Origin: Asticcacaulis sp. ZE23SCel15
GTDB taxonomy: Bacteria; Pseudomonadota; Alphaproteobacteria; Caulobacterales; Caulobacteraceae
Length of the DNA stretch: 64,000 bases
Reading direction: 5' to 3'
NCBI RefSeq assembly: GCF_030505395.1
Contig: NZ_CP130044.1
Span: 481,001 to 545,000 of the forward strand
This document shows, piece by piece, positions 1 to 64,000 of the stretch. Made by a program: the position numbers and the translations under genes. Numbering within the stretch: the first letter of the stretch is position 1; the number at the start of each line of letters is the position of its first letter. The notes beneath the pieces were generated by a model. That model was not told the origin of the DNA. It was given only the letters and a program-made list of their open reading frames with translations, and did not search any database.

Positions 1-5
1 AGTGT

Positions 6-82
6 GCCGCATTAGCTCAGCTGGTAGAGCACCGCATTCGTAATGCGGGGGTCAGGTGTTCGAAGTCACCTATGCGGCACCA
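6..82 (+). tRNA. tRNA-Thr (anticodon CGU), CCA encoded
   Basis: A full cloverleaf can be drawn: acceptor GCCGCAT (6-12) pairs with ATGCGGC (72-78), the D arm is GCTC/GAGC, and the anticodon stem CCGCA/TGCGG closes a TTCGTAA loop with CGT at 39-41, which reads ACG (Thr). The T stem is AGGTG/CACCT. The discriminator is A79 and CCA is encoded at 80-82. The odd point is the T loop (59-66), TTCGAAGT, which is eight nucleotides instead of seven. It looks like one extra A relative to TTCGAGT. Identity is firm; the loop insertion is discussed in the findings. Confidence 0.95.
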
Positions 83-189
83 CTTTTCCGTTAAATAATC
101 ATGGCTTTTTACGACAAGCTAAGTGACAATTCTCGTCACACACGCGTCATGGCCGTATGTTAGGGACGGGCTTTTGCCGGAGCTTTTAG

Positions 190-1417
190 ATGTCCCTCGC
201 CCACACCCGCGCGATCGGTCTGGTGGCCGCCCTGTTTGTGGCCGCACCCGCTATGGCAGGGGAAACCCCGGTTGAGGTCGGTGTGCGTCCGCTCTATCTG
301 ATCGATAAGATGGTCGACGGCCCGCTCAAGGACGCGCTCAAAGCCTGTATTGGCAAGCCTGTGCATCGCACCCTGTTCTCGATCGGACACCGCGGGGCAC
401 CGCTCATGTTCCCGGAACACACGGTCGAATCGAACCGTGCCGCCGCCTGGCAAGGCGCCGGTATCCTTGAGTGCGATGTCACGTTCACGAAGGATAAGGA
501 ACTGGTTTGCCGTCATGCCCAGAATGATCTGCACACCACGACCAACATTGTGACCACGGATCTGGGGAAGAAATGCACTCAGCCGTTTGTGCCTGCCTCC
601 GGCACCAAATCGGCTCAGGCCGAATGCCGGACCTCAGACATAACGCTGGCGGAATTTCGTCAACTGACGCCCAAGATGGACGGCGCAAATGTGAGCGCCG
701 TCACCGCCAAAAATTACCTGGACGGCACCCCGAATTGGCGCACCGACCTCTATGCGGCTGAACCCGCCAAGACGATGACGCATAAAGAGTTCTATCGAAC
801 TGTTCCGTGCACTGGGGGCCAAATTCACACCGGAGCTTAAGACCCCAGTCGTTGCCATGCCGTTCAACGGTTTCTCACGGGCCGACTATGCGCAAAAGCT
901 GATCAACGAATATAAGGCCGCCGGTGTTCCGGCCGCCGATGTCTGGCCGCAAAGCTTTGATATTGCCGACATTCGTTACTGGATCGCCCATGAGCCGGCC
1001 TTTGGCGCGCAGGCGGTATACCTGATCGATGACGAGACTATCCCCGGACTGGACGGCATGAACCCGTCAAGCTGGGGGTTCGATCCGAAGGCCCTGAAGC
1101 GTGAGGGCATAAACTATGTCGCCCCGGCCATTACATTCCTGCTGACCTTGGATGCGAACGGCAAAATTGTGCCGTCACGTCTGGCCAAGGCGTTGAAAGC
1201 CGCCGATATCAAGATCATCGCCTGGTCGCTGGAGCGCTCCGGCCCCCTGACCGACGGCGGCGGCTGGTATTTCCAGAGTGTGTCCAAAGCCATCCGCGGC
1301 GGCGGAGATTACTACACGGTACTGGATGTGCTGGCCAAGGATGTTGGTGCAACCGGCGTGTTCAGCGACTGGCCCGCCACGGTCAGCTATTATGCCAGTT
1401 GCCAGGGACTGAGATAG
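190..1417 (+). pseudogene. Periplasmic glycerophosphodiester phosphodiesterase, frameshifted
   Basis: The two halves of one GDPD-family protein lie in different frames. The first half (from 190) has a signal peptide ending near AMAG, then GHRG and PEHTVES, the conserved active-site and metal-binding region, and ECDVTFTKD. The second half carries on with [18 protein letters not shown], then PFNGFSRADYA to the stop at 1417. Reading GAG TTC, skipping T793, then ATC GAA CTG restores one frame of about 408 residues. The family hydrolyses glycerophosphodiesters to glycerol-3-phosphate and an alcohol. The lesion is a net +1, either a real pseudogene or a sequencing insertion. The 5' half alone would lack the rest of the TIM barrel. 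Confidence 0.85.
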
Positions 1418-1478
1418 CCCTTGGCCTGAGCCGCCCCGTCATGCTTCAATTGGCAGGCAAACTCAGAGGGGTAGCAGG

Positions 1479-3278
1479 ATGACAGGCGGCAAAAGGTTAA
1501 AGGTTAAGGGGCTCGCCTTTATGGCTATGGTGATGGTCAGCGGTCACGCCTGGGCCAAGCCGCCCAAGCCTGCGGATCTGATCCTCACCAACGGCAAAAT
1601 CTATACGGCCAATGCCAGCGATGCCGTCACTGAGGCCATGGCCATTACCGATGGCCGGATTGTATATGTCGGCAATCCCACGGACGCCAAAGCGTTTGCG
1701 GGTAAGACCACCCGCACCATCGACCTGAAGGGGCGCTTTGTCATGCCGGGCCTGATCGACGGGCATATGCACCCGCAGTCGGGGGGGCTGCGCACGCTGG
1801 GGTGCAACCTTAACTATGAGCGCCTGACGCAGGCCGCATTTCTGGCGCGGATACAGGCCTGTCTCGATGCTGAAACCACAGCCAAACCCGATCAGTGGCT
1901 GACGGTGATCAACTGGTTTCAGCAGGACATGATCCCGACCGGCTATGCGCCGACCCGGTACGATCTGGATGGCTTAAATACCCGAAGGCCGGTGATGGTG
2001 CGCTCATCGTTCGGTCATTCTATTCTGGTCAATTCGCGCGCGTTAGAGGTCGCAAACATCACCCGCGCCACCGCCGATCCCAAGGACGGCAAGATTGTCC
2101 GCGACGATAAGGGTGAGGCGACCGGCCTGCTGGAGGAGGGCGCGCAAGGATTGGTGCGCGCGCTGATCCCGCCGCCGGATGCCGCCACCAACCTTAAGGC
2201 CGCGCAGATTGCGCTTAAAATTATGAACGCACAGGGGATCACCAGCTTTCTGGATGTCTATACCGATCCGGAGACACTCACGGCCTATACGGCGATTTAT
2301 AAGGCACGGGCACTGACCGCGCGGGCCGCCTTTGGGGTGCTAATCGATTCAGTCGAAGGCTATGATGTCGCTAAGGCCGTGGATGAGGTCCTGCGCCAGA
2401 AAAAACAGTATGAACAGGCAGCCTTTGGTTCGGCACCCGGCCTGCGCATCCACACCGCCAAGCTGTTTCTGGATGGGGTGATCGCCGCCCCCGCTTTTAC
2501 CGGCGTGATGGTTGAGCCCTATTTCGTCAATAGCGGCACGGCGGATAAGCCCATGTGGCGCCCCGGCGATCACCGCGGGCCTGCGCCTTATTTCACCGCC
2601 GCACAGTTGGAAACCACCTTGTCGAAACTGACGGCAGCCAGCATAGATGCCCACATGCATGCCGATGGTGACGGGGCGGTCAGGCAGGCGCTGGATGCCA
2701 TAGACGCGGTGCGCAAAGAACTTCCGCAGGCCGATATGCGCCCCGCCATCGCCCATGCTGAGATCGTTGATCCCGCCGATTTTGCGCGTTTCAAAGCGCT
2801 TAACGCCCTGCCAGTTTTGTCGTTCCAGTGGCAAAAGCCCGCCGCAGACACCGTCGAAGCCCTGCGCGACTATATGGGCCCTTACCGACACGCCATTGTC
2901 GAACCGGCGGGCCTGCTGGAGATTTATGGCGCCAAAATCGTCTACGGCAGCGACTGGCCCGTCGATGCGCTCAATCCGTGGTTTGCCCTCAAAGTCGGAC
3001 TGACCCGTACCGCCAGCCCCGCCGATGCCGCCAAATATCCCGGTCGCTTAGGGATCGATCCGGGCCTGAGCCTGACGACCGCGCTAAAGGCCATGACCAT
3101 AAATGCCGCCTACAGCCTGCGGGCCGAGACCACCACCGGATCGCTGGAGGTCGGGAAATTCGCCGACCTGATCGTGCTGGATCGCGACCTGTTTGCCATC
3201 GCCCCTGACGATATCGCGGCCACCAAAGTGCTGATGACCATGGTCGGCGGCAAGGTGGTTTATGCGGCTGACAAATAA
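1479..3278 (+). CDS. Exported amidohydrolase, YtcJ-like
   Basis: A 599-residue member of the amidohydrolase superfamily, YtcJ-like (metal-dependent hydrolases of amide or ester bonds in an imidazolonepropionase-type fold). The N-terminus (about residues 10-27, AMVMVSGHAWA) is a signal peptide. A beta-sandwich strand LILTNGKIYTANA opens the fold. LIDGHMHPQ carries the first metal-binding HxH, DAHMHADGDGA a later metal site, and YGSDWPVD the conserved Asp. The end, GSLEVGKFADLIVLDRD, is the usual C-terminal sandwich. GAGGGG about 8 bases before the ATG is the ribosome site. The substrate is unknown. It sits between a glycerophosphodiesterase and a TonB receptor, so degradation of an imported or periplasmic compound is likely. 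An intrinsic terminator follows directly. Confidence 0.85.
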   Translation: MTGGKRLKVKGLAFMAMVMVSGHAWAKPPKPADLILTNGKIYTANASDAVTEAMAITDGRIVYVGNPTDAKAFAGKTTRTIDLKGRFVMPGLIDGHMHPQSGGLRTLGCNLNYERLTQAAFLARIQACLDAETTAKPDQWLTVINWFQQDMIPTGYAPTRYDLDGLNTRRPVMVRSSFGHSILVNSRALEVANITRATADPKDGKIVRDDKGEATGLLEEGAQGLVRALIPPPDAATNLKAAQIALKIMNAQGITSFLDVYTDPETLTAYTAIYKARALTARAAFGVLIDSVEGYDVAKAVDEVLRQKKQYEQAAFGSAPGLRIHTAKLFLDGVIAAPAFTGVMVEPYFVNSGTADKPMWRPGDHRGPAPYFTAAQLETTLSKLTAASIDAHMHADGDGAVRQALDAIDAVRKELPQADMRPAIAHAEIVDPADFARFKALNALPVLSFQWQKPAADTVEALRDYMGPYRHAIVEPAGLLEIYGAKIVYGSDWPVDALNPWFALKVGLTRTASPADAAKYPGRLGIDPGLSLTTALKAMTINAAYSLRAETTTGSLEVGKFADLIVLDRDLFAIAPDDIAATKVLMTMVGGKVVYAADK

Positions 3279-3280
3279 AA

Positions 3281-3310
3281 AAGCCGGAGGTTTCCCTCCG
3301 GCTTCTCTTA
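3281..3310 (+). terminator. Intrinsic terminator after the amidohydrolase
   Basis: Perfect 10-bp stem AAGCCGGAGG (3281-3290) / CCTCCGGCTT (3295-3304) with a TTTC loop, starting three bases after the stop codon and followed by a T-rich tract. A run of A on the other side could let it also act on the converging TonB-receptor transcript. Confidence 0.85.
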
Positions 3311-3318
3311 TTTATCGG

Positions 3319-3396
3319 ACGCGCATTTGATTCCGAAACGAAGTTCGGCGAAGCCCAAAACCGCGAACACTTTTCGGCAAGCGCTTTAATGCGCTT
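3319..3396. repeat. Dispersed palindrome copy A (enlarged form)
   Basis: Member of an eight-copy intergenic family in this window (ACGCGCAT ... AAAACCGC ... ACTTTTCGG ... ATGCGCT). This copy carries an extra block AACGAAGTTCGGCGAAGCC within the 5' arm and AAGCGCTTT in the 3' arm. It abuts the stop codon of the TonB receptor. The same extra block recurs, at another position, in copy F (45801-45870). Confidence 0.8.
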
Positions 3397-6147
3397 TTAC
3401 TTGAACTTATAGGTCAGTTGCAGGAAGCCTGACCGGCCAATGCCATCGTACCAGTTGGCATTATAGAAAGGATATCCGGTCCAGGTCGCATCGCGGATTG
3501 GCTGTTCATCAAACAGGTTGGTGATCGCCAGTGACACCTTGGCCTGATCATTGATGTCGTACTGCACCGAACCGTTCCACAGGTAATAGCCCTTCACATA
3601 GGCGTCTTCGTCATAGTTCGGCAGTTTGCCCAGCCATGTACCGTCGACTGTGAATTTCCATGCGCCTGTGGCTAGAGAGGTCGACAGGGACGACTTATCG
3701 CGCGGGATATAATAGCTGGAATCGGCCGCGAACTTATTCAGATAGTCATCGCCGTCGAAACGCTGATAGTCATGAACGAAGGTATGGGTGTGGCTGCCGG
3801 ACATCGACAGCTTACCGATCGGGGTGTCGAACTTGACCCGTACAGCTACGTCGATACCGTCGGTTTCTTCGTTGGCGACATTGATCGGGTTAATCAGCAG
3901 GGTGCGAATATCGCCCGCCTGAGCCCCGGTTGTATAGCGCACAACGCGGGCGATGGCGTCCTGACAGGTCGGTGAGGTGATATCTTGCTGACCCAGGCGA
4001 CATTCGGCTTCGTTGCGGACCACGCCTTCGGTATCGAGGTCTTCGACCTGGTTGGACATCTCGACCTTAAAGTAGTCGAGCGAGATATCGAACATTGACG
4101 ACGGCGCCCAGACGATGCCGGTATTGAACGACTTCGAGGTTTCCGGTTTCAGGTCCCGGTTACCGTCGCGGCGCACCGAAACACGCGTGGTGTCGCAGTC
4201 TGACGGATCGGTGGTCGGATCATCGCTGAAGCAGGTGTAATAATCCGGCACGCGCCCTTCGACAAAACCGGGGCCGGAATAGACATAGTGCAGGTCGGGC
4301 GCGCGGAAGCCGGTGCCATAGGCGGCCCGGATAAGCAGCGTCTTAAGCGGACGGTATTCCAGCCCGGCATTATAGGTGGTTTCGCCAAACTCGCTGCCGG
4401 CAAAGCTATAGTTATCATAGCGTGCCGCCAGACCCAGTTGCAGATTTTCCAGCAGGGGTGCCGAAATTTCACCACCCAACGCATAGTGGGTGCGTCCGCC
4501 CTTACCGTCTGAATCCACCCAGCTAAAATAATAGGGCGTCAGGGCCTTGGGGTCAGGATTGAGATTATAACCCTGACGGCCATATTCGGCGACCGCGGCA
4601 AAGCCGACCGGACCGGCGGGCAGGCTGAACAGTTCGGTCTTGTTGATGCGGGCGGTCAGTTCGCTGGTCCAGGCCTTGGGCTTATAAAGGCTGGTGGCGG
4701 TGATCGACTTGAATTCCGCAGGCGTCAGCGGGGTGTAATAACGGGTCGGGTCGGCATTAAAGATGGCGTAGCCGTCCGCGTCTGTGCCTTGCTGGGCGCC
4801 CAGATAGAGCGCATTGGCGGCATCGACGACCACCATCGGGAAGCTGATTTCCGACTGATAGATTGAGGCGTTGAGTGCCACTTCATAGTTCCAGTCGGTG
4901 CCGAACGATCCGCGCACGCCCGGTGTTACAGTCAGGGTCTTGGAATCGACCTTACGCATAGCGTTTTGCAGCCCGCCCATTTCTTCAGGCGTGAAGATGC
5001 GGTACCAGTTGTCATAGCGATCATCGAAGCTGTTGTAGAATAGGCCGGTGTCATCGCCGGTCGCATCTTGGTACGACCAGGACAAAGGCCGCTTAAGCAG
5101 CTTCAGTTCCGAAATGCCAAACTGAATGTCAGTGAACAATTCAATCCGGTCGGTAAGCTGATAGCTGAGCGCCGCATAGCCGTTGAAGCTTTCGCGGTCA
5201 GAAACGATAGTGCGGTACCCGATCGAACGATCCGATCCGCAGTAGTAACCACCGTCGCCATAATAGTTGTAATAGTCGTCATAGGCCCGAACCGTCGTGC
5301 CTTCGTTGGTGGCTGCGGTCAGATTACACTGGGCGGCTGTCGGGTTGATGGAATCGTCATAGTCGTCAGTGCGCAGCCAGTTGTAATTCGGCATTTGATA
5401 GGCGGCATCCGGCGCATCGGTGGTGGAGTCCTGACGCGCGCGCTCATAGCCATAGACCGGGTCCTGCTTGGCATATTCCCCGCCGAACACGGCTGAGAAC
5501 TTATCCTTAGAATAGCCCGTCGACAGGTTCAGGCGGTTCGATTTGCCGCCGCCGTCCTCGGTCCAGCCGTAGCGGTAATCGACCGTTGTGCCATCGACCT
5601 TTTTCTTGAGTTTGAAATTGACCACCCCGGCAATGGCATCCGAGCCGTAGATAGCCGAGGCCGATCCGGCCAGGATTTCGACCCGTTCGATCATGCCCAG
5701 CGGAATATTGGACACATCGGTGAAATTCGATTCCCCGTTATAGGGCATGGGATAGTCGGCAATACGGCGGCCGTTGATCATCACCAGAGTATGATTGGGG
5801 CCGAGGCCGCGCAGATTGACCTGCTGCGCACCGGGGGAGAAATCGGCCGCATTACCGCTTTGCTGAGATTGGGTTTCGCCACCGTTTTGCGTTACCGTGC
5901 GCAACAGGTCAGGGACATTGGCATAGCCACCGGCGCGAATGGCCTCAGCATCAATCACGGTAACCGGCGCGGGGCCTTCTTTTTGGGTGCGCGGAATGTT
6001 GGAACCCAGCACCGTCACCGTGGTGATTTCCTCATCCGCAGCCGGTGCAGCCTCCTGCGCCACGGCGCTCAGGCTGATCAGGCTGCAACCCGCCAACAGG
6101 CCAAATTTTACCGAAGTTCTGAACCGTCTGAAGTTTTTAATTGCCAT
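3397..6147 (-). CDS. TonB-dependent outer-membrane receptor
   Basis: A 916-residue outer-membrane receptor for energy-driven uptake of a large substrate. Residues 1-30 are a signal peptide ending SLSAVAQ, followed by a TonB-box-like stretch EEITTVTVLG. The plug domain (about 50-170) has PVTVIDAEAIRAGGYANVPDLL, NLRGLGPNHTLVMINGRRI and IERVEILAGSASAIYGSDA. The rest is a 22-strand barrel rich in Tyr and Asp and ending LQLTYKFK with a C-terminal aromatic strand. AAGGGG lies upstream of the ATG. It diverges from the cyanophycinase-isoaspartyl dipeptidase fusion across a region with two TTGTGATCAC palindromes, so it may import the polymer or peptides that the fusion acts on. That substrate is inferred, not shown. 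Confidence 0.92.
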   Translation of the reverse strand: MAIKNFRRFRTSVKFGLLAGCSLISLSAVAQEAAPAADEEITTVTVLGSNIPRTQKEGPAPVTVIDAEAIRAGGYANVPDLLRTVTQNGGETQSQQSGNAADFSPGAQQVNLRGLGPNHTLVMINGRRIADYPMPYNGESNFTDVSNIPLGMIERVEILAGSASAIYGSDAIAGVVNFKLKKKVDGTTVDYRYGWTEDGGGKSNRLNLSTGYSKDKFSAVFGGEYAKQDPVYGYERARQDSTTDAPDAAYQMPNYNWLRTDDYDDSINPTAAQCNLTAATNEGTTVRAYDDYYNYYGDGGYYCGSDRSIGYRTIVSDRESFNGYAALSYQLTDRIELFTDIQFGISELKLLKRPLSWSYQDATGDDTGLFYNSFDDRYDNWYRIFTPEEMGGLQNAMRKVDSKTLTVTPGVRGSFGTDWNYEVALNASIYQSEISFPMVVVDAANALYLGAQQGTDADGYAIFNADPTRYYTPLTPAEFKSITATSLYKPKAWTSELTARINKTELFSLPAGPVGFAAVAEYGRQGYNLNPDPKALTPYYFSWVDSDGKGGRTHYALGGEISAPLLENLQLGLAARYDNYSFAGSEFGETTYNAGLEYRPLKTLLIRAAYGTGFRAPDLHYVYSGPGFVEGRVPDYYTCFSDDPTTDPSDCDTTRVSVRRDGNRDLKPETSKSFNTGIVWAPSSMFDISLDYFKVEMSNQVEDLDTEGVVRNEAECRLGQQDITSPTCQDAIARVVRYTTGAQAGDIRTLLINPINVANEETDGIDVAVRVKFDTPIGKLSMSGSHTHTFVHDYQRFDGDDYLNKFAADSSYYIPRDKSSLSTSLATGAWKFTVDGTWLGKLPNYDEDAYVKGYYLWNGSVQYDINDQAKVSLAITNLFDEQPIRDATWTGYPFYNANWYDGIGRSGFLQLTYKFK

Positions 6148-6183
6148 TCGTCTAAATCCCCTTAGATATGTACATATGCACCG

Positions 6184-6265
6184 TTGTGATCACGACCGTG
6201 CGCGCCCTGCGCCTATTGCCAAACTGCAAAAACTGGCCAATAAGTTGATGAATTGTGATCACAAT
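6184..6265. promoter_or_regulatory. Paired palindromic operators between receptor and peptidase genes
   Basis: A 14-bp perfect palindrome ATTGTGATCACAAT lies at 6252-6265 and a one-arm-degenerate copy TTGTGATCACGA at 6184-6195, 68 bases apart, in the 216-base gap between divergent genes. They suit a dimeric repressor or activator acting on both promoters. The half-site TGTGA recalls Crp/Fnr-type sites, but the two halves are fused without the usual spacer, so the regulator is not identified. Confidence 0.55.
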
Positions 6266-6363
6266 CTGTACGCATCTGCAAACAATATGTCCCAAGCGCG
6301 CCAATTGCGCCCCAAGTGACACATAATTGTAACATTGCGACAGATCATTTCAGGGGATACCTC

Positions 6364-8283
6364 ATGGGGAACTGGCTCAAAGCTTTAACGGTAGGACTTG
6401 CCGCACTCTGCGGTGCGCTGTCACCGGCCACAGCGCAGGTGCCAACTGACACAGGCTATCAGACCTTTATCATCGGCAAAGAGACGGCCAAACGTACCGG
6501 CAAACCGACCCCCGGCGTGCTAATGAGCGGTGGCGGCGAATGGCCCTATGAGGCGTTTCGCTGGTTTGCCAAAAAATCGGGGAACGGTCATATCGTCGTT
6601 TTGCGCGCATCAGGTACAACCAGCACAGCCGATGAAATGTACGACAAGATTGGCGGTTTTGCCTCGATCCGCACCTTTGTGTTCCATGACCGCAAGGCCG
6701 CCTATGATCCGGTTATTCTGGCGGCGCTCAAATCCGCCGATGGTATTTTTCTGGCGGGCGGCGATCAGGCCCACTACGTCCGGTTCTGGCGCGATACGCC
6801 GGTTCAGACGGCCCTCAACGCCCATATCAAGGCTGGAAAGCCGATAGGTGGCACCAGTGCGGGCCTCGCGGTACAGGGCGAATATCTCTACGGGGCCATG
6901 GACGGCGGCAGCGTCAACAGCGCAGAAGCGCTGGCTGATCCTTTGGGGCCTGCGGTCACCATCGAAGGCGATTTTCTGCGTATTCCTCAGCTTAAGGGCG
7001 TAGTCACCGACAGCCATTTCAAGGAACGCAACCGTCAGGGCCGCCTGGTCGCGTTTCTGGCCAAGGCTCAGACCCTGACGGATAAGCCTCTGGTCGGTTT
7101 AGGCATAGATGAACAGACCGTTCTGACGGTCGAAGGCGACGGCACGGCACGCGTTTATAGCAATATCGGCGGCTATGCCTGGCTGTTTGAACCGGTCGAT
7201 GGCAAAGCCGCCAAGGCCAGCACACCGCTTAGCGTCGATAACATCAAAGCCACCGGCATAGGGGCCGACAGCACATTCAACGTCGTTACCCGTAAAGTGA
7301 CGAAACCGGCTTTTGAAAAACGCTATACCGTCACCAATGGCGTGTTGCGTGAAAAACAGCTCTGGTCTCTGGCCATCCATGGCGGCGCCGGCGTCATTGA
7401 GCGCGGCGACCTGACGCCTGAAAAAGATGCCGCCTATCGCGCCAGCCTGAATGAGGCGCTGAAAACCGGACAGGCCATTCTTGAGCGCGGCGGCACGGCC
7501 CTTGATGCGGTCGAAGCCACGGTGCGCGTACTGGAAGACAACCCCTTATTCAATGCGGGTAAAGGCGCGGTCTTTACCGCCGAAGGTGTCAACGAACTGG
7601 ATGCCGCCATCATGGACGGGGCGACCCAAAAGGCCGGGGCCGTCGCCGGTGTCACCCGCACGAAGAACCCGATTTCACTGGCCCGCCGTGTCATGGAAAA
7701 ATCAGGCCGGGTCATGCTGGCACGCGACGGGGCGGATAGATTTTCGTTCGAGCAGGGGCTTGAGCAGGTCGATCCGAAATATTTCTTCACGCAGGAACGC
7801 TGGGATCAGCTTCAGGCCTGGAAACAGAAAAACATGGCCGCCGTCGATAACACGCACAAATTTGGAACCGTTGGGGCCGTGGCGCTGGATCAAAACGGCA
7901 ATCTGGCGGCGGCGACCTCAACGGGCGGCCTGACCGGTAAGAAATGGGGCCGTATCGGGGATTCGCCTATCATAGGTGCGGGCACCTATGCCAAAAACGG
8001 CGCGTGCGCGGTATCGGCGACCGGATCAGGCGAATATTTCATCCGCGAAAGTGCCGCCCGTCAGGTTTGTGATCGTGTGATCTGGAACCGTCAGGACATC
8101 GCCTCGGCCGCCTTTGATACCATCATGTCGGTCGGTGCCATCGGCGGCGACGGCGGCCTGATCGCCATGGACGCAGCCGGTGAGCCTGCCTTCGGGATCA
8201 ATGATCTGGGCATGTATCGCGGTTTGGTTTCCGCGACCCAATCTGCCGCCACAGCCATCTATGCCGATGAGGTGTTGAAGTAA
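6364..8283 (+). CDS. Exported cyanophycinase-isoaspartyl dipeptidase fusion
   Basis: A 639-residue two-enzyme protein. Residues 1-24 are a signal peptide (MGNWLKALTVGLAALCG, cleavage ATA/Q). Residues about 40-290 are a peptidase S51/cyanophycinase domain: VLMSGGGEW, IFLAGGDQAHY, and GGTSAGLAV with nucleophile Ser165. Residues about 335-639 are a complete Ntn-hydrolase isoaspartyl peptidase/asparaginase (T2) domain: LAIHGGAG, NAGKGAVF, HKFGTVGAVALD with autocleavage Thr502, and GSGEYFIR. Cyanophycinase releases beta-Asp-Arg dipeptides and T2 enzymes split beta-aspartyl dipeptides, so one chain could take cyanophycin to free Asp and Arg in the periplasm or outside. ATG 6364 was chosen because AGGGGA precedes it and it starts the signal peptide; an in-frame upstream ATG at 6316 lacks both. 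Confidence 0.88.
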   Translation: MGNWLKALTVGLAALCGALSPATAQVPTDTGYQTFIIGKETAKRTGKPTPGVLMSGGGEWPYEAFRWFAKKSGNGHIVVLRASGTTSTADEMYDKIGGFASIRTFVFHDRKAAYDPVILAALKSADGIFLAGGDQAHYVRFWRDTPVQTALNAHIKAGKPIGGTSAGLAVQGEYLYGAMDGGSVNSAEALADPLGPAVTIEGDFLRIPQLKGVVTDSHFKERNRQGRLVAFLAKAQTLTDKPLVGLGIDEQTVLTVEGDGTARVYSNIGGYAWLFEPVDGKAAKASTPLSVDNIKATGIGADSTFNVVTRKVTKPAFEKRYTVTNGVLREKQLWSLAIHGGAGVIERGDLTPEKDAAYRASLNEALKTGQAILERGGTALDAVEATVRVLEDNPLFNAGKGAVFTAEGVNELDAAIMDGATQKAGAVAGVTRTKNPISLARRVMEKSGRVMLARDGADRFSFEQGLEQVDPKYFFTQERWDQLQAWKQKNMAAVDNTHKFGTVGAVALDQNGNLAAATSTGGLTGKKWGRIGDSPIIGAGTYAKNGACAVSATGSGEYFIRESAARQVCDRVIWNRQDIASAAFDTIMSVGAIGGDGGLIAMDAAGEPAFGINDLGMYRGLVSATQSAATAIYADEVLK

Positions 8284-8299
8284 CCTGATCAGGCAGTGC

Positions 8300-9574
8300 C
8301 TAAACCTTCTCTGGCTCCGGCACCTCATCCTTATCAAGCTGGCCTTCCCATTTGGCGACGACCGCTGAGGCGACCGTATTGCCAACGACATTGGTGGCAG
8401 AGCGGCCCATATCGAGCAGGTGATCGACCGCCAGCACCAGCCCGATCCACGCTTCCGGATAGCCGAAATAGGTCAGGGTCGCCATGATGACCACCAATGA
8501 CGCGCGCGGCACGCCGGCTATGCCTTTTGAGGTGATGAGCAGTAAAAACAGCATGGCGATGATCTGCTGCACCGACAACTGCACGCCGTGGGCTTGCATA
8601 ATGAAAATCGTCGCAAAGGTGCAGTACATCATCGAACCGTCGAGGTTAAACGAATAGCCGAGCGGCAGGACGAACGACACAATCTTGCGCGGCACGCCGG
8701 ATTTCGGCAGGGCTTCCAGCAGCTTAGGATACGCCGCCTCACTTGATGCCGTCGAAAACGACAAAAGGGTCGCTTCGCGGATATTGCCAAACAGCCGGAA
8801 CGCGACCTTGCCGGTGATCAGCAGCGCCAGCAGGAACAAAAGCCCCCACAGCATCCCCAGCGACAGGTAAAACCCGCCGACAAACTTGGCATAGGTGACC
8901 AGCACCGGCAGGCCCTGCTTGGTCACGGTCGCCGCCAGAGACGCAAAAATCGCAAACGGGGCAAACTTCATGACCAGCTCGGTCACTTTCAGCATAATCT
9001 CGGCCATCTGCTCAACCAGATGCATGATCTGCGGGGCCTTGTTGTCGAGCATGCTGACCGCCGTGCCGACAAAGACCGCAAACACCACGATCTGCAAAAT
9101 CTCGTTCTTAGCCATGGCATCGATGATCGATGACGGCACCAGATGAGAAATAAACCCGGAAACGCTAAAGGTCGTGGCCGTGGGCGCCGTCAGGCCCTCA
9201 CCGGCCGCCGCCGCCATCTGGGCCATTTCCGCGCCCGGTTGAAGCCATTCGACCATGAGTATCCCCATGACCAGCGACACGACCGAGGCCCCTAAAAACC
9301 AGGCCATGGTCTTGGCACCGATGCGCCCGACGGCTGCGGCATCTTCCATGTGGCCAATCCCGGCGACCAGCGTCGTCAGCACTAACGGGGCGATGATCAT
9401 CTTGATCAGGCGCAGAAAAATGTCGGTAATGGTCTTGAAGGTTTCAAGCGCTGTGGCGGTATCGGCCTCGCCCAGATACTGATTGCAGTAATAGCCAACC
9501 CCGACGCCCAGAACCATGGACGCCACCACAAACAGCGCAAACTTGTTTTTCACGAACCGCTCCCGACACTTCAA
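8300..9574 (-). CDS. Dicarboxylate/amino acid:cation symporter (DAACS)
   Basis: A 424-residue inner-membrane carrier of the GltP/DctA family, with about eight membrane helices and two re-entrant loops. Family marks are the serine-rich SFSTASSEAAYPKLLE hairpin, GYSFNLDGSMMY and LDMGRSATNVVGN. The family moves glutamate, aspartate or C4-dicarboxylates with Na+ or H+. It lies 41 bases downstream of the Lrp-type regulator on the same strand, at the tail of the lysine/glutarate operon, so glutarate or 2-aminoadipate are possible substrates. It also ends 16 bases from the convergent cyanophycin-type fusion, so aspartate is the alternative. Confidence 0.9.
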   Translation of the reverse strand: MKCRERFVKNKFALFVVASMVLGVGVGYYCNQYLGEADTATALETFKTITDIFLRLIKMIIAPLVLTTLVAGIGHMEDAAAVGRIGAKTMAWFLGASVVSLVMGILMVEWLQPGAEMAQMAAAAGEGLTAPTATTFSVSGFISHLVPSSIIDAMAKNEILQIVVFAVFVGTAVSMLDNKAPQIMHLVEQMAEIMLKVTELVMKFAPFAIFASLAATVTKQGLPVLVTYAKFVGGFYLSLGMLWGLLFLLALLITGKVAFRLFGNIREATLLSFSTASSEAAYPKLLEALPKSGVPRKIVSFVLPLGYSFNLDGSMMYCTFATIFIMQAHGVQLSVQQIIAMLFLLLITSKGIAGVPRASLVVIMATLTYFGYPEAWIGLVLAVDHLLDMGRSATNVVGNTVASAVVAKWEGQLDKDEVPEPEKV

Positions 9575-9615
9575 TCATTAACCGTGGCATATAACCGATT
9601 ACAGGCGCAACGGTT

Positions 9616-10059
9616 TTATCGCTCCAGCTTAGTCGCCAATATCACCGAGGTCGTGGTCCGCTCAACCCCCTCCAACGCGCCGATACGGTCCAGCAAATCA
9701 TTCAATTCGACACTGTCCGCCGCCTCGACCATAACGATGACATCGTAGACACCGCTGATGGCGTGGATGGCGCTGATTTCTGGAATTTCTGCCAGTTCGA
9801 CCGCCACCTGCGCGTTGAATTTCGGCAGGCATTTGATCATGACATGAGCGCGCATGCGGGCCTTGGAAAAGGCGGCCCCTAACCTGACTGTATAGCCCGC
9901 AATAATGCCGTCGGTTTCAAAGCGCTCCAGCCGCGTATAGACCTGAGTGCGCGGAATATCGAGTTCCTTGGCCAGATGCGAGATGCCGTGGCGCGAATCT
10001 TCACGCAGCATGGCCAGCAGCTTTCGGTCCGTCTCATCCAGTTTCAGCGCATCGGTCAT
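9616..10059 (-). CDS. Lrp/AsnC family transcriptional regulator
   Basis: A 147-residue regulator. Residues about 6-65 are a winged HTH (LDETDRKLLAMLREDSRHG, then ELDIPRTQVYTRLERFETDG). Residues about 70-145 are the AsnC ligand-binding alpha/beta domain with ISAIHAISGVYDVIVMVEA. The family senses amino acids and often controls its neighbours' catabolic operon. GAGAGGG precedes the ATG. It is 20 bases after the ThDP-enzyme gene and before the DAACS carrier, so it is co-transcribed with the lysine-type pathway and may control it together with the LysR protein at 17206. Confidence 0.9.
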   Translation of the reverse strand: MTDALKLDETDRKLLAMLREDSRHGISHLAKELDIPRTQVYTRLERFETDGIIAGYTVRLGAAFSKARMRAHVMIKCLPKFNAQVAVELAEIPEISAIHAISGVYDVIVMVEAADSVELNDLLDRIGALEGVERTTTSVILATKLER

Positions 10060-10079
10060 GGGGCCCTCTCCATGCCAAC

Positions 10080-11732
10080 TTAAGCGCCTTCGGAGATTTG
10101 TTGCAAGGTCTTAGCCGGCGTAATGGCCTGCGGATCGATGAAACAGTGAATGATGGCCGGTTTTCCGGACGCCTGCGCCCGCCCGAATGCCGGGGCGAAC
10201 TCTGCCGTCGTGCGCACGGCTTCACCATGGCCGCCAAAGGCGCGGGCATAGGCCGCGAAGTCCGGATTCTTCAGTTCTGTCCCGATCGGACGGTGCGGAT
10301 ATTCCCGCTCCTGATGCATACGGATAGTGCCCCACATGCCATTGTCGATGACGATGATAATGACGGGTATATCGTATTGCACGGCCGTGGCGAACTCATT
10401 GCCGTTCATCAGGAAACAGCCGTCACCGGCAAAGGTCACGACGGGCACATCCGGGCATTGGCGCTTGGCCATAATTCCGGCGGGCACCGAATAGCCGACA
10501 CTGCCTGATGTGGGGGCGACCTGGGTAAAAGGTTTGTCATGGCGCCAGTAGCGATGCACCCAGATGGCATAGTTACCCGCGCCATTGGTGATGATCGTCT
10601 CCGGCGGCAGGTTTTCCCGCAGCCAGACCATGACCTCACCATACTGAAACGCACCAGGGATCTGAGCGGGTGTCGTGGTCCAGCCCTGCCAATCGGCGTG
10701 AGCAACAGCCGCCCTTTCTCCACCCTGATGATCCGGTGAGGGGCCTAACGCGGTCAAGGCTTTCGCGAACTGATCCGGCGCACTGACGATACCCAGTGAC
10801 GGCTGATAGACGCGTCCGATCTCATCCGCAGCGGGGAAGACATGCACCAGTTTTTGACGAGGTTTGGGCGCATCGATCAGGGTATAACCATTGGACGGCA
10901 CCTCAGCCATCCGCGCCCCCACAAGGATCAGCAGATCGGCGTCCCTGACCCGTTGCGACAGCTTTGGGTTTTGGCCAAAGCCCAGATCACCGGCATAACA
11001 AGAATGGTGAGCGGGAAACAACGACGTGCGGCGAAATTCGGTCGCCACCGGCACATCAAATGTGTTTGCAAACTCAGCGACCGCCGCACACCCCTCGACC
11101 GTCCAGCGCGACCCGCCAAGGATGATCAGCGGATGTTGCGCACCATCCAGCAGATCAGCAAAGGCCTGCATATCGGCGACCGATGGCGCGGCATCGACCG
11201 GCCCAACAGGCGGGGCATCCGCCACCTCGGCCATTTCGGTCAGAATATCTTCGGGCAGGGACACCACCACCGGCCCCGGTCGGCCCTGCATGGCCTCGCG
11301 AAAGGCCCGCGCCACAATTTCCGGGATACGCTTCGGATCGGAAATCTCGACCACCCATTTGGCGATACCGTCAAAAGCCCGCACATAGTCCAGTTCCTGA
11401 AACGCCCCGCGCCCCAGGAAAGCCCGCTCGACCTGCCCCACAAACAGGATCATCGGCGTGCCATCATGCTGCGCAATATGGACGCCGTGGGCAGCATTGG
11501 TTGCCCCCGGCCCGCGCGTCACAAAGCACACGCCGGGCCGTCCGGTCAGCTTGCCATAGGCCTCGGCCATCATCGCCGCCCCGCCTTCGTTGCGGCAAAT
11601 CAGGACGTCGATATCAGCATCGTACATGGCATCAAGGGCGGCCAGATACGACTCCCCCGGCACGCAGGTGATGCGCTCCACGCCGTTGATCTTCAACTGA
11701 TCAACTAAGATTTGTCCGCCGGTCCTAATCAT
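10080..11732 (-). CDS. ThDP-dependent decarboxylase/synthase-like enzyme
   Basis: About 550 residues with the three-domain fold of acetolactate synthase, benzoylformate decarboxylase and related thiamine diphosphate enzymes. The N-terminal Pyr domain has the catalytic Glu49 in CRNEGGAAMMAEAYGKLTG. A middle DHS-like domain has PLIILGG. The C-terminal PP domain has the ThDP/Mg motif GDGCFLMNGNEFATAVQ and DNGMWGTIRMHQE. ATG 11732 overlaps the preceding gene's stop by 8 bases, indicating translational coupling; a longer 11795 start would run into that gene. No acetolactate synthase small subunit is nearby. Position among glutarate-pathway genes suggests a 2-oxo acid such as 2-oxoadipate as substrate. 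That is inference. Confidence 0.8.
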   Translation of the reverse strand: MIRTGGQILVDQLKINGVERITCVPGESYLAALDAMYDADIDVLICRNEGGAAMMAEAYGKLTGRPGVCFVTRGPGATNAAHGVHIAQHDGTPMILFVGQVERAFLGRGAFQELDYVRAFDGIAKWVVEISDPKRIPEIVARAFREAMQGRPGPVVVSLPEDILTEMAEVADAPPVGPVDAAPSVADMQAFADLLDGAQHPLIILGGSRWTVEGCAAVAEFANTFDVPVATEFRRTSLFPAHHSCYAGDLGFGQNPKLSQRVRDADLLILVGARMAEVPSNGYTLIDAPKPRQKLVHVFPAADEIGRVYQPSLGIVSAPDQFAKALTALGPSPDHQGGERAAVAHADWQGWTTTPAQIPGAFQYGEVMVWLRENLPPETIITNGAGNYAIWVHRYWRHDKPFTQVAPTSGSVGYSVPAGIMAKRQCPDVPVVTFAGDGCFLMNGNEFATAVQYDIPVIIIVIDNGMWGTIRMHQEREYPHRPIGTELKNPDFAAYARAFGGHGEAVRTTAEFAPAFGRAQASGKPAIIHCFIDPQAITPAKTLQQISEGA

Positions 11733-12858
11733 GCCACTCTGCCTTACCTTCGCCCAGTTTTGGAGATGGCCCATCGGCCACCATGCGCGCGCCATTGATC
11801 ACAATGGGGGAGGCCACGCCGGATACCGCCCCCAGTTCCAGACGCATACCGCGGTGGATGACCTGCGGGTCGTTAAACACATCACCGATGCGATTGATCG
11901 GCCCGGCAGGCACCCCCGCCGCTTCGAGTTTGGCCAGCAACTCCGCCCGCGTGTGCATCATCATGAACGGCTGTAACGCGGCCTCAAGCTGCACCCGCGA
12001 CGCCACCCGTCCGGCATTGGTTTGATAGGCAGTATTTTCAGCCACATAGTCGGCCTCAAGCACCTGACAAAACCGTCGGAACTGATGGTCATTGCCGACC
12101 GCCACGATGACATGGCCGTCCTTGACCGCAAACACCTGATAGGGCGCAATATTGGGATGGGCATTGCCAAGCCGTGACGGCGATATCCCTGATGTCAGAT
12201 AATTCATCGCCTGATTGGCCAGCATGGCGACCGCGCAATCCATCAGGGCCATATCGATATGGCTGCCTTCGCCGGTCAGATCGCGCTGACGCAAGGCCGC
12301 CAGAATCGCCGTTGAGGCATAGACGCCGGTGAACAGATCGACTACCGCAACACCGACCTTTTGCGGCTCTCGGTGCGGTTCACCGGTGATGTCCATCAGG
12401 CCCGACATGCCCTGAATGATGTAGTCATAACCCGCACGGTGCGCATAGGGCCCGTCCTGCCCAAAGCCGGTGATCGACACATAAACCAGACGCGGATTGA
12501 TAGCTTTCAGGCTATCGTAATCCAGGCCGTATTTTTTCAGACCCCCGACCTTGAAGTTCTCAATCACCACATCGGCGTCGGACACCAGCCGCTTGATCGC
12601 GCCCTGCCCTTCGGGTGTGGCCATATCCAGACAGACCGAAGATTTTCCGCGATTGGTGGCATGGAAATAGGCGGCACCCCAGACACTGCCGTCCGCATCA
12701 TGCACAAAGGGCGGGCCCCAGCCACGGGTGTCATCGCCCTCACCGGGACGCTCAACCTTGATGACCTCGGCGCCCAGATCGGCCAGCACCTGACCGGCCC
12801 ACGGCCCCGCCAGTATCCGCGCCAGTTCTAGAACCTTAATGCCGGATAGTGGTTTCAT
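11725..12858 (-). CDS. CaiB/BaiF family CoA transferase, probable glutarate CoA-transferase
   Basis: A 377-residue class III CoA transferase. LELARILAGPWAGQVLADLGAEVIKVE is summarised here by its start LARILAGPWAG, the N-terminal family mark; ATNRGKSSVCLDM and VVIENFKVGG follow. The catalytic Asp is Asp174 in VAVVDLFTGVY. These enzymes move CoA between carboxylic acids through an aspartyl-CoA anhydride. Adjacency to glutaryl-CoA dehydrogenase matches the gcdH-gcoT pairing of pseudomonads and the human SUGCT role, so it probably activates glutarate to glutaryl-CoA. It is separated from gcdH by 257 bases holding two repeat elements, so it may have its own promoter. Confidence 0.85.
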   Translation of the reverse strand: MKPLSGIKVLELARILAGPWAGQVLADLGAEVIKVERPGEGDDTRGWGPPFVHDADGSVWGAAYFHATNRGKSSVCLDMATPEGQGAIKRLVSDADVVIENFKVGGLKKYGLDYDSLKAINPRLVYVSITGFGQDGPYAHRAGYDYIIQGMSGLMDITGEPHREPQKVGVAVVDLFTGVYASTAILAALRQRDLTGEGSHIDMALMDCAVAMLANQAMNYLTSGISPSRLGNAHPNIAPYQVFAVKDGHVIVAVGNDHQFRRFCQVLEADYVAENTAYQTNAGRVASRVQLEAALQPFMMMHTRAELLAKLEAAGVPAGPINRIGDVFNDPQVIHRGMRLELGAVSGVASPIVINGARMVADGPSPKLGEGKAEWHD

Positions 12859-12865
12859 GTCTTAT

Positions 12866-12982
12866 CTCCTCCCCTGCGATCGCGGGGGAGGTGGCAGCCG
12901 TAAGGCTGACGGAGGGGGCACGGCTGTAAGTTTCCCCCCTCCACCGCTTCGCGGTCCCCCTCCCCCGTAAACGGGGGCGGAG
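12866..12982. repeat. GC-rich compound palindromic element
   Basis: A 117-bp intergenic element with outer complementary ends (CTCCTCCCC and GGGGGCGGAG) and four small internal hairpins: CCCTGCGATCGCGGGG-type, CAGCCGTAAGGCTG, ACCGCTTCGCGGT and CCCCCGTAAACGGGGG. It carries GGAGGTGGCAGCC and GACGGAGGGGG, phrases I associate with a repeat type common between alphaproteobacterial genes. It sits just upstream of the CoA transferase start, so it lies in that gene's leader. A differently composed element is at 31545-31641. Confidence 0.7.
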
Positions 12983-13029
12983 AAAGATCAACACATAATA
13001 TCATTATCCGTTTCTCATTCTTCCCTTAC

Positions 13030-13070
13030 AGGCAAAAAGTACACTGAGGGCTTTTGCCTGAGTCTTTTTT
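13030..13070. terminator. Hairpin with T-rich tail, terminator-like
   Basis: AGGCAAAA (13030-13037) pairs with TTTTGCCT (13052-13059), 14-base loop, followed on the plus strand by GAGTCTTTTTT. It lies within the minus-strand operon gap between gcdH and the CoA transferase. On the minus strand the tail is not T-rich, so a role in attenuating the operon is doubtful. Confidence 0.35.
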
Positions 13071-13119
13071 GTCGCGCATTCAATCCAAAAACCGCTTCAC
13101 ACTTTTTGGCATGCGCTAA
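13071..13119. repeat. Dispersed palindrome copy B
   Basis: GTCGCGCAT ... CCAAAAACCGC ... CACTTTTTGG ... ATGCGCTAA. The inner arms CCAAAAA/TTTTTGG and outer GCGCAT/ATGCGC are complementary. The copy runs four bases into the 3' end of gcdH and covers its stop region. Confidence 0.85.
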
Positions 13120-14279
13120 TAAAACGCCTGAAGGCCCGTCTGTGCGCGACCGAGGATGAGGGCATGAACATCGTGGGTGCCTTCGTAGGTGTTGACGCTC
13201 TCCAGATTCTGGGCGTGGCGCATGACGTGGAACTCCTCATGGATACCGTTGCCACCGTGCATGTCGCGGGCGTGCCTTGCGATCTCCAGCGCCTTGCCGC
13301 AGTTGTTGCGCTTGATCAGTGAGATCATTTCCGGCTGCATTTGCCCCGCGTCAAACAGTTGCCCGACGCGCAGGGCCGCTTGCAGGCCCAGCGTAATCTC
13401 GGTCTGCATGTCGGCCAGCTTCTTCTGGAACAACTGCGTTTGCGCCAAAGGCCGGCCGAACTGCACCCGGTCAAGGCCATACTGCCGCGCCCGATGCCAG
13501 CAGTCTTCCGCCGCCCCCATCACGCCCCAGGCTATGCCATAACGCGCCCGATTGAGACACCCAAACGGCCCTTTGAGGCCGGAGGCATCGGGCAAAATCG
13601 CGTCGTCTCCGACCTCGACATTGTCCATGACAATCTCGCCGGTGATCGAGGCGCGAAGGCTGAGTTTGCCGTGGATTTTCGGCGCGCTCAGGCCCGTCAA
13701 TCCCTTGTCCAAAACAAAGCCACGGATCACCCCGTCCAGCTTGGCCCAAACCACAAACACATCGGCGATCGGTGAGTTCGATATCCACATCTTGGTGCCG
13801 TTGAGGACATAACCGCCGTCCACTTTACGCGCCGTGGTGCGCATTGATCCGGGGTCAGACCCTGCGTCCGGCTCGGTCAACCCAAAGCAGCCGATCCATT
13901 CGCCCGACGCCAGCTTGGGCAGGTATTTTTGCTTTTGCGCCTCAGACCCGTAAGCATGGATTGGATACATAACCAAAGACGACTGCACGCTCATCATCGA
14001 GCGATAGCCGCTATCGACCCGCTCGACCTCGCGCGCGATCAGGCCATAAGCCACATAGCTCGCCCCCGCCCCACCGTATTCTTCCGGCAAAGTCGCACCC
14101 AGCAGACCGCGTTCACCCATCTCACGGAAAATCGTCGGATCGGTGTCTTCTTCGGCATAGGCGCGCAAAACCCGCGGCATCAATGACGATTGCGCATAGT
14201 CGTGGGCCGCATCACGGATCAAACGCTCCTCGTCCGTCAATTGTGCGTCCAAAAGGAAGGGGTCGGACCAGTTAAACAT
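13116..14279 (-). CDS. gcdH: Glutaryl-CoA dehydrogenase
   Basis: A 387-residue acyl-CoA dehydrogenase that converts glutaryl-CoA to crotonyl-CoA and CO2 using [18 protein letters not shown] is the family FAD/substrate loop, and [17 protein letters not shown] and [14 protein letters not shown] follow. [20 protein letters not shown] carries the catalytic Glu366 and is the form found in glutaryl-CoA dehydrogenases rather than generic acyl-CoA dehydrogenases. ATG 14279 overlaps the aldehyde dehydrogenase stop by 8 bases. The open frame continues upstream inside amaB, but that extension has no family similarity. Confidence 0.93.
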
Positions 14280-15783
14280 CGAACATGACCCCCTGAGCCA
14301 AGGGCAAGGTCGTGCCGTAGTTGATGGTGTTGGTGGCGCGGCGCATATAGGCCCGCCAGGAATCAGAGCCCGATTCACGACCGCCGCCGGTTTCTTTTTC
14401 GCCGCCAAAGGCTCCGCCGATTTCCGCCCCCGATGGGCCGATATTGACATTGGCAATACCACAATCCGACCCTGCCGCCGACATGAACAGTTCGGCTTCG
14501 CGGACATCGTTGGTGAAGATCGACGACGACAGCCCCGCCCCCACCGCGTTTTGCAGATCAATCGCGTCACGGATATCCGAATAGCGGATTACATACAGAA
14601 TCGGCCCAAAGGTTTCGCGCAAGACCGGCCCGATGTGCGCGTCCATTTCGACCAGCGCCGGACGGACGTAGTGGCTTTGATGACCATTGATATCGACGCG
14701 CTCGCCACCGGTGACCTTACCGCCAAGGCGGCGCGCTTCATCAAGCGCTTTCTCAAAATTCTGAAACGCCTGCCCATCAATCAGCGGCCCAATCAGGGTG
14801 CCGTCTTCGAGCGGATGACCGACCTTTACCGAGCCATAGGCCTGCTTCAGGCGTGGCACGAAAGCGTCATAGATGCTGTCGTGAACAAACAGGCGGCGCA
14901 GGGTCGTGCAGCGCTGTCCGGCCGTACCCATGGCCGCAAACGCCACGCCACGTAAGGAAAGATCGAGATCAGCCGTTGGGGCGATAATGGCGGCGTTATT
15001 ACCGCCCAGTTCCAGCAGGGCACGGGCGAAACGGGCGGCCAGTTTCGGCCCCACAGCGCGGCCCATAGCCGTCGATCCGGTCGCCGACACCAGCGCAACC
15101 TTATCGTGATCGACCAAGGCTTCGCCGACCGCTTTGCCGCCGATCAGAAGCGCCGACAAACCTTCGGGGATGGCGTATCCGGCAGCCTTATATTTCGCTA
15201 CGGCGCGCTCAAACAACGCATGGGTGGCTAAGGCGGTAAGGGGTGTTTTCTCGGACGGTTTCCAAACGATCGCATCGCCGCACACCAGCGCCAGACAGGC
15301 ATTCCACGCCCACACCGCGACCGGGAAATTAAACGCTGAAATGATACCGACCACGCCGAGCGGATGCCAGGTTTCCATCATACGGTGATCGGCACGCTCC
15401 GTCGCAATCGTCAGGCCGTACAGTTGCCGAGAAAGCCCGACCGCGAAGTCACAGATATCGATCATCTCCTGCACTTCGCCGAGGCCTTCGGAGGTGATCT
15501 TGCCCGCTTCGACCGAGACCAGCTTACCCAGCGCGTCCTTGTGCGCCCGCAGTTCTTCGCCGAACAACCGGACCAGTTCACCGCGCTTAGGGGCCGGGAT
15601 CAGCCGCCATTGCAGATAGGCCTGATGAGCCGCATCAATACGCGCGCTGACTTGCGACACCGAGGTTTCGACCACCTCCGCAATCAACTCACCGGTATTG
15701 GGCGAATGGACCTTCAAGGTCCCGCCCGTGTGGCCAGAGGTAACGCCAAGGCCTTCCAGCAAAATCCGTGTATCCGCGCTCAT
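14272..15783 (-). CDS. amaB: L-aminoadipate-semialdehyde dehydrogenase (ALDH7/antiquitin type)
   Basis: A 503-residue NAD(P)-dependent aldehyde dehydrogenase. [19 protein letters not shown] and [15 protein letters not shown] form the Rossmann region, [11 protein letters not shown] the NAD loop, [11 protein letters not shown] the catalytic Glu loop, and [20 protein letters not shown] the catalytic Cys loop in the form special to ALDH7. In lysine breakdown this enzyme oxidises 2-aminoadipate 6-semialdehyde to 2-aminoadipate. It starts 11 bases after amaA and overlaps gcdH by 8 bases. It might also oxidise glutarate semialdehyde made by the neighbouring ThDP enzyme, but that is inference. Confidence 0.9.
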
Positions 15784-15794
15784 GATTACCCTTC

Positions 15795-17069
15795 CTAAAG
15801 CCTGTGTTCAACCGCATGCAGCATCGCCGCACCGGCTTCATAATAAATCTCTTTGCCGGCCCGTAAGCCCGCCGATTTCGCCACCGTCACCGGCAAGGGC
15901 AGATCGTCTGCGTGCAGGTCTCCGGCGACGTGTTCGGCCAGCACGCGCCCCATGACCGTGCCCGGCGCGATGCCACGACCATTATAGCCTGACACGCCCA
16001 CAACCCGGTCGGCAAAGCGATGAAAGCGCGGCAGATTATCATCGGTCATGCCGATCCAGCCGAACCATTCATACTCAAATCCGATGCCTTTGAGTTGCGG
16101 ATAGACCCGCGTCATGGCCCGTTTGGCCCACTCGCGATGCACGGCGTGCGCCCCATGCCTGAGCGCCCCGACCGAGCCCCAGACCAGCCGTCCCTGCGCA
16201 TCCATCCGAAACGAGGACAGCACTTCAGCCGTATCCCACGCCCCCTGCCCTTGCGGCAAAATGGTGCGCCGGATATCCTCCGGCAAAGGAACCGTCGCCA
16301 TATTGAAATAGGGCAGATGCACCTGCTCTGTCCGGATAATATCCCACGGACCTTGCGCATAGGCATCGGTCGCCATGATCACCCAGTTCGCCGTCACTGA
16401 TCCGGCTGATGTCACCACCCGCCACTGATCGCCGGCTAACTCAACGGCACTGACCGGACTGTCGGTAAACACCTTAGCCCCCGCCGCAATCGCCGCCCGC
16501 CCCAGTCCGCGCACATAGGCCAGCGGCTGGATAGTTCCGGCCCGCAGATCCAGCAGCGCCGCCGGATAGGCGTTTGATCCGACCTTCCCGGCCGTTTCTG
16601 CCGCATTAAGCAACCGCACAGCCGCCCCCCGCGCCTGCCATTGTGCGGCGCGTTGCTGCAATTCTTTGATACCGGATTGACCGACCGCACAGTGCAGTGT
16701 GCCTGCCGTTTGCAGTTCGCAGTCAATGTTGTGCTTAGCCACCCGCGCGAACACTTCCTGCGGCCCGTCACCCAGCACGCTCAGCAGGCGCTCACCATGC
16801 ACCGCCCCCAGAACCTGGGGCAGTTCATCAGGCATGACCCACATCCCGGCATTGACCAGCCCGACATTGCGGCCCGCCCCGCCAAAACCAATGTGTTTGG
16901 CTTCGATCACCGCCACCGACAGGCCGCGCTCCGCCAGATTAAGCGCCGCAGACAATCCGGTATAGCCCGCCCCGACAATGGCGACATCGGCCCGCACATC
17001 GCCCGCCAGCACCGCCGTTTGCGGTGCGTCAGGTGCCGTAGCCTGCCAAAGTCCGTGGGTGAGTGACAT
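15795..17069 (-). CDS. amaA: FAD-dependent oxidoreductase, probable L-pipecolate oxidase
   Basis: About 424 residues of the DAO/PuuB-AmaA family. VADVAIVGAGYTGLSAALNLAERG is the dinucleotide fold, cited here by its core GAGYTGLSAALNLAERG, followed by FGGAGRNVGLVNAGMW. The C-terminal FAD contact is VVGVSGYNGRGIAPGTVMG. These flavoenzymes oxidise secondary amines; AmaA turns L-pipecolate into Delta1-piperideine-6-carboxylate, which opens to aminoadipate semialdehyde, the substrate of the next gene. ATG 17069 begins the region that aligns with the family (MSLTHGLWQ); an in-frame ATG at 17114 is possible and neither has a strong ribosome site. It is the first gene of the minus-strand operon and is divergent from a LysR regulator. 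Confidence 0.85.
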   Translation of the reverse strand: MSLTHGLWQATAPDAPQTAVLAGDVRADVAIVGAGYTGLSAALNLAERGLSVAVIEAKHIGFGGAGRNVGLVNAGMWVMPDELPQVLGAVHGERLLSVLGDGPQEVFARVAKHNIDCELQTAGTLHCAVGQSGIKELQQRAAQWQARGAAVRLLNAAETAGKVGSNAYPAALLDLRAGTIQPLAYVRGLGRAAIAAGAKVFTDSPVSAVELAGDQWRVVTSAGSVTANWVIMATDAYAQGPWDIIRTEQVHLPYFNMATVPLPEDIRRTILPQGQGAWDTAEVLSSFRMDAQGRLVWGSVGALRHGAHAVHREWAKRAMTRVYPQLKGIGFEYEWFGWIGMTDDNLPRFHRFADRVVGVSGYNGRGIAPGTVMGRVLAEHVAGDLHADDLPLPVTVAKSAGLRAGKEIYYEAGAAMLHAVEHRL

Positions 17070-17114
17070 ATCGGTTTCCGCCGCGCCCTGATTTGGGTTT
17101 ACACGCAAGATCAT

Positions 17115-17205
17115 TCGCTTGCGTAATGTTACAACCTGTTTTACGCTGACGAAACGCTAATAACAATGACTGTTTTGGCAAAAGATCATTCTGAAATGGC
17201 ATAAC
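17115..17205. promoter_or_regulatory. Divergent promoter region amaA / LysR
   Basis: A 91-base gap between divergent starts. It holds GTTTTACGCTGACGAAAC, an imperfect inverted repeat (GTTT ... GAAAC) of the size expected for a LysR T-N11-A type site. No clear -35/-10 pair can be assigned by eye. Confidence 0.35.
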
Positions 17206-18102
17206 ATGCTGTCACCCCGCCGCTTCCTGCCTTCGCTGTCGCTTCTGTCGGCCTTTGAGGCCACGGCCCGTCTGGGTTCGATCACCGCCGCCGCGCGCGA
17301 ACTGAACCTGACCCAGAGCGCCGTCAGCCGCCAGATCGCCGCGTTAGAGGCGCAACTGGAGGTCAATCTGTTCCACCGGGAGCGTCAGACCGTGCGCCTG
17401 ACCTCCGGCGGGGAAACCTATGCCCGTGAGATTCGCGAAGCGTTGAAAACCATCCGTACGGCCTCGCTTAATCTGCGGGCTAATCCGATGGGGGGTACAC
17501 TCAACCTTGCTATCCTGCCGACGTTTGGGACGCGCTGGCTGGCGCCGCGTCTGCCGACCTTTCTGGCGCAGCATCCGGGCATTACGCTCAATCTCAAGAC
17601 CCGCATCAACACCTTTGATTTCCGGCTGGAGACCATGGACGCGGCCATTCATTTCGGCCACGCCAACTGGCCCGGTACGGAAATGGCCCTGCTGCGCACC
17701 GAAGAGGTCGTCCCGGCCTGCAGCCCGCAACTCAAAGCCCGTTATGATTTTCGCGAACCGAGCGATCTTCGCCAAGCCCCGCTGCTGCACCTGACCTCAC
17801 GACCGGATGCGTGGGAGCGCTGGCTGGCGGCCTATGGGGCGGGGGCCGAAAGCGTGCAGGGCATGCTGCTCGATCAGTTCGCTACGGCCGCTCAGGTGGC
17901 CCGATCCGGCCTTGGGGTGGCCCTGTTGCCGACCTTTCTGATTGAGGAAGAGTTATCGAGCGGCCAATTGGTGCGCGCGCTTGATCTGCCGCTTAAGAGC
18001 GAAGAGGCCTATTATCTGGTCTGGCCATTTGAGCGCGCTCAGCACCCGCCGCTTACGGCCTTCAAACAATGGCTGCTCAATGAAACCGCGTCGTTCAGAT
18101 AG
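17206..18102 (+). CDS. LysR family regulator, GcvA-like
   Basis: A 298-residue LysR-type regulator. Residues about 6-65 are the winged HTH (LSAFEATARLGSITAAAREL, LTQSAVSRQIAALE), and residues about 90-295 are the substrate-binding fold (TLNLAILPTFGTRWLAPRLP, SGLGVALLPTFLIEEEL). The HTH and the TFGTRWLAPRL phrase resemble the GcvA subgroup. It diverges from amaA and is 9 bases upstream of the cyclodeaminase-family gene, so it probably controls both directions in response to a pathway intermediate. Confidence 0.92.
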   Translation: MLSPRRFLPSLSLLSAFEATARLGSITAAARELNLTQSAVSRQIAALEAQLEVNLFHRERQTVRLTSGGETYAREIREALKTIRTASLNLRANPMGGTLNLAILPTFGTRWLAPRLPTFLAQHPGITLNLKTRINTFDFRLETMDAAIHFGHANWPGTEMALLRTEEVVPACSPQLKARYDFREPSDLRQAPLLHLTSRPDAWERWLAAYGAGAESVQGMLLDQFATAAQVARSGLGVALLPTFLIEEELSSGQLVRALDLPLKSEEAYYLVWPFERAQHPPLTAFKQWLLNETASFR

Positions 18103-18111
18103 GGGAAAACC

Positions 18112-19002
18112 ATGCGCATAGTCACCGCCGATGAGGTTCGCCAAAAGCTTGGCTACGCCCGTCTGGTAGCGGAACTGCCGTCGCGTTTGCGCGCCGAAAC
18201 CCAAGTGCCCGCCCGCAGCCAGATCACCATCCCGCGCGACGATGAAGACGACGCCACCCTGCTGCTTATGCCCGCCTGGAGCCCATCGGTCGGGGGGCTT
18301 AAAATCGTTCACGTCACCCCCGGCAATGCCGCGCGCCATAAGGCCGCCGTCAATGCCTCATATCTGCTGTTTGATGGCACGACCCATGAGCATCTGGCCC
18401 TGATCGATGGCGCAGAACTGACGGCGCGGCGCACCGCCGCCGTGGCCGCCATAGCCGCCAGCCGATTGGCCGCACCCGATGCCAAACGGCTGCTGCTGAT
18501 GGGCTCCGGACGGATCGCCTCAGAACTTGCCTATGCTTACCGCGCCGTGCGCCCGATCACTGAGGTCTGCGTCCATAGTCCGACCCGCGCACATGCCGAG
18601 TCTCTTGCCGCAAAACTGAGCGCGGACGGCTTTGAGGCGAGGGTGTGCGACGACCTGCCCGCCGAGGCCGCCCGCGCCGACATCATTGCCTGCGCAACCT
18701 TAAGCCACCAACCGATCATTCACGGTGAATGGCTCAAATCCCATCATCACTTGGCCCTGATCGGCGGCTTTACGCCGGACATGCGCGAAGCCGATGATGC
18801 CGCCATCCGCAAAGGCCATGTCTTTATCGACACCCTGACCGCCTTGTCTGAGGCCGGTGATGTCAAGGGCTTAAGCTTTGACGACATTAAGGGCACTTTG
18901 CGCGACCTGTGCGATCCGGATTTCGATCCTCCCGCAGGCTTTACCGTCTTCAAAAGCGTTGGTGAGGCGTTCCAGGATCTGGCGGCAGCCAGTTTATTAT
19001 AA
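18112..19002 (+). CDS. Ornithine cyclodeaminase/mu-crystallin family protein
   Basis: 296 residues. The N-terminal dimerisation half has VPARSQITIPRDDEDDATLLLMPAW and VGGLKIVHVTPGN (quoted in part: GGLKIVHVTPGN). The Rossmann half begins LLLMGSGRIASELAYAYRAV, and ADIIACATLSHQPIIHG and ALIGGFTPDMREAD follow. Members are ornithine cyclodeaminases, alanine dehydrogenases or ketimine reductases such as mu-crystallin, which reduces Delta1-piperideine-2-carboxylate to L-pipecolate. Beside a pipecolate-oxidase operon the reductase role fits best, but sequence alone does not decide. GGGGAAAA precedes the ATG. Confidence 0.85.
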   Translation: MRIVTADEVRQKLGYARLVAELPSRLRAETQVPARSQITIPRDDEDDATLLLMPAWSPSVGGLKIVHVTPGNAARHKAAVNASYLLFDGTTHEHLALIDGAELTARRTAAVAAIAASRLAAPDAKRLLLMGSGRIASELAYAYRAVRPITEVCVHSPTRAHAESLAAKLSADGFEARVCDDLPAEAARADIIACATLSHQPIIHGEWLKSHHHLALIGGFTPDMREADDAAIRKGHVFIDTLTALSEAGDVKGLSFDDIKGTLRDLCDPDFDPPAGFTVFKSVGEAFQDLAAASLL

Positions 19003-19074
19003 ATTGCGCATTGCGTCCGCCGCCCGCCGCCTTATATTTATTCGAACCGGTACATAATCACATAAGGGGCGGCC

Positions 19075-19989
19075 GTGGATTCGATTATCGCCATCAAGGG
19101 CCTGGAGAAAACCTATGACAGCGGCCATAAGGCGCTTAAGGGCATAGATCTCGATATCCGACGCGGCGAAATATTTGCGCTGCTGGGCCCCAACGGGGCG
19201 GGCAAGACGACCCTGATCGGGGCGGTGTGCGGGCTTGTACGCCCGACCGGCGGCACCATCATCGCCGATGGCCATGATATCTCCAAAGACTTCCGCGCCG
19301 CCCGTGCCAAAATCGGGCTGGTACCGCAGGAATTGGCGACCGACATGTTTGTCACCGTCTGGAACACGGTCGCCTTCAGCCGCGGCCTGTTTGGCCTTGG
19401 CCCCAACAAGAAATATCTGGAAAAAATCCTCAAAGACCTCAGCCTGTGGGACAAGAAGGACGCCAAGATCGCCACCCTGTCCGGCGGCATGAAACGGCGC
19501 GTGCTGATCGCCAAGGCCCTGTCGCATGAACCTAAGATCCTGTTTCTGGATGAACCGACCGCTGGCGTCGATGTCGAACTGCGCCGCGACATGTGGCAGA
19601 TGGTGCGCCGCCTGCGCGAACAGGGCGTCACCATCATCCTGACCACCCACTACATCGAAGAGGCCGAAGACATGGCCGACCGCATCGGTGTGATCAACAA
19701 AGGCGAGATCATACTGGTCGAGGACAAAACCGCCCTGATGCGCAAGCTGGGCCGCACCGAAGTGGTCATCGGCCTGAAAGAGCCCACCTCAGCCGCCCCC
19801 ACCATCAGCGGCCGCACGCCGCTCATATCCGAAGATGGCCTGACCCTGACCTATGTGATTGACGGGGACGAAAACGACGAAGCCCCGGCCGATCTGATTA
19901 AACGGCTGGCCCAGTCGGGCATGGATTTCACATCCATCAATATGAACCGCTCCTCGCTGGAGGACATCTTCGTCACGCTAGTGCAGTGA
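19075..19989 (+). CDS. ABC-2 type exporter ATP-binding subunit
   Basis: A 304-residue ATPase of the DrrA/NodI/CcmA type. Walker A is [14 protein letters not shown], the signature [15 protein letters not shown] and Walker [13 protein letters not shown], followed by the switch His in [15 protein letters not shown]. After residue 230 comes a C-terminal extension typical of drug or polysaccharide exporters. A GTG start at 19075 is supported by AAGGGGC six bases upstream. It pairs with the permease at 20158, across an unusual 168-base gap with two long inverted repeats. The cargo is unknown. Confidence 0.92.
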
Positions 19990-20041
19990 TGCGGACATTT
20001 GATCCACGGGTGCCCCACACTCGATATCAAATGTCCGCATC
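19988..20041. repeat. Inverted repeat overlapping the ABC ATPase stop
   Basis: GATGCGGACATTTGAT (19988-20003) and ATCAAATGTCCGCATC (20026-20041) are perfect 16-bp complementary arms around a 22-base loop. The first arm includes the last bases of the TGA stop codon (19987-19989). There is no T-run after it, so it is not a classic terminator. Confidence 0.85.
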
Positions 20042-20069
20042 GTAAACTGCGCTAGAATTAATTAGTTAA

Positions 20070-20143
20070 TAGTGCACTTTTGCCTCATTCATTTGCTCTC
20101 AAGGCAGCCGCGAGCTTTAGCAAATGAATGAGGCAGTGCACTA
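20070..20143. repeat. Long inverted repeat upstream of the ABC permease
   Basis: The arms TAGTGCAC + GCCTCATTCATTTGCT (20070-20097, with three extra T between the blocks) and AGCAAATGAATGAGGC + GTGCACTA (20119-20143) pair over about 25 bp around a 21-base loop. The hairpin ends four bases before the GGAGG ribosome site of the permease. It could set the ATPase:permease ratio by mRNA processing or be a mobile palindromic unit. Confidence 0.85.
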
Positions 20144-20157
20144 ATGGAGGACAAGGC

Positions 20158-20919
20158 ATGAACCTGCACGCCATAAAAGCTATCTATGCGTTTGAGATGG
20201 GCCGGTTTTTGCGCACCATTTTCCAGAGCATCGCCTCGCCCGTCCTGTCGACCTCGCTTTATTTCATCGTCTTTGGTTCGGCCATCGGCAGCCAGATGAC
20301 GGAGATCGGCGGCGTATCTTACGGCGCCTTCATCGTGCCGGGCCTGATCATGCTGACCGTCCTGACCGAAAGCGTCTCCAACTCATCCTTTGGTATCTAC
20401 CTGCCGCGCTTTACCGGCACCATCTATGAGGTACTGTCGGCACCCGTCGAAGTCGGCGAAGTGATATTGGGCTATGTGGGTGCTGCCGCCACCAAGTCGG
20501 TGATTATCGGCACCATAATCCTTGGTACCGCACGGCTATTTGTGCCGTTTGAAATTGTCCATCCGCTGGCCACAGCGGGATATCTGGTGCTGATTGCCGT
20601 CACATTTTCACTGTTCGGGTTTATCTTGGGCATCCTTGCCGACGGGTTTGAAAAGCTTCAGATCGTGCCCATGCTGATCATCACGCCGCTGACCTTTCTG
20701 GGGGGCACGTTTTATTCGATTTCCATGCTGCCTCCGGCCTGGCAGACCGTGACCCTGTTCAATCCGATCGTCTATCTGGTCAACGGCTTTCGCTGGACGT
20801 TCTACGGCAAGGCCGATGTCAATATCGCCGTAAGCCTAGGCATGACCGTGCTGTTTATGGTGGTTTGCGTGGGTATCATTTCATGGGTGTTCAAAACCGG
20901 CTACCGCCTGCGCACCTGA
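20158..20919 (+). CDS. ABC-2 type exporter permease
   Basis: About 253 residues with six membrane segments (for example [32 protein letters not shown] and the C-terminal [15 protein letters not shown]). Family phrases are [21 protein letters not shown], cited here as [17 protein letters not shown], and [20 protein letters not shown]. The start at 20158 follows GGAGG with seven bases spacing; an in-frame ATG at 20128 lies inside the upstream hairpin arm and lacks a ribosome site. It is the partner of the ATPase at 19075. Confidence 0.9.
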
Positions 20920-21114
20920 TCCGCTTACGGACTTTTTATAACACCGGGGCCTTAACCCGATATAGCATTTATCCACAGGCCGTTAAGATTCATGAACGGT
21001 GAGAATCGCCCATAAGCCTGTTGATCGTAAACGGTTAAACTCAGGCAATAAAAGTTTGGTGTGCAGTGGGTTGTCCGCGGCAGGTTCCGCGCTGCAACCT
21101 CAAGGCGATTTTCA

Positions 21115-21633
21115 ATGTTCATGTCCCCTCATAATCTGACGGCCTTGCTGTCAAACGCCCTGCCCTTTCCGGCAGCCCATAAATTTAACCGCAGCCTGAC
21201 GGGCGCACAGTTTGCAGCCCGCGCGTCCATGCTCAACGGCTGCGCCATTAAGCTGCATCGTCTGGCGATTGAGCGCTCATCCCGCGCTGAGGTGCGCGAC
21301 TATGCCCGCCAGATGGCCGAGGCCCATATCTGGACGGCTGAGGCGTTGCTGACGTCGGTGCAAAGCGCGCACCTGAATGTGGGGCTTGATCCACAGCCGG
21401 ACGACCGCCACCACAGACGGCTGGAGGCGCTCAACCTGGCCGCCTTACCGGATTTCGACTATGACTATATCGATGCCCAGAACCGGCTCTATATGGAGCT
21501 GATCGTGCTCAGCGAGCAGTATATCGAAACCGGAGCCGACAAGGCGCTGGCGTTTTTTGCGACCAACACCCTGTCCTATCTCAGCCATCATCTTCAGCAA
21601 TTTGCACCGCTGGCCGGGGCTGATTGTCAGTAA
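21115..21633 (+). CDS. DUF4142 family protein
   Basis: About 172 residues, predicted all-helical. The stretch FAARASMLNGCAIKLHRLA and EVRDYARQMAEAHIWTAEAL matches the DUF4142 four-helix ferritin-like pattern (self, then Mxx-H pairs). A second pair of helices follows (YIDAQNRLYMELIVLSEQY, LSYLSHHLQQF). Unlike many members there is no signal peptide, so it looks cytoplasmic. ATG 21115 or 21121 is likely; a GTG at 21061 extends the frame without family similarity. Function is unknown; stress-related roles have been suggested for the family. Confidence 0.65.
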   Translation: MFMSPHNLTALLSNALPFPAAHKFNRSLTGAQFAARASMLNGCAIKLHRLAIERSSRAEVRDYARQMAEAHIWTAEALLTSVQSAHLNVGLDPQPDDRHHRRLEALNLAALPDFDYDYIDAQNRLYMELIVLSEQYIETGADKALAFFATNTLSYLSHHLQQFAPLAGADCQ

Positions 21634-21640
21634 AGATAGC

Positions 21641-23065
21641 TTAAGCCACCTTCATGACGGGTGCCTGCCCGTCAATGATCAAGGTATCATCTTGGCCGTT
21701 GCGCTCGATCAGCTCAATGGCACGCTTCAAAGCCTCAAAGCAGACCGGATCAATGGCAGTGCCCACGCTTTCGCCAATAATATCCAGCGCCTTACCCACC
21801 GGCATGGCCGCACGGTAAGGCCGGTCGGCGGTCAGGGCATCAAAGAAATCCGCCGTGGAGATAATGCGGGTTTCAAAGCTGATCAGCTCAGCCGCCAAAC
21901 CATGCGGATAGCCCTTACCATCCAGGCGTTCATGGTGGGCACCCGCGATCTGAGCCAATTCTGCAAAGGCTGAAATGCGCGACAGGATATGCTCGGTATA
22001 GAGGGCATGATTTTGCATCTGCACCCACTCATCGCCGTCCAGCTTACCCGGTTTATCGAGGATGGTATTGGAGACCCCAAGCTTTCCGACATCGTGCAGC
22101 AAAGCCGCCCGCTTAAGCCAGCGCCGAACATGGTCGTCCAGTCCTAAGACTTCGCCCATCATGTCGGTATAGAGCGCCACCCGCGCCGAATGACCGGCGG
22201 TATAGGGGCTTTTGGAATCGACCACCTGCCCGAAGGCGATGGCGATATCATCCAGAAAGTCTTCGTCCAGTTCAACCTCATGATTGGCGGGCTCAAGGCC
22301 GTAAACCTGCGCGTTTAAACCCGGATCGGACAGGCCCTCCCAGAAGCCGGGTCGGGCCGAGGCCTCAAGGAAGGCATCGGCCATTTCTGGCTCAAACCAC
22401 GTCCCGGCGCGCTTTTGGACCTCATTGATCGCCGCTAACCGACCGTGACTGGCGTTGAAAACATCGACGACCTGCGTCAAAAGCGCAATGCGGGCATAGG
22501 GCGAAATCTCACGGCCTTTCAGCTTTTGCGGCTGGCCCTTGCCGTCCCAGTGCTCATCCAGATCGCGGATACCGACGGCGACGGCTTCGGAAAAGCGTAG
22601 CTGACGGGCAATGTCGGCCCCGCGCGTACAGCGGGTCTCAATCAGTTCGCGCGACAGCTCCCCGCCATTCTGAAAGATATTGATCGTGGCGCGGAACCGG
22701 GCGGCCAGATCTGCCTTGAGCCCGGTATGGGACATCACAAAGCCCAGAATATTGGACAGGTCGGAATCGATTTCCTTGAAGTCGCGCTTAAAGCTTAAAT
22801 CATCGGTCAGATAAAGCTGGCAGATACGCGCGGCATTGGACGAACAGCCCAGATCCTTAAGCAGCAGGACGTAATAAAGCTCCCAGCGTTGCCGGTCACT
22901 CAGTTCCAGCTCATCAGCCATGTGCATGCCGATATAGGCACAGCGCACGCAGTGACCTTCGGGCTGGCCTTCGGTCATGTCAAGGGCGTGTGATAGCGCC
23001 CCCAGCAGTTCCGACAGCCTGAGACTTTTTGCCGAAATATCCGGCAATTTCGGTGCCTTATGCAC
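21641..23065 (-). CDS. HD-GYP cyclic-di-GMP phosphodiesterase-like protein, tandem
   Basis: 474 residues. The C-terminal half is a canonical HD-GYP domain: GHSARVALY, ALLHDVGKLGVSN (His324-Asp325), HALYTEHIL and HHERLDGKGYPHGL (377-390). This domain hydrolyses cyclic di-GMP. The N-terminal half repeats the same plan in degenerate form: GHCVRCAYIG, then LLLKDLGCSSNAARI, where HD has become Lys70-Asp71, and DEHWDGKGQPQKLKG (170-184) in place of HHExxDGxGYP. No membrane segment or receiver domain is present. The first half is probably regulatory. It converges with the DUF4142 gene, 7 bases apart. Confidence 0.88.
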   Translation of the reverse strand: MHKAPKLPDISAKSLRLSELLGALSHALDMTEGQPEGHCVRCAYIGMHMADELELSDRQRWELYYVLLLKDLGCSSNAARICQLYLTDDLSFKRDFKEIDSDLSNILGFVMSHTGLKADLAARFRATINIFQNGGELSRELIETRCTRGADIARQLRFSEAVAVGIRDLDEHWDGKGQPQKLKGREISPYARIALLTQVVDVFNASHGRLAAINEVQKRAGTWFEPEMADAFLEASARPGFWEGLSDPGLNAQVYGLEPANHEVELDEDFLDDIAIAFGQVVDSKSPYTAGHSARVALYTDMMGEVLGLDDHVRRWLKRAALLHDVGKLGVSNTILDKPGKLDGDEWVQMQNHALYTEHILSRISAFAELAQIAGAHHERLDGKGYPHGLAAELISFETRIISTADFFDALTADRPYRAAMPVGKALDIIGESVGTAIDPVCFEALKRAIELIERNGQDDTLIIDGQAPVMKVA

Positions 23066-23160
23066 GATGTGACCTTCCCCGCCGTAAAGGTATGTGTTCG
23101 CAGATCAGATATTCTACCCCATCAGGCTTAAGATTGATTTACGCGCCATAGATTGATGCG

Positions 23161-23198
23161 TAGGGGCGCGATTCAGGCTATGGACGCTTACGCCCCTA
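23161..23198. repeat. Inverted repeat upstream of the alpha/beta hydrolase
   Basis: TAGGGGCG (23161-23168) and CGCCCCTA (23191-23198) are complementary 8-bp arms, 22-base spacer, 20 bases before the hydrolase start and about 100 bases from the divergent HD-GYP start. It is a possible operator or leader hairpin. Confidence 0.4.
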
Positions 23199-23217
23199 AA
23201 ACAGTCCGGACCGTACC

Positions 23218-24057
23218 ATGCCCCGTCATCGCTCAGCCGCTCTGAAACTCTTTTTTCTTATCGGCCGGATCGTGCTGGTGGCGGCATTGGCGGTTTATCT
23301 GCTGATCCTGGGGCATATCTACGTCAATCAGCAAAACATGCTGTATGAAAAGGTCACCACCGTCACGGCCCCCAAGGTCGACGGCGTGCCGGACATCGAA
23401 GACATCCGCCTGAAAACCCCCGATGGTGAGACCCTGCGGGCGTGGTATCTGCCGCCGGAAGAGGGCAAGCCGCTGATCCTGTTTTTCGGTGGCCAAGGCT
23501 CAGGCATACATGATCAGTCCGATCGCTATATCCGCATGCATCGCGAAGGGGTTGGCTTTCTGGCCCTGTCTTATCGCGGCTATGCCGGATCGACCGGCAC
23601 CCCAAGTGAGGCGGGCCTGTTTACCGATGCGGCCACCGCCTATGATTGGCTGGCCGCGCAGGGTTACGGGCCGGAACGGATCGTGCTTCATGGCCATTCG
23701 CTCGGCTCAGGCGTGGCTACCTGGCTGGCGACCCAACGTCCGGCCCGCGCGTTGATACTGGAGGCCCCGTTCACCGCCGCCTCGGATGTGGGCCAGGAGC
23801 GCTATCCCCTGCTGCCGGTATCGTTCCTGATGAAGGACAAATACCTGTCGCGCGACCGGATCAAGGATGTGCATATCCCGGTGCTGATCGCGCACGGCGA
23901 CCGCGATACGGTGATACCGTTCCATCACGGGGTCAGGCTCTATGACCTTGCCAATCAGCCCAAGATCTTTGCCCGCTATGAGAGCTCAGACCATTCGACG
24001 CTGGTGCGCGATGGTCTTTATGAGCGCAGCATCTGGCCGTTTTTGGGGCTTAAATAA
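23218..24057 (+). CDS. Membrane-anchored alpha/beta hydrolase
   Basis: A 279-residue serine hydrolase of the BEM46/ABHD13-like group. Residues about 9-32 form one membrane anchor (LFFLIGRIVLVAALAVYLLI). Catalytic marks are FFGGQGSG and SYRGYAGSTG (oxyanion region), GHSLGSGVA (nucleophile Ser), HGDRDTVIPFHHG (Asp) and SSDHSTLV (His). The active domain probably faces the periplasm. The natural ester or thioester substrate cannot be told. It ends 2 bases from the converging Yip1-family gene. Confidence 0.85.
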   Translation: MPRHRSAALKLFFLIGRIVLVAALAVYLLILGHIYVNQQNMLYEKVTTVTAPKVDGVPDIEDIRLKTPDGETLRAWYLPPEEGKPLILFFGGQGSGIHDQSDRYIRMHREGVGFLALSYRGYAGSTGTPSEAGLFTDAATAYDWLAAQGYGPERIVLHGHSLGSGVATWLATQRPARALILEAPFTAASDVGQERYPLLPVSFLMKDKYLSRDRIKDVHIPVLIAHGDRDTVIPFHHGVRLYDLANQPKIFARYESSDHSTLVRDGLYERSIWPFLGLK

Positions 24058-24059
24058 CT

Positions 24060-25238
24060 CTATTCAATGAGCTTTTCGGCGCGGGTAACACCGACCGCAT
24101 CCACCGCACTTTTCAGGGTGGCCATCTCGACATTGTCGCCCTCGGCCTCAATCAGAATCCGCTCCGCCACCAGAACCGAATATTTGCCGTGCTTGGTGTC
24201 GGCATCATAGGATTCCGAGACTAACCGGCCGTTCTCAGTAGTGATTTTCTCGTAAAACTCACCGACCTTGCGGCTGGAATTGACGTTCATGGCCGTGCCG
24301 AGCGCCGCCATGGCGCCCATGGCCCCAATATCGGTGACCTTGACGTTGAGATTGCCGTCTTCGATCAGATACTGAGCCTCGGCGCTTGAGCCGGAATATT
24401 GCCCGGCCGAATTGGCGCTGGTGGTCACTTCACCGCGCGCAGCACCCGCCACCATCGCCGGCATCAGGCCTTCGAGGACGTTGGGGTCCACAACCTTGAC
24501 CGCCTCGGGGTTCTGCATCTTTTCGGCAGCGTCTTCCATCTTGCGCGCGGCGGCCTCAAGGCCCGTCACATCGACGGTTTTGCCGTTAATCGTCACTTCG
24601 GAAGGGGCATTGGCGGCGATATTGGCTCCGGCCCCGCTGACCAGCCCCATGACAGGGGCCACCACCGCAAACAGCACCAGATTAACGACAATCCCCACCA
24701 CCACCACGGCCAGCGTAAAGGTCGTTGATTTTTCGACCGGCGATTTCATTAGACGGGGCAACCCCCGATAGAGCAGATAAATGCCGTAAAGCCCCAGCAG
24801 GCCCAACACCCCCAGATGCGGGATCAGGCTGAAAATACCGGCCAGCCACCCCGGCGTATTGCTGTAGGCCGCAACCTTATAGGCCTGTGCCGGATTCTTT
24901 TCGCCCTGAAAAGTCGGGGTCAGGGCATTGATAACCAGTGACAAAACCCACACCGACACCAGCGACAACCCGTAAACCAGCACCGCCGTCATGGCCGACT
25001 GCCAGAGGGGCGGTTTAACGCTGAACAGGAAGGCATTGACGCCAAAAACCTGACTGCCGATCAGGCTTGCCAGAGCCGGGATAGCGGCCAATATCAGCAC
25101 ATAGCGGCTGAATACCTCTTTCGCGGTCGTCGTCTCCAGAGCGATTTTATCCCATTCCACCGACGGCTGGAGCAGGATATTACGGATGCGCGCCACAAGC
25201 GACGTGGCGGCTGTATCGTTGTCTTCGACCGTGTTCAT
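24060..25238 (-). CDS. Yip1-domain membrane protein
   Basis: 392 residues. RIRNILLQPSVEWDKIA opens the bacterial Yip1 domain, and about five membrane helices follow in residues 50-215 (LILAAIPALASLIGSQVFG, VLSLVINALTPTFQGEKN, LGLYGIYLLYRGLPRLM). The C-terminal 180 residues are a soluble region with helix AARKMEDAAEKMQNPEAV and a beta-rich tail starting YLIEDGNLNVKVTDIGAMGA. Function is unknown; bacterial Yip1 proteins are integral inner-membrane proteins of unclear role. Confidence 0.8.
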   Translation of the reverse strand: MNTVEDNDTAATSLVARIRNILLQPSVEWDKIALETTTAKEVFSRYVLILAAIPALASLIGSQVFGVNAFLFSVKPPLWQSAMTAVLVYGLSLVSVWVLSLVINALTPTFQGEKNPAQAYKVAAYSNTPGWLAGIFSLIPHLGVLGLLGLYGIYLLYRGLPRLMKSPVEKSTTFTLAVVVVGIVVNLVLFAVVAPVMGLVSGAGANIAANAPSEVTINGKTVDVTGLEAAARKMEDAAEKMQNPEAVKVVDPNVLEGLMPAMVAGAARGEVTTSANSAGQYSGSSAEAQYLIEDGNLNVKVTDIGAMGAMAALGTAMNVNSSRKVGEFYEKITTENGRLVSESYDADTKHGKYSVLVAERILIEAEGDNVEMATLKSAVDAVGVTRAEKLIE

Positions 25239-25415
25239 GCTATCCCCATTGCCCTAAATTTATCCGGTTAAACATGACCAATAAGCGAGAAGGGGTCAAT
25301 GCGGATACGGTAAATTTCGCGTAACCGGTGAAATGGCCCGTCACCAACAGACTTGGAGCCACGGCGAAAGCGTAATATAATTACCTGAATTCAAACTTTT
25401 ACAGGGTGCGGGCCT

Positions 25416-26114
25416 ATGTACAATCTCTATATCGCCAATAAAAACTATTCGTCATGGTCGCTGCGCCCCTGGGTTCTGTTAAGCGAGTTGGGTATCGAGT
25501 TTGTCGAGCATATGAACTTCTTCAAAGGCGGTTACGGCAAAAATACTGAATTTCTTAAGTTCTCACCGACCGGCCTTGTGCCCTGCCTGGTCGAGCACAG
25601 CGTGACGGTGTGGGATTCCCTGGCGATTGCCGAATATGTCTATGAGCAGCACCCGTCCGTCTGGCCCAAGGACCGTGCCGCGCGCGCATGGGCGCGGTCT
25701 GCCGCCGCCGAAATGCATTCGGGATTTTCGGCTATACGCAACGTCTGCTCGATGAACTGCGGCGTGCGCATCAAACTGCGCGAGGTCACTCCCGCTCTGC
25801 AAAAGGATCTCGACCGGCTGGAGGCCCTGTGGCAGGAGGGGCTGAAGCGCTATGGCGGGCCTTATCTCGCCGGTGATAAGTTCACCGCCGTCGATGCTTT
25901 TTTCTGTCCGGTAGCCTTCCGGGTGCGCAGCTATGGCCTTAAGCTGTCGCCCAAATCAGCCGCCTATGTCGAACGCCTGCTGGATATGGAGTCGATGCAG
26001 AACTGGTACGCAGCCGCTCTGGCCGAAAAGGCCCGCGATCCGGACCATGAGGCCGAGCTTGAGGTCGCCGGTGATCTCATTGCCGACTACCGCGCCCAAC
26101 CTGAATCTGTATAG
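25416..26114 (+). CDS. Glutathione S-transferase family protein
   Basis: A 232-residue cytosolic protein. The thioredoxin-like N-terminal domain begins MYNLYIANKNYSSWSLRPW, and SPTGLVPCLVE (cis-Pro) and VWDSLAIAEYVYEQHP (Glu/Asp-Ser glutathione site) follow. The helical C-terminal domain has GGPYLAGDKFTAVDAFFCPV. The YSSWSLR start is typical of a bacterial subgroup close to maleylacetoacetate isomerase-like GSTs. Substrate is unknown. It stands alone. Confidence 0.88.
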   Translation: MYNLYIANKNYSSWSLRPWVLLSELGIEFVEHMNFFKGGYGKNTEFLKFSPTGLVPCLVEHSVTVWDSLAIAEYVYEQHPSVWPKDRAARAWARSAAAEMHSGFSAIRNVCSMNCGVRIKLREVTPALQKDLDRLEALWQEGLKRYGGPYLAGDKFTAVDAFFCPVAFRVRSYGLKLSPKSAAYVERLLDMESMQNWYAAALAEKARDPDHEAELEVAGDLIADYRAQPESV

Positions 26115-26250
26115 GCGGGGCCTGTATAATTCGCCCGTCAGGCGTATAGGTACAGTTCTTGCTAAAACTGACAACTGAAGGGCGTAGTGTGTCGTAAATG
26201 CACACCGCGCCGCCGAAGATCAGGTTCGCGTGTGCGGTAAAGGGGTTGTT

Positions 26251-28641
26251 ATGTTGCTGGAGACTGAAGCCGATCTGGTGATGGTGCTGGGTGCCGCCGC
26301 CGGTATTCTTCTGTTTCTGGCGCTGGCCTGCGGCGTTATCGCGACATTGAAAACCTTTCAGGTGCGTCAGTTCCAGACCCTGTTGCATAATTCAGACCGC
26401 AAGGTCGATAACTTAGAGCGCCGCATTTTCAACGTGCTCAATGCCGTGCCGGTGGCGCTGGTCGAAACTGACCTGACCGGAAAATTCACCTTTGCCAATA
26501 AGGCCGCCCATCAGTTGCTGGGCCGCAAGGACTCTGAACTGATCGGGCTTAGGTTTCACTCGGCGACCTGGGGGATCACCTATCCCGACGGGCGGATGAT
26601 CCCGCCGGACCTGCTGCCGATCGCTCGCACCCTGCGCGGCCAGACGGTTAAGGGCTTTCAGCACATGCTGGCCCATCCGGTCACACGCGGTAAGGTCATG
26701 ATCTCGGTCACCTCCATGCCGATCGTCAGTCCCCACGGCGAAATCACCGGCTCAAGTGCCGCCTTTGTCGAAATCGAATCCCAGGCCGGCGAAGGCATTG
26801 GCGACATTACCGGCGTGTGGCGCGGCCACTGGTTTACCGCCGCCTCTGTGCCATTCTGGGGCCTTGATCTGGCCGGTAAGGTGCTGGATCTCAATGGGGC
26901 CGCGGTCGATGTTTTGTCGACCACCCGCGACGACAGTCTGGGACAAAGCTGGGCCCAAAGCTTCGTCAGCGATACAGATTTTCAGCGCGCCGTCGATTAT
27001 TTGGCGCAGGTTCAGGCCGATGCCGCCGCCCATCACCCGCCCGCCCCGCAGAGCCTCAGCCTGAAACGTGCCGATGGCACGGCGCAGACGGTTATGGTCA
27101 GCGCGTGGAAGGTACGCACGCCAGACGGCGCCGATCAGGGCCTGACGGTCATGGCCGTGCCTGCGCCCGCATCCTTAGCCGCACCCAGTGCTGAACTGGC
27201 CACGCCCCAACTGGATGATGACGCAGCACAGGCGCTTGAAGATCTGCGTCAGGCCGAAACCGCCCGCGCCGATCTGGGGGTCGGGGTGTGGGTCTATGAT
27301 CGCGACGCCGACACCATTGTTGAAGACGAAGGCATGCGCCGCCTGATTGGCCGCGAAACCCCAGGCGGGCCGACCCTGATTTCCGATGAAGATCAGGCCA
27401 TTGCCGATAAGGCCTTTGCCGCCCTGATGGCGGGTGAGACCGATACTCTGGATATCGAACTGCGGGTCGGTCCGGCCGATCAGCCCCTGCGCTGGATCAA
27501 CCTCAAGGGCCGCGCCGACACCCGCGACGATGGCACCCGCGACGTGTCGGGCATAGCGCTCGACATTAGCGGCTACCGGACGCAGATCGTTGACGTGGCG
27601 GCCCCCACGGAGCCTGCTGAAACCATCGAGCAGATCGAAGCCCAACTCAGACCCGCCCTTGAGGCCGAACTGTTGAACCGGGCCGAAAGCGATATTGCCG
27701 GGCAGATTGACGCGGCCATAACCTCTGAGCGCACCCGCATGGAGCAGGTCATGGCCGAGGCCGTGTCTGAGGTGCAAGGTGCCGCTACCGCAGAGGCGCA
27801 AGCCGCCCTGATGGCCGAAATCGAGGCCCTGAAAGCCAGACCCGAACCAGAGCCTGCGCCAGAGCCGGTGCCATCGCCATCCGCCAGAGATGTGGCGCAA
27901 ACCTTATCTAAACTGACACGGTACTGGACATTACGCAGCGGCAAGCCGACCCTGATCAGCCTGTCAGCCGACTGGCATGACCTGACCGGATTAATGGCTC
28001 ACGAATTTATGGGCGAAGGCTTCCTCGACTGCGTGCACCCTGACGATCAGGCCGAACTGTTTGATACGCTCAAAAGCTTTATGACCGGCAGCCGCGGCGG
28101 CCAGATCAGCTACCGTGTGCGCAATACTGAGGGCAACTTTGTGCGCCTCATGGAACAGATCACGCCTGCGTTTGAAGGCGGCGTCTTTGATGGCCTGATC
28201 GGCATGGCGTTTGAGATCGAACATTTGATGCCAGCGCCTGTGACCGAAGCCGAAGCGATGCTCGAACCGACACCCGAACCGGTTATCACAGCCGTGGATA
28301 CCACCGAGCTTGCCAGGCTGCGCGACGAACTTGACGATCTGCGCCAATCTCTCAATTCGGCCATCGCCAGCAAGGCCTCGCTTGAGGAAAAAGCGCGCAA
28401 ACTGGATGACGCCCTGCAACAGGCCCAAAAATATGAAACGGCAGGTCGTCTGACCTTTAATGTCGCCAATGATTTCGGCCAGATGCTGCATGTCATCAAT
28501 GGCGCGCTCGACATGATGCAAAAGCAGTCGAACAATCCTGAGAACATCCGCCGCTTGTCGCAAGCCGCCCTTGTGGCTGGCAAACGGGGCGAGCGCCTGA
28601 CCCGCCAGTTGCAGGCCTTTACGCAATCGGATGAAGACTAG
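26251..28641 (+). CDS. Membrane multi-PAS sensor with degenerate histidine-kinase core
   Basis: 796 residues. One membrane segment (about 10-32, VLGAAAGILLFLALACGVIA) is followed by three or four PAS domains: about 50-160 (FNVLNAVPVALVETDLTGKF), 185-290 (VPFWGLDLAGKVLDLNGAAV), 325-440 (LGVGVWVYDRDADTIVEDEG) and 555-655 (DWHDLTGLMAHEFMGEGFL). Coiled-coil stretches separate them. The end (from about 720) is a dimerisation helix AGRLTFNVANDFGQMLHVIN like the GVAHDFNNLL box of hybrid kinases, but the phospho-His is Asn740 and the protein stops before any ATPase domain. It is probably a scaffold or pseudokinase. The ATG at 26251 follows AAAGGGG. Confidence 0.8.
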   Translation: MLLETEADLVMVLGAAAGILLFLALACGVIATLKTFQVRQFQTLLHNSDRKVDNLERRIFNVLNAVPVALVETDLTGKFTFANKAAHQLLGRKDSELIGLRFHSATWGITYPDGRMIPPDLLPIARTLRGQTVKGFQHMLAHPVTRGKVMISVTSMPIVSPHGEITGSSAAFVEIESQAGEGIGDITGVWRGHWFTAASVPFWGLDLAGKVLDLNGAAVDVLSTTRDDSLGQSWAQSFVSDTDFQRAVDYLAQVQADAAAHHPPAPQSLSLKRADGTAQTVMVSAWKVRTPDGADQGLTVMAVPAPASLAAPSAELATPQLDDDAAQALEDLRQAETARADLGVGVWVYDRDADTIVEDEGMRRLIGRETPGGPTLISDEDQAIADKAFAALMAGETDTLDIELRVGPADQPLRWINLKGRADTRDDGTRDVSGIALDISGYRTQIVDVAAPTEPAETIEQIEAQLRPALEAELLNRAESDIAGQIDAAITSERTRMEQVMAEAVSEVQGAATAEAQAALMAEIEALKARPEPEPAPEPVPSPSARDVAQTLSKLTRYWTLRSGKPTLISLSADWHDLTGLMAHEFMGEGFLDCVHPDDQAELFDTLKSFMTGSRGGQISYRVRNTEGNFVRLMEQITPAFEGGVFDGLIGMAFEIEHLMPAPVTEAEAMLEPTPEPVITAVDTTELARLRDELDDLRQSLNSAIASKASLEEKARKLDDALQQAQKYETAGRLTFNVANDFGQMLHVINGALDMMQKQSNNPENIRRLSQAALVAGKRGERLTRQLQAFTQSDED

Positions 28642-28716
28642 CGCTCAAAGTCAAAAATCCGTCATGGATCATCGCTAAGGCCAAAGATAAGATAGGCCGT
28701 AGCCAGAGGATTTTTC

Positions 28717-30135
28717 ATGACTGATGCCGCGCTGAACGCCCCCCTGACCTTTGGATGGGAAGAATGGCTGGGCCTGCCCGATCTGGGCCTTCCGGCCATC
28801 AAGGCCAAGGTCGATACGGGTGCGCGCACGTCCTCCCTGCACGCCGTCGATATCGAACCGTTCGGGACACCAAACAAACCCAGAGTGCGCTTTGTGGTCA
28901 ATCCGATCGCCGGTCGCCATGATGTCGAAGTGGTCTGTTCCGCCGACATCATCGGACAGCGCGAAGTGACCTCATCGAACGGTGAGACCGAGATGCGCTA
29001 TTTTATAGAAACCCGCCTCGATGTCGAAGGCCGCCTGATCCCCATCGAAGTGTCGCTGACCAACCGCGAAGGCATGGCGTACCGGATGCTGCTGGGGCGC
29101 CAAGCACTTGAGAGCATGGGCGCGCTGGTCGATCCGGTTCGGTCGCAGATCTTGCCGCAGCGCTCATATGAGGTCTACAGCGGCACTGAAACTCCTGCCG
29201 TGCGCAGGCCTTTGCGGATCGCGCTACTCACTCAGGACGCCAGTAACTATTCCAGCCGCGCCATTATCGAGGCCGCCCAAAGCCGCGACCACGTCATTGA
29301 GGCCATCACCACCTCGCGCTGCTATATGAACATCAATGTCCTGCGCCCGGAAGTCCATTACGACGGCAAGCCATTGCCGCAGTTCGATGTGATAATCCCG
29401 CGCATTGGCGTGCCGATGACCAGCTATGGACTGGCGGTCGTGCGGCAGTTTGAAACCACCGGCGCCTATTGTCTGAACCGCTCCAACGCCATTGCCGCCT
29501 CACGTGATAAACTTCATGCCCTGCAGGTTCTGGCGCGCAAGGGCATCCCCATGCCGGTGACCGCCTTTGCCAAGTCCCCCAAGGATACCGACTATGTGGT
29601 CGATCTGGTCGGCGGTGCGCCGCTGGTGGTCAAGCTGACCAAAGGGGCGCAGGGGCGTGGCGTGGTGCTGGCCGATACTCGCCTCGCGGCCTCATCCGTA
29701 ATCTCCGCCTTCCGCGACCTTGATGCCGAATTGCTGACGCAGGAGTTTATCAAGGAAGCCGACGGCGAAGACCTGAGATGCTTTGTCATTGGCCACAAGG
29801 TCGTGGCAGCCATGATGCGCCGCGCCAAGATCGGCGATTTCCGCGCCAATCTCCATCAGGGCGGCGACGCGCTCAGTGTGGACATTTCGCCCGAAGAGGC
29901 TCAGATTGCGGTAAAGGCCGCCCGTGCTTTAGGCTTACAGGTCGCGGGCGTCGATATTTTACGTTCCAAAACCGGCCCGAAGGTCTTAGAGGTCAATTCC
30001 TCACCCGGCCTGCAAGGCATCGAAAAGGCATCGGGTGTTAAGGTCGCCGACCTGATCATCGGTCACATAGAGGGCCGGATGCGGCCGATACAGCGTTTGG
30101 GGGCCAAAAGCCCAAGGTTATTGCGGAGAGAGTAA
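28717..30135 (+). CDS. RimB-RimK fusion: retropepsin-like plus ATP-grasp ligase
   Basis: 472 residues with two parts. Residues about 8-150 are a RimB-type (retropepsin-like, putative zinc protease) domain with the active-site loop KVDTGARTSSLHA (Asp33-Thr-Gly-Ala) and YRMLLGRQALE. Residues about 165-455 are an ATP-grasp ligase of the RimK family: VIIPRIGVPMTSYGLAVVRQ, CLNRSNAIAASRDKLHALQV, PLVVKLTKGAQGRGVVLAD, QEFIKEADGEDLRCFVIG and KVLEVNSSPGLQGIE. RimK adds glutamates to ribosomal protein S6; RimB counters or tunes this in pseudomonads as a separate protein. The Smr gene follows after 3 bases. Confidence 0.85.
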   Translation: MTDAALNAPLTFGWEEWLGLPDLGLPAIKAKVDTGARTSSLHAVDIEPFGTPNKPRVRFVVNPIAGRHDVEVVCSADIIGQREVTSSNGETEMRYFIETRLDVEGRLIPIEVSLTNREGMAYRMLLGRQALESMGALVDPVRSQILPQRSYEVYSGTETPAVRRPLRIALLTQDASNYSSRAIIEAAQSRDHVIEAITTSRCYMNINVLRPEVHYDGKPLPQFDVIIPRIGVPMTSYGLAVVRQFETTGAYCLNRSNAIAASRDKLHALQVLARKGIPMPVTAFAKSPKDTDYVVDLVGGAPLVVKLTKGAQGRGVVLADTRLAASSVISAFRDLDAELLTQEFIKEADGEDLRCFVIGHKVVAAMMRRAKIGDFRANLHQGGDALSVDISPEEAQIAVKAARALGLQVAGVDILRSKTGPKVLEVNSSPGLQGIEKASGVKVADLIIGHIEGRMRPIQRLGAKSPRLLRRE

Positions 30136-30138
30136 ACG

Positions 30139-30723
30139 GTGGCGAAGGGCTCAAAAAGCGAAGATCAAAAGCTTTGGGCCCTGGTGACCGCAACCGTGCG
30201 GCCTTATATTTCGCGCAAAATCTCCCGCAAAATAGCCCCCGCCAAACCCTCCGAACCCGAAGTGGTTAAGGTTCGTGATATGCCGGACATGATCGCTAAA
30301 CCGCTGCCCAGACCCGAAGTCCTGACGCCGTTTAAAATCGGTGATGCCATTAAGCCTGACGGCGGCTATCGTCTGGTGCGGGCGACATCGTTTGAGCCCG
30401 ATCCGATTGAGCCCAAGCGCAAGCGCCGCCTCACCCGCGAACGCGACCCGATCGAGGCCCGCCTTGACCTGCACGGTCTCACCCAGATCGCCGCTGAGGC
30501 CCGCCTGAAAGCCTTTGTGAGCCAAGCCTATGCCAATGATTACCGCGCCATTCTGGTCATTACCGGCAAAGGTATGGCTGAAAACGGCATCCTCAAACGC
30601 AATGCGCCGGAATGGCTGGCCGATCCGGCCATGGCCCACATGGTCGCCGGCATCTCACAGGCCCATGCCCGCCACGGCGGTTCCGGCGCGCTGTATGTGG
30701 CGCTTAAGAAGCGGCAGCGCTAA
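30139..30723 (+). CDS. Smr-domain protein
   Basis: 194 residues. Residues about 105-194 form the small MutS-related domain with ARLDLHGLTQIAAEARL, the conserved ILVITGKG and a C-terminal GGSGALYVALKK. Smr domains are nucleases in DNA or RNA quality control. The first 100 residues are basic, low-complexity linker as in Smr proteins of alphaproteobacteria. A GTG start at 30139 lies three bases after the RimB-RimK stop, with GGAGAGAG ahead of it, so the two are one operon. Confidence 0.88.
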   Translation: MAKGSKSEDQKLWALVTATVRPYISRKISRKIAPAKPSEPEVVKVRDMPDMIAKPLPRPEVLTPFKIGDAIKPDGGYRLVRATSFEPDPIEPKRKRRLTRERDPIEARLDLHGLTQIAAEARLKAFVSQAYANDYRAILVITGKGMAENGILKRNAPEWLADPAMAHMVAGISQAHARHGGSGALYVALKKRQR

Positions 30724-30750
30724 AATTTTATATTATCCTGAATACCGAAA

Positions 30751-31491
30751 TCAATTGAGATTTTCCCGGGCCTTATATTCTGAATTTTGTTCGAGAAAAT
30801 CACAAGTCTTGAGCGTCGCTTCTGCTATAGCCTCAACAAATTTATCCAGCACTAAACTACGCGCCCGTACCCGCTCCACCCACTGCTTTGTAATCTTTCG
30901 ATATGAGAATAAATGTTCCTTATCCCAACCGAGATCTGCTCTCTCAATTCCCATCATATGGGTGACCGCAAGATGATCTATGGCTAAATCATCAAAGCGT
31001 CGGTGATGGTTAATAGAGTTTCGCTCCCGCAGTTCTTGATCGAACACCGCATCATATTGTTTTATGAATTTTCCGATATCAAGGCCATGATCCGGTGCAA
31101 CCGCTTTCAGCGCATTAAAATATTTCTTCAATCGACTTTTAAATTCATAAAATCGATTGAAATACATTTCACATACGTTCGTTAAATGGCTGTAACGTGT
31201 GACCGGCAAGTTTTTAAAAGGGTATCTGCGGAAGTAATATTCAACTTCACGCAAAGAAATGACCGCTTCTTGCAATGCAAGAAAAAGGTAGCAGAGGCTG
31301 TGCTGACTTTCCATTTCTGGCGAAAATTCAAATTCATCAGGCACTATAGAACTTTTTTGAGTGGGGGAATTGTACCATATCGTTCGCCCGAATTGTTCGC
31401 GCTTCCAATCCTCCCAACCCGGATAATTATCAAGATTTTTCATCCAATTGTGAATGGCATTTTCCATCCGCTTAGTGTGGGGGGCTTCCAT
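30751..31491 (-). CDS. AT-rich orphan protein with a HEPN-like RX4H motif
   Basis: 246 residues, predicted mostly helical, no signal peptide or membrane segment. I do not recognise a named family. The central region has LRERNSINHHRRFDDLA with Arg157-Asn158 and His162, exactly the RNxxxH form of the RX4-6H motif of HEPN ribonucleases. The gene's AT content is well above its neighbours', and it has no partner on its strand. Flanks are the Smr gene and a GC-rich palindromic element, so it looks like a single-gene insertion. HEPN proteins are frequent toxins and defence effectors; chance occurrence of the short motif is the alternative. Confidence 0.55.
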   Translation of the reverse strand: MEAPHTKRMENAIHNWMKNLDNYPGWEDWKREQFGRTIWYNSPTQKSSIVPDEFEFSPEMESQHSLCYLFLALQEAVISLREVEYYFRRYPFKNLPVTRYSHLTNVCEMYFNRFYEFKSRLKKYFNALKAVAPDHGLDIGKFIKQYDAVFDQELRERNSINHHRRFDDLAIDHLAVTHMMGIERADLGWDKEHLFSYRKITKQWVERVRARSLVLDKFVEAIAEATLKTCDFLEQNSEYKARENLN

Positions 31492-31544
31492 TGTTGCGCC
31501 TAGATAAATTTAAGAATACGAGCATCTTAGCCCTTAACGTCTAC

Positions 31545-31641
31545 AGAAGCCCCCACCTTCCGGCCCTGTCGGGCCTTCATACCTCCCCGGCGTGCCGGGG
31601 AGGGGGACCGTTTTGCGTAGCAAAAGGGTGGTGGGGGTTCT
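31545..31641. repeat. GC-rich compound palindromic element at the GH97 3' end
   Basis: Outer arms GAAGCCCCCACC (31546-31557) and GGTGGTGGGGGTTC (3' end) enclose hairpins GGCCCTGTCGGGCC, CCTCCCCGGCGTGCCGGGGAGG-type, and CCGTTTTGCGTAGCAAAAGG. It ends at the GH97 stop codon. The design resembles the element at 12866-12982 but the sequences are only partly alike. Confidence 0.75.
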
Positions 31642-33692
31642 TACTTCTTTTTCCCAGCCGGGCTGATCTTGACCACCGCGCCGCCATTGGCCGCGAGTTT
31701 CAATGTCACTGAACCCGCCTTATCCACCTTAGAATCGGTCACATTCAGAGTCGAAATGGTCGCCCCATCCTGCCAGAGTTTGGCGCCATACGCACCATCA
31801 CCCAAAAACCCCAGCGGCACCGTCACCTCGCGGGCCTGATCGTCAGTCATGGCGCCAATATACCAGTCCTTACCCGACCGGCGGGCGATGATCACACTCT
31901 GGCCAATCTCACCGGCCACAAAGCGCGTTTCGTCCCATGACGCCGGAACGGCCTTGATAAAATCAACACCGTCCTCCCATGTCCCATCAGCTTTGCGATA
32001 AGCCGGCGGCGAATCCGAGACCATGCCAAACGGGCTTTCATAAACCACATACATGGCCAAGGCCGCCCCGCGCGTCGTCATGACATAGGGGTTGATAAAG
32101 CTTTGTTTGGCCGGAAACTCAGCCGGTGTCGCATGACGGAACCCGCCCTGCGTATAGTCCATCGGCCCCAAAAGCCCGCGGGTATAGGCCAGCATGATGT
32201 TGTGGTGCGCGGTGATCCGGCGGCTCCATTTATTGTTCTCCGCACCCAACACGCCTTCCTGCGTCATATAGTGCGGATAGGTGCGCGTCAGCCCCGCCGG
32301 CGGGAACGCCCCGTGCAGATCGACCATCAGTTTGTGTTGCGCGGTCTTGGTCAGGAGGCGCTGATAATAGTCCATGATCTCCTGATCATTGCGGTTCAGG
32401 AAATCGACCTTGATGCCCTTAATGCCCCAGCGCTCATAGGTCGCCAGCGCCTCATCCATCTGGTTGTCGAGTTGCTGCCATTGCAGCCAGATCCACACCC
32501 CCACGCCCTTGGATTTGGCGTAAGCGATGATCTCAGCCATATCCATCTCAGGCTTGGGCTTGGTGATGTCGGCGGCCGCATTGGGCTCGACCGTCGATCC
32601 CACCGACCAGCCTTCGTCGATCAGGATATATTCCAGCCCCAGCTCGGCCGCGAAATCGGTGTAGGCCTTATAGGTCGCGGTATTCATCCCCGATTTTTGG
32701 CCGTTCGCATTGTGGGGCGCAGGCAAAGGAAAATCATTGCCGTTCCACCAGTCCCAGGCGGATAATCCCGGCTTGATCCATGACGTATCCTTGACCACCG
32801 ATGGCTCACCCAACGCATTGATCAGGTTGGAGTCAATCAGGTTTCCGGGCTGATCGCCCAACATGATCACCCGCCACGGCGTTTCAAAACCATTGGTCGC
32901 GTCGATACGAGCGGCACGGGTGTTAAAGCGTGCGCCGGGGTCATTATCCTTGCGCGGGGTCAGCACGACCTTAACACCGTAACTGGCGTCGCTCAGTGCG
33001 GTATAGTAGGCACCGGGATAGGCCTTGAGGCCCGACTCCGCAATCGCAAAGGCGGCATCGCCGGTATCGCACACGACGGGGGCCTGGAACAGGTGAAACA
33101 CCCGCATCTGAGACGCTTTGATGGCGTCATGTTCGCCTTCAAAACTGTTCTCGAACCGGCCTTGGTTCAGGCCCCAGCAGTCATAATCCGCGGCAAAATT
33201 AAACGCCGTCATCTCATCCTGAAGGTCGAACGCCCCCACGCCGTCCTGTTTCGGGATCACATACCGCAGCGCCACCCCGTCATCATAGGCGCGCACGATC
33301 AGTTTCAAGGTTTTCACATCGCCGCTGGCCGCCCTATAGGTAAACTCAGTTTGATTATACCGGGCGTTTACTGACTTTACCTTGCCGACAGGAAGCGTAA
33401 ACTGATCCGCACCAGAGGTTGTTTTCTGATCGACTAACGTAAACCCGCCCGCCCCGATGGAGGTACCAAATGGCGGACGGTTTTGCAGGGTGAGACCAAG
33501 GCTTGAGGGCGTAATGACGGCCTTGCCATTGCGGCTGACGGCATAGGTCAAACCCTTATCGGTCAGGGTCACCTCGATCCGGTTGCGCTGATCGGGCGAG
33601 GCGGCGGTGAAGGTGTCCGCCGAGACTTGCGCGGCGCACAGCAGACCGAAACTTAAGGCGCACCCGCGCACTATTGAGGCAGATATTACCAT
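31641..33692 (-). CDS. Glycoside hydrolase family 97 protein
   Basis: 683 residues. Residues 1-25 are a signal peptide (MVISASIVRGCALSFGLLCA, end VSA). A beta-super-sandwich (about 30-290) and a TIM barrel follow with SWIKPGLSAWDWWNG, LEYILIDEGWS, GVWIWLQW, GIKGIKVDFLNRND (candidate catalytic Asp), and MVDLHGAFPPAGL, then a C-terminal beta domain. GH97 enzymes are periplasmic alpha-glucosidases or alpha-galactosidases. Which one is undecided. The ATG at 33692 follows AGGGAA; an upstream ATG at 33725 adds no signal. It diverges from the DUF6807 gene around a perfect palindrome. Confidence 0.9.
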   Translation of the reverse strand: MVISASIVRGCALSFGLLCAAQVSADTFTAASPDQRNRIEVTLTDKGLTYAVSRNGKAVITPSSLGLTLQNRPPFGTSIGAGGFTLVDQKTTSGADQFTLPVGKVKSVNARYNQTEFTYRAASGDVKTLKLIVRAYDDGVALRYVIPKQDGVGAFDLQDEMTAFNFAADYDCWGLNQGRFENSFEGEHDAIKASQMRVFHLFQAPVVCDTGDAAFAIAESGLKAYPGAYYTALSDASYGVKVVLTPRKDNDPGARFNTRAARIDATNGFETPWRVIMLGDQPGNLIDSNLINALGEPSVVKDTSWIKPGLSAWDWWNGNDFPLPAPHNANGQKSGMNTATYKAYTDFAAELGLEYILIDEGWSVGSTVEPNAAADITKPKPEMDMAEIIAYAKSKGVGVWIWLQWQQLDNQMDEALATYERWGIKGIKVDFLNRNDQEIMDYYQRLLTKTAQHKLMVDLHGAFPPAGLTRTYPHYMTQEGVLGAENNKWSRRITAHHNIMLAYTRGLLGPMDYTQGGFRHATPAEFPAKQSFINPYVMTTRGAALAMYVVYESPFGMVSDSPPAYRKADGTWEDGVDFIKAVPASWDETRFVAGEIGQSVIIARRSGKDWYIGAMTDDQAREVTVPLGFLGDGAYGAKLWQDGATISTLNVTDSKVDKAGSVTLKLAANGGAVVKISPAGKKK

Positions 33693-33778
33693 GATCGCTT
33701 CCCTGATGATTATGCCGTTCGGCATTTCTTTTTGATGGTTGTTAAGGCAGCCTAATCAGAGGCGCAGGTCAAGGCTAA

Positions 33779-33793
33779 ATATGTCGGACATAT
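33779..33793. promoter_or_regulatory. 15-bp perfect palindrome between divergent sugar genes
   Basis: ATATGTC-G-GACATAT is a perfect inverted repeat with one central base, 25 bases before the DUF6807 start and 87 before GH97. It has the TNGTC-N-GACNA pattern of GntR (FadR subfamily) operators. No such regulator gene is in the window. Confidence 0.6.
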
Positions 33794-33817
33794 AAGGTAT
33801 CAGTTCAGGAGGTTGTG

Positions 33818-34636
33818 ATGGCAAACGCGGTATTGACGGGCTGGAAAGCCGAACAGGGCCTAACCTATGTGCGTCTGTATCACCGTAATAAGCCGGTCAT
33901 GACCTACCATTTCGGGCCGTGCCGCAATTATGAGCCGTGGCGGATGAACTATATCCATCCGGTGCATGGCCTGTCGGGTGCAGTGCTGACCGAAAACACC
34001 CCCGAAGATCACCACCATCAGCGCGGCCTGTTCTGGGCGTGGCGGGAAATCTACCTGCTGGGCGAAAAGATCGCCGATGGCTGGGAAGGCCACAACATCC
34101 GCTTTGAACCCTTGGGTTTTGAACATGCCGAAGACTTAGACGGCAATTATACCTTACGCGGCCATTACCGCTGGTATTCGACCAAGCATGATGCCGATTT
34201 GCCGATCATGGACGAAGCCGTGGTCATTACGCTCCATCCCGATGATGAGCATGGCCGCCGGTTTAGTGTCGATATCACCTTGAAGGCTCTGGTGGCGGGC
34301 CTTAGTCTGGGTGGTACGCCGGATAAGGGCTATGGCGGGCCGAGCGTGCGCTTCCTTCATTCCGAAGACATCACGATCCGCACGAAAGATCAGGCGGTGA
34401 CGGCCCAGTTTGCGGCGGTTGAAACCGGTGATGCCGTGGCCTTTAGCTGGCCCCTGCGGCCCGATATGCCTGATGAGATTGAGCTGTCCTGCCTGATCAA
34501 TGGCACGCCGTGGACGACCTGGGTGCTGCGTCAGGAAAAGAGCATGCAAAACGCGGCCTACCCCGGCTTAGGCTCGGTGCCGGTCGATATGGACGCGCCG
34601 CTGAATATCCGCCTAAACTGGCGTCAGGCCGTTTAG
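33818..34636 (+). CDS. DUF6807 (PmoA-like) family protein
   Basis: 272 residues, no signal peptide. Typical marks are YRFGPCRNYEPWRMNYIHP-like NYEPWRMNYIHPV, LTENTPEDHHHQRGLFWAW, and later GGPSVRFLHSED and NGTPWTTWVLRQEKSMQNAAYPG. Members carry this His-rich HHHQRG segment and are encoded beside carbohydrate-uptake or oxidoreductase genes; biochemical function is not established. AGGAGG precedes the ATG by five bases. It diverges from the GH97 gene and probably shares its control through the palindrome at 33779. Confidence 0.8.
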   Translation: MANAVLTGWKAEQGLTYVRLYHRNKPVMTYHFGPCRNYEPWRMNYIHPVHGLSGAVLTENTPEDHHHQRGLFWAWREIYLLGEKIADGWEGHNIRFEPLGFEHAEDLDGNYTLRGHYRWYSTKHDADLPIMDEAVVITLHPDDEHGRRFSVDITLKALVAGLSLGGTPDKGYGGPSVRFLHSEDITIRTKDQAVTAQFAAVETGDAVAFSWPLRPDMPDEIELSCLINGTPWTTWVLRQEKSMQNAAYPGLGSVPVDMDAPLNIRLNWRQAV

Positions 34637-34657
34637 GGGCGCATCCGGGGGGAGACC

Positions 34658-34783
34658 ATGAATATCTGGAGCATAGCGATCGGGCTGATTGTGTTTCTGG
34701 TGGCGGCGCTGGTGTTCACCTATGCCCTGTTCAAAAACATCCCCGACGAGCCCAAGAATGACGATGATGAACCGTGGAAGTAG
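34658..34783 (+). CDS. Small single-pass membrane protein
   Basis: A 41-residue ORF. Residues 3-24 are a strong membrane helix (IWSIAIGLIVFLVAALVFTY), followed by a Lys-Asn then acidic tail PDEPKNDDDEPWK. GGGGGGAGA lies 4-12 bases upstream of the ATG, and the gene is 21 bases after the DUF6807 stop. No family is recognised. Support is the ribosome site, the helix and the operon-like spacing. Confidence 0.6.
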   Translation: MNIWSIAIGLIVFLVAALVFTYALFKNIPDEPKNDDDEPWK

Positions 34784-34841
34784 GGAACGCTAAAGGCAAA
34801 TCATATCACTGAACGCAACATCAAAGGTTTCAGTTTTTTAG

Positions 34842-35627
34842 TTAATCATCCAGATGTTTTGAATTGAAAGCGCGTGGTGAATATCGGCCACTTAATCTTT
34901 CAAATATGGCTAAGTCATTCCGAAGGCATTCTAATAGGCTGGCTTTTTCGATACCCTCTTTCAGAGAATGGCGATCTTCATGAAGACCTAAATATGCAAA
35001 TATCACCGCTAAATTGGGCTTAATCCGCAGTCGTATCAACCTATTATATAGCGTTTTATCGCCTTCGAAACCATCAACGAAACGTATTATCGCGATCAAT
35101 GTATTCAAATAAACAAATAGCGCATTCTCTTTTTCTCGATAATGTTTTCCCGAAAATTGAATGATAATATCAGCGTTATTATCTCTGTGTGTATTTGTTA
35201 TTTGGGAAAAATAAATTTCTAAAGCAGATAATCCTTTTAAAATTTTATCATCAATAAAAGTTATGGAAATCCTGTCTTCTTCTTTACTCAGATAATCCAA
35301 CATCTTGAAGAACGTATTTTCAAAATCTTTTTTCACTCCTGCTTTATCAGCCTTTGCATTTGCCGCCTTCGTTTCCCGCAATTCAAAGTGCTGGAAGGCC
35401 ACTGCAATAGCCAAACCGATAACGCTAAGGCCGCTGAATAGTGCGTTAACGCCCCCGAACATATCTCCGAAGGTTCCTCGACGGGTCATTAAGGCCCCAA
35501 CTGTACGTTTGCCCTTGTCATCCACGATAGCAACAGATAAGTCCAGGCCGAACGAAGCAAGAGTACCTAAATAGGCCAAAGCAACAATCAATCCGGCTAG
35601 AAAATCCACCATCGATATTGCTGCCAA
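34842..35627 (-). CDS. AT-rich membrane protein resembling putative phage abortive-infection (AbiC-like) proteins
   Basis: 261 residues. Two N-terminal membrane helices (about 5-28 FLAGLIVALAYLGTLASFGL; 55-78 FGDMFGGVNALFSGLSVIGL) precede a soluble region. FGDMFGGVNALFSGL followed by an EL-rich helix FQHFELRETKAAN and NTFFKMLDYL is the layout of the putative phage abortive infection (putAbiC) family. The remainder is helical (NALFVYLNTLIAIIRFV, LLECLRNDLAIFERLSG). Base composition is AT-rich against its surroundings. It stands alone next to tRNA-Gly. The match is by pattern memory, so it needs a profile search to confirm. Confidence 0.6.
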   Translation of the reverse strand: MAAISMVDFLAGLIVALAYLGTLASFGLDLSVAIVDDKGKRTVGALMTRRGTFGDMFGGVNALFSGLSVIGLAIAVAFQHFELRETKAANAKADKAGVKKDFENTFFKMLDYLSKEEDRISITFIDDKILKGLSALEIYFSQITNTHRDNNADIIIQFSGKHYREKENALFVYLNTLIAIIRFVDGFEGDKTLYNRLIRLRIKPNLAVIFAYLGLHEDRHSLKEGIEKASLLECLRNDLAIFERLSGRYSPRAFNSKHLDD

Positions 35628-35750
35628 AAACTTTTTGATTTTTGCATTTAAGACACCTCACCACCTGTAGGCGTAGAATTGCAGATTCAGGTAGTGGTGT
35701 CAAAAACGCCTATGTAGGCATAAATTGACTATGTAAGTTTTATAGGAAAT

Positions 35751-35779
35751 CTAAAAACCAAAACACTGTGAGAGTGTTT
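35751..35779 (-). terminator. Terminator of tRNA-Gly
   Basis: AAACACT (35761-35767) and AGTGTTT (35773-35779) form a 7-bp stem. Read on the minus strand the hairpin starts at the tRNA 3' end and is followed by TTGGTTTTTAGATTT. Confidence 0.75.
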
Positions 35780-35853
35780 GGAGCGGGCGAAGAGGATCGA
35801 ACTCTCGACATCAACCTTGGCAAGGTTGCGCTCTACCGCTGAGCTACGCCCGC
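35779..35853 (-). tRNA. tRNA-Gly (anticodon GCC), CCA encoded
   Basis: Reading the minus strand, GCGGGCG (acceptor, 35853-35847) pairs with CGCCCGC (35789-35783). The D arm is AGCTC/GAGC, the anticodon stem CAACC/GGTTG closes TTGCCAA with GCC, and the T loop is TTCGATC. CCA is encoded at 35781-35779 and a terminator follows. It neighbours the AbiC-like gene, as tRNA genes often mark insertion sites, but no direct repeat of its 3' end was seen. Confidence 0.95.
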
Positions 35854-35914
35854 TCATCTGCGCGGTCATGTTCATGTCCGCCGAAGAGGTGCGCCTTATA
35901 GACATTAAGCCCTC

Positions 35915-35935
35915 GGGCTTGCAAGCCCTCTTTTT
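35915..35935 (+). terminator. Perfect hairpin with T-run between MAPEG and tRNA-Gly
   Basis: GGGCTTGCAAGCCC (35915-35928) is a 14-bp self-complementary sequence, followed by TCTTTTT on the plus strand. No plus-strand gene is upstream apart from antisense to the tRNA region, so its role is uncertain. On the minus strand it is downstream of the MAPEG gene but without a T-run. Confidence 0.45.
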
Positions 35936-35986
35936 GAAAAAATCCGATTTTTCCACATGGTTTGCGCCACATAGTTTGCGAAAGGC

Positions 35987-36403
35987 TTAAGTGAGCGCGA
36001 TCCACGCCACGCGGGCCATCAGGATCACAACGCCTGCAAAGTTGATCACAAACACCATCCCGCGCAGAGGCACGTTGCGGGTCAGGGTCTGCACCACTGT
36101 ATGAACCACGCGCCCGAACAGAAACAGCCACGCCGCCGCCACATCGATCACAGCGACCTGACCCGACAAATAGATAAACAGACCGGCAAACAGCGCAAAC
36201 ATGGGCAGTTCAAACTGGTTCGACAGATTGCGGGCGACGCGCAGTGAGCGCTCAGGATCGGCACCGGCGCGGATGAAATCAGCGATGCGGACCTCACCCT
36301 TAGTCACCGCCGACTGACGCTCAATCGTCAGCCAGACATAGAGCAGCGCTACCCACCCGAAATGGGCCAGAAACGCCAGAATAAACACCTGATCAAGCGT
36401 CAT
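35987..36403 (-). CDS. MAPEG family membrane protein
   Basis: 138 residues with four membrane helices (about 4-27, 70-88, 94-108, 116-136). The loop between helices 1 and 2 has the family ERQSAVTKGEVRIADF and RVARNLSNQFELPMFALFA (Asn-Gln-Phe-Glu-x-Pro), and RVVHTVVQTLTRNVPLRGM follows. MAPEG proteins handle glutathione or lipid substrates; the bacterial role is unknown. The start overlaps the ThiF-like gene's stop by four bases (ATGA), so both are co-translated. Confidence 0.88.
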   Translation of the reverse strand: MTLDQVFILAFLAHFGWVALLYVWLTIERQSAVTKGEVRIADFIRAGADPERSLRVARNLSNQFELPMFALFAGLFIYLSGQVAVIDVAAAWLFLFGRVVHTVVQTLTRNVPLRGMVFVINFAGVVILMARVAWIALT

Positions 36404-37146
36404 GCGCCCCCCTTTGCGGCACAGACCGGACAGTCAGGCTCAGCCGGAATACGGATGGTGCGGCTCTCTCCCGACAGGCCGTCATAGATCAGCAGCCTCC
36501 CCGTCAAGGCCTTACCTGCGCCGGTGATCAGTTTCACCACCTCTAACGCCGCCATCGACCCCATCACGCCCGCCAGAGCGCCCACGACCCCTACCCGCTC
36601 ACACGTTTCCGCATCGGGGGGAATGTCCGGCACAAAGCACTGATAGCAGGGTTTCCCCGCAAACACGGCTACCTGCCCGCTCCAGCGCCCAAGGGCTGCC
36701 GACACCAGCGGTTTGTTCAGCTCTACGCACACCCGGTTGACAAGAAAGCGCGTCTCGAAATTATCGCAGCCATCCAGCACGATATCGTAAGCGCCTATGA
36801 TCTCCGCCGCATTATCTTGCGTCAGCCGCACGGGATGAGTGATGCACGCCACATGCGGATTGAGGCCCTTCAGATGGGCCTTGGCCTGAGCCGCCTTTGA
36901 GGCCCCGACATCGGCGGTGGCATACAACACCTGGCGCTGAAGGTTTGAGACCGACACCTCATCATCATCCAGTAGCCCAAGCCGGCCCACCCCTGCCGCC
37001 GCCAGATAAAGCGCTGCCGGTGAGCCTATGCCGCCCATGCCCACTAAGAGCACCTTCGCCCCCTTAAGCCGCATCTGGCCCATGCCGCCGATTTCCTTCA
37101 GCACGATATGGCGGGCGTAGCGGTCGAGTTCATCATCGTTCAACAT
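36400..37146 (-). CDS. HesA/MoeB/ThiF family adenylyltransferase
   Basis: 248 residues of E1-like fold. YARHIVLKEIGGMGQ and KVLLVGMGGIGSPAALYLA are the ATP loop, followed by LGLLDDDEVSVSNLQRQ and DIVLDGCDNFETRFLVNR. CYQC and CPVC form the structural zinc site, and GRWSGQVAVF and AGVMGSMAALEVVK follow. Such enzymes adenylate the C-terminus of ThiS or MoaD sulfur carriers. No rhodanese domain is fused and no partner lies nearby, so ThiF or MoeB cannot be separated. ATG 37146 begins the family region; an in-frame ATG at 37194 would start inside palindrome copy C. Confidence 0.85.
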   Translation of the reverse strand: MLNDDELDRYARHIVLKEIGGMGQMRLKGAKVLLVGMGGIGSPAALYLAAAGVGRLGLLDDDEVSVSNLQRQVLYATADVGASKAAQAKAHLKGLNPHVACITHPVRLTQDNAAEIIGAYDIVLDGCDNFETRFLVNRVCVELNKPLVSAALGRWSGQVAVFAGKPCYQCFVPDIPPDAETCERVGVVGALAGVMGSMAALEVVKLITGAGKALTGRLLIYDGLSGESRTIRIPAEPDCPVCAAKGGA

Positions 37147-37176
37147 GGTGTTGAAATGGCACTTTTTTACAGATTT

Positions 37177-37225
37177 GTCGCGCATTTGATCCAAAAACCG
37201 CTGGACACTTTTTGGAATGCGCTTA
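37177..37225. repeat. Dispersed palindrome copy C
   Basis: GTCGCGCAT ... CCAAAAACCGC ... CACTTTTTGG ... ATGCGCTTA. It lies in the divergent promoter gap between the ThiF-like gene and hslV, 43 bases before hslV, an exception to the 3'-end placement of most copies. Confidence 0.85.
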
Positions 37226-37267
37226 GGCCCCTTGAACTACAACCCCAAAACCGCCAAGTAAGACAAC

Positions 37268-37819
37268 ATGAGCGAACACAATTCCCCGTTTCCGAACTGG
37301 CATGGCACCACCATCGTCGCCGTGCGCCAAAACAATAAGACCGTCATTGCCGGTGACGGTCAGGTCTCCATGGGCCCAACCATCGTCAAGGGCGGCGCGC
37401 GTAAGGTGCGCACGCTTGCCGGTGGTAAGGTGCTGGCGGGCTTTGCGGGGGCGACGGCGGATGCCTTTACCCTGCTGGAACGGCTGGAGGCCAAGCTTGA
37501 GCTTTACCCCGATCAACTGGCGCGGGCCTGCGTTGATCTGGCCAAGGACTGGCGCACGGATCGGTATCTGCGCCGGCTTGAGGCCATGCTGCTGGTGGCC
37601 GATAAGAACCATATCCTGACCGTGACCGGCGTCGGCGACGTGCTGGAACCCGAAGACGGCGTGGCGGCGATTGGCTCCGGCGGCACCTATGCCCTGTCGG
37701 CGGCACGCGCTTTGCTGGAGTACGAACAGGACGCCGAAACCATCGCCCGCAAAGCCATGAAGATCGCGGGTGATATCTGCGTTTACACCAACCACAGCAT
37801 CACGTTAGAAAGTCTTTGA
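37268..37819 (+). CDS. hslV: ATP-dependent protease proteolytic subunit HslV
   Basis: 183 residues. After a 13-residue propeptide ([13 protein letters not shown]) comes [20 protein letters not shown], so Thr14 becomes the N-terminal nucleophile of the HslV dodecamer. [28 protein letters not shown] and [14 protein letters not shown] are all family marks. HslV degrades proteins unfolded by HslU. Length is normal. It begins a four-gene run hslV - membrane protein - GNAT - hslU, in which the two HslVU subunits are not adjacent. Confidence 0.97.
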
Positions 37820-38211
37820 TGACTGAGACAATTACAGTTGAGCAAGCGTTGAAAGCTGGGCGGAAGTCCATTTATGGATTAGGTCAGCCTTTGTTTTTTA
37901 TGTGCTCCGGCCAAACTGTCTTAGTACTGATTGCACCCGAAACATTTGGTTTTATTGTTCCTGAAATTATAAAAAACCTTTCTATCTGTCTTGGTTTGTT
38001 GGGCATACCTCTGATGTGGCTCATCTGGTCAACCCAAACACCGAGATGGAAGTTATGGGCCTATGCTCGTGTGGATGATCTGGTAAAACTCAAGACTGAA
38101 GCCATTCGCGAAGGGCTTATATGGCCGGATGGCCATCTATTTGAAAAAACGGAAATGTGCTCGCCCGATATGCGCAAGAAAATTCTGGAATTAGAAGGGC
38201 GATATATATGA
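37819..38211 (+). CDS. Membrane protein inserted between hslV and hslU
   Basis: About 130 residues. Two membrane helices (about 22-42 FFMCSGQTVLVLIAPETFGF and 51-70 IKNLSICLGLLGIPLMWLIW) precede a soluble C-terminal third with KLKTEAIREGLIWPDGHLFEK. No family is recognised. Its ATG overlaps the hslV stop (TGATG), and its TGA overlaps the next gene's ATG (ATGA), so it is translationally coupled on both sides. Its base composition is more AT-rich than hslV. Confidence 0.7.
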   Translation: MTETITVEQALKAGRKSIYGLGQPLFFMCSGQTVLVLIAPETFGFIVPEIIKNLSICLGLLGIPLMWLIWSTQTPRWKLWAYARVDDLVKLKTEAIREGLIWPDGHLFEKTEMCSPDMRKKILELEGRYI

Positions 38212-38732
38212 TCTCCTTTCGCCCGCTAACCGATAATGATGCCGGATGGCTGCTGCTGTGGATGGCCTCACCGCACGTCCAACAGTGGTGGCTGAGCGAT
38301 TGCCAGACGGCCGAAGACGGCGTTGAGGATGCCCTGGCCTATATCGGGGCCGCCAATGCCACAGCCTTCATCATCACCCACAGCGATCAGCCCATCGGCT
38401 ATTTCCAGTGCTATGAATGCAATCCGGACCATGATCCCGACAGCCCGTGCTTCAGCGAAAATCCCAAGGGCACATTTTTGTTTGATATGTTTATCGGCGA
38501 TGCCTCACACCTCGGTGAAGGCTTAGGGGCGAAAGTCCTCAGCAAAGCCGCCGACGGCCTGTTTTATAAGGGCGCTCAGTGTCTGCGCGCGGCCCCCCAT
38601 GCGACCAATATCACCGCCGTCAAATCGTGTGAACGCGCAGGCTTTACCGCCACCGACCACACCCGCGCCAATGGGCTGGTGCTGATGGTGCGGGCGCGTG
38701 ATGTGGCGCCTGACGCTGTGAAATCGGCCTGA
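38208..38732 (+). CDS. GNAT family acetyltransferase
   Basis: 174 residues. [25 protein letters not shown] opens a fold like aminoglycoside 6'-acetyltransferases (shown here as [18 protein letters not shown]). [10 protein letters not shown] follows, then [20 protein letters not shown], the acetyl-CoA beta-bulge and pyrophosphate loop, and [17 protein letters not shown]. The acceptor could be an aminoglycoside, a siderophore (IucB-like) or a protein. Resistance is not established. The start is set by AGAAGGG and overlap with the previous gene. Confidence 0.85.
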
Positions 38733-38766
38733 CCCGGCCCGCTCTCCTTATTTGGACTTTGAATTT

Positions 38767-40068
38767 ATGTCTCATACCTTTTCCCCGCGCGAAATTGTCT
38801 CCGAACTGGACCGCTACATCATCGGCCATAACGATGCCAAGAAAGCCGTGGCCGTGGCGCTGCGCAATCGCTGGCGCCGTAAGCAAACGTCTGATGACAT
38901 CCGCGATGAGATCACCCCGAAAAACATCTTGATGATCGGGCCCACCGGCGTGGGTAAGACTGAAATCGCGCGACGTCTGGCCAAATTGGCCAATGCGCCG
39001 TTCATTAAGGTCGAAGCCACCAAATTCACCGAAGTCGGCTATGTCGGGCGCGATGTCGATCAGATTGTCCGCGACCTGGTTGAAGCCGCCATGCTGATGG
39101 TGCGCGAAAAAAACCGCGCCGGGGTGCGCGCCAAGGCCGAGGCTGCCGCCGAAGAGCGCCTGCTCGACGGGCTGGTCGGGGCCGGGTCGTCACCCGCCAC
39201 CCGCGACAGTTTTCGTAAGCGCCTGCGCGCGGGTGAACTGGACGATAAGGACATTGAGATCAGCGTCAACGAAAGCGCCTCCCCCATCGGCGTGTTTGAA
39301 ATTCCGGGCCAGCCGGGTGGCAATTTCAACATCGGCGAAATGCTGTCCAAGGCCATGGGTAATAAGCAGAAAACCGTGCGCCTGACGGTCAAGGCGGCCC
39401 AGCCGATTTTGCTGTCCGAAGAAAGCGATAAACTGCTCGATCAGGAATCAGTGACGGCTGAAGCCTTAAGTCTGGCCGAAAACGAAGGCATTGTGTTCCT
39501 TGATGAAATCGACAAGGTGGCGTCCAAAAGTGAGCGCGGCGGGGCCGATGTCTCCCGCGAAGGTGTGCAGCGCGACCTGCTGCCGCTGATCGAAGGCACG
39601 ACGGTGTCGACCAAGCATGGGCCGGTCAAGACCGACCATATCCTGTTTATCGCGTCAGGCGCGTTTCATGTGGCGAAACCGTCGGATTTGCTGCCCGAAT
39701 TGCAGGGTCGCCTGCCGATCCGCGTTGAGCTTAAAGCTCTGACCCAGGATGATTTCCGCCGGATTTTGTCGGAACCCGAAGCCAATCTGATCAAGCAAAA
39801 TCAGGCGCTGATGCAGACCGAAGGCGTTGATCTGCAATTTGACGAAGGTGCGATCGCCCAGATGGCGGCCGCGGCCGCGCAAGTGAATGCCAAGGTCGAA
39901 AATATCGGCGCGCGCCGGCTTCACACGGTGATTGAAAAGGTCATGGAGGATATTTCCTTTACGGCCTCAGACAAGTCGGGCCAGACCATCCTTATCGACG
40001 AAGCCTATGTCAAGGAACGCCTGGGCGATATCGCCGGGGATGCGGATTTGAGCCGGTATATACTCTAA
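38767..40068 (+). CDS. hslU: ATP-dependent protease ATPase subunit HslU
   Basis: About 433 residues. [20 protein letters not shown] is the N-terminal family mark, [19 protein letters not shown] is Walker [27 protein letters not shown] is the adjacent pore region (GYVG, cited in short: [17 protein letters not shown]), [12 protein letters not shown] is Walker B, and [12 protein letters not shown] and [13 protein letters not shown] are sensors. HslU unfolds substrates and feeds HslV. ATG 38767 matches the family start; an ATG at 38752 adds five residues. The gene end touches palindrome copy D. Confidence 0.97.
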
Positions 40069-40116
40069 AGCGCACCCCAAAAAGTGTGACGCGGTTTTTG
40101 GATCAGGGTGCGCGTC
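40068..40116. repeat. Dispersed palindrome copy D (inverted orientation)
   Basis: On the minus strand it reads GACGCGCACC ... CCAAAAACCGC ... CACTTTTTGG ... GGTGCGCTTTA. The outer arms are GCGCACC/GGTGCGC where other copies have GCGCAT/ATGCGC, a compensated change. It starts at the last base of the hslU stop codon and ends 8 bases from the DUF3144 gene stop, so it lies between convergent genes. Confidence 0.85.
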
Positions 40117-40123
40117 AAATGAG

Positions 40124-40396
40124 TTAAGCGCCGGTTTTTTCCTGCACATAGCCATCATAATGCTGGGTCAGGAACTCGCGGAATTGCCCCACAAGATGGT
40201 CGATATGTTTGTCGCGCTCGGCCGTCATTTGCTCACTTGGCAGGCTTTGCGAGACCATAAACGCATTATAGCGTGCCGCGGCATGGCTTAAGGCGATGGC
40301 GACCAGTTCATAGTCGGCATCTTTGCTGTGGGCATTAGCCAGATCAATATGCCCAGAGGCCATTTTGACGAAAAGTTCCTGATTGTTATCCGACAT
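40124..40396 (-). CDS. DUF3144 family protein
   Basis: 90 residues, all helical. HIDLANAHSKDADYELVAIALSHAAARYNAFMV-type composition is summarised by SHAAARYNAFMVSQS and RDKHIDHLVGQFREFLTQHY, which match the DUF3144 pattern of short acidic helical proteins. Function is unknown. It is convergent with hslU, separated by palindrome copy D. Confidence 0.8.
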   Translation of the reverse strand: MSDNNQELFVKMASGHIDLANAHSKDADYELVAIALSHAAARYNAFMVSQSLPSEQMTAERDKHIDHLVGQFREFLTQHYDGYVQEKTGA

Positions 40397-40432
40397 ATTA
40401 CGCCCTGCGATTTATTATGATTGATATTGATC

Positions 40433-40912
40433 TTATGTGGCGGTGAAATCGGGCCCTGTCAATTGTTTAAGCAGGGCGATGCTGGCGTCTTCACACAGAC
40501 CATAAACCGTCTCGAAATCCTTTGGCCCGCCATAATAGGGATCAGGGACATCCTTGCGCAGACCCAAAGCCTGCTCCAGATAAAGCCCGACGCGGGCTTT
40601 TGATCCGGCGGGTTGCAGCCTGCGGATATCGCTCAGGTTTTGCTTATCAAGCCCCAGAATCAGATCGAACCGGTCGAAATCCTCACGCACCAGTTTACGC
40701 GCGCATTGATCATGGATGGCTATGCCATAACGGGCCGCCACGGCAATCGAGCGCTTATCGGGCGCGGCCCCAATGTGCCAGCCACCGGTGCCAGCGGAAT
40801 CAATGACAAAATGGTCGCTCAAACCGGCTTCGGCAACCTTGTGCCGGAACACGCCCTCCGCCAGCGGTGAGCGGCAGATATTGCCAAGACAGACGAATAA
40901 AACCGAGATCAT
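40433..40912 (-). CDS. Low-molecular-weight protein tyrosine phosphatase
   Basis: 159 residues. VLFVCLGNICRSPLAEGVF holds the CX5R phosphate loop with nucleophile Cys, DSAGTGGWHIGAAPDKRS follows, and DPYYGGPKDFETVY carries the Asp-Pro-Tyr general acid. The family removes phosphate from tyrosine or low-molecular-weight aryl phosphates. It is a complete member of normal length with no exopolysaccharide kinase partner nearby, so the target is unknown. Confidence 0.93.
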   Translation of the reverse strand: MISVLFVCLGNICRSPLAEGVFRHKVAEAGLSDHFVIDSAGTGGWHIGAAPDKRSIAVAARYGIAIHDQCARKLVREDFDRFDLILGLDKQNLSDIRRLQPAGSKARVGLYLEQALGLRKDVPDPYYGGPKDFETVYGLCEDASIALLKQLTGPDFTAT

Positions 40913-40968
40913 CTAAAGGTTATAAGCGTTGCCTCGTGGCGGAATCAATCTATGAAATATGTTTCCTT

Positions 40969-41017
40969 GTCGCGCATCCTGTCCGAAAACCGCTGCACAC
41001 TTTTCGGGATGCGCTTA
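40969..41017. repeat. Dispersed palindrome copy E
   Basis: GTCGCGCAT ... CCGAAAACCGC ... CACTTTTCGG ... ATGCGCTTA. It lies upstream of the MazG-like gene. An open reading frame from 40952 runs through it, but that extension is only translated repeat. Confidence 0.85.
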
Positions 41018-41038
41018 TACGAACATAGGATGAACACC

Positions 41039-41377
41039 ATGTCCCAGCCACTCCCCGAACTGGAAAGTTTTATCGATCGGCTTAAAGCCATATCGGATCG
41101 CTATGGCCGGGTATATGGTGTTGATCGCGCAGGCGACTGGCATATCCTGAAACTTCAGGAGGAGATGGGCGAACTTACCCAAAGCTATCTGGCCATGACG
41201 GGCCGATCGCGGCGCGATGAAGCGACCGCACGGCACGATGTAGCGATGGAAATGGCCGATGTCATGTGCATGCTGCTGCTGATGGCGCGGGCTGAAAACA
41301 TAGACATCAATGCCGCCATTACCGAAAAATGGCTTAAATGGGAAACCGTGATGGCTGAGGAAAGTCACGATGCCTGA
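41039..41377 (+). CDS. MazG-like nucleotide pyrophosphohydrolase
   Basis: About 112 residues with the all-alpha NTP pyrophosphatase fold. LKLQEEMGELTQSYLAM has the EExxE metal helix and DVAMEMADVMCMLLLMA has the ExxD helix. Related enzymes cleave NTPs or dNTPs to monophosphates. The exact nucleotide is unknown. AGGA stands 8 bases before ATG 41039; ATG 41030 is possible. It overlaps nth by 8 bases. Confidence 0.8.
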   Translation: MSQPLPELESFIDRLKAISDRYGRVYGVDRAGDWHILKLQEEMGELTQSYLAMTGRSRRDEATARHDVAMEMADVMCMLLLMARAENIDINAAITEKWLKWETVMAEESHDA

Positions 41378-42014
41378 TCCCCGCCTGCCAGATCCCCGCT
41401 TAATCGTAAAACTGTTCACCCGCTTTGAGGCCGATAAGCCCGACCCCAAGACCGAGCTTGATTTCATCAATCCCTATACGCTGGTGGTCGCGGTCGCCCT
41501 GTCAGCCCAGACCACCGATAAGGCGGTCAATAAAGCCACAAAGCCATTGTTTGACCTGGCCTATAATCCGTTCGACATGGTGGCCCTGGGCGAAGAAAAG
41601 CTGTCGGCCATGATCGCCTCGATCGGGCTTTACCGCACCAAGGCCAAGAACGTCATTAAGCTGTCGCAAATCCTGATCGACAACTATGGCGGGCAGGTGC
41701 CGCTCAATCGCGACGCCCTGATGGCCCTGCCCGGCGTGGGCCGCAAGACCGCCAGTGTGGTGCTGAATGAGCTCAATATCGAGCCGGCCATTGCGGTCGA
41801 TACCCATGTCTACCGCGTCTCGCACCGCTTAGGGATTGCCGACGCCACCACGCCCGATAAGGTCGAGGCACAATTGATGGCCATTATTCCGCAAAAATGG
41901 CTGACCCGCGCCCATCATTGGCTGATCCTGCACGGACGCTACACCTGCGTGGCGCGTAAGCCGATGTGCGGCAATTGCATCGTTGCTGATTTATGTCCGA
42001 AAATCGGGGTTTAG
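41370..42014 (+). CDS. nth: Endonuclease III
   Basis: 214 residues. The HhH motif LPGVGRKTASVVLNEL carries the catalytic Lys and IAVDTHVYRVSHRLG the catalytic Asp. The C-terminal CVARKPMCGNCIVADLC is the C-x6-C-x2-C-x5-C [4Fe-4S] ligand set. The enzyme removes oxidised pyrimidines and cuts abasic sites. Length is usual. It is co-translated with the MazG-like gene, which makes a small nucleotide/DNA sanitation pair. The stop overlaps the convergent small gene by three bases. Confidence 0.97.
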   Translation: MPDPRLPDPRLIVKLFTRFEADKPDPKTELDFINPYTLVVAVALSAQTTDKAVNKATKPLFDLAYNPFDMVALGEEKLSAMIASIGLYRTKAKNVIKLSQILIDNYGGQVPLNRDALMALPGVGRKTASVVLNELNIEPAIAVDTHVYRVSHRLGIADATTPDKVEAQLMAIIPQKWLTRAHHWLILHGRYTCVARKPMCGNCIVADLCPKIGV

Positions 42015-42187
42015 CGGCAAATGCCCGAAGTGACGACGGCGTCCTGAGTGACCGACACACAGTCATTGGCCGACATTTTCACCAGCGTGCGCCCCACCGA
42101 AAAGCCCACCAGAACCAGCACCGCCAGAAGAAAAATCATGGCGTAAATGTTTACCGGTTTGGTTTCGTCTGTCCTGAATAACGCCAT
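42011..42187 (-). CDS. Small membrane protein
   Basis: 58 residues. KPVNIYAMIFLLAVLVLVGF is a membrane helix (about 11-30). The tail has two Cys (ANDCVSVT and SGICR) that could form a disulfide outside the membrane. GGGGAGGG precedes the ATG by about five bases. A 20-bp perfect palindrome lies 60 bases upstream. No family is recognised. The ribosome site and regulated-looking promoter favour a real gene. Confidence 0.65.
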   Translation of the reverse strand: MALFRTDETKPVNIYAMIFLLAVLVLVGFSVGRTLVKMSANDCVSVTQDAVVTSGICR

Positions 42188-42246
42188 GGAACCCTCCCCA
42201 AAAAACGCCTGCAGCGCGAGTGAAATGAGCGCGGAAATTACGTCGA

Positions 42247-42266
42247 ATGTTTACAATTGTAAACAT
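42247..42266. promoter_or_regulatory. 20-bp perfect palindrome upstream of the small membrane protein gene
   Basis: ATGTTTACAATTGTAAACAT is fully self-complementary. Its core TACA-AT-TGTA fits the TACAnnTGTA operator of BlaI/MecI/CopY repressors and also the general shape of TetR-type sites. It lies 60 bases before the start at 42187. No such regulator gene is in the window. Confidence 0.6.
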
Positions 42267-42330
42267 AAGTTTAACGCAAATCCGGTCACGGCTCAATAAC
42301 AGTCACGTGAGGCAAGGCGTCGCATAGGGT

Positions 42331-42849
42331 TTAAGCTGGCCGTAAGCGCTCGAAAACGCTGGCAATTTCGCCGTGATAGGTCACATCATGACGGTATCGG
42401 AACCCAGCCTTACGGGCCAGTTTCCGCGACGCTTCATTGTCATGGCTGATCATGCACAGGGTGCGCTCAAGCGCAAGATCGCCATCGGCCAGATCAAGCA
42501 CCGCACTCACCGCTTCCCGCGCATAGCCATGACCGTGATGGGCCGGATCAAGCCCCCAGCCCATCTCCGGGGCGTCAAAGACGGGCTCTATATCGCGCAT
42601 ATAGTTGAAAATCCCGACACTGCCGATCCAATCGCCGCCGTCTTTTAACCTTATGGCCCAGTTACCATAACCAAAGACCTGCCAGTGGCCGATGTCGCGC
42701 AACAGCCGCATCCACACCTCCTCCGGTGTCAGGGGGCGGCGCGTGATGTCACGCACAAAGTCTTCGTTGCGCCATAGGGTGCATAACGGCTCAAAATCAT
42801 CCGCCGTCATGGGCATCAAAATCAAGCGCGCGGTTTCAATCCGGTTCAC
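42331..42849 (-). CDS. GNAT family acetyltransferase, RimJ-like
   Basis: 172 residues. IETARLILMPMTADDFEPL is the RimJ/RimL-type opening, GVGIFNYMRDIEP and MGWGLDPAHHGHGYAREAV the acetyl-CoA site, and NEASRKLARKAGFRYR the C-terminal mark. The natural acceptor is unknown. It overlaps the creatininase-family gene by four bases (ATGA). Confidence 0.88.
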   Translation of the reverse strand: MNRIETARLILMPMTADDFEPLCTLWRNEDFVRDITRRPLTPEEVWMRLLRDIGHWQVFGYGNWAIRLKDGGDWIGSVGIFNYMRDIEPVFDAPEMGWGLDPAHHGHGYAREAVSAVLDLADGDLALERTLCMISHDNEASRKLARKAGFRYRHDVTYHGEIASVFERLRPA

Positions 42850-43622
42850 GTCGCAACCTTTGGCGGCACGGACTCAGTGCTGAAACGGGCAATGTCCTTA
42901 AGCAAGCTCTCGGCTGCGGCATTGATCAGTTGCTGGCCTTTTTCGATACTGGCAAGCGTCGGGTCGGAGCCAATCCGGCCATCGGGGAAGCGCGCACGAT
43001 AGTCGGCAGCTTCGCGGATCGGGCCGGTCGGCGCGATCTTCGGTTCCGGCACGACATCGCGCACCTGATCCGGGTAGGCGGCATAGGTGATGGCGATTTC
43101 CGACGGTGTGGCATGGCTGCCGTGACCGGTCGGGAACATAACCGAACACATCTTGGCTATACCCGACAGATCCCACCAGTTGGTCAATTTCAGCGCGAAC
43201 GGACAGACCTCACCGCGATAGGAATAGCGCGAATAGATTTCCGAAAATGTTGCCTCGATGGTCGCGATATTGCCGCCGTGGCCATTGAGGAAATAGATGC
43301 GCTCAAAACCGTGCCGCACCAGCGACATCACCCAGTCTTCGATCGCCGCCATAAAGGTAGAGGGCCTGAGTGAAATCGTCCCCGCAAAACCGAGATGGTG
43401 CTGCGCCATGCCGATATTAAAAGTCGGCGCGATCAGAACCGGCTCACCCTGTTCAGCCGCCAGTTTTTCAGCAGCATGGGCGATGATTTCCGGACACAAC
43501 CAGTCCGTGCCCAGAAGGCCGGTAGGGCCGTGCTGTTCATTAGAGCCGATGGGAATAATTACGGTTTTAGACGCGTCCAAAAACCGCTCGATTTCCGGCC
43601 AGGTCGATACATGCAGGATCAT
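42846..43622 (-). CDS. Creatininase family amidohydrolase
   Basis: 258 residues. VIIPIGSNEQHGPTGLLGTD holds a metal-binding Glu-x-His, YFLNGHGGN another metal site, and PTGHGSHATPSEIAIT a third. Members include creatinine amidohydrolase and mycofactocin or Fapy-forming relatives; the actual substrate here is unknown. No mycofactocin genes are in the window. Co-translated with the GNAT gene. Confidence 0.85.
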   Translation of the reverse strand: MILHVSTWPEIERFLDASKTVIIPIGSNEQHGPTGLLGTDWLCPEIIAHAAEKLAAEQGEPVLIAPTFNIGMAQHHLGFAGTISLRPSTFMAAIEDWVMSLVRHGFERIYFLNGHGGNIATIEATFSEIYSRYSYRGEVCPFALKLTNWWDLSGIAKMCSVMFPTGHGSHATPSEIAITYAAYPDQVRDVVPEPKIAPTGPIREAADYRARFPDGRIGSDPTLASIEKGQQLINAAAESLLKDIARFSTESVPPKVAT

Positions 43623-43839
43623 ATCAGCTACTCTTTGGTCATTACCGCACAGCCCCTAATGAACAGATGGCGGCGCCTGACGGAATTTGCGACAGTTTGG
43701 GCCTGGAAAGCTAATGTTTTTTTGCGTTTTTCAACATTGGTTCTCTCAACTCTGCCCCAATTTCATCCCATGTTCCGGGTGAAAATAAGACGCAGGCTGT
43801 CAAGCTGCGCCCGACTATTTAGATTTAGGAACGCCACAG

Positions 43840-45790
<1,951 letters not shown>

Positions 45791-45800
45791 CTTATTTATT

Positions 45801-45870
45801 GTCGCGCATTCTATCCGATAACCGCTTCACACTTATCGGAAACGGAGTTCGGCGAAGCCAATGCGCTTTA
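45801..45870. repeat. Dispersed palindrome copy F (with extra block)
   Basis: GTCGCGCATT ... CCGATAACCGC ... CACTTATCGG, then the inserted AACGGAGTTCGGCGAAGCC, then AATGCGCTTTA. The inner arms CCGATAA/TTATCGG carry a compensated change. The inserted block nearly matches that in copy A. It overlaps the converging gene's stop. Confidence 0.85.
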
Positions 45871-46701
45871 GGTCCTCAGGCACCCGACCTGCGCCACCCG
45901 ATATTCGCGACGAAAGGTATCGGACACCGTGCCGTAATTGCGGCGCGTAATGACCTCTTCGCGGTCATAGTCCGGGCGACGCGACGCAGGATTAGCCAGA
46001 GCGTGCAGGGTTTCCGGCGTCGAGGTATAGATGCGCCCCCGGCGCGGGTTGTGGCGCAGGGTAATGCCGACCACCTGAGACGCCGTATTGACCGCCGGAC
46101 CGCCGATGAGCTGGTTCAGGCTGCCCTTAAGCTCATGGGTATGGCCCGATTCCGCCCAGGCCAGCACGGATTCGTTAGCCTCAAACCGCTTGGATTTCGA
46201 CAATGTGGTGCGCCCGATAAACCGGCCCGTCGCTTCGCCCACCTCACCACGTGGGAAACCCGGCATAAAGGCGCGCTGCCCCACTTTGAGCGCTGCCGGA
46301 TCGGCCAGAGGCAAGGGCCGTGTGCCACCGGACGTCACCGCAATCTCATAGTTTTCATGGCCCGCAGATTTGCGTATCTTAAACGGCACACCCAGATTGC
46401 CGCCGATATTCAAAAACGGGAAGGCGCAGTTGCGGATACTGTCGCGGGCAATAATCCATTCGCCGGACTGAGACACCGAAAACGCCGTGCCGGTATAGTC
46501 GATCTGGGTGGCGACGCCTTCGCCGCTCGGCAAGCTGATGATTGAGCCTTGAGCGAACGGGCTGAAACTGGCCAAAAGGGATATCTCGGACGCGCTGGGC
46601 GGCGGCGGCGCGGGCGGTGCCATAGAGCGGTCGCGCCAGTTGACGGTGACCATCGTGCCCACCGCCAACGCAACCCCATAAAGCAGCCAGTCGAGTTTCA
46701 C
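45868..46701 (-). CDS. Membrane-anchored trypsin-fold protein, catalytic residues apparently lost
   Basis: 277 residues. Residues about 5-20 are a membrane anchor (WLLYGVALAVGTMVTV), then a Pro-rich linker APPAPPPP. The rest has trypsin-like strands: GTAFSVSQSGEWIIARDSIR where the usual TAAHC is absent, KSAGHENYEIAV, LKVGQRAFMPGFP, and NQLIGGPAVNTASQVVGIT, where GDSGGP has become LIGGP. So His and Ser both look replaced. It is probably a non-catalytic binding protein in the periplasm. The stop lies in palindrome copy F. Confidence 0.65.
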   Translation of the reverse strand: MKLDWLLYGVALAVGTMVTVNWRDRSMAPPAPPPPSASEISLLASFSPFAQGSIISLPSGEGVATQIDYTGTAFSVSQSGEWIIARDSIRNCAFPFLNIGGNLGVPFKIRKSAGHENYEIAVTSGGTRPLPLADPAALKVGQRAFMPGFPRGEVGEATGRFIGRTTLSKSKRFEANESVLAWAESGHTHELKGSLNQLIGGPAVNTASQVVGITLRHNPRRGRIYTSTPETLHALANPASRRPDYDREEVITRRNYGTVSDTFRREYRVAQVGCLRT

Positions 46702-46719
46702 CTGCTGCCCCTTCTGGTC

Positions 46720-47178
46720 TTAGCCCGCCACGGCGGCGGCGAGGATAATGGCCCCGGCCAGCTTGGCCGCCACCAGCAGCACCGCAGCCGACACTTCGCC
46801 ATCGTTGATACGCTCAGGCAGGCCCGACAACAGAAAATCGACAATGCGGAACACGAACAGTTGCAGCAGGATGGTCGCCCCGCCCCAAATCACAATCTCA
46901 CGGATCGAGGTTGAGGCCGACATCGACGTCGCCAAAGGAATAGCCAGACTGATGATCACCCCGCCAAAGCCCACCGCCGCCGCCGAATTACCGTCGCGGA
47001 TCTGGTTGATTTCCTTATAGGGCGTGAGGAACGCATAGACGGCGGTGCCGATCATCAGCATCAAAAGCGTCACACCCGCATGCAGTAAGGTGACGGGAAA
47101 GCCCGTACCAAACGCCTGAAATTCAGGCCGCAAGGCTTCCGGGATAAGGAATTCCGGGTTCAGAAAATCAGGTATCAT
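46720..47178 (-). CDS. DUF350 family membrane protein
   Basis: About 152 residues with four membrane helices (for example VTLLHAGVTLLMLMIGTAVY, AAAVGFGGVIISLAIPLATS, IVIWGGATILLQLFVFRIVD). The pattern NSAAAVGFGGVIISLAIPL and LPERINDGEVSAAVLLVAAKL is that of DUF350 (YjfL) proteins of unknown role, usually near membrane-stress genes. ATG 47178 is preferred; an in-frame TTG at 47262 extends the frame. It sits 18 bases upstream of the trypsin-fold gene and may be co-transcribed with it. Confidence 0.8.
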   Translation of the reverse strand: MIPDFLNPEFLIPEALRPEFQAFGTGFPVTLLHAGVTLLMLMIGTAVYAFLTPYKEINQIRDGNSAAAVGFGGVIISLAIPLATSMSASTSIREIVIWGGATILLQLFVFRIVDFLLSGLPERINDGEVSAAVLLVAAKLAGAIILAAAVAG

Positions 47179-47321
47179 AAAGCTTCGCCCCGCCGCTTTG
47201 ATAATCTTCAAGACCGTTTCATCCGCGCGCTCAGACCATGACGCGTGATGGGCCTTTGTCAATCATTTCAATATAACCGGAAATTCCTAAGATATTGCGA
47301 CGGTTTTCCCCCAAAACGGGT

Positions 47322-48533
47322 TTAATCAGCGTCCTCGACCAGGTGCCCAAACGGCAAGCCGTCGATATGGTCGACCATAACCACGCCGTCACGCACTTGA
47401 CGGCGGGTTTCGCTGGCGCGTTGTTTCTCGCTCTCGGACTTAAGCTGACCGCAGGCCGCCAGAATATCACGCCCGCGCGGGGTGCGAATGGGGGAAGCAT
47501 AACCGGCGCGGTTGAGAATGGCGGCGAACGCCTCAATCGTCTTCCAGTCCGAACACTGATAGTTGGTGCCGGGCCACGGATTGAACGGGATCAGATTGAC
47601 CTTGGCCGGTATGCCTTTGAGCAGATTGATCAGAGCGCGCGCTTCGGCGGGGCTGTCGTTCACGTCCTTCAGCATGACATATTCAAAGGTCACGCGCCGC
47701 GCATTGGAAATGCCCGGATAGGTGCGGATACCGGCGATCAGATCTTTGAGCGGATACTTCTTATTGAGCGGCACCAGCATGTCGCGCAGTTCGTCATTGG
47801 TGGCGTGCAGTGAAATCGCCAGCATGGCCTGCGTGCGCTCACCCAGAGCCGTCAGTTCAGGCACAACACCGGAAGTCGACACGGTGATACGGCGGCGCGA
47901 CAGGGCAATGCCTTCGTTGTCGGAGATGATGTCGATGGCATCGGCGACGCTGTCGAGATTATAGAGCGGCTCACCCATGCCCATAAAGACGATGTTTGAG
48001 AGCTTACGCGCCTCACGCGGCGACGGCCATTCTTCAAGGTCGTCGCGCGCGATCTGCACCTGGGCCACGATTTCCGCCGCCGTCAGGTTACGCACCAGCT
48101 TTTGCGTGCCGGTATGGCAAAACGAACAGTTGAGCGTGCAGCCGACCTGCGACGACACACATAAGGCCCCGGCACGGCCAACGCCCGGAATAAAGACGCT
48201 TTCGACCTCAATACCGGGCGCCATGCGAATCAGCCATTTGCGCGTGCCGTCGTTGGATATCTGGCGTTCAATAATTTCAGGCCGGTCGAGCGAGAATTTT
48301 TCCGCCAGAGGCCCGCGCTGATCCTTGGCGATATCGGTCATCAGATCGAAACTGGTGACCCCGAAATGATGGACCCAGCGCCAGATCTGCGTCGCGCGCA
48401 TCTTGGCCTTACGCTGTTCAACCACACCGGATTCGGCCAGAGCCTCAATCAGCCCCTTCCGGGTCAGTCCGGTGATATTGACGCGGGCAGGTGCAGCAAC
48501 AGGTTTGGAACTCAGGTCAAGCGTATAGGCCAC
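47322..48533 (-). CDS. rlmN: Dual-specificity RNA methyltransferase RlmN
   Basis: 403 residues. The radical-SAM cluster is [14 protein letters not shown] (CxxxCxxC). [30 protein letters not shown], and [14 protein letters not shown] follow; the C-terminal [14 protein letters not shown] carries the methyl-transfer Cys. The enzyme methylates C2 of A2503 in 23S rRNA and A37 in some tRNAs. Length is typical. Palindrome copy G is in the gap just upstream. Confidence 0.96.
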
Positions 48534-48584
48534 GGGTGGGGATTCTCAAGGCTGTCGGGAAACTAAAAAAGGCAGGGACTTATA

Positions 48585-48635
48585 GTCGCGCATTTGTATC
48601 TGAAAACCGCTTCACACTTTTCAGAATGCGCGTTA
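48585..48635. repeat. Dispersed palindrome copy G
   Basis: GTCGCGCATTTG ... CTGAAAACCGC ... CACTTTTCAG ... AATGCGCGTTA. The inner arms CTGAAAA/TTTTCAG show a compensated change against CCGAAAA/TTTTCGG. It lies between rlmN and the autotransporter. Confidence 0.85.
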
Positions 48636-48696
48636 GTCCTGCCGCCTAGAACTTATAACTGAAAACGAGCCCATGCGCAAATTTAAGGTTCGCGCA

Positions 48697-48732
48697 AAAA
48701 AGCGCCCCCACCGGATGATGGGAGCGCTTTTT
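48697..48732 (-). terminator. Intrinsic terminator of the autotransporter gene
   Basis: AAAAAGCGC (48697-48705) pairs with GCGCTTTTT (48724-48732), with an extended CCC/GGG pairing inside. On the minus strand the hairpin ends in T5 and begins 18 bases after the stop of the autotransporter. Confidence 0.75.
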
Positions 48733-48750
48733 GTTTCAACGGTCAGCCGA

Positions 48751-51700
48751 TTACTTCAGGCGATATTTCACGCCCGCACGCACGGTCCAGCCATTCAGCG
48801 TATCGCCCAGGCGCGCATCGGCCGTAAGGTGGCCCGACAGGTTCTCATTCGATCGAGACTGCGCCGTTACCCCAACCAGAGCCTGACCGAAGGCACCGGT
48901 GCGCTGACCGGCCAGCCAGACCGCGCCGGAGCCACCCTCTGGCACATACGCCGTCTGGGTCTTAGCGGCATCTTCCTGCCAGGCGTTCAGTTCACCGTAA
49001 GGCGTCCAGATCACCCGCTCAGTCGTAAACTCTGTACCGACACGGACACCGGCACGGATGAGCTTGCTCTTAAGGCTGGCGATTTTCACGCTGCCCTGAT
49101 CCGCCGGAATATTGAGCGTATCGGCATCAACCTTGGTCATCATATAGCCGATGACCGGCTCAACAAACAAACTGTTGAGGTCATAGCGATTGGACAAGAC
49201 AACCGACATCGTTTCCGAACGGGCCTTGAGGCGGCTGTTCGACAGGCCAAGCGCCGGATTGGTGACGTCGGCTTTCAGGATTTCGTGGCGGTTCTGAACC
49301 GACAGGCGAAGGCCTTTGTGAGTCAGGGCGGCGTAGTAGCCATAGTTCGGAGCGTCGATTTTGACGCTTGAGCCTGACAGGGTTTCATCCGTCACCTTGG
49401 CGTCGGTCGAACCGCCCATGAAGCCCGCACGCAATGAGACGCCGGTGCCATGGATGTTATATACACCCGCGTCGAAGCCGTACTGTACGCCGTCCTGAGA
49501 CGACTTGGCCTTGGTGGTTGTGCCCGACGAATAGCCGTCCGAAGTCGTGAAAGCTTCCTTTAGTGACAGATCGCCGCTATAGGCGCGCGCCCAGCTATTG
49601 GCCATCCACTGGTTGACGCCGTAAGCACCATCGCGGACGAACACCTCTTCGGGCAGGTCAGCCAGATTGAGGTTCTGTGCCGTGACATAGGCGGTCAGGC
49701 TAGCGCTCAGGCTGGTCAGCGACGGCGTATTCAGGCTTGAGACAATGCCCCAGTCGTCGGTGCCAGCGATTTTACGCAGGCTATAGCTCATCAGGCTGTC
49801 GGTGCCCAGAGCGGCGGCTGTGCCGGCATCCGTATCGGCCGTCAGCGTGCCGTCGCCGCCACCTGAAGAGACCAGCACCACAGGTGCGCTCAGGTAAGTC
49901 CGGCCTGCGGCTGAATTATTGAGGCGCACCGTCGATGTACCCGACAGAGTGCCGACATTCAGACGGTCGGCGTCCCCGGTCAGCATATCGACATCAAACG
50001 ACAGAACCGATCCGGCGATACCCGTATAGGCACCGGTTACGTTGACGATATCACCGGCACGGCCATTGGCCATGTGCAGCGCACCGGCATTGCTCAGGCT
50101 GGCGGCATTCAGCAAACCGGCATTAGCTGTGGTGCCGACCGAAATCGTACCTGCGGCGGCGTTGGAGACCGCGCCAAAGCCGTTGAAACCGTGATCAGCG
50201 ATATTCAGCGTGCCTGAGTTGTCAAACGCCGAACCATTGCCGGTCAGATTACCCTGAAGGATAAAGGCGCCCGCGTTAGTCATGGTACCGTTGACCACAC
50301 CACCAACCTCAGCCGAGCCCGTATTGGTCAGGTCGCCGTTGATGGTGCCAAGGCTGAACAACGTCCCCGACGTGGCAATATCACCATTCCACACACCGGC
50401 ATTTATAAGCGTACCGGTATTGCTAAGAACCTGACCATTCCAGACGCCGGTAGCATAGTTGGCGATCGTGCCGCTGTTGCTGTTGACGATGGTGTTGGAT
50501 GTCCCGGCGTTGTCAACCTCACCGGCATTACTCAGGCTGGTAGCATTCAAGGCACCGGCAGTCACAAAGTTTCTGATCAGAATGGTCCCGTTCGCCGCGT
50601 TCGTCACCGCGCCAAAACCATCAAAGACATAGTTATCAATAATCAGCGCGCCGGAATTATTGAACGCCGAACCATTGCCGGTCAAATTCCCTTGCAGCGT
50701 AAAGGTGCCGGTGTTGGTTACCGCGCCATTGATCACCCCATAAAGATAGGCTTCGCCGCTGGTATTTAGGGTTCCGGTAAATGTTCCCGTGCTGACAAAT
50801 TCGCCAGCGTTCGTGACATCGCCGTTCCAGGTTCCGGCATTGAAAACCGTCCCGGAGTTTGCCGTCACTGCGCCGTTCCAGGTTCCGGTGCTGTAGATCC
50901 AGTCCGCATTGCTCAGGACATCACCATTCCAGACGCCCGCGTTGCCAATGTCGCCGCTATTGGCATTAAGCGCGCCGTTGACGGTGCCGGAGTTGCGGAA
51001 ATAACCGGCATTATTGACCGAACTGTTCAGGGTTGCGTTAGCATTCACCCACGCCCGGCCGTTCGCATCGCTGGTGAGGCCAGCCGCCGTTAAGCTCGTA
51101 TTGCCAAAGACCGTGACATCGCCGCTATTGGTGATCGCACCGGCTGTCATGTCTCCCGTCACTTCGATCGTGCCGGAGTTCGTCACGCTGCCCGTAATTA
51201 TGCCGCCGCCCGTGACCGTACTCATGCCCACAAAAGAGGCGTTATTGCTCAGGTTGCCGTCAACTGTGCCGGTATTATTGAAATTGCCGTCAACCAAGGT
51301 GACGTTACCGTTTATGACATTGCTGTTGTCCGCAGTGCCCCAGCCGCTCACGCTCAGATCACCATTGAGCGTGCCGTTATTGCCGAAATAGCCGGAAGAC
51401 GCGATATCGCCATTCCAGATACCGGCATTGGTCAGCATGTTGGTATTGCTGCGCACCTCACCGTTCCATTCGCCGGTGGCGGTGTTCAGGATCGTACCGG
51501 TATTGGTGTTGACGATGGCGTTATAGGTGCCTGCGTTTTCGACATCACCGGCGTTGTCCAGATCATCCGTGACCGTGCCGCCCTGCTGGATGAGCAATTG
51601 CCCGCCCAGCTCATTGGTAATGTGACCGGCAGTAATTGAAGCGCCATTGCGCACCATGACGAGAGCGCCGTTCTTAATCTGTATGCTTGAGGTGTTGTTA

Positions 51701-52818
51701 ATCGAGCCATACAAATTGAGGAGAACGTTATTTTCGATCGTCGTGGCACCGGTGTAGGTGCTGTTGCCGTTCAACATAACCGCGGTCTGCACGCTACCGG
51801 TATTGGCAAAAATGATCGAGCCGCCTGTGGTCTGATCGGTCAGATCGCCGTCCAGATTCACCGAAACGTCGCGCAGGTCGATCGTATTGGTCGCCGAATT
51901 ACCGAGTTGAAAATTTTGAGCAAAAGCGCCAGGCGTCGTGAAAAACAGCGTACCACCCGCAAACACCGCATTCAGGCTGGTGCCCAGTTGCGCGGCGTCA
52001 TAACCGCCAGGGGCAGCGGTGTCGATATCGGTTGAGGTTGGCGTGCCGCCCGATGTACCCACTGGTGTGCCAGTATAGGTGCCGATGACAGAGGAGACAT
52101 AAAGGATAGGGCTCAGACCGTCATCAAGTGCGTTAAAGCCCCCAAAGCCCAACTGGTAACTCCCCGCTGTAGACACGCTAAAGGACGCCGTGATCCAAGG
52201 GGTGTTGCCATAGCTTTGCAAAATAAGCGCGCCGGTCGGGTAACCCGCGCTGCCCGGCACGATCGAGGTTTCTCCATTGCGAGCCAGGATGTTGAATTGC
52301 GATACGCCCTGACCGCCCAGTGAGAAGAACACGCCATCAGAATAAGGCAGGTAATCACCGGCCGAATAGGCCCAACCGAAGGTATAGGTACCGGTTTGCA
52401 GGCTGAACGATTTGGTTATCAAACCAAAGTTAGTAGAATTGCCGGCAATGGCCGCAGCGGCTGTGCCGTTTGTCAGACCCAGAATGGAATTGACACTATT
52501 GACGTCTATGATTGAGCCGTCAGCCTCGATCTTGACCATGGCCTCACCCGTTGCCGGGGTGAGCGTAAAGGGGTTGCCGCCGTGATTAGAGGTTTCGGTC
52601 GTCGTCATGACCGACGTGGTACCTTGGGTCGTCCAGTCCGTCAGACCGGCATTAACATCAAGGAACGTATCCGCGAAAGCCGCTGCGGGCATTATCGCCA
52701 CCACAGCCAGGGGCACACTCAGCGCCGTCATGATGGCTTTAGGCGCCATGCCCAAGACCAGCGCCCGAACAGACGCTCCACACAGAAAACGCTTACCCAT
52801 ACGAGATAAAGACACCAC
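48751..52818 (-). CDS. Autotransporter (type Va secreted, modular passenger)
   Basis: 1355 residues. An extended signal peptide (about 1-49, ends PAAAFA) leads into a jelly-roll-like region (about 50-250, FTLTPATGEAMVKIEADGS and TYTFGWAYSAG). Residues about 300-1010 are a beta-helix passenger of short turns such as GTWNGDVLS, NAGVWNGDI, NSGTIEVTGDM. Two longer units with LQGNLTGNGSAF repeat about 150 residues apart. Residues about 1070-1355 are the outer-membrane barrel (VNQWMANSWARAYSGDLSL, YGFDAGVYNIHG, end GWTVRAGVKYRLK). The last residue is Lys rather than the usual aromatic. Likely adhesin or surface protein. A GTG start at 52818 or 52815 fits AAAGGTGAG; ATG 52800 is possible. Confidence 0.88.
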   Translation of the reverse strand: MVSLSRMGKRFLCGASVRALVLGMAPKAIMTALSVPLAVVAIMPAAAFADTFLDVNAGLTDWTTQGTTSVMTTTETSNHGGNPFTLTPATGEAMVKIEADGSIIDVNSVNSILGLTNGTAAAAIAGNSTNFGLITKSFSLQTGTYTFGWAYSAGDYLPYSDGVFFSLGGQGVSQFNILARNGETSIVPGSAGYPTGALILQSYGNTPWITASFSVSTAGSYQLGFGGFNALDDGLSPILYVSSVIGTYTGTPVGTSGGTPTSTDIDTAAPGGYDAAQLGTSLNAVFAGGTLFFTTPGAFAQNFQLGNSATNTIDLRDVSVNLDGDLTDQTTGGSIIFANTGSVQTAVMLNGNSTYTGATTIENNVLLNLYGSINNTSSIQIKNGALVMVRNGASITAGHITNELGGQLLIQQGGTVTDDLDNAGDVENAGTYNAIVNTNTGTILNTATGEWNGEVRSNTNMLTNAGIWNGDIASSGYFGNNGTLNGDLSVSGWGTADNSNVINGNVTLVDGNFNNTGTVDGNLSNNASFVGMSTVTGGGIITGSVTNSGTIEVTGDMTAGAITNSGDVTVFGNTSLTAAGLTSDANGRAWVNANATLNSSVNNAGYFRNSGTVNGALNANSGDIGNAGVWNGDVLSNADWIYSTGTWNGAVTANSGTVFNAGTWNGDVTNAGEFVSTGTFTGTLNTSGEAYLYGVINGAVTNTGTFTLQGNLTGNGSAFNNSGALIIDNYVFDGFGAVTNAANGTILIRNFVTAGALNATSLSNAGEVDNAGTSNTIVNSNSGTIANYATGVWNGQVLSNTGTLINAGVWNGDIATSGTLFSLGTINGDLTNTGSAEVGGVVNGTMTNAGAFILQGNLTGNGSAFDNSGTLNIADHGFNGFGAVSNAAAGTISVGTTANAGLLNAASLSNAGALHMANGRAGDIVNVTGAYTGIAGSVLSFDVDMLTGDADRLNVGTLSGTSTVRLNNSAAGRTYLSAPVVLVSSGGGDGTLTADTDAGTAAALGTDSLMSYSLRKIAGTDDWGIVSSLNTPSLTSLSASLTAYVTAQNLNLADLPEEVFVRDGAYGVNQWMANSWARAYSGDLSLKEAFTTSDGYSSGTTTKAKSSQDGVQYGFDAGVYNIHGTGVSLRAGFMGGSTDAKVTDETLSGSSVKIDAPNYGYYAALTHKGLRLSVQNRHEILKADVTNPALGLSNSRLKARSETMSVVLSNRYDLNSLFVEPVIGYMMTKVDADTLNIPADQGSVKIASLKSKLIRAGVRVGTEFTTERVIWTPYGELNAWQEDAAKTQTAYVPEGGSGAVWLAGQRTGAFGQALVGVTAQSRSNENLSGHLTADARLGDTLNGWTVRAGVKYRLK

Positions 52819-53071
52819 TTAACTCACCTTTTCTAAACTGAACACGGCAGGTCAGCAGAAAAAGTTAAAACCAATGCTATCGCACTGATCATCGAGTGAC
52901 GCCCTAAATGGATATAACGCATTTTACGCTCACACAATGCTTACTGCATACTGTTGTGATGTACCAATAAGGCACAGGTCTTAAAACACGGTTTATAGAA
53001 TCTTTATAAAAAACTAATTTGAAAAGATTGAGGAAATCGGCTGTGGATACTCCACATTTTACCGCAAAAAA

Positions 53072-53461
53072 TTACGCGGCCTGACGATGCCAGACGGCCT
53101 GATCGACCTTGGAGGCATTAAGCGCACCCGCCATCTGCTCCTGATACATCATGCCCACCACCATTTCATTGAGCGACTTGAAGCTGGCGTCGATGTCTTC
53201 GACCCGTCCCTGATTTGACATGGCAAAAAACTGCACGGCATTCACGCGCGGCATTTTAAGCTGAATAAGATAGGCCAGTCGGCGGGCGCGCTCAGGGTTC
53301 TGGCGGTGGGCCTGCGGGTCTTGCGCAAACATTTCTTTACCCAGTTGGGCGATGTAATCAAGGCTCAGGGCCTCGAAACGCTCAGCCTCCAGCGGGTGCA
53401 TCATGCGCGAGGGGTCAAGCTCAAGGACCAGATCGTTCAGCAGAAAAAACAACAGCGACAC
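53072..53461 (-). CDS. Conserved helical hypothetical protein
   Basis: About 129 residues, all helical and without a signal peptide. VSLLFFLLNDLVLELDP then RFEALSLDYIAQLGKEMFA, RARRLAYLIQLKMPRVNAVQ and VEDIDASFKSLNEMVVGMMY. I do not recognise a family; the pattern looks like a caulobacterial conserved protein. The GTG at 53461 is preferred although AGGAAG is only two bases ahead; the frame continues upstream into the DUF1491 gene, which is likely not coding. It is 70 bases downstream of DUF1491 on the same strand. Confidence 0.65.
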   Translation of the reverse strand: MSLLFFLLNDLVLELDPSRMMHPLEAERFEALSLDYIAQLGKEMFAQDPQAHRQNPERARRLAYLIQLKMPRVNAVQFFAMSNQGRVEDIDASFKSLNEMVVGMMYQEQMAGALNASKVDQAVWHRQAA

Positions 53462-53531
53462 CTTCCTAAAGCCAGTAATACTGAACTCAACCCTACACCC
53501 AAGGGTTTGATATCCCGTTGAAGAAGAGGGT

Positions 53532-53861
53532 TTATAAATCCTCAACTTTCTCGGTTAAGAAGTGACGGCCTTCACGGTCTTCGATCTCCACCACCCACAA
53601 ATCGGCATCAAATTTTATCTGCTTTTGCAGATAGATATCGATCTCCGCTTCATCATCGGTCTTGATCGGACGCATCCACAGCGCGCCGTCATGGCCCTGA
53701 ACCTCACGCAGCACATAGGCCTGACGGGTCAACAGATTAACGACTTTCAGGATTACCCCGCCAGCTTTCGCATCGCCTTTGCGCGCGATATAGCCAAAGC
53801 CGCCGCCCTGTTCGATGCGCCGCAACAGGGCTCCGACCCAAAAATCCGTCGATAATAACAC
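53532..53861 (-). CDS. DUF1491 family protein
   Basis: 109 residues. STDFWVGALLRRIEQGGGFG, IARKGDAKAGGVILKV and the C-terminal DLWVVEIEDREGRHFLTEKV are the recognisable DUF1491 blocks, a family found in alphaproteobacteria with unknown function. It is complete and of normal length. No operon partner is apparent except the small helical gene downstream. Confidence 0.85.
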   Translation of the reverse strand: MLLSTDFWVGALLRRIEQGGGFGYIARKGDAKAGGVILKVVNLLTRQAYVLREVQGHDGALWMRPIKTDDEAEIDIYLQKQIKFDADLWVVEIEDREGRHFLTEKVEDL

Positions 53862-53961
53862 GCTGTTTACCTTCTTTGGAAACGGAGCCTAAAGCCTGAT
53901 CGGTTTATGCTGCCCTTACAAATGGGTTTTGGCATAAGCTTTCGGGTTAGGTGTAATTTTC

Positions 53962-54906
53962 GTGTCCGTCTATAAAGTATTATCGGCTCTGATCATAGCG
54001 TCAGGCCTGATGTCGGGTGCGGCCAACGCGGCGGCACCCAGCGACATGGTCGAAATCCTGACCCGGCGCCAGTTCATGCTGACGGCGGATAAACGCTGCC
54101 ATCTGCTGGATGCCCCCGCCGTGACCGCCCTCAATGCCGGGCTGGTGCAATCGCGTAATCACCTGGTGCGCGCCGGCATCTCGGCCACCAACATGCGCAC
54201 GGTGTTAAGCCGCGCCCGTGAGGCCGGGGAACGCGTCGACTGCGCCTCTTCGGCCCTGCAATCCGAAGCCGAAACCGTACGCGGCGCCTACCGCGCCTTT
54301 GTCGCCCAGCCGCGCCTTGAACTGCCGACTGACCGCACCCACTGGCAGGCCACCCGCAGCCATGCCTCAGATCGCATGTGGCGGCTGGTGCAGCATCAGG
54401 ACAGCCGCGACGCCCGCCTGGCGTTCGGGCTTTACGGCACACTGACAGGCTTCAACCTGACCGTAATGGCGCAGTTCACTGCTGAGGAAACGCCTTATGG
54501 TGCGCGCCTGCTGCTGCGCGATCCACGGCTAAACCCGACCGGCGTGATTACGCGCGGCGGCTATACCTTAAGCCGCGACCTGCCGAAGGGATTCAGCGAA
54601 ACCTACAGCCGCAGTTTTATGGCCTCCGGTCGCAACGACCTCCAGATCGCTCTGGGGGCGGATCGCCGGGTCAATTTCGCAGGCTTTGATCCGTCCGGCA
54701 AGCGCATCGGCACGATCGAACCCAAGCCCACCGTGCGCTTTGATTTTCCGCGTGAGATCATGACCGCCATGGCCGGTCTCGACCCACGTGAAGACGTGAT
54801 TATCGCCTTCGATTTTCAGGACGGCCCCCGCTATGCCCGCTTTGAAATCGGCGATTTCATCACAGGTGCGGGGTTTATCGCCCTGCCATCGCCCTACGGG
54901 CAGTAA
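53962..54906 (+). CDS. Secreted hypothetical protein
   Basis: 314 residues. Signal peptide 1-24 (SVYKVLSALIIASGLMSGAA, ANAA). The mature part has a helical half (RRQFMLTADKRCHLLDAPAV with Cys; VDCASSALQSEAETVRGAYR with a second Cys, possibly a disulfide) and a beta-rich half (RLLLRDPRLNPTGVITRGGY, VRFDFPREIMTAMAGLDPRE). The family is not recognised. A GTG start is preceded by AGGTG. It ends 8 bases before palindrome copy H. Confidence 0.7.
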   Translation: MSVYKVLSALIIASGLMSGAANAAAPSDMVEILTRRQFMLTADKRCHLLDAPAVTALNAGLVQSRNHLVRAGISATNMRTVLSRAREAGERVDCASSALQSEAETVRGAYRAFVAQPRLELPTDRTHWQATRSHASDRMWRLVQHQDSRDARLAFGLYGTLTGFNLTVMAQFTAEETPYGARLLLRDPRLNPTGVITRGGYTLSRDLPKGFSETYSRSFMASGRNDLQIALGADRRVNFAGFDPSGKRIGTIEPKPTVRFDFPREIMTAMAGLDPREDVIIAFDFQDGPRYARFEIGDFITGAGFIALPSPYGQ

Positions 54907-54913
54907 GCTTTAA

Positions 54914-54959
54914 GACGCGCATCCCCAAAACCGCTGCACACTTTTGGGGATGCGCTTTA
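54914..54959. repeat. Dispersed palindrome copy H
   Basis: GACGCGCATCCCCAAAACCGC / CACTTTTGGGGATGCGCTTTA in two parts; the inner arms CCCCAAAA/TTTTGGGG are a compensated variant. It lies between convergent genes and supplies the stop codon of the DUF1428 gene (TAA at 54959-54957 on the minus strand). Confidence 0.9.
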
Positions 54960-55679
54960 AACGTCGACTATCGCCTCAAACCCACCGTAAACACGCCGCA
55001 ACTGGCCATCGGCCGGCAAGGCTGAGACATCGTCTTCAAAGCGCGCATCGCTCATCAGTTTGCCCCAGGCCGCGTCGCGCACCGCTCTGGACGGCCATTC
55101 GATCCAGTTATAGGTCACCACTTCACCGGGGTTGAGCAACACCGCCCCCTTATAGTCCGTCACTTTACCATCAGGCACATCATCGCCCCAGGCCCCGACC
55201 ACCCGCAGGGCGCCCTGCTCGATAAAGGCCTGCGCCTGCGCCACCGATTGAGCACGGTACGCGTCTTTACCGGCCTCCGGCACGGGCAGCAATGAGCCAT
55301 CGACATAGGCTGGCTTGCCTCCCGGCCCTTCATCGATGATCACCTCGAAACCGGCATAGATCATGCGCGACGCATCAAACTGCATATCCTGCATCATCGC
55401 TTCCATGCGCGGATCGTCCATCATCTTTTCATTGGCAGCATCACGGGCAGCACGGTCGGGATATTCAAACCATGAGAACAATACCACCTCATCGGGCTTT
55501 GCCTTGACCGTGCGCTTAAAGTCAGTGAGCTTGCCGTCCGTAACCTGATCACCCCAGCCTTCAAACATCCGTGACGCCCCCAGCTCCCGGATCATTTCTC
55601 CCGCTTTTTCAGCGTGGTGAATGTAGATATCCCGGTTGTCAGCGGGCACTGCGGTAACGAAACCTTCTACATAGGCCAT
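54957..55679 (-). CDS. Tandem DUF1428 protein
   Basis: 240 residues made of two copies of DUF1428 (YbaA-like, dimeric alpha/beta-barrel fold). The first (about 1-118) has YVEGFVTAVPADNRDIYIHH, FEGWGDQVTDGKLTDFKRTV, and VVLFSWFEYPDRAARDAANE. The second (about 124-240) has VDGSLLPVPEAGKDAYRAQS, VGAWGDDVPDGKVTDYKGAV, and VVTYNWIEWPSRAVRDAAWG. Usual members are about 120 residues, so this is an internal duplication that makes an obligate two-unit chain. Function is unknown. Confidence 0.85.
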   Translation of the reverse strand: MAYVEGFVTAVPADNRDIYIHHAEKAGEMIRELGASRMFEGWGDQVTDGKLTDFKRTVKAKPDEVVLFSWFEYPDRAARDAANEKMMDDPRMEAMMQDMQFDASRMIYAGFEVIIDEGPGGKPAYVDGSLLPVPEAGKDAYRAQSVAQAQAFIEQGALRVVGAWGDDVPDGKVTDYKGAVLLNPGEVVTYNWIEWPSRAVRDAAWGKLMSDARFEDDVSALPADGQLRRVYGGFEAIVDV

Positions 55680-55783
55680 GTCGTGTCTCCGTGTTCAGGT
55701 GGTTATCGGTTGCCCCTTTTTACCACTCAGATCACGACCGCATAGTCACGTTATTTCAAATCTGAGTATCACCGAATCTCATC

Positions 55784-57163
55784 TTAGGTCCGCAGATGGC
55801 TCTTTAAAAACGCAAACAGGCGTTCATCCTGTGACTGGGCGATGTTGAAGCGCATGAAACGGGTCGCGGTTTGATTGACGCTGAACGCATTACCGGGCGC
55901 CAGCACGATGCGCTCATTCAGGGCCTGTCGCGCCAGATCGGAGGCATCATAGCCTTCCGGCAATTCGCACCACAAAAACATACCGGCCTGCGGACGCAGC
56001 CAAGTTTTCAGCCCCAGCTTTTCCAGCCGTTCCGCCGTAGGGCCCCGCACGGCCGCCAGTTTCTGGCGCAGGGTATCGAGGTGCTTACGGTAATGGCCGT
56101 CGCTCAACACCTGACAGACCAGTTCGGCGGCAAAGGTCTGGCTGGAAAACAGGGTGGCGATTTTAAGATCCGTCAGAGCTTCGATCCAGTCTGAACGAGC
56201 GGCGATGTAGCCCAGCCGGATCGATGCCGACAGCGCTTTTGAGAAACCCCCAACATAGACCACCCGCTCAAACCCGTCGAAGGCCGACAGGCGCGGGCCG
56301 GGCTCCAGCTCAAAGTCGCTGTAGATATCGTCCTCGATGATGGTCAGGTCATAGGCTTCGGCCAGCTTCAAAAGACGATGGGCATTGATCGGTGACAGGC
56401 TGGCGCCAGTCGGATTGTGCATCGACGTATTGGTCAGGTACAGGCGCGGCCGGTGGGTTTCCAGCGCCGTGGTCAGCGCCGCCATATCCGGCCCGTTCGG
56501 CGTATAGGGCACACCTACGACATTGACCTTATGGGCGCGTAACTTGGCCAGAAAATTAAAATAACACGGATCATCCAGCAGCACTGTATCGCCGGGCTTA
56601 AGCAAAAACCGGCACAACAGTTCTATGGCCTGAGTGGCAGAATCCATCAGGATGACCTGACCGGGGGATACGTCGATATCCTTTTCAGCCAGCCGCCGCG
56701 TCAGAATCTGGCGCAAACCTGCGTGTCCCGCGGGCGTCGAATAATCGAGCAGATCGGCCTTCGGATTACGGGCCAGTGCCCGCAGCGCCCGACGGATATC
56801 ATCTTCCGGCATCCATGACGCCGGCAGCCAGCCACAGCCGGGTTTGAGGTAATCACGCGTCTCCAGCGACTGGCGCGACACCCACAAAGGATCGACCTGC
56901 CGGTCAAGACGCGGACCGATTTCCGCCAGCGACAAGGGGGCAAATGCCGATGCCACATAATAGCCCGAACCGCGCCGGGCGGTGATCACCCCTTCGGCCA
57001 GCAGCCGGTCGTAGGCTTCGACCACGGTCGATTTCGACACCTTTTGCGCCTCGGCAAAGGCCCGGATCGACGGCAAACGCGCCCCGGCCGATAGCTGGCG
57101 GCGGGCGATCTGGTCACGGATCACAGTCATGACCTGCTGGGTCAGGGTAAGGTCGAACGCCAT
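55784..57163 (-). CDS. MocR/GntR-type transcriptional regulator with aminotransferase domain
   Basis: 459 residues. Residues about 3-75 are a GntR-type winged HTH (RQLSAGARLPSIRAFAEAQK, STVVEAYDRLLAEGVITARR). Residues about 90-455 have the fold type I aminotransferase form (MDSATQAIELLCRFLLKPGD, YLTNTSMHNPTGASLSPI, IIEDDIYSDFE), with PLP Lys in YVGGFSKALSASIRLGYI. MocR proteins use PLP as effector or sensor. It diverges from a DMT exporter over a 105-base gap with two TGTATC direct repeats, the usual MocR target layout. Confidence 0.92.
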   Translation of the reverse strand: MAFDLTLTQQVMTVIRDQIARRQLSAGARLPSIRAFAEAQKVSKSTVVEAYDRLLAEGVITARRGSGYYVASAFAPLSLAEIGPRLDRQVDPLWVSRQSLETRDYLKPGCGWLPASWMPEDDIRRALRALARNPKADLLDYSTPAGHAGLRQILTRRLAEKDIDVSPGQVILMDSATQAIELLCRFLLKPGDTVLLDDPCYFNFLAKLRAHKVNVVGVPYTPNGPDMAALTTALETHRPRLYLTNTSMHNPTGASLSPINAHRLLKLAEAYDLTIIEDDIYSDFELEPGPRLSAFDGFERVVYVGGFSKALSASIRLGYIAARSDWIEALTDLKIATLFSSQTFAAELVCQVLSDGHYRKHLDTLRQKLAAVRGPTAERLEKLGLKTWLRPQAGMFLWCELPEGYDASDLARQALNERIVLAPGNAFSVNQTATRFMRFNIAQSQDERLFAFLKSHLRT

Positions 57164-57179
57164 AAAGTGTCCTGCAATT

Positions 57180-57224
57180 TGTATCGGTACAGTTTAGTGC
57201 AATTTTAGCTGAATGTATCTGTTC
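57180..57224. promoter_or_regulatory. Direct repeats in the MocR-DMT intergenic region
   Basis: TGTATCGGTAC (57180-57190) and TGTATCTGTTC (57214-57224) are direct repeats, identical at 9 of 11 positions, 34 bases from start to start. GabR, a MocR protein of Bacillus, is known to bind two direct repeats separated by about this distance. Confidence 0.45.
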
Positions 57225-57268
57225 GCGCCAGCCCCCGCCCTCCATAACCGTGGCCGGAGACACTTATT

Positions 57269-58156
57269 ATGACCACCACAACCCTTACCCAAACGAGCGT
57301 TCGCAACGATGCCTGGATCAGCGGCGGCCTCGCCGTTGTGGCTTTCAGCGGCTCACTGCCCGCCACGCGCATCGCCGTACTCGACATGTCGCCCTGGTTC
57401 CTGACGGGGGCACGCGCCACGATTGCCGCCGTTCTGGGGGCCCTGTGTCTGTGGGCCTTTCGCGCCCCGTGGCCGAAAAAGAGCGAGATCGGGTCGTTGC
57501 TGATCGTCGCGGGCGGCACCGTGATCGGCTTTCCCCTCCTGACGGCCATCGCGTTGCAAACGGTCTCTTCAGTTCATTCGATCGTCTTTACCGGATTATT
57601 GCCGCTATCGACCGCCTTATTTGCGACCCTCCTGGGTGAAAAGCGTCCGACGAAGATGTTCTGGCTGTTCTCAGGCCTTGGGGCCGCGTGCATACTGGCC
57701 TTTGCGGCCGTTCAAGGCTTTGCCGTCTCGCCCATGGGCGATCTTCTGATGCTGGCGGCGATCATTGTGTGCGGGCTCGGCTATGCCGAAGGCGGGCGAC
57801 TGGGCCGCCGTCTGGGCGGGTGGCAGGTCATTTGCTGGGCGCTGCTGATCGCCCTGCCCGTCATGGGCCCGGTAATGATGCTGACCCTGCCTGCTGATAT
57901 GGCCGCCATCTCATGGCCCGCCTGGCTTGGGCTTGGCTATGTTTCAATCTTTTCGATGCTGATCGGGTTTTTCTTCTGGTACCGCGGCCTGTCGCTGGGG
58001 GGTATTGCCGCGATCGGTCAGTTGCAGTTGATCCAGCCGTTTCTGGCGCTCATTCTGGCGGCGCTGCTGCTGAAAGAGCCGGTCGGGCTGTCGGTCGTAG
58101 CGGTCATGCTGGCCATTGTCGCCTGCGTCTTCGGGGCCCGCAAATTCTCAGGTTGA
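57269..58156 (+). CDS. EamA/DMT family transporter
   Basis: 295 residues with ten membrane helices in two EamA repeats. FSGSLPATRIAVLDMSPWFL starts the first and GYAEGGRLGRRLGGWQVICW the second, with GGIAAIGQLQLIQPFLALIL near the end. Family members export amino acids, metabolites or drugs. The divergent MocR regulator suggests that the substrate or effector is an amine or amino acid sensed through PLP. Confidence 0.9.
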   Translation: MTTTTLTQTSVRNDAWISGGLAVVAFSGSLPATRIAVLDMSPWFLTGARATIAAVLGALCLWAFRAPWPKKSEIGSLLIVAGGTVIGFPLLTAIALQTVSSVHSIVFTGLLPLSTALFATLLGEKRPTKMFWLFSGLGAACILAFAAVQGFAVSPMGDLLMLAAIIVCGLGYAEGGRLGRRLGGWQVICWALLIALPVMGPVMMLTLPADMAAISWPAWLGLGYVSIFSMLIGFFFWYRGLSLGGIAAIGQLQLIQPFLALILAALLLKEPVGLSVVAVMLAIVACVFGARKFSG

Positions 58157-58242
58157 TAACCTGACGCGCGACACAAACCTCGCGCAATAGTGGTATTCAA
58201 TTTGCAGTCTTCCCGCTTTGCAGCATCAAAACGGGACGGCAC

Positions 58243-59409
58243 ATGAGTACCTCGGCCATATCGACATCAACAAAGCCAGCCAAAGCGGTGACGCAAGGCG
58301 CGATAGGCGATGTCGCACGCGGCCTCAGCATCTTGCTGGTTCTGCTGGTCCATTGCCTTGTTATCTTCACCTATCCGGGTAGTGGCCGCCCCCTGGATGT
58401 TCCGGCCTTTGAAACATCGCGCGTCATTTCAACCTTTATCATGCCTGCCTTTTACTTCATTTCGGGACTGTCAGCCCTTGGGCTGGCGTCACGGTCTCTG
58501 CGTAAGATCACCACATCAGCCCTGCGCTTTATCCTGCTGGCTTTTGTTAGCCAGCTCATGGCGGCCCCATTACTGTTCCTTGCTCACCCGAACATGGACT
58601 GGCTGACCCTGAGCGTTAAGATCATCCGCCCCTTACTGACCGGAAAAGATTTCATATTGGTGGTGACGTGGTTTTTTGTCTCTCTGGCCGGCGTGCAGGT
58701 CCTGGCGTGGCTATATCTGCGCCAAAGCCTGTGGATCAAGCTGGGCGTGGTCGCTATTGTCATTGCCGCATACCTGATGACCACTCTGACCGGAAAAACC
58801 TGGTTCATGATGCATACCTGGGCGATTGGCTTGCTGTTCTTTCTGGCCGGGCGCGCATATGCCAAAAGACCGGTGGCAAACCTGCCCCCGCTCTATGCGC
58901 TGGCCGTATCGATCATAAGCCTTTTTGTCCTCACCCTGTTCTACGACCTGAATAAGGGCTGTGCGTTCAGCCCGACTGAGGTCTGTGAGATCCCAAGCGG
59001 CTACCCCCGCTTTTATATTGATGTCGTCTATGGCCAGTTTGGCTTCATGCCCTATTTTCTGCTTTGCGCCGTGATCGGCATCATAGGCCTGATGACCTTG
59101 TCTATGTGCCTGAGCCACACGAAATACGCGCCGAACATCGCCCGCATAGGCAAGAATACGTTGGTGCTGCTGATGATTAATGGCGTGTTTGTGGCCCTGT
59201 CGCCATCGCTGCTGGCCGACATCATACCGACCCTTCCGGATACATGGATATTGTCGGTGGCGTTAGTCGCCGCCCAGGTGGCGCTCTATCCCATTATGTC
59301 CAAGCCGATCAATAATTTGCTGCATATGTGCTCGAACTGGGCAGACAAGATCACCCATCTGGTGATCAGTAAATCCCCAAAGCCGATACAGGCCCTGCTG
59401 TCCAAATAG
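58243..59409 (+). CDS. Acyltransferase 3 family membrane protein
   Basis: 388 residues with ten to eleven membrane helices. GDVARGLSILLVLLVHCLVI has the family's Arg and His (R-G then VHC), IMPAFYFISGLSALGLASRS follows. Soluble ends are short. The family transfers acyl groups (acetyl, succinyl) to cell-surface sugars or exopolysaccharides, or is modified like OpgC. No polysaccharide gene is adjacent, so the acceptor is unknown. Confidence 0.82.
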   Translation: MSTSAISTSTKPAKAVTQGAIGDVARGLSILLVLLVHCLVIFTYPGSGRPLDVPAFETSRVISTFIMPAFYFISGLSALGLASRSLRKITTSALRFILLAFVSQLMAAPLLFLAHPNMDWLTLSVKIIRPLLTGKDFILVVTWFFVSLAGVQVLAWLYLRQSLWIKLGVVAIVIAAYLMTTLTGKTWFMMHTWAIGLLFFLAGRAYAKRPVANLPPLYALAVSIISLFVLTLFYDLNKGCAFSPTEVCEIPSGYPRFYIDVVYGQFGFMPYFLLCAVIGIIGLMTLSMCLSHTKYAPNIARIGKNTLVLLMINGVFVALSPSLLADIIPTLPDTWILSVALVAAQVALYPIMSKPINNLLHMCSNWADKITHLVISKSPKPIQALLSK

Positions 59410-59571
59410 CCCCCCTTCAGACTGGGTTCCTGACCGGCTTTCGGCGCGGTACCGGGTTGCGGCATAAGGGCTTAGCACACAAAGACTCGCCTTTTTTCGG
59501 TCTTTATTCTAAGATTTATGGTTAAGGCAAGACTGGGTTTGGGGAGAAACCACGACCAGAGAGAATATTAG

Positions 59572-60135
59572 ATGAAACATTTTAAGCCTGTCGCCGCCCT
59601 TATTGCGCTCCCGTTGATGCTCAGCCTCACGGCCTGCGCCAGCCATAAGTATGTCGACGAAAAGATCGGCGCGGCCAACAGCCGCATGGATCAGCAGGAC
59701 TCCCGTCTTACACAGCTCGATGCCACCACCCAGGACGCGCTTAACCGCGCCACCGCCGCCGGGAAGCTGGCGGAGGGTAAGTTTGTCTATTCGGTAGTGC
59801 TGACCGACGATTCCGTGAAGTTTGAAACGGGTAAGGCCGTCCTGTCCGATGCAGCCAAGGCGACGCTGGCGCAACTGGCCGAACGGCTCAAGACCGACAA
59901 CAAGAACGTCTATCTTGAAGTTCAGGGCTATACCGATTCCACCGGCACGGACGACCTCAACTACAAGCTGGGGGCTGAACGCGCCGACAGCGTGCGCCGC
60001 TTCCTGAACACGCAGGGCGTGGCACTGAACCGGATGTCGTCGATCTCCTATGGCTCGGAACAGCCTGTGGCCGGCAACGATACATCTGCGGGCCGCTCCG
60101 CCAACCGCCGCGTGGTGATTGTGGTTCTGTCGTAA
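59572..60135 (+). CDS. OmpA family lipoprotein
   Basis: 187 residues. LMLSLTACAS is a lipobox, with Cys about residue 22 as the lipidation site. Residues about 28-68 are a coiled coil of heptads (DEKIGAANSRMDQQDSRLTQ, DATTQDALNRATAAGK). Residues about 75-187 are an OmpA C-terminal peptidoglycan-binding domain with VYLEVQGYTDSTGTDDLNYK, LGAERADSVRRFLNTQGV and ISYGSEQPVAGNDTSAGRSANRR ending in RRVVIVVLS. It probably tethers the outer membrane to peptidoglycan. A terminator follows. Confidence 0.9.
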   Translation: MKHFKPVAALIALPLMLSLTACASHKYVDEKIGAANSRMDQQDSRLTQLDATTQDALNRATAAGKLAEGKFVYSVVLTDDSVKFETGKAVLSDAAKATLAQLAERLKTDNKNVYLEVQGYTDSTGTDDLNYKLGAERADSVRRFLNTQGVALNRMSSISYGSEQPVAGNDTSAGRSANRRVVIVVLS

Positions 60136-60158
60136 AATTTAGACACCAAATCAATAAG

Positions 60159-60193
60159 GCCCGCGTCCGGTTAATATCGGGCGCGGGCTTTAT
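60159..60193 (+). terminator. Terminator after OmpA lipoprotein
   Basis: GCCCGCGTCCG (60159-60169) pairs with CGGGCGCGGGC (60178-60188) with one mismatch, loop GTTAATAT, followed by TTTATACTG. Confidence 0.75.
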
Positions 60194-60346
60194 ACTGTTT
60201 GAAGAATTTAGAAATAACCTCGGCTAAAACGCATCGCTAAACGCTTAACTCCCAAAACGATACAAAGATTAGAGGCTACAAAATTTGATATAGCCCCCTT
60301 TAGAAAATCAGCTCATCAATGGCCTTCAAGGCAAATCTGTGAGATT

Positions 60347-61339
60347 ATGATGGATAGCTATAACTGTAACATATGTAAAAATGTCTATGACGGTAGATGT
60401 GAGCGTCACGGAGATCGTGGCGGTTGGCTAGGGTACAGTTGCGAAGTTTGTGGCCCGTATGGCTTAACGGAAGAAGCTAAGGAATTACTAGACGAGCTAG
60501 ATGGCAAGCCATTTGAGAATATCAAACGAGTAGCCTTATCTCATTACATAAGCCGAACAAAGGATCAGAAACAGGGTAATTATTTTTTGCTTTTAAAACC
60601 TGACCTTGAGCGATTGCTAAGGACAGAAACGCTGCCATCACCGACTGAGCAAATTAGAAATCTTATTCAGATTGTTGGTCAGTACGTACAGAGAACTGGC
60701 GAAGGTTTTCATGGCGCGCTAGATTTGGCTTCAAAAGTTGGCGCCCGTAACAATGAGCGCTTACAGGAGCTTGCTGACCAACTTGTGAAAAAACAGCTTA
60801 TTACCATGACGGCCAATAAGCCAATGCCACCGGATAAGTATGGGAAGCAATACTATTACCCTATTTACGACCTTACAATTGATGGATGGTCTGCTTTTGA
60901 AGCTGAACAAGCTGGAAAAATCGCAGGGAATTACGGTTTTATGGCCCGCCAATTCAATGAACCCGAATTTGAGTTGTTCCTTACCGGTATTAAGGCTGGG
61001 GTTTTAAAGCATACGAATTTTGATTTGAGAGAAGTCGATACGTTTAAAGAGGTGGGCGTTATTGACAACATAATGCGTCAGAAAATCAGGGAAAGCGCAT
61101 TCGTAGTCGTTGACCTGACGCACGGCAACCGAGGAGCCTACTGGGAAGCTGGATATGCAGAAGGTTTAGGCAAGCCAGTAATTTATATGTGCGAGCATAA
61201 GGCATTTAATACGGAATTGTCAAAACCGCATTTTGACACCAATCACTGCAGTACGATCATTTGGAAATACGATAACCCAACTCATTTAATAGACGAACTC
61301 ACCGCAACAATTAAAACAGCTCTTTCTATAAGATCATAA
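60347..61339 (+). CDS. AT-rich protein with zinc ribbon, winged helix and nucleoside deoxyribosyltransferase/TIR-like domain
   Basis: 330 residues, AT-rich unlike its flanks and alone on its strand. Residues 7-35 have CNIC and CEVC pairs plus Cys18, a likely zinc ribbon. Residues about 125-185 are winged-helix-like (GARNNERLQELADQLVKKQL). Residues about 215-325 have SAFVVVDLTHGNRGAYWEAG and EGLGKPVIYMCE, the pattern of nucleoside 2-deoxyribosyltransferase and TIR-like NAD-hydrolysing folds; Glu267 is in the place of the catalytic Glu and Asp256 in the nucleotide loop. Such domains occur in anti-phage effectors and in nucleotide salvage. No partner gene is present. Ribosome site weak. Confidence 0.65.
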   Translation: MMDSYNCNICKNVYDGRCERHGDRGGWLGYSCEVCGPYGLTEEAKELLDELDGKPFENIKRVALSHYISRTKDQKQGNYFLLLKPDLERLLRTETLPSPTEQIRNLIQIVGQYVQRTGEGFHGALDLASKVGARNNERLQELADQLVKKQLITMTANKPMPPDKYGKQYYYPIYDLTIDGWSAFEAEQAGKIAGNYGFMARQFNEPEFELFLTGIKAGVLKHTNFDLREVDTFKEVGVIDNIMRQKIRESAFVVVDLTHGNRGAYWEAGYAEGLGKPVIYMCEHKAFNTELSKPHFDTNHCSTIIWKYDNPTHLIDELTATIKTALSIRS

Positions 61340-61343
61340 ATTA

Positions 61344-63218
61344 TCACGACCGCGGAGGGCGGATGATAAAGTCGGAAAAACCGCCCGGATCGGACTGGGT
61401 TCCACCCTCGGCAGAGGCGGTAGACGTGCTGACGTGATCCAGTATCCGGGTGCGGACATGGCGCGCATCAAAGGCGGTGATGGCATCATCGCCGACCTGT
61501 GAGGCGGTGGATACCGCATTGATCTCAACCGGCCCGGCCTCTTCGGAAATAATGGGCAGGATGACACTGACGCTGGTGCCGACGCCGAGCGTGCTCTCGA
61601 TCGTCATCGACCCGCCATGCAGATGGGCCAGCGATTTGACCAGCGACAGCCCAAGCCCCGTGCCCCCGGCTTTTTGGGCGTTCGATCCGCCCTGCTCATA
61701 GGGCTGGCCCAGACGGGTCAGATCGGCGGGGGATATGCCGGTGCCGGTGTCGGTGATATTGATCTCTAGCCTGTCAGCCCCGACCACATTGAGCATCAGG
61801 GTCACCTGCCCGCCTGCTGGTGTAAAACGCACGGCATTGGTCAGCAGGTTCAGGCAGATCTGTTTCAGGGCGCGTTTATCGGCCTGAACCGCAATCGGGC
61901 TGTGGGGCAGGACCGACTTGATGCGCACCCCGCCGGTGCCCTCAGTTGCTCCCGGCTCAGCCATATTCTGAACCATATTCTGGGCTTGGGCGCGCACAAT
62001 CCGCAGAGCCGCGGACACCGGTTCACGGGCGTCGAATGACTCAATCGACAGCGTATATTTCTGAGCCTCGATCTTTGAGACATCGAGTACATCATTAATC
62101 AGATCAAGCACATGCTGGCCCGACTCGAAGATAAGCTGAGAATATTCGGCATATTTCGCCGACAGAGGCCCGAACATCTTCTGGCGCATGATGTCAGAAA
62201 AACCGATGACGGCATTGAGCGGCGTGCGCAGTTCGTGGCTCATACCGGCCAGAAACTCGGACTTGGACTGATTAAGGCCCTCGGCCTCGACCTTAGCCTG
62301 CTCCAGCGCGACCTCACGGCCATGGGTGAGCGAAGCATCGCTCATCACCCCGTAAAGCCGCCCGTCCGGCCCGCGCCGCAGATTAAGATGCAGATAATGG
62401 TCCAGCGCTGCATGGGGCGTAAAGCCGACCTCCGATCGGCCAAGGCTGGTGGCCTGCTCGACCGACAGAGCCACCGCCACCCGGTCAGGCACATGGGCGC
62501 AGGCGGTCAGGCCGTGTTCCATCATCAGGCGGATATCAAGGCCCGCCGGGGCCTCACCATAGGCCGACAACACCTGACCGCCTTCGTTAAAGGTCAGGAT
62601 CAGGCACGGCTGCTCGGTCAACTGGGTCAGCAGACGTTCATGGGCGTCTTCGGCATCGCGCGCCCGCTCCACCCGCGCCCGCAGGGCGGGCATCAGCGCC
62701 AGAGACAGCCCGACGGTTACGCTCAATAGCGACAGGAACGACAGCCAGAACCCTTCCTGATCATCGGGGATGCGGATATTCTGGGACACGCTTAAAAAGG
62801 TCGCAATCAGCAAGCACATGAACGACAGGCTGGCCCCCAGCGAGATCAGTACCCTCTGATTAAACGCCACCGCCGCCGCCAGAGGGGCCGCCACCCACAC
62901 CGCCAGAGGGCCTGCGACACCGCCGGTTAAGCCCACGGCGATCAGGCTGCACAGGCTCCAGATCCACAGCAATATCTGACGCCTGCGCAAGCTATCGTTC
63001 GACAACAGGAATATACCGCACAGGCCGGGAATGGCGCCTGCCACCATGGCACCTACCACAAATGAGGTCGTGGTGAGAAACAACATCCCCGCCAGCCCCA
63101 TCAGGGCCAGGGTCGACCAGCCCAGATGCCACAGAACGACACTGACCCGCAGCGGGTTGCGGGCCACAGTCAGGCCAGTCAAAGGCGACGACGATGAGGG
63201 TTTCGGCGCATCAATCAT
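61344..63218 (-). CDS. Membrane sensor histidine kinase, DivJ-like
   Basis: 624 residues. About six membrane helices in residues 28-180 ([56 protein letters not shown]) are followed by a PAS-like region (about 200-300) and kinase core. The HisKA box is [20 protein letters not shown] with phospho-His328. [15 protein letters not shown] and [17 protein letters not shown] follow. ATPase marks are [27 protein letters not shown] and [13 protein letters not shown]. Membrane layout and core suggest the DivJ/PleC group that phosphorylates DivK; this name is inferred. The frame runs upstream to 63380 without family similarity. It ends 4 bases from the convergent AT-rich gene. Confidence 0.82.
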
Positions 63219-63417
63219 AAACTTAAGCACACCACAGAATCTGTGATAAGGCCACCGCCGGTTAAGCTTAACAGAGGCGCAATATCTTATTTTTAACAGA
63301 TGTGACATTAACGAACAAAGTTGAATACAGCCAAAACTCTCACTCATTGGGGGAAAGCGGCGATATATCCATGCCCGCACTTACCCACCGCTTACCCCCG
63401 CAAAAATTGGCCGCAGC

Positions 63418-63432
63418 TTAAACCCCATTTAA
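63418..63432 (+). promoter_or_regulatory. Perfect CtrA-type box upstream of the partial kinase gene
   Basis: TTAA-N7-TTAA (TTAA 63418-63421, ACCCCAT, TTAA 63429-63432) matches the full CtrA recognition sequence of Caulobacterales. It ends 23 bases before the start codon at 63456. By-eye match; one exact copy was noted near this start. Confidence 0.65.
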
Positions 63433-63455
63433 GCATGTTGTGTTAGGGTGCCCTC

Positions 63456-64000
63456 ATGTCTTTATCCCTGCGACACCTTCAGGCACCGGAAATTACCGAT
63501 AATGCCCCCGCTGCAGAGCCCGGTAACCGCGTGTTATCCGGCGATGATCCGGCCGATGGCGGGCGTGCGTTTCTGCGCATGGTCAGCCACGAACTGAGGA
63601 CGCCGCTCAATTCGATCATCGGCTTTTCCGAAGTGCTGCGTCACGAACATTTCGGCCCGCTGGGCTCGCCGCAGTACCATGAATATGCCGGGATCATTCA
63701 CGACAGCGGCCGCAGGCTTCTGGGGCTGTTTGATGATGTGCTTGAAATCGTGCGCCTGCAAGGCGGCAATGCCGATCTGATCTGCACGACACAGGATGTC
63801 ATGCCCTGCCTGGAAGAGGCCCTGCTCAGTCACGCCGGACGGGCCGAAGCGCGCAATGTCCGTTTCAGTCTGCGACTCAAGGATGAGGGGTTGTGCGGCC
63901 ATTTCGACGCCCGCGCGGTCGGCATCTGCCTTGATCACCTGATCGACAACGCCCTCAACCACGCTCCCGAAGGCTCGCTGATCGAGGTCTCGGCCAAGGC
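63456..64000 (+). CDS. Cytoplasmic sensor histidine kinase, partial (CckN/PleC-like)
   Basis: The first 181 residues are in the window and the frame is open to the edge. There is no membrane segment. [20 protein letters not shown] is the HisKA box (His45), then EHFGPLGSPQYHEYAGIIHD, and LDHLIDNALNHAPEGSLIEV is the ATPase N box. The short N-terminal leader and this core resemble CckN/PleC-type kinases of the DivK pathway. In Caulobacter crescentus cckN and divJ lie close together, which fits the divergent neighbour here, but I recall this rather than test it. ATG 63456 begins the family region and a CtrA box is just upstream. Confidence 0.75.
   Translation, partial: MSLSLRHLQAPEITDNAPAAEPGNRVLSGDDPADGGRAFLRMVSHELRTPLNSIIGFSEVLRHEHFGPLGSPQYHEYAGIIHDSGRRLLGLFDDVLEIVRLQGGNADLICTTQDVMPCLEEALLSHAGRAEARNVRFSLRLKDEGLCGHFDARAVGICLDHLIDNALNHAPEGSLIEVSAK

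Follow-up and report, generated by a model that had tools for sequence, protein, structure and literature searches.

The window, by which we mean the whole stretch of 64,000 nucleotides analysed here from Asticcacaulis sp. ZE23SCel15, carries a gene in which a cyanophycinase-type (S51) domain and an isoaspartyl peptidase domain of the IaaA type are joined in one chain behind a predicted signal peptide. This fusion protein is probably an exported two-step depolymerase of beta-aspartyl polymers, belonging to a TonB-coupled scavenging locus. Scavenging is the best supported reading of the locus, and cyanophycin itself is the likely substrate.

The fusion protein and its two catalytic domains

The gene is a single open reading frame running without interruption from the ATG at 6364 to the stop at 8283 (639 aa); its parts and the neighbouring genes are collected in Table 1. 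The preliminary description of this DNA had claimed one polypeptide with both catalytic centres and a signal peptide, and all of this was recovered: the frame is intact, Ser165 and Thr502 are found where they had been placed, and the N-terminus is signal-like, residues 1-24 resembling a Sec signal. Both catalytic sets are complete in the fusion protein, and a decayed half is thus ruled out. The half that it called an isoaspartyl dipeptidase belongs to the Asparaginase_2/IaaA (Ntn) type and is not the metal-dependent IadA.

Table 1. Features of the fusion locus, with positions counted from the first letter of the window
Feature	Positions	Strand	Basis or remark
Amidohydro_3 amidohydrolase	1479..3278	+	Pfam
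Divergent TonB-dependent receptor, 916 aa (plug + barrel)	3397..6147	-	Pfam
Intergenic region shared by receptor and fusion, 216 bp, presumably with both promoters	6148..6363	.	gene coordinates
Fusion protein, 639 aa: signal peptide + S51 cyanophycinase-type domain + IaaA-type isoaspartyl peptidase domain	6364..8283	+	
Predicted signal peptide, residues 1-24, AxA before Gln25	6364..6435	+	read from sequence
S51 domain, residues 26-325: Gln135, Ser165, Asp216, His218, Arg222, Arg224, Arg227, Glu250	6439..7338	+	
Codon of predicted nucleophile Ser165 (GGTSAG)	6856..6858	+	invariant 60/60
IaaA (Ntn) domain, residues 334-639: Asn397, Thr502, Thr520, Arg530, Asp533, Thr553	7363..8280	+	
Codon of Thr502 (GTVGAV), predicted autoproteolysis site (Gly501|Thr502) and catalytic nucleophile	7867..7869	+	Gly501, Thr502 invariant 60/60
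Sodium:dicarboxylate-family (DctA/GltP-type) symporter, plausible aspartate importer	8300..9574	-	Pfam, NCBIfam
Lrp/AsnC-type regulator	9616..10059	-	Pfam

When each half was searched with profiles, as had been proposed, Pfam recognised both over their cut-offs, namely Peptidase_S51 (PF03575; best stretch 118-261, 42.1 bits vs. a cut-off of 23.9) and Asparaginase_2 (334-633, 350 bits vs. 27), and the NCBIfam equivalogs matched below theirs, with 85 bits for the cyanophycinase model TIGR02069 (cut-off 126.6) and 301.9 bits for the beta-aspartyl-peptidase model PRK10226 (cut-off 567). In 35 other genomes, TIGR02069 matches lying in open frames the size of the fusion were likewise under the cut-off, unlike cyanophycinases adjoining the gene of cyanophycin synthetase (CphA), which score over it. 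In a sequence search of solved structures, the N-terminal half was closest to the cyanophycinases 3en0 and 7uqw and the C-terminal half to E. coli IaaA/EcAIII (2zak, E 2.6e-79), Thr502 being aligned to the first residue of the beta-subunits. When the own genome was searched with the complete fusion protein, the only match besides the protein itself was a second, IaaA-like one (45%, residues 333-621).

The conservation of catalytic residues was followed in alignment A2, consisting of 60 rows, i.e., the window fusion and 59 fused loci from the species-wide scan described below. Gln135, Ser165, Asp216, His218, Arg222, Arg224 and Arg227 are present in all 60 proteins and Glu250 in 58 of them, with Gln instead in L123 and L142. 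Asn397, Gly501, Thr502, Thr520, Arg530, Asp533, Thr553, Gly554 and Gly556 of the IaaA half are also invariant (60/60), and we take their roles to be those of the corresponding residues in EcAIII. For the S51 half, the counterparts are Ser132, Gln101, Asp172, Gln173, Arg178, Arg180 and Arg183 in CphB, and Ser171, His224, Glu251, Gln136, Asp222, Arg228, Arg230 and Arg233 in CphE, where Thr223 replaces Gln173 (PMC3235067). This last position is occupied by Thr in 52 fusions and by Ser in eight, including the window protein. The Ser-His spacing is 53 in all 60 fusions and also 53 in CphE (171 to 224), vs. 42 in CphB as counted in an alignment; the His-Glu spacing is 32-39 in the fusions vs. 27 in both CphE and CphB, where CphE was compared by its published residues only (PMC3235067). 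By its residue set, Thr or Ser at the Gln173 position and the Ser-His spacing, the S51 half largely conforms to the CphE type, though not in every respect, as its His-Glu spacing deviates. The latter spacing, the two fusions with Gln in place of Glu250 and the TIGR02069 score below the cut-off count against the proposed function.

The S51 half modelled alone, with a 48-row alignment of the window protein and 47 of the 80 scan loci, reached a pLDDT of 92.8 and a pTM of 0.92, and the best Foldseek matches of the model were 7uqw, 7uqv and 3en0 (E about 1e-15 to 1e-14), with only 21-26% identity to these solved CphB-type proteins. The model of the whole chain (60 rows; pLDDT 88) had 2zak as its best match, the IaaA half being 48% identical to it in the fold alignment, and its pTM of 0.66 means that the relative placement of the two domains is not fixed. 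Nothing in the library of viral structures matched at E 0.001. The 7uqv enzyme, whose deposited name is 'pseudo-CphB', shares the fold and retains the catalytic Ser, His and Glu together with the Gln, the Asp and the three Arg of the pocket, yet it is said to be inactive on cyanophycin; residues and fold therefore do not prove cyanophycin as the substrate, and this is the chief reason for caution on that point.

With some small probability, the true substrate might be another beta-aspartyl polymer or conjugate, such as pseudo-cyanophycin, an Asp-linked natural product or a TonB-imported peptide. The fold and pocket letters shared with 7uqv would fit this, as would PepE and MccG, members of the S51 family acting on other Asp compounds (PMC9239234), and the receptors at this site, which are of strongly different types among the loci. 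At the same time, 7uqv follows the CphB pattern (Gln, spacing 42), whereas the fusions are CphE-like both in residues and in Ser-His spacing, and the partner IaaA is the very kind of enzyme that completes the breakdown of cyanophycin.

The export was assessed by a rule-based check looking for a Met and for a hydrophobic stretch preceded by a positive charge and followed by small residues. A signal-like N-terminus was found in 72 of 76 related fusion ORFs (some genomes being counted twice, e.g., L041 and L074, which are the same locus), in 33 of 35 S51-only ORFs and in all 16 separate IaaA ORFs; internal control segments were called signal-like in 11 cases out of 380. Among the six misses, the ORFs of L050 and L051 begin late, and the other four resemble signals on visual inspection. 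A lipobox-like Cys is seen in three separate S51 proteins (L090, L117 and L128). The fusion protein looks exported, be it to the periplasm, the surface or the medium. Both separate halves look exported as well, and, in our opinion, this is the best argument for assigning both steps to one and the same exported compartment.

Distribution and history of the fusion

Among the matches listed, the full-length fusion is present in 15 of 199 genomes of the family, all of them belonging to Asticcacaulis and the own genome being included; the other 14 fusions of the genus listed there are 62-98% identical to the window protein. G133 has a second copy of the fusion, shortened at the N-terminus. The species-wide scan was performed with the S51 alignment A1 on one genome per species, and the best 80 of at least 576 relatives were kept. 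S51 and IaaA are in one ORF in 59 of these best 80 loci, IaaA lies on the same strand within 1.5 kb in 7, and 14 are without IaaA in a flank of up to 6 kb; the 80 loci are the nearest relatives, so the fused share says nothing about S51 at large. Their hosts are mainly Caulobacterales, Sphingomonadales and Lysobacterales (Lysobacter, Luteimonas, Pseudoxanthomonas, Xanthomonas, Thermomonas, Dokdonella and Rhodanobacter), plus proteobacterial MAGs, and the fusion was also found on two Novosphingobium plasmids. An artefact of a single genome is ruled out by the 15 genomes of the genus and the 59 fused scan loci.

Quick trees of both halves were built after thinning of the rows at about 95% identity, from 112 to 92 for S51 and from 93 to 73 for IaaA, with one second S51 of L135 left out. 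The fused state changes nine times on the S51 tree (seven changes forced by starred branches) and six times on the IaaA tree (four forced in the same manner). A fusion that arose once and then stayed unchanged is not supported, as fused and separate states alternate on both quick trees, and this alternation suggests that joining or splitting of the halves probably happened repeatedly.

Neighbouring genes and cyanophycin synthetase

The divergent TonB receptor, which the preliminary description had linked to the fusion, lies 216 bp upstream of it and proved to be a regular companion. Using a profile grown from the window receptor and about 6 kb per locus, a receptor upstream and on the opposite strand was found in 71 of the 80 loci, including 55 of the 59 fused ones; two of the 71 (L092 and L153) rest on weak matches of 66-69 bits. 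In L128, L135 and L148, the frames overlap and the match was not counted as upstream, although the annotation of these loci does place a receptor there; in L100, the match is downstream, and five of the 80 loci gave no receptor match in this search. Plug-domain matches number 66 in the 3.77 Mb of the own genome, i.e., about 2% of the genes if, as we assume, there are some 3,400. Against such a background, the pairing of receptor and enzyme in 71 of 80 loci is unlikely to be due to chance, although the loci are mutually related. The receptor-S51 pair persists when IaaA is on another contig (L061-L064) and when no IaaA is seen nearby (L065-L067). A promoter scan of 6100-8600 gave three sites vs. 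a shuffled mean of 1.2, which is no proof of promoters.

Genes of an ECF sigma factor and FecR are situated between receptor and enzyme in all four Lysobacterales loci scanned, three of them fused (L084, L098 and L130) and one with separate genes (L136). An STN domain is present in the L084 receptor, the one receptor scanned among these loci. The combination of ECF sigma factor, FecR and STN receptor is a known layout for surface signalling and induction by an outside ligand. It is not supported as a rule for all Lysobacterales: in L088, L090, L117, L128 and L151, the receptor is close to the enzyme gene, leaving no room for ECF/FecR.

These neighbours bear on the assumption that the fusion serves to remove isoaspartyl peptides, arising as proteins age or deamidate, from the periplasm or the medium, with cyanophycin not being its substrate. 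We consider this unlikely: the S51 half is indeed only distantly related to solved cyanophycinases, but clearing of this kind needs no cyanophycinase-type S51 half with three pocket arginines, conserved in 60 of 60 fusions, and the TonB receptor, together with ECF/FecR in the four Lysobacterales loci, points to an imported ligand.

In favour of scavenging, the preliminary description had also named a nearby dicarboxylate/amino acid carrier. The symporter is present, but it is kept at the locus only in L040-L042, the closest relatives, and in L148, one of the carrier loci being that of a Novosphingobium; L067 has a distant relative with 29% identity. With such limited conservation, it was rejected as a core part and is weak evidence for scavenging. 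As a separate observation, the lack of conservation of the carrier and the 14 of 80 loci without IaaA near the S51 gene count against the proposed function. An Lrp/AsnC-type gene directly follows the enzyme gene in many alphaproteobacterial relatives, and an Amidohydro_3 gene is beside the receptor in 14 of 15 fusion loci of the genus (L040-L054 except L051); in L100, the Amidohydro_3 family is itself fused to an S51 domain.

The earlier statement that no cyanophycin synthetase is encoded in the window was borne out and extends to the whole genome (99.88% complete), where no CphA exceeded the TIGR02068 cut-off; 10 weaker matches presumably belong to related ligases. The conclusion then drawn, from the missing synthetase to scavenging, does not extend to every carrier of the fusion. 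In a survey of 49 other fusion genomes, coming from 50 of the 59 fused loci, CphA was over the cut-off in 18, with none over it in the five named Asticcacaulis genomes among the 49. All 18 genomes and 17 without CphA were then searched with TIGR02069. A standard cyanophycinase over the cut-off was found in 17 of the 18 and, to judge by the coordinates, within 300 bp of CphA in 16, the exceptions being G222, where it is on a contig other than that of CphA, and G240, with none over the cut-off. It was also found in two of the 17 genomes without CphA, namely G218 and G206, where a CphA fragment adjoins it. Within the CphA genomes, the fusion is on another contig than CphA or at least 84 kb away. 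As the standard enzyme adjoins CphA and the fusion is elsewhere, the latter has a role other than that of the standard cyanophycinase; by these profile assignments, it is an additional enzyme in cyanophycin makers, with one exception.

The same data make it extremely improbable that the fusion recycles the cell's own stored cyanophycin. The 18 carriers with CphA could speak for such recycling; the own genome and the five named Asticcacaulis without CphA over the cut-off, the standard cyanophycinase next to CphA in 16 of 18 cases and an enzyme that looks exported while the polymer is intracellular all speak against it. In the genome of the window, where no CphA is over the cut-off, a storage role is ruled out.

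Proposed function and comparison with known systems

Summarizing the above, the preliminary idea of a scavenging locus for cyanophycin or a related polymer stands with respect to the catalytic sets, the signal, the receptor and the absence of CphA over the cut-off in the own genome; the carrier adds weak evidence, and the substrate is one that we infer. In the proposed scheme, the S51 half (Ser165-His218-Glu250) would act on cyanophycin, or on a closely similar polymer, by cutting its poly-Asp backbone to give beta-Asp-X dipeptides. Self-cleavage of the IaaA half at Gly501|Thr502 would yield two pieces that stay together, S51-alpha (25-501) and beta (502-639), and this half would split beta-Asp-Arg into its two amino acids in the compartment where the S51 step takes place. 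Soluble fragments would be carried across the outer membrane by the TonB receptor, and carriers such as the neighbouring symporter would take up aspartate. Tethering would hold both enzymes at one place and in one ratio, and true substrate channelling between the sites is possible. The more far-reaching version, in which a single-chain depolymerase hands the dipeptide from site to site, a dedicated TonB receptor imports cyanophycin fragments and FecR/ECF signalling operates in Lysobacterales, can be put forward only tentatively and is rather doubtful as a whole.

Other bacteria are known to use external cyanophycin, and, to our knowledge, its import and final breakdown by Gram-negative scavengers are poorly described. 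Cyanophycin is large and poorly soluble, and its access to a periplasmic enzyme counts against the proposal. The recurrent fusion ties both degradative steps together functionally and points to many candidate scavengers in the Caulobacterales, Sphingomonadales and Lysobacterales, with the TonB receptor as a candidate outer-membrane transporter of the polymer or its fragments. If the more far-reaching version is true, nitrogen would pass from cyanophycin makers to Gram-negative scavengers by a widespread route, undescribed in the open-access literature searched. One purified protein, of possible practical use, might turn cyanophycin directly into amino acids.

Among known enzymes, IaaA/EcAIII (2zak; Ntn, autoproteolytic) resembles the C-terminal half of the fusion in sequence (48% identity), catalytic positions and the Gly-Thr cleavage site; unlike it, the IaaA half of the fusion is signal-bearing and tethered to an S51 domain. 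CphB (3en0, 7uqw) shares the fold and the catalytic and pocket residues with the S51 half and differs in not being exported, in low identity (24-26%), in Gln173 and in the Ser-His spacing of 42. CphE of Pseudomonas anguilliseptica/P. alcaligenes, also an S51 enzyme, has in common with the fusion a Sec-type signal peptide, the Ser/His/Glu set and the pocket Gln, Asp and three Arg; it is the product of a 1260-bp gene and releases dipeptides, while the fusion adds an IaaA domain on the same chain (PMC3235067).

The cyanophycin utilization locus of Ben Hania et al. (cited in PMC10206079) comprises a cyanophycinase, an isoaspartyl dipeptidase and a transporter. According to the citing paper, 52 genomes have a cyanophycinase and IaaA or IadA but no CphA, the genes being clustered in 45 of them, probably for scavenging, and clusters of cyanophycinase and isoaspartyl dipeptidase genes often include amino acid transporters (PMC10206079). 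The locus studied here is similar in having both activities together, assigned here by homology, in a genome without CphA over the cut-off; instead of separate genes, it has one chain and a TonB receptor. Promiscuity persists in one IadA and one IaaA taken from CphA-containing clusters (PMC10206079), and such promiscuity of IaaA enzymes is a point against cyanophycin as the substrate. The words 'fusion' and 'fused' are absent from the main text of PMC10206079. A TonB receptor near a cyanophycinase gene was described in 2012 for Citromicrobium sp. JLT1363, with cyanophycin listed as a possible substrate; it is a single case, and the available part of that paper mentions no fusion or isoaspartyl peptidase ('asparaginase', 0 occurrences) (PMC3400609).

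No report of a cyanophycinase-IaaA fusion was found in the open-access literature searched. The clustering of the two genes for scavenging and the TonB receptor beside a cyanophycinase gene are already published. What appears to be new is that the joined enzyme is widespread and tied to a TonB receptor, that it seems to have been formed or split repeatedly and that, at four Lysobacterales loci at least, it is associated with ECF/FecR genes.

Receptor variation and a second copy of the fusion locus

The TonB-dependent receptors that occupy the same site beside the fusion gene differ strongly between the window and locus L041 of genome G060, the fusion proteins of which are 98% identical. Identity between the two receptors is 52% overall, reaching 81–84% in the first 200 residues and 30–51% in the remainder, and the G060 receptor is nearer to receptors from more distant genomes (75% identity to that of locus L045 and 68–69% to those of L048–L050). 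The difference looks like a replacement of the barrel, driven perhaps by phage pressure, toxin pressure or a different ligand.

Genome G133 contains a second copy of the fusion locus (L051), about 23–25 kb from the first. Its S51-IaaA reading frame is open and N-terminally shortened, and the matches to the receptor and the AsnC-type regulator are fragmented; judging by sequence, this copy is a duplicate in decay.

Coordinates of the features considered
Feature	Position	Strand	Remark
Glycerophosphodiester phosphodiesterase-like gene	window 190-1417		two ORFs, different frames
Amidohydro_3-family amidohydrolase	window 1479-3278		two genes upstream of fusion gene
TonB-dependent receptor	window 3397-6147	minus	
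Gene run after AsnC gene	window 10080-17114	minus	TPP enzyme, CoA-transferase family III, acyl-CoA dehydrogenase, aldehyde dehydrogenase, FAD oxidoreductase
G060 receptor	L041:5480-8203		
Second fusion locus copy, G133	L051:7890-11826		
S51 + Amidohydro_3 fusion	L100:5896-8667		gammaproteobacterial MAG

Other S51 proteins and partners

The Amidohydro_3-family gene is retained at its place in 14 of the 15 same-genus fusion loci, and in L100 such a domain is fused to S51 in place of IaaA. This amidohydrolase may be an alternative partner enzyme of S51. Separate, unfused S51 proteins of loci L090, L117 and L128, from Lysobacteraceae-type genomes, are probably envelope lipoproteins because of their lipobox-like N-termini.

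Flanking genes

Both parts of the broken phosphodiesterase-like gene lie in a single frame in three close relatives (L040–L042), and its split reflects either a frameshift or a sequence error. The minus-strand run was found, complete or partial, in L040–L042 only, except for the aldehyde dehydrogenase, which also occurs in L055 and L056 (73–74% identity, 6–7 kb away). In the genes it contains, this run resembles operons for the degradation of amino acids, of the lysine/glutarate type.
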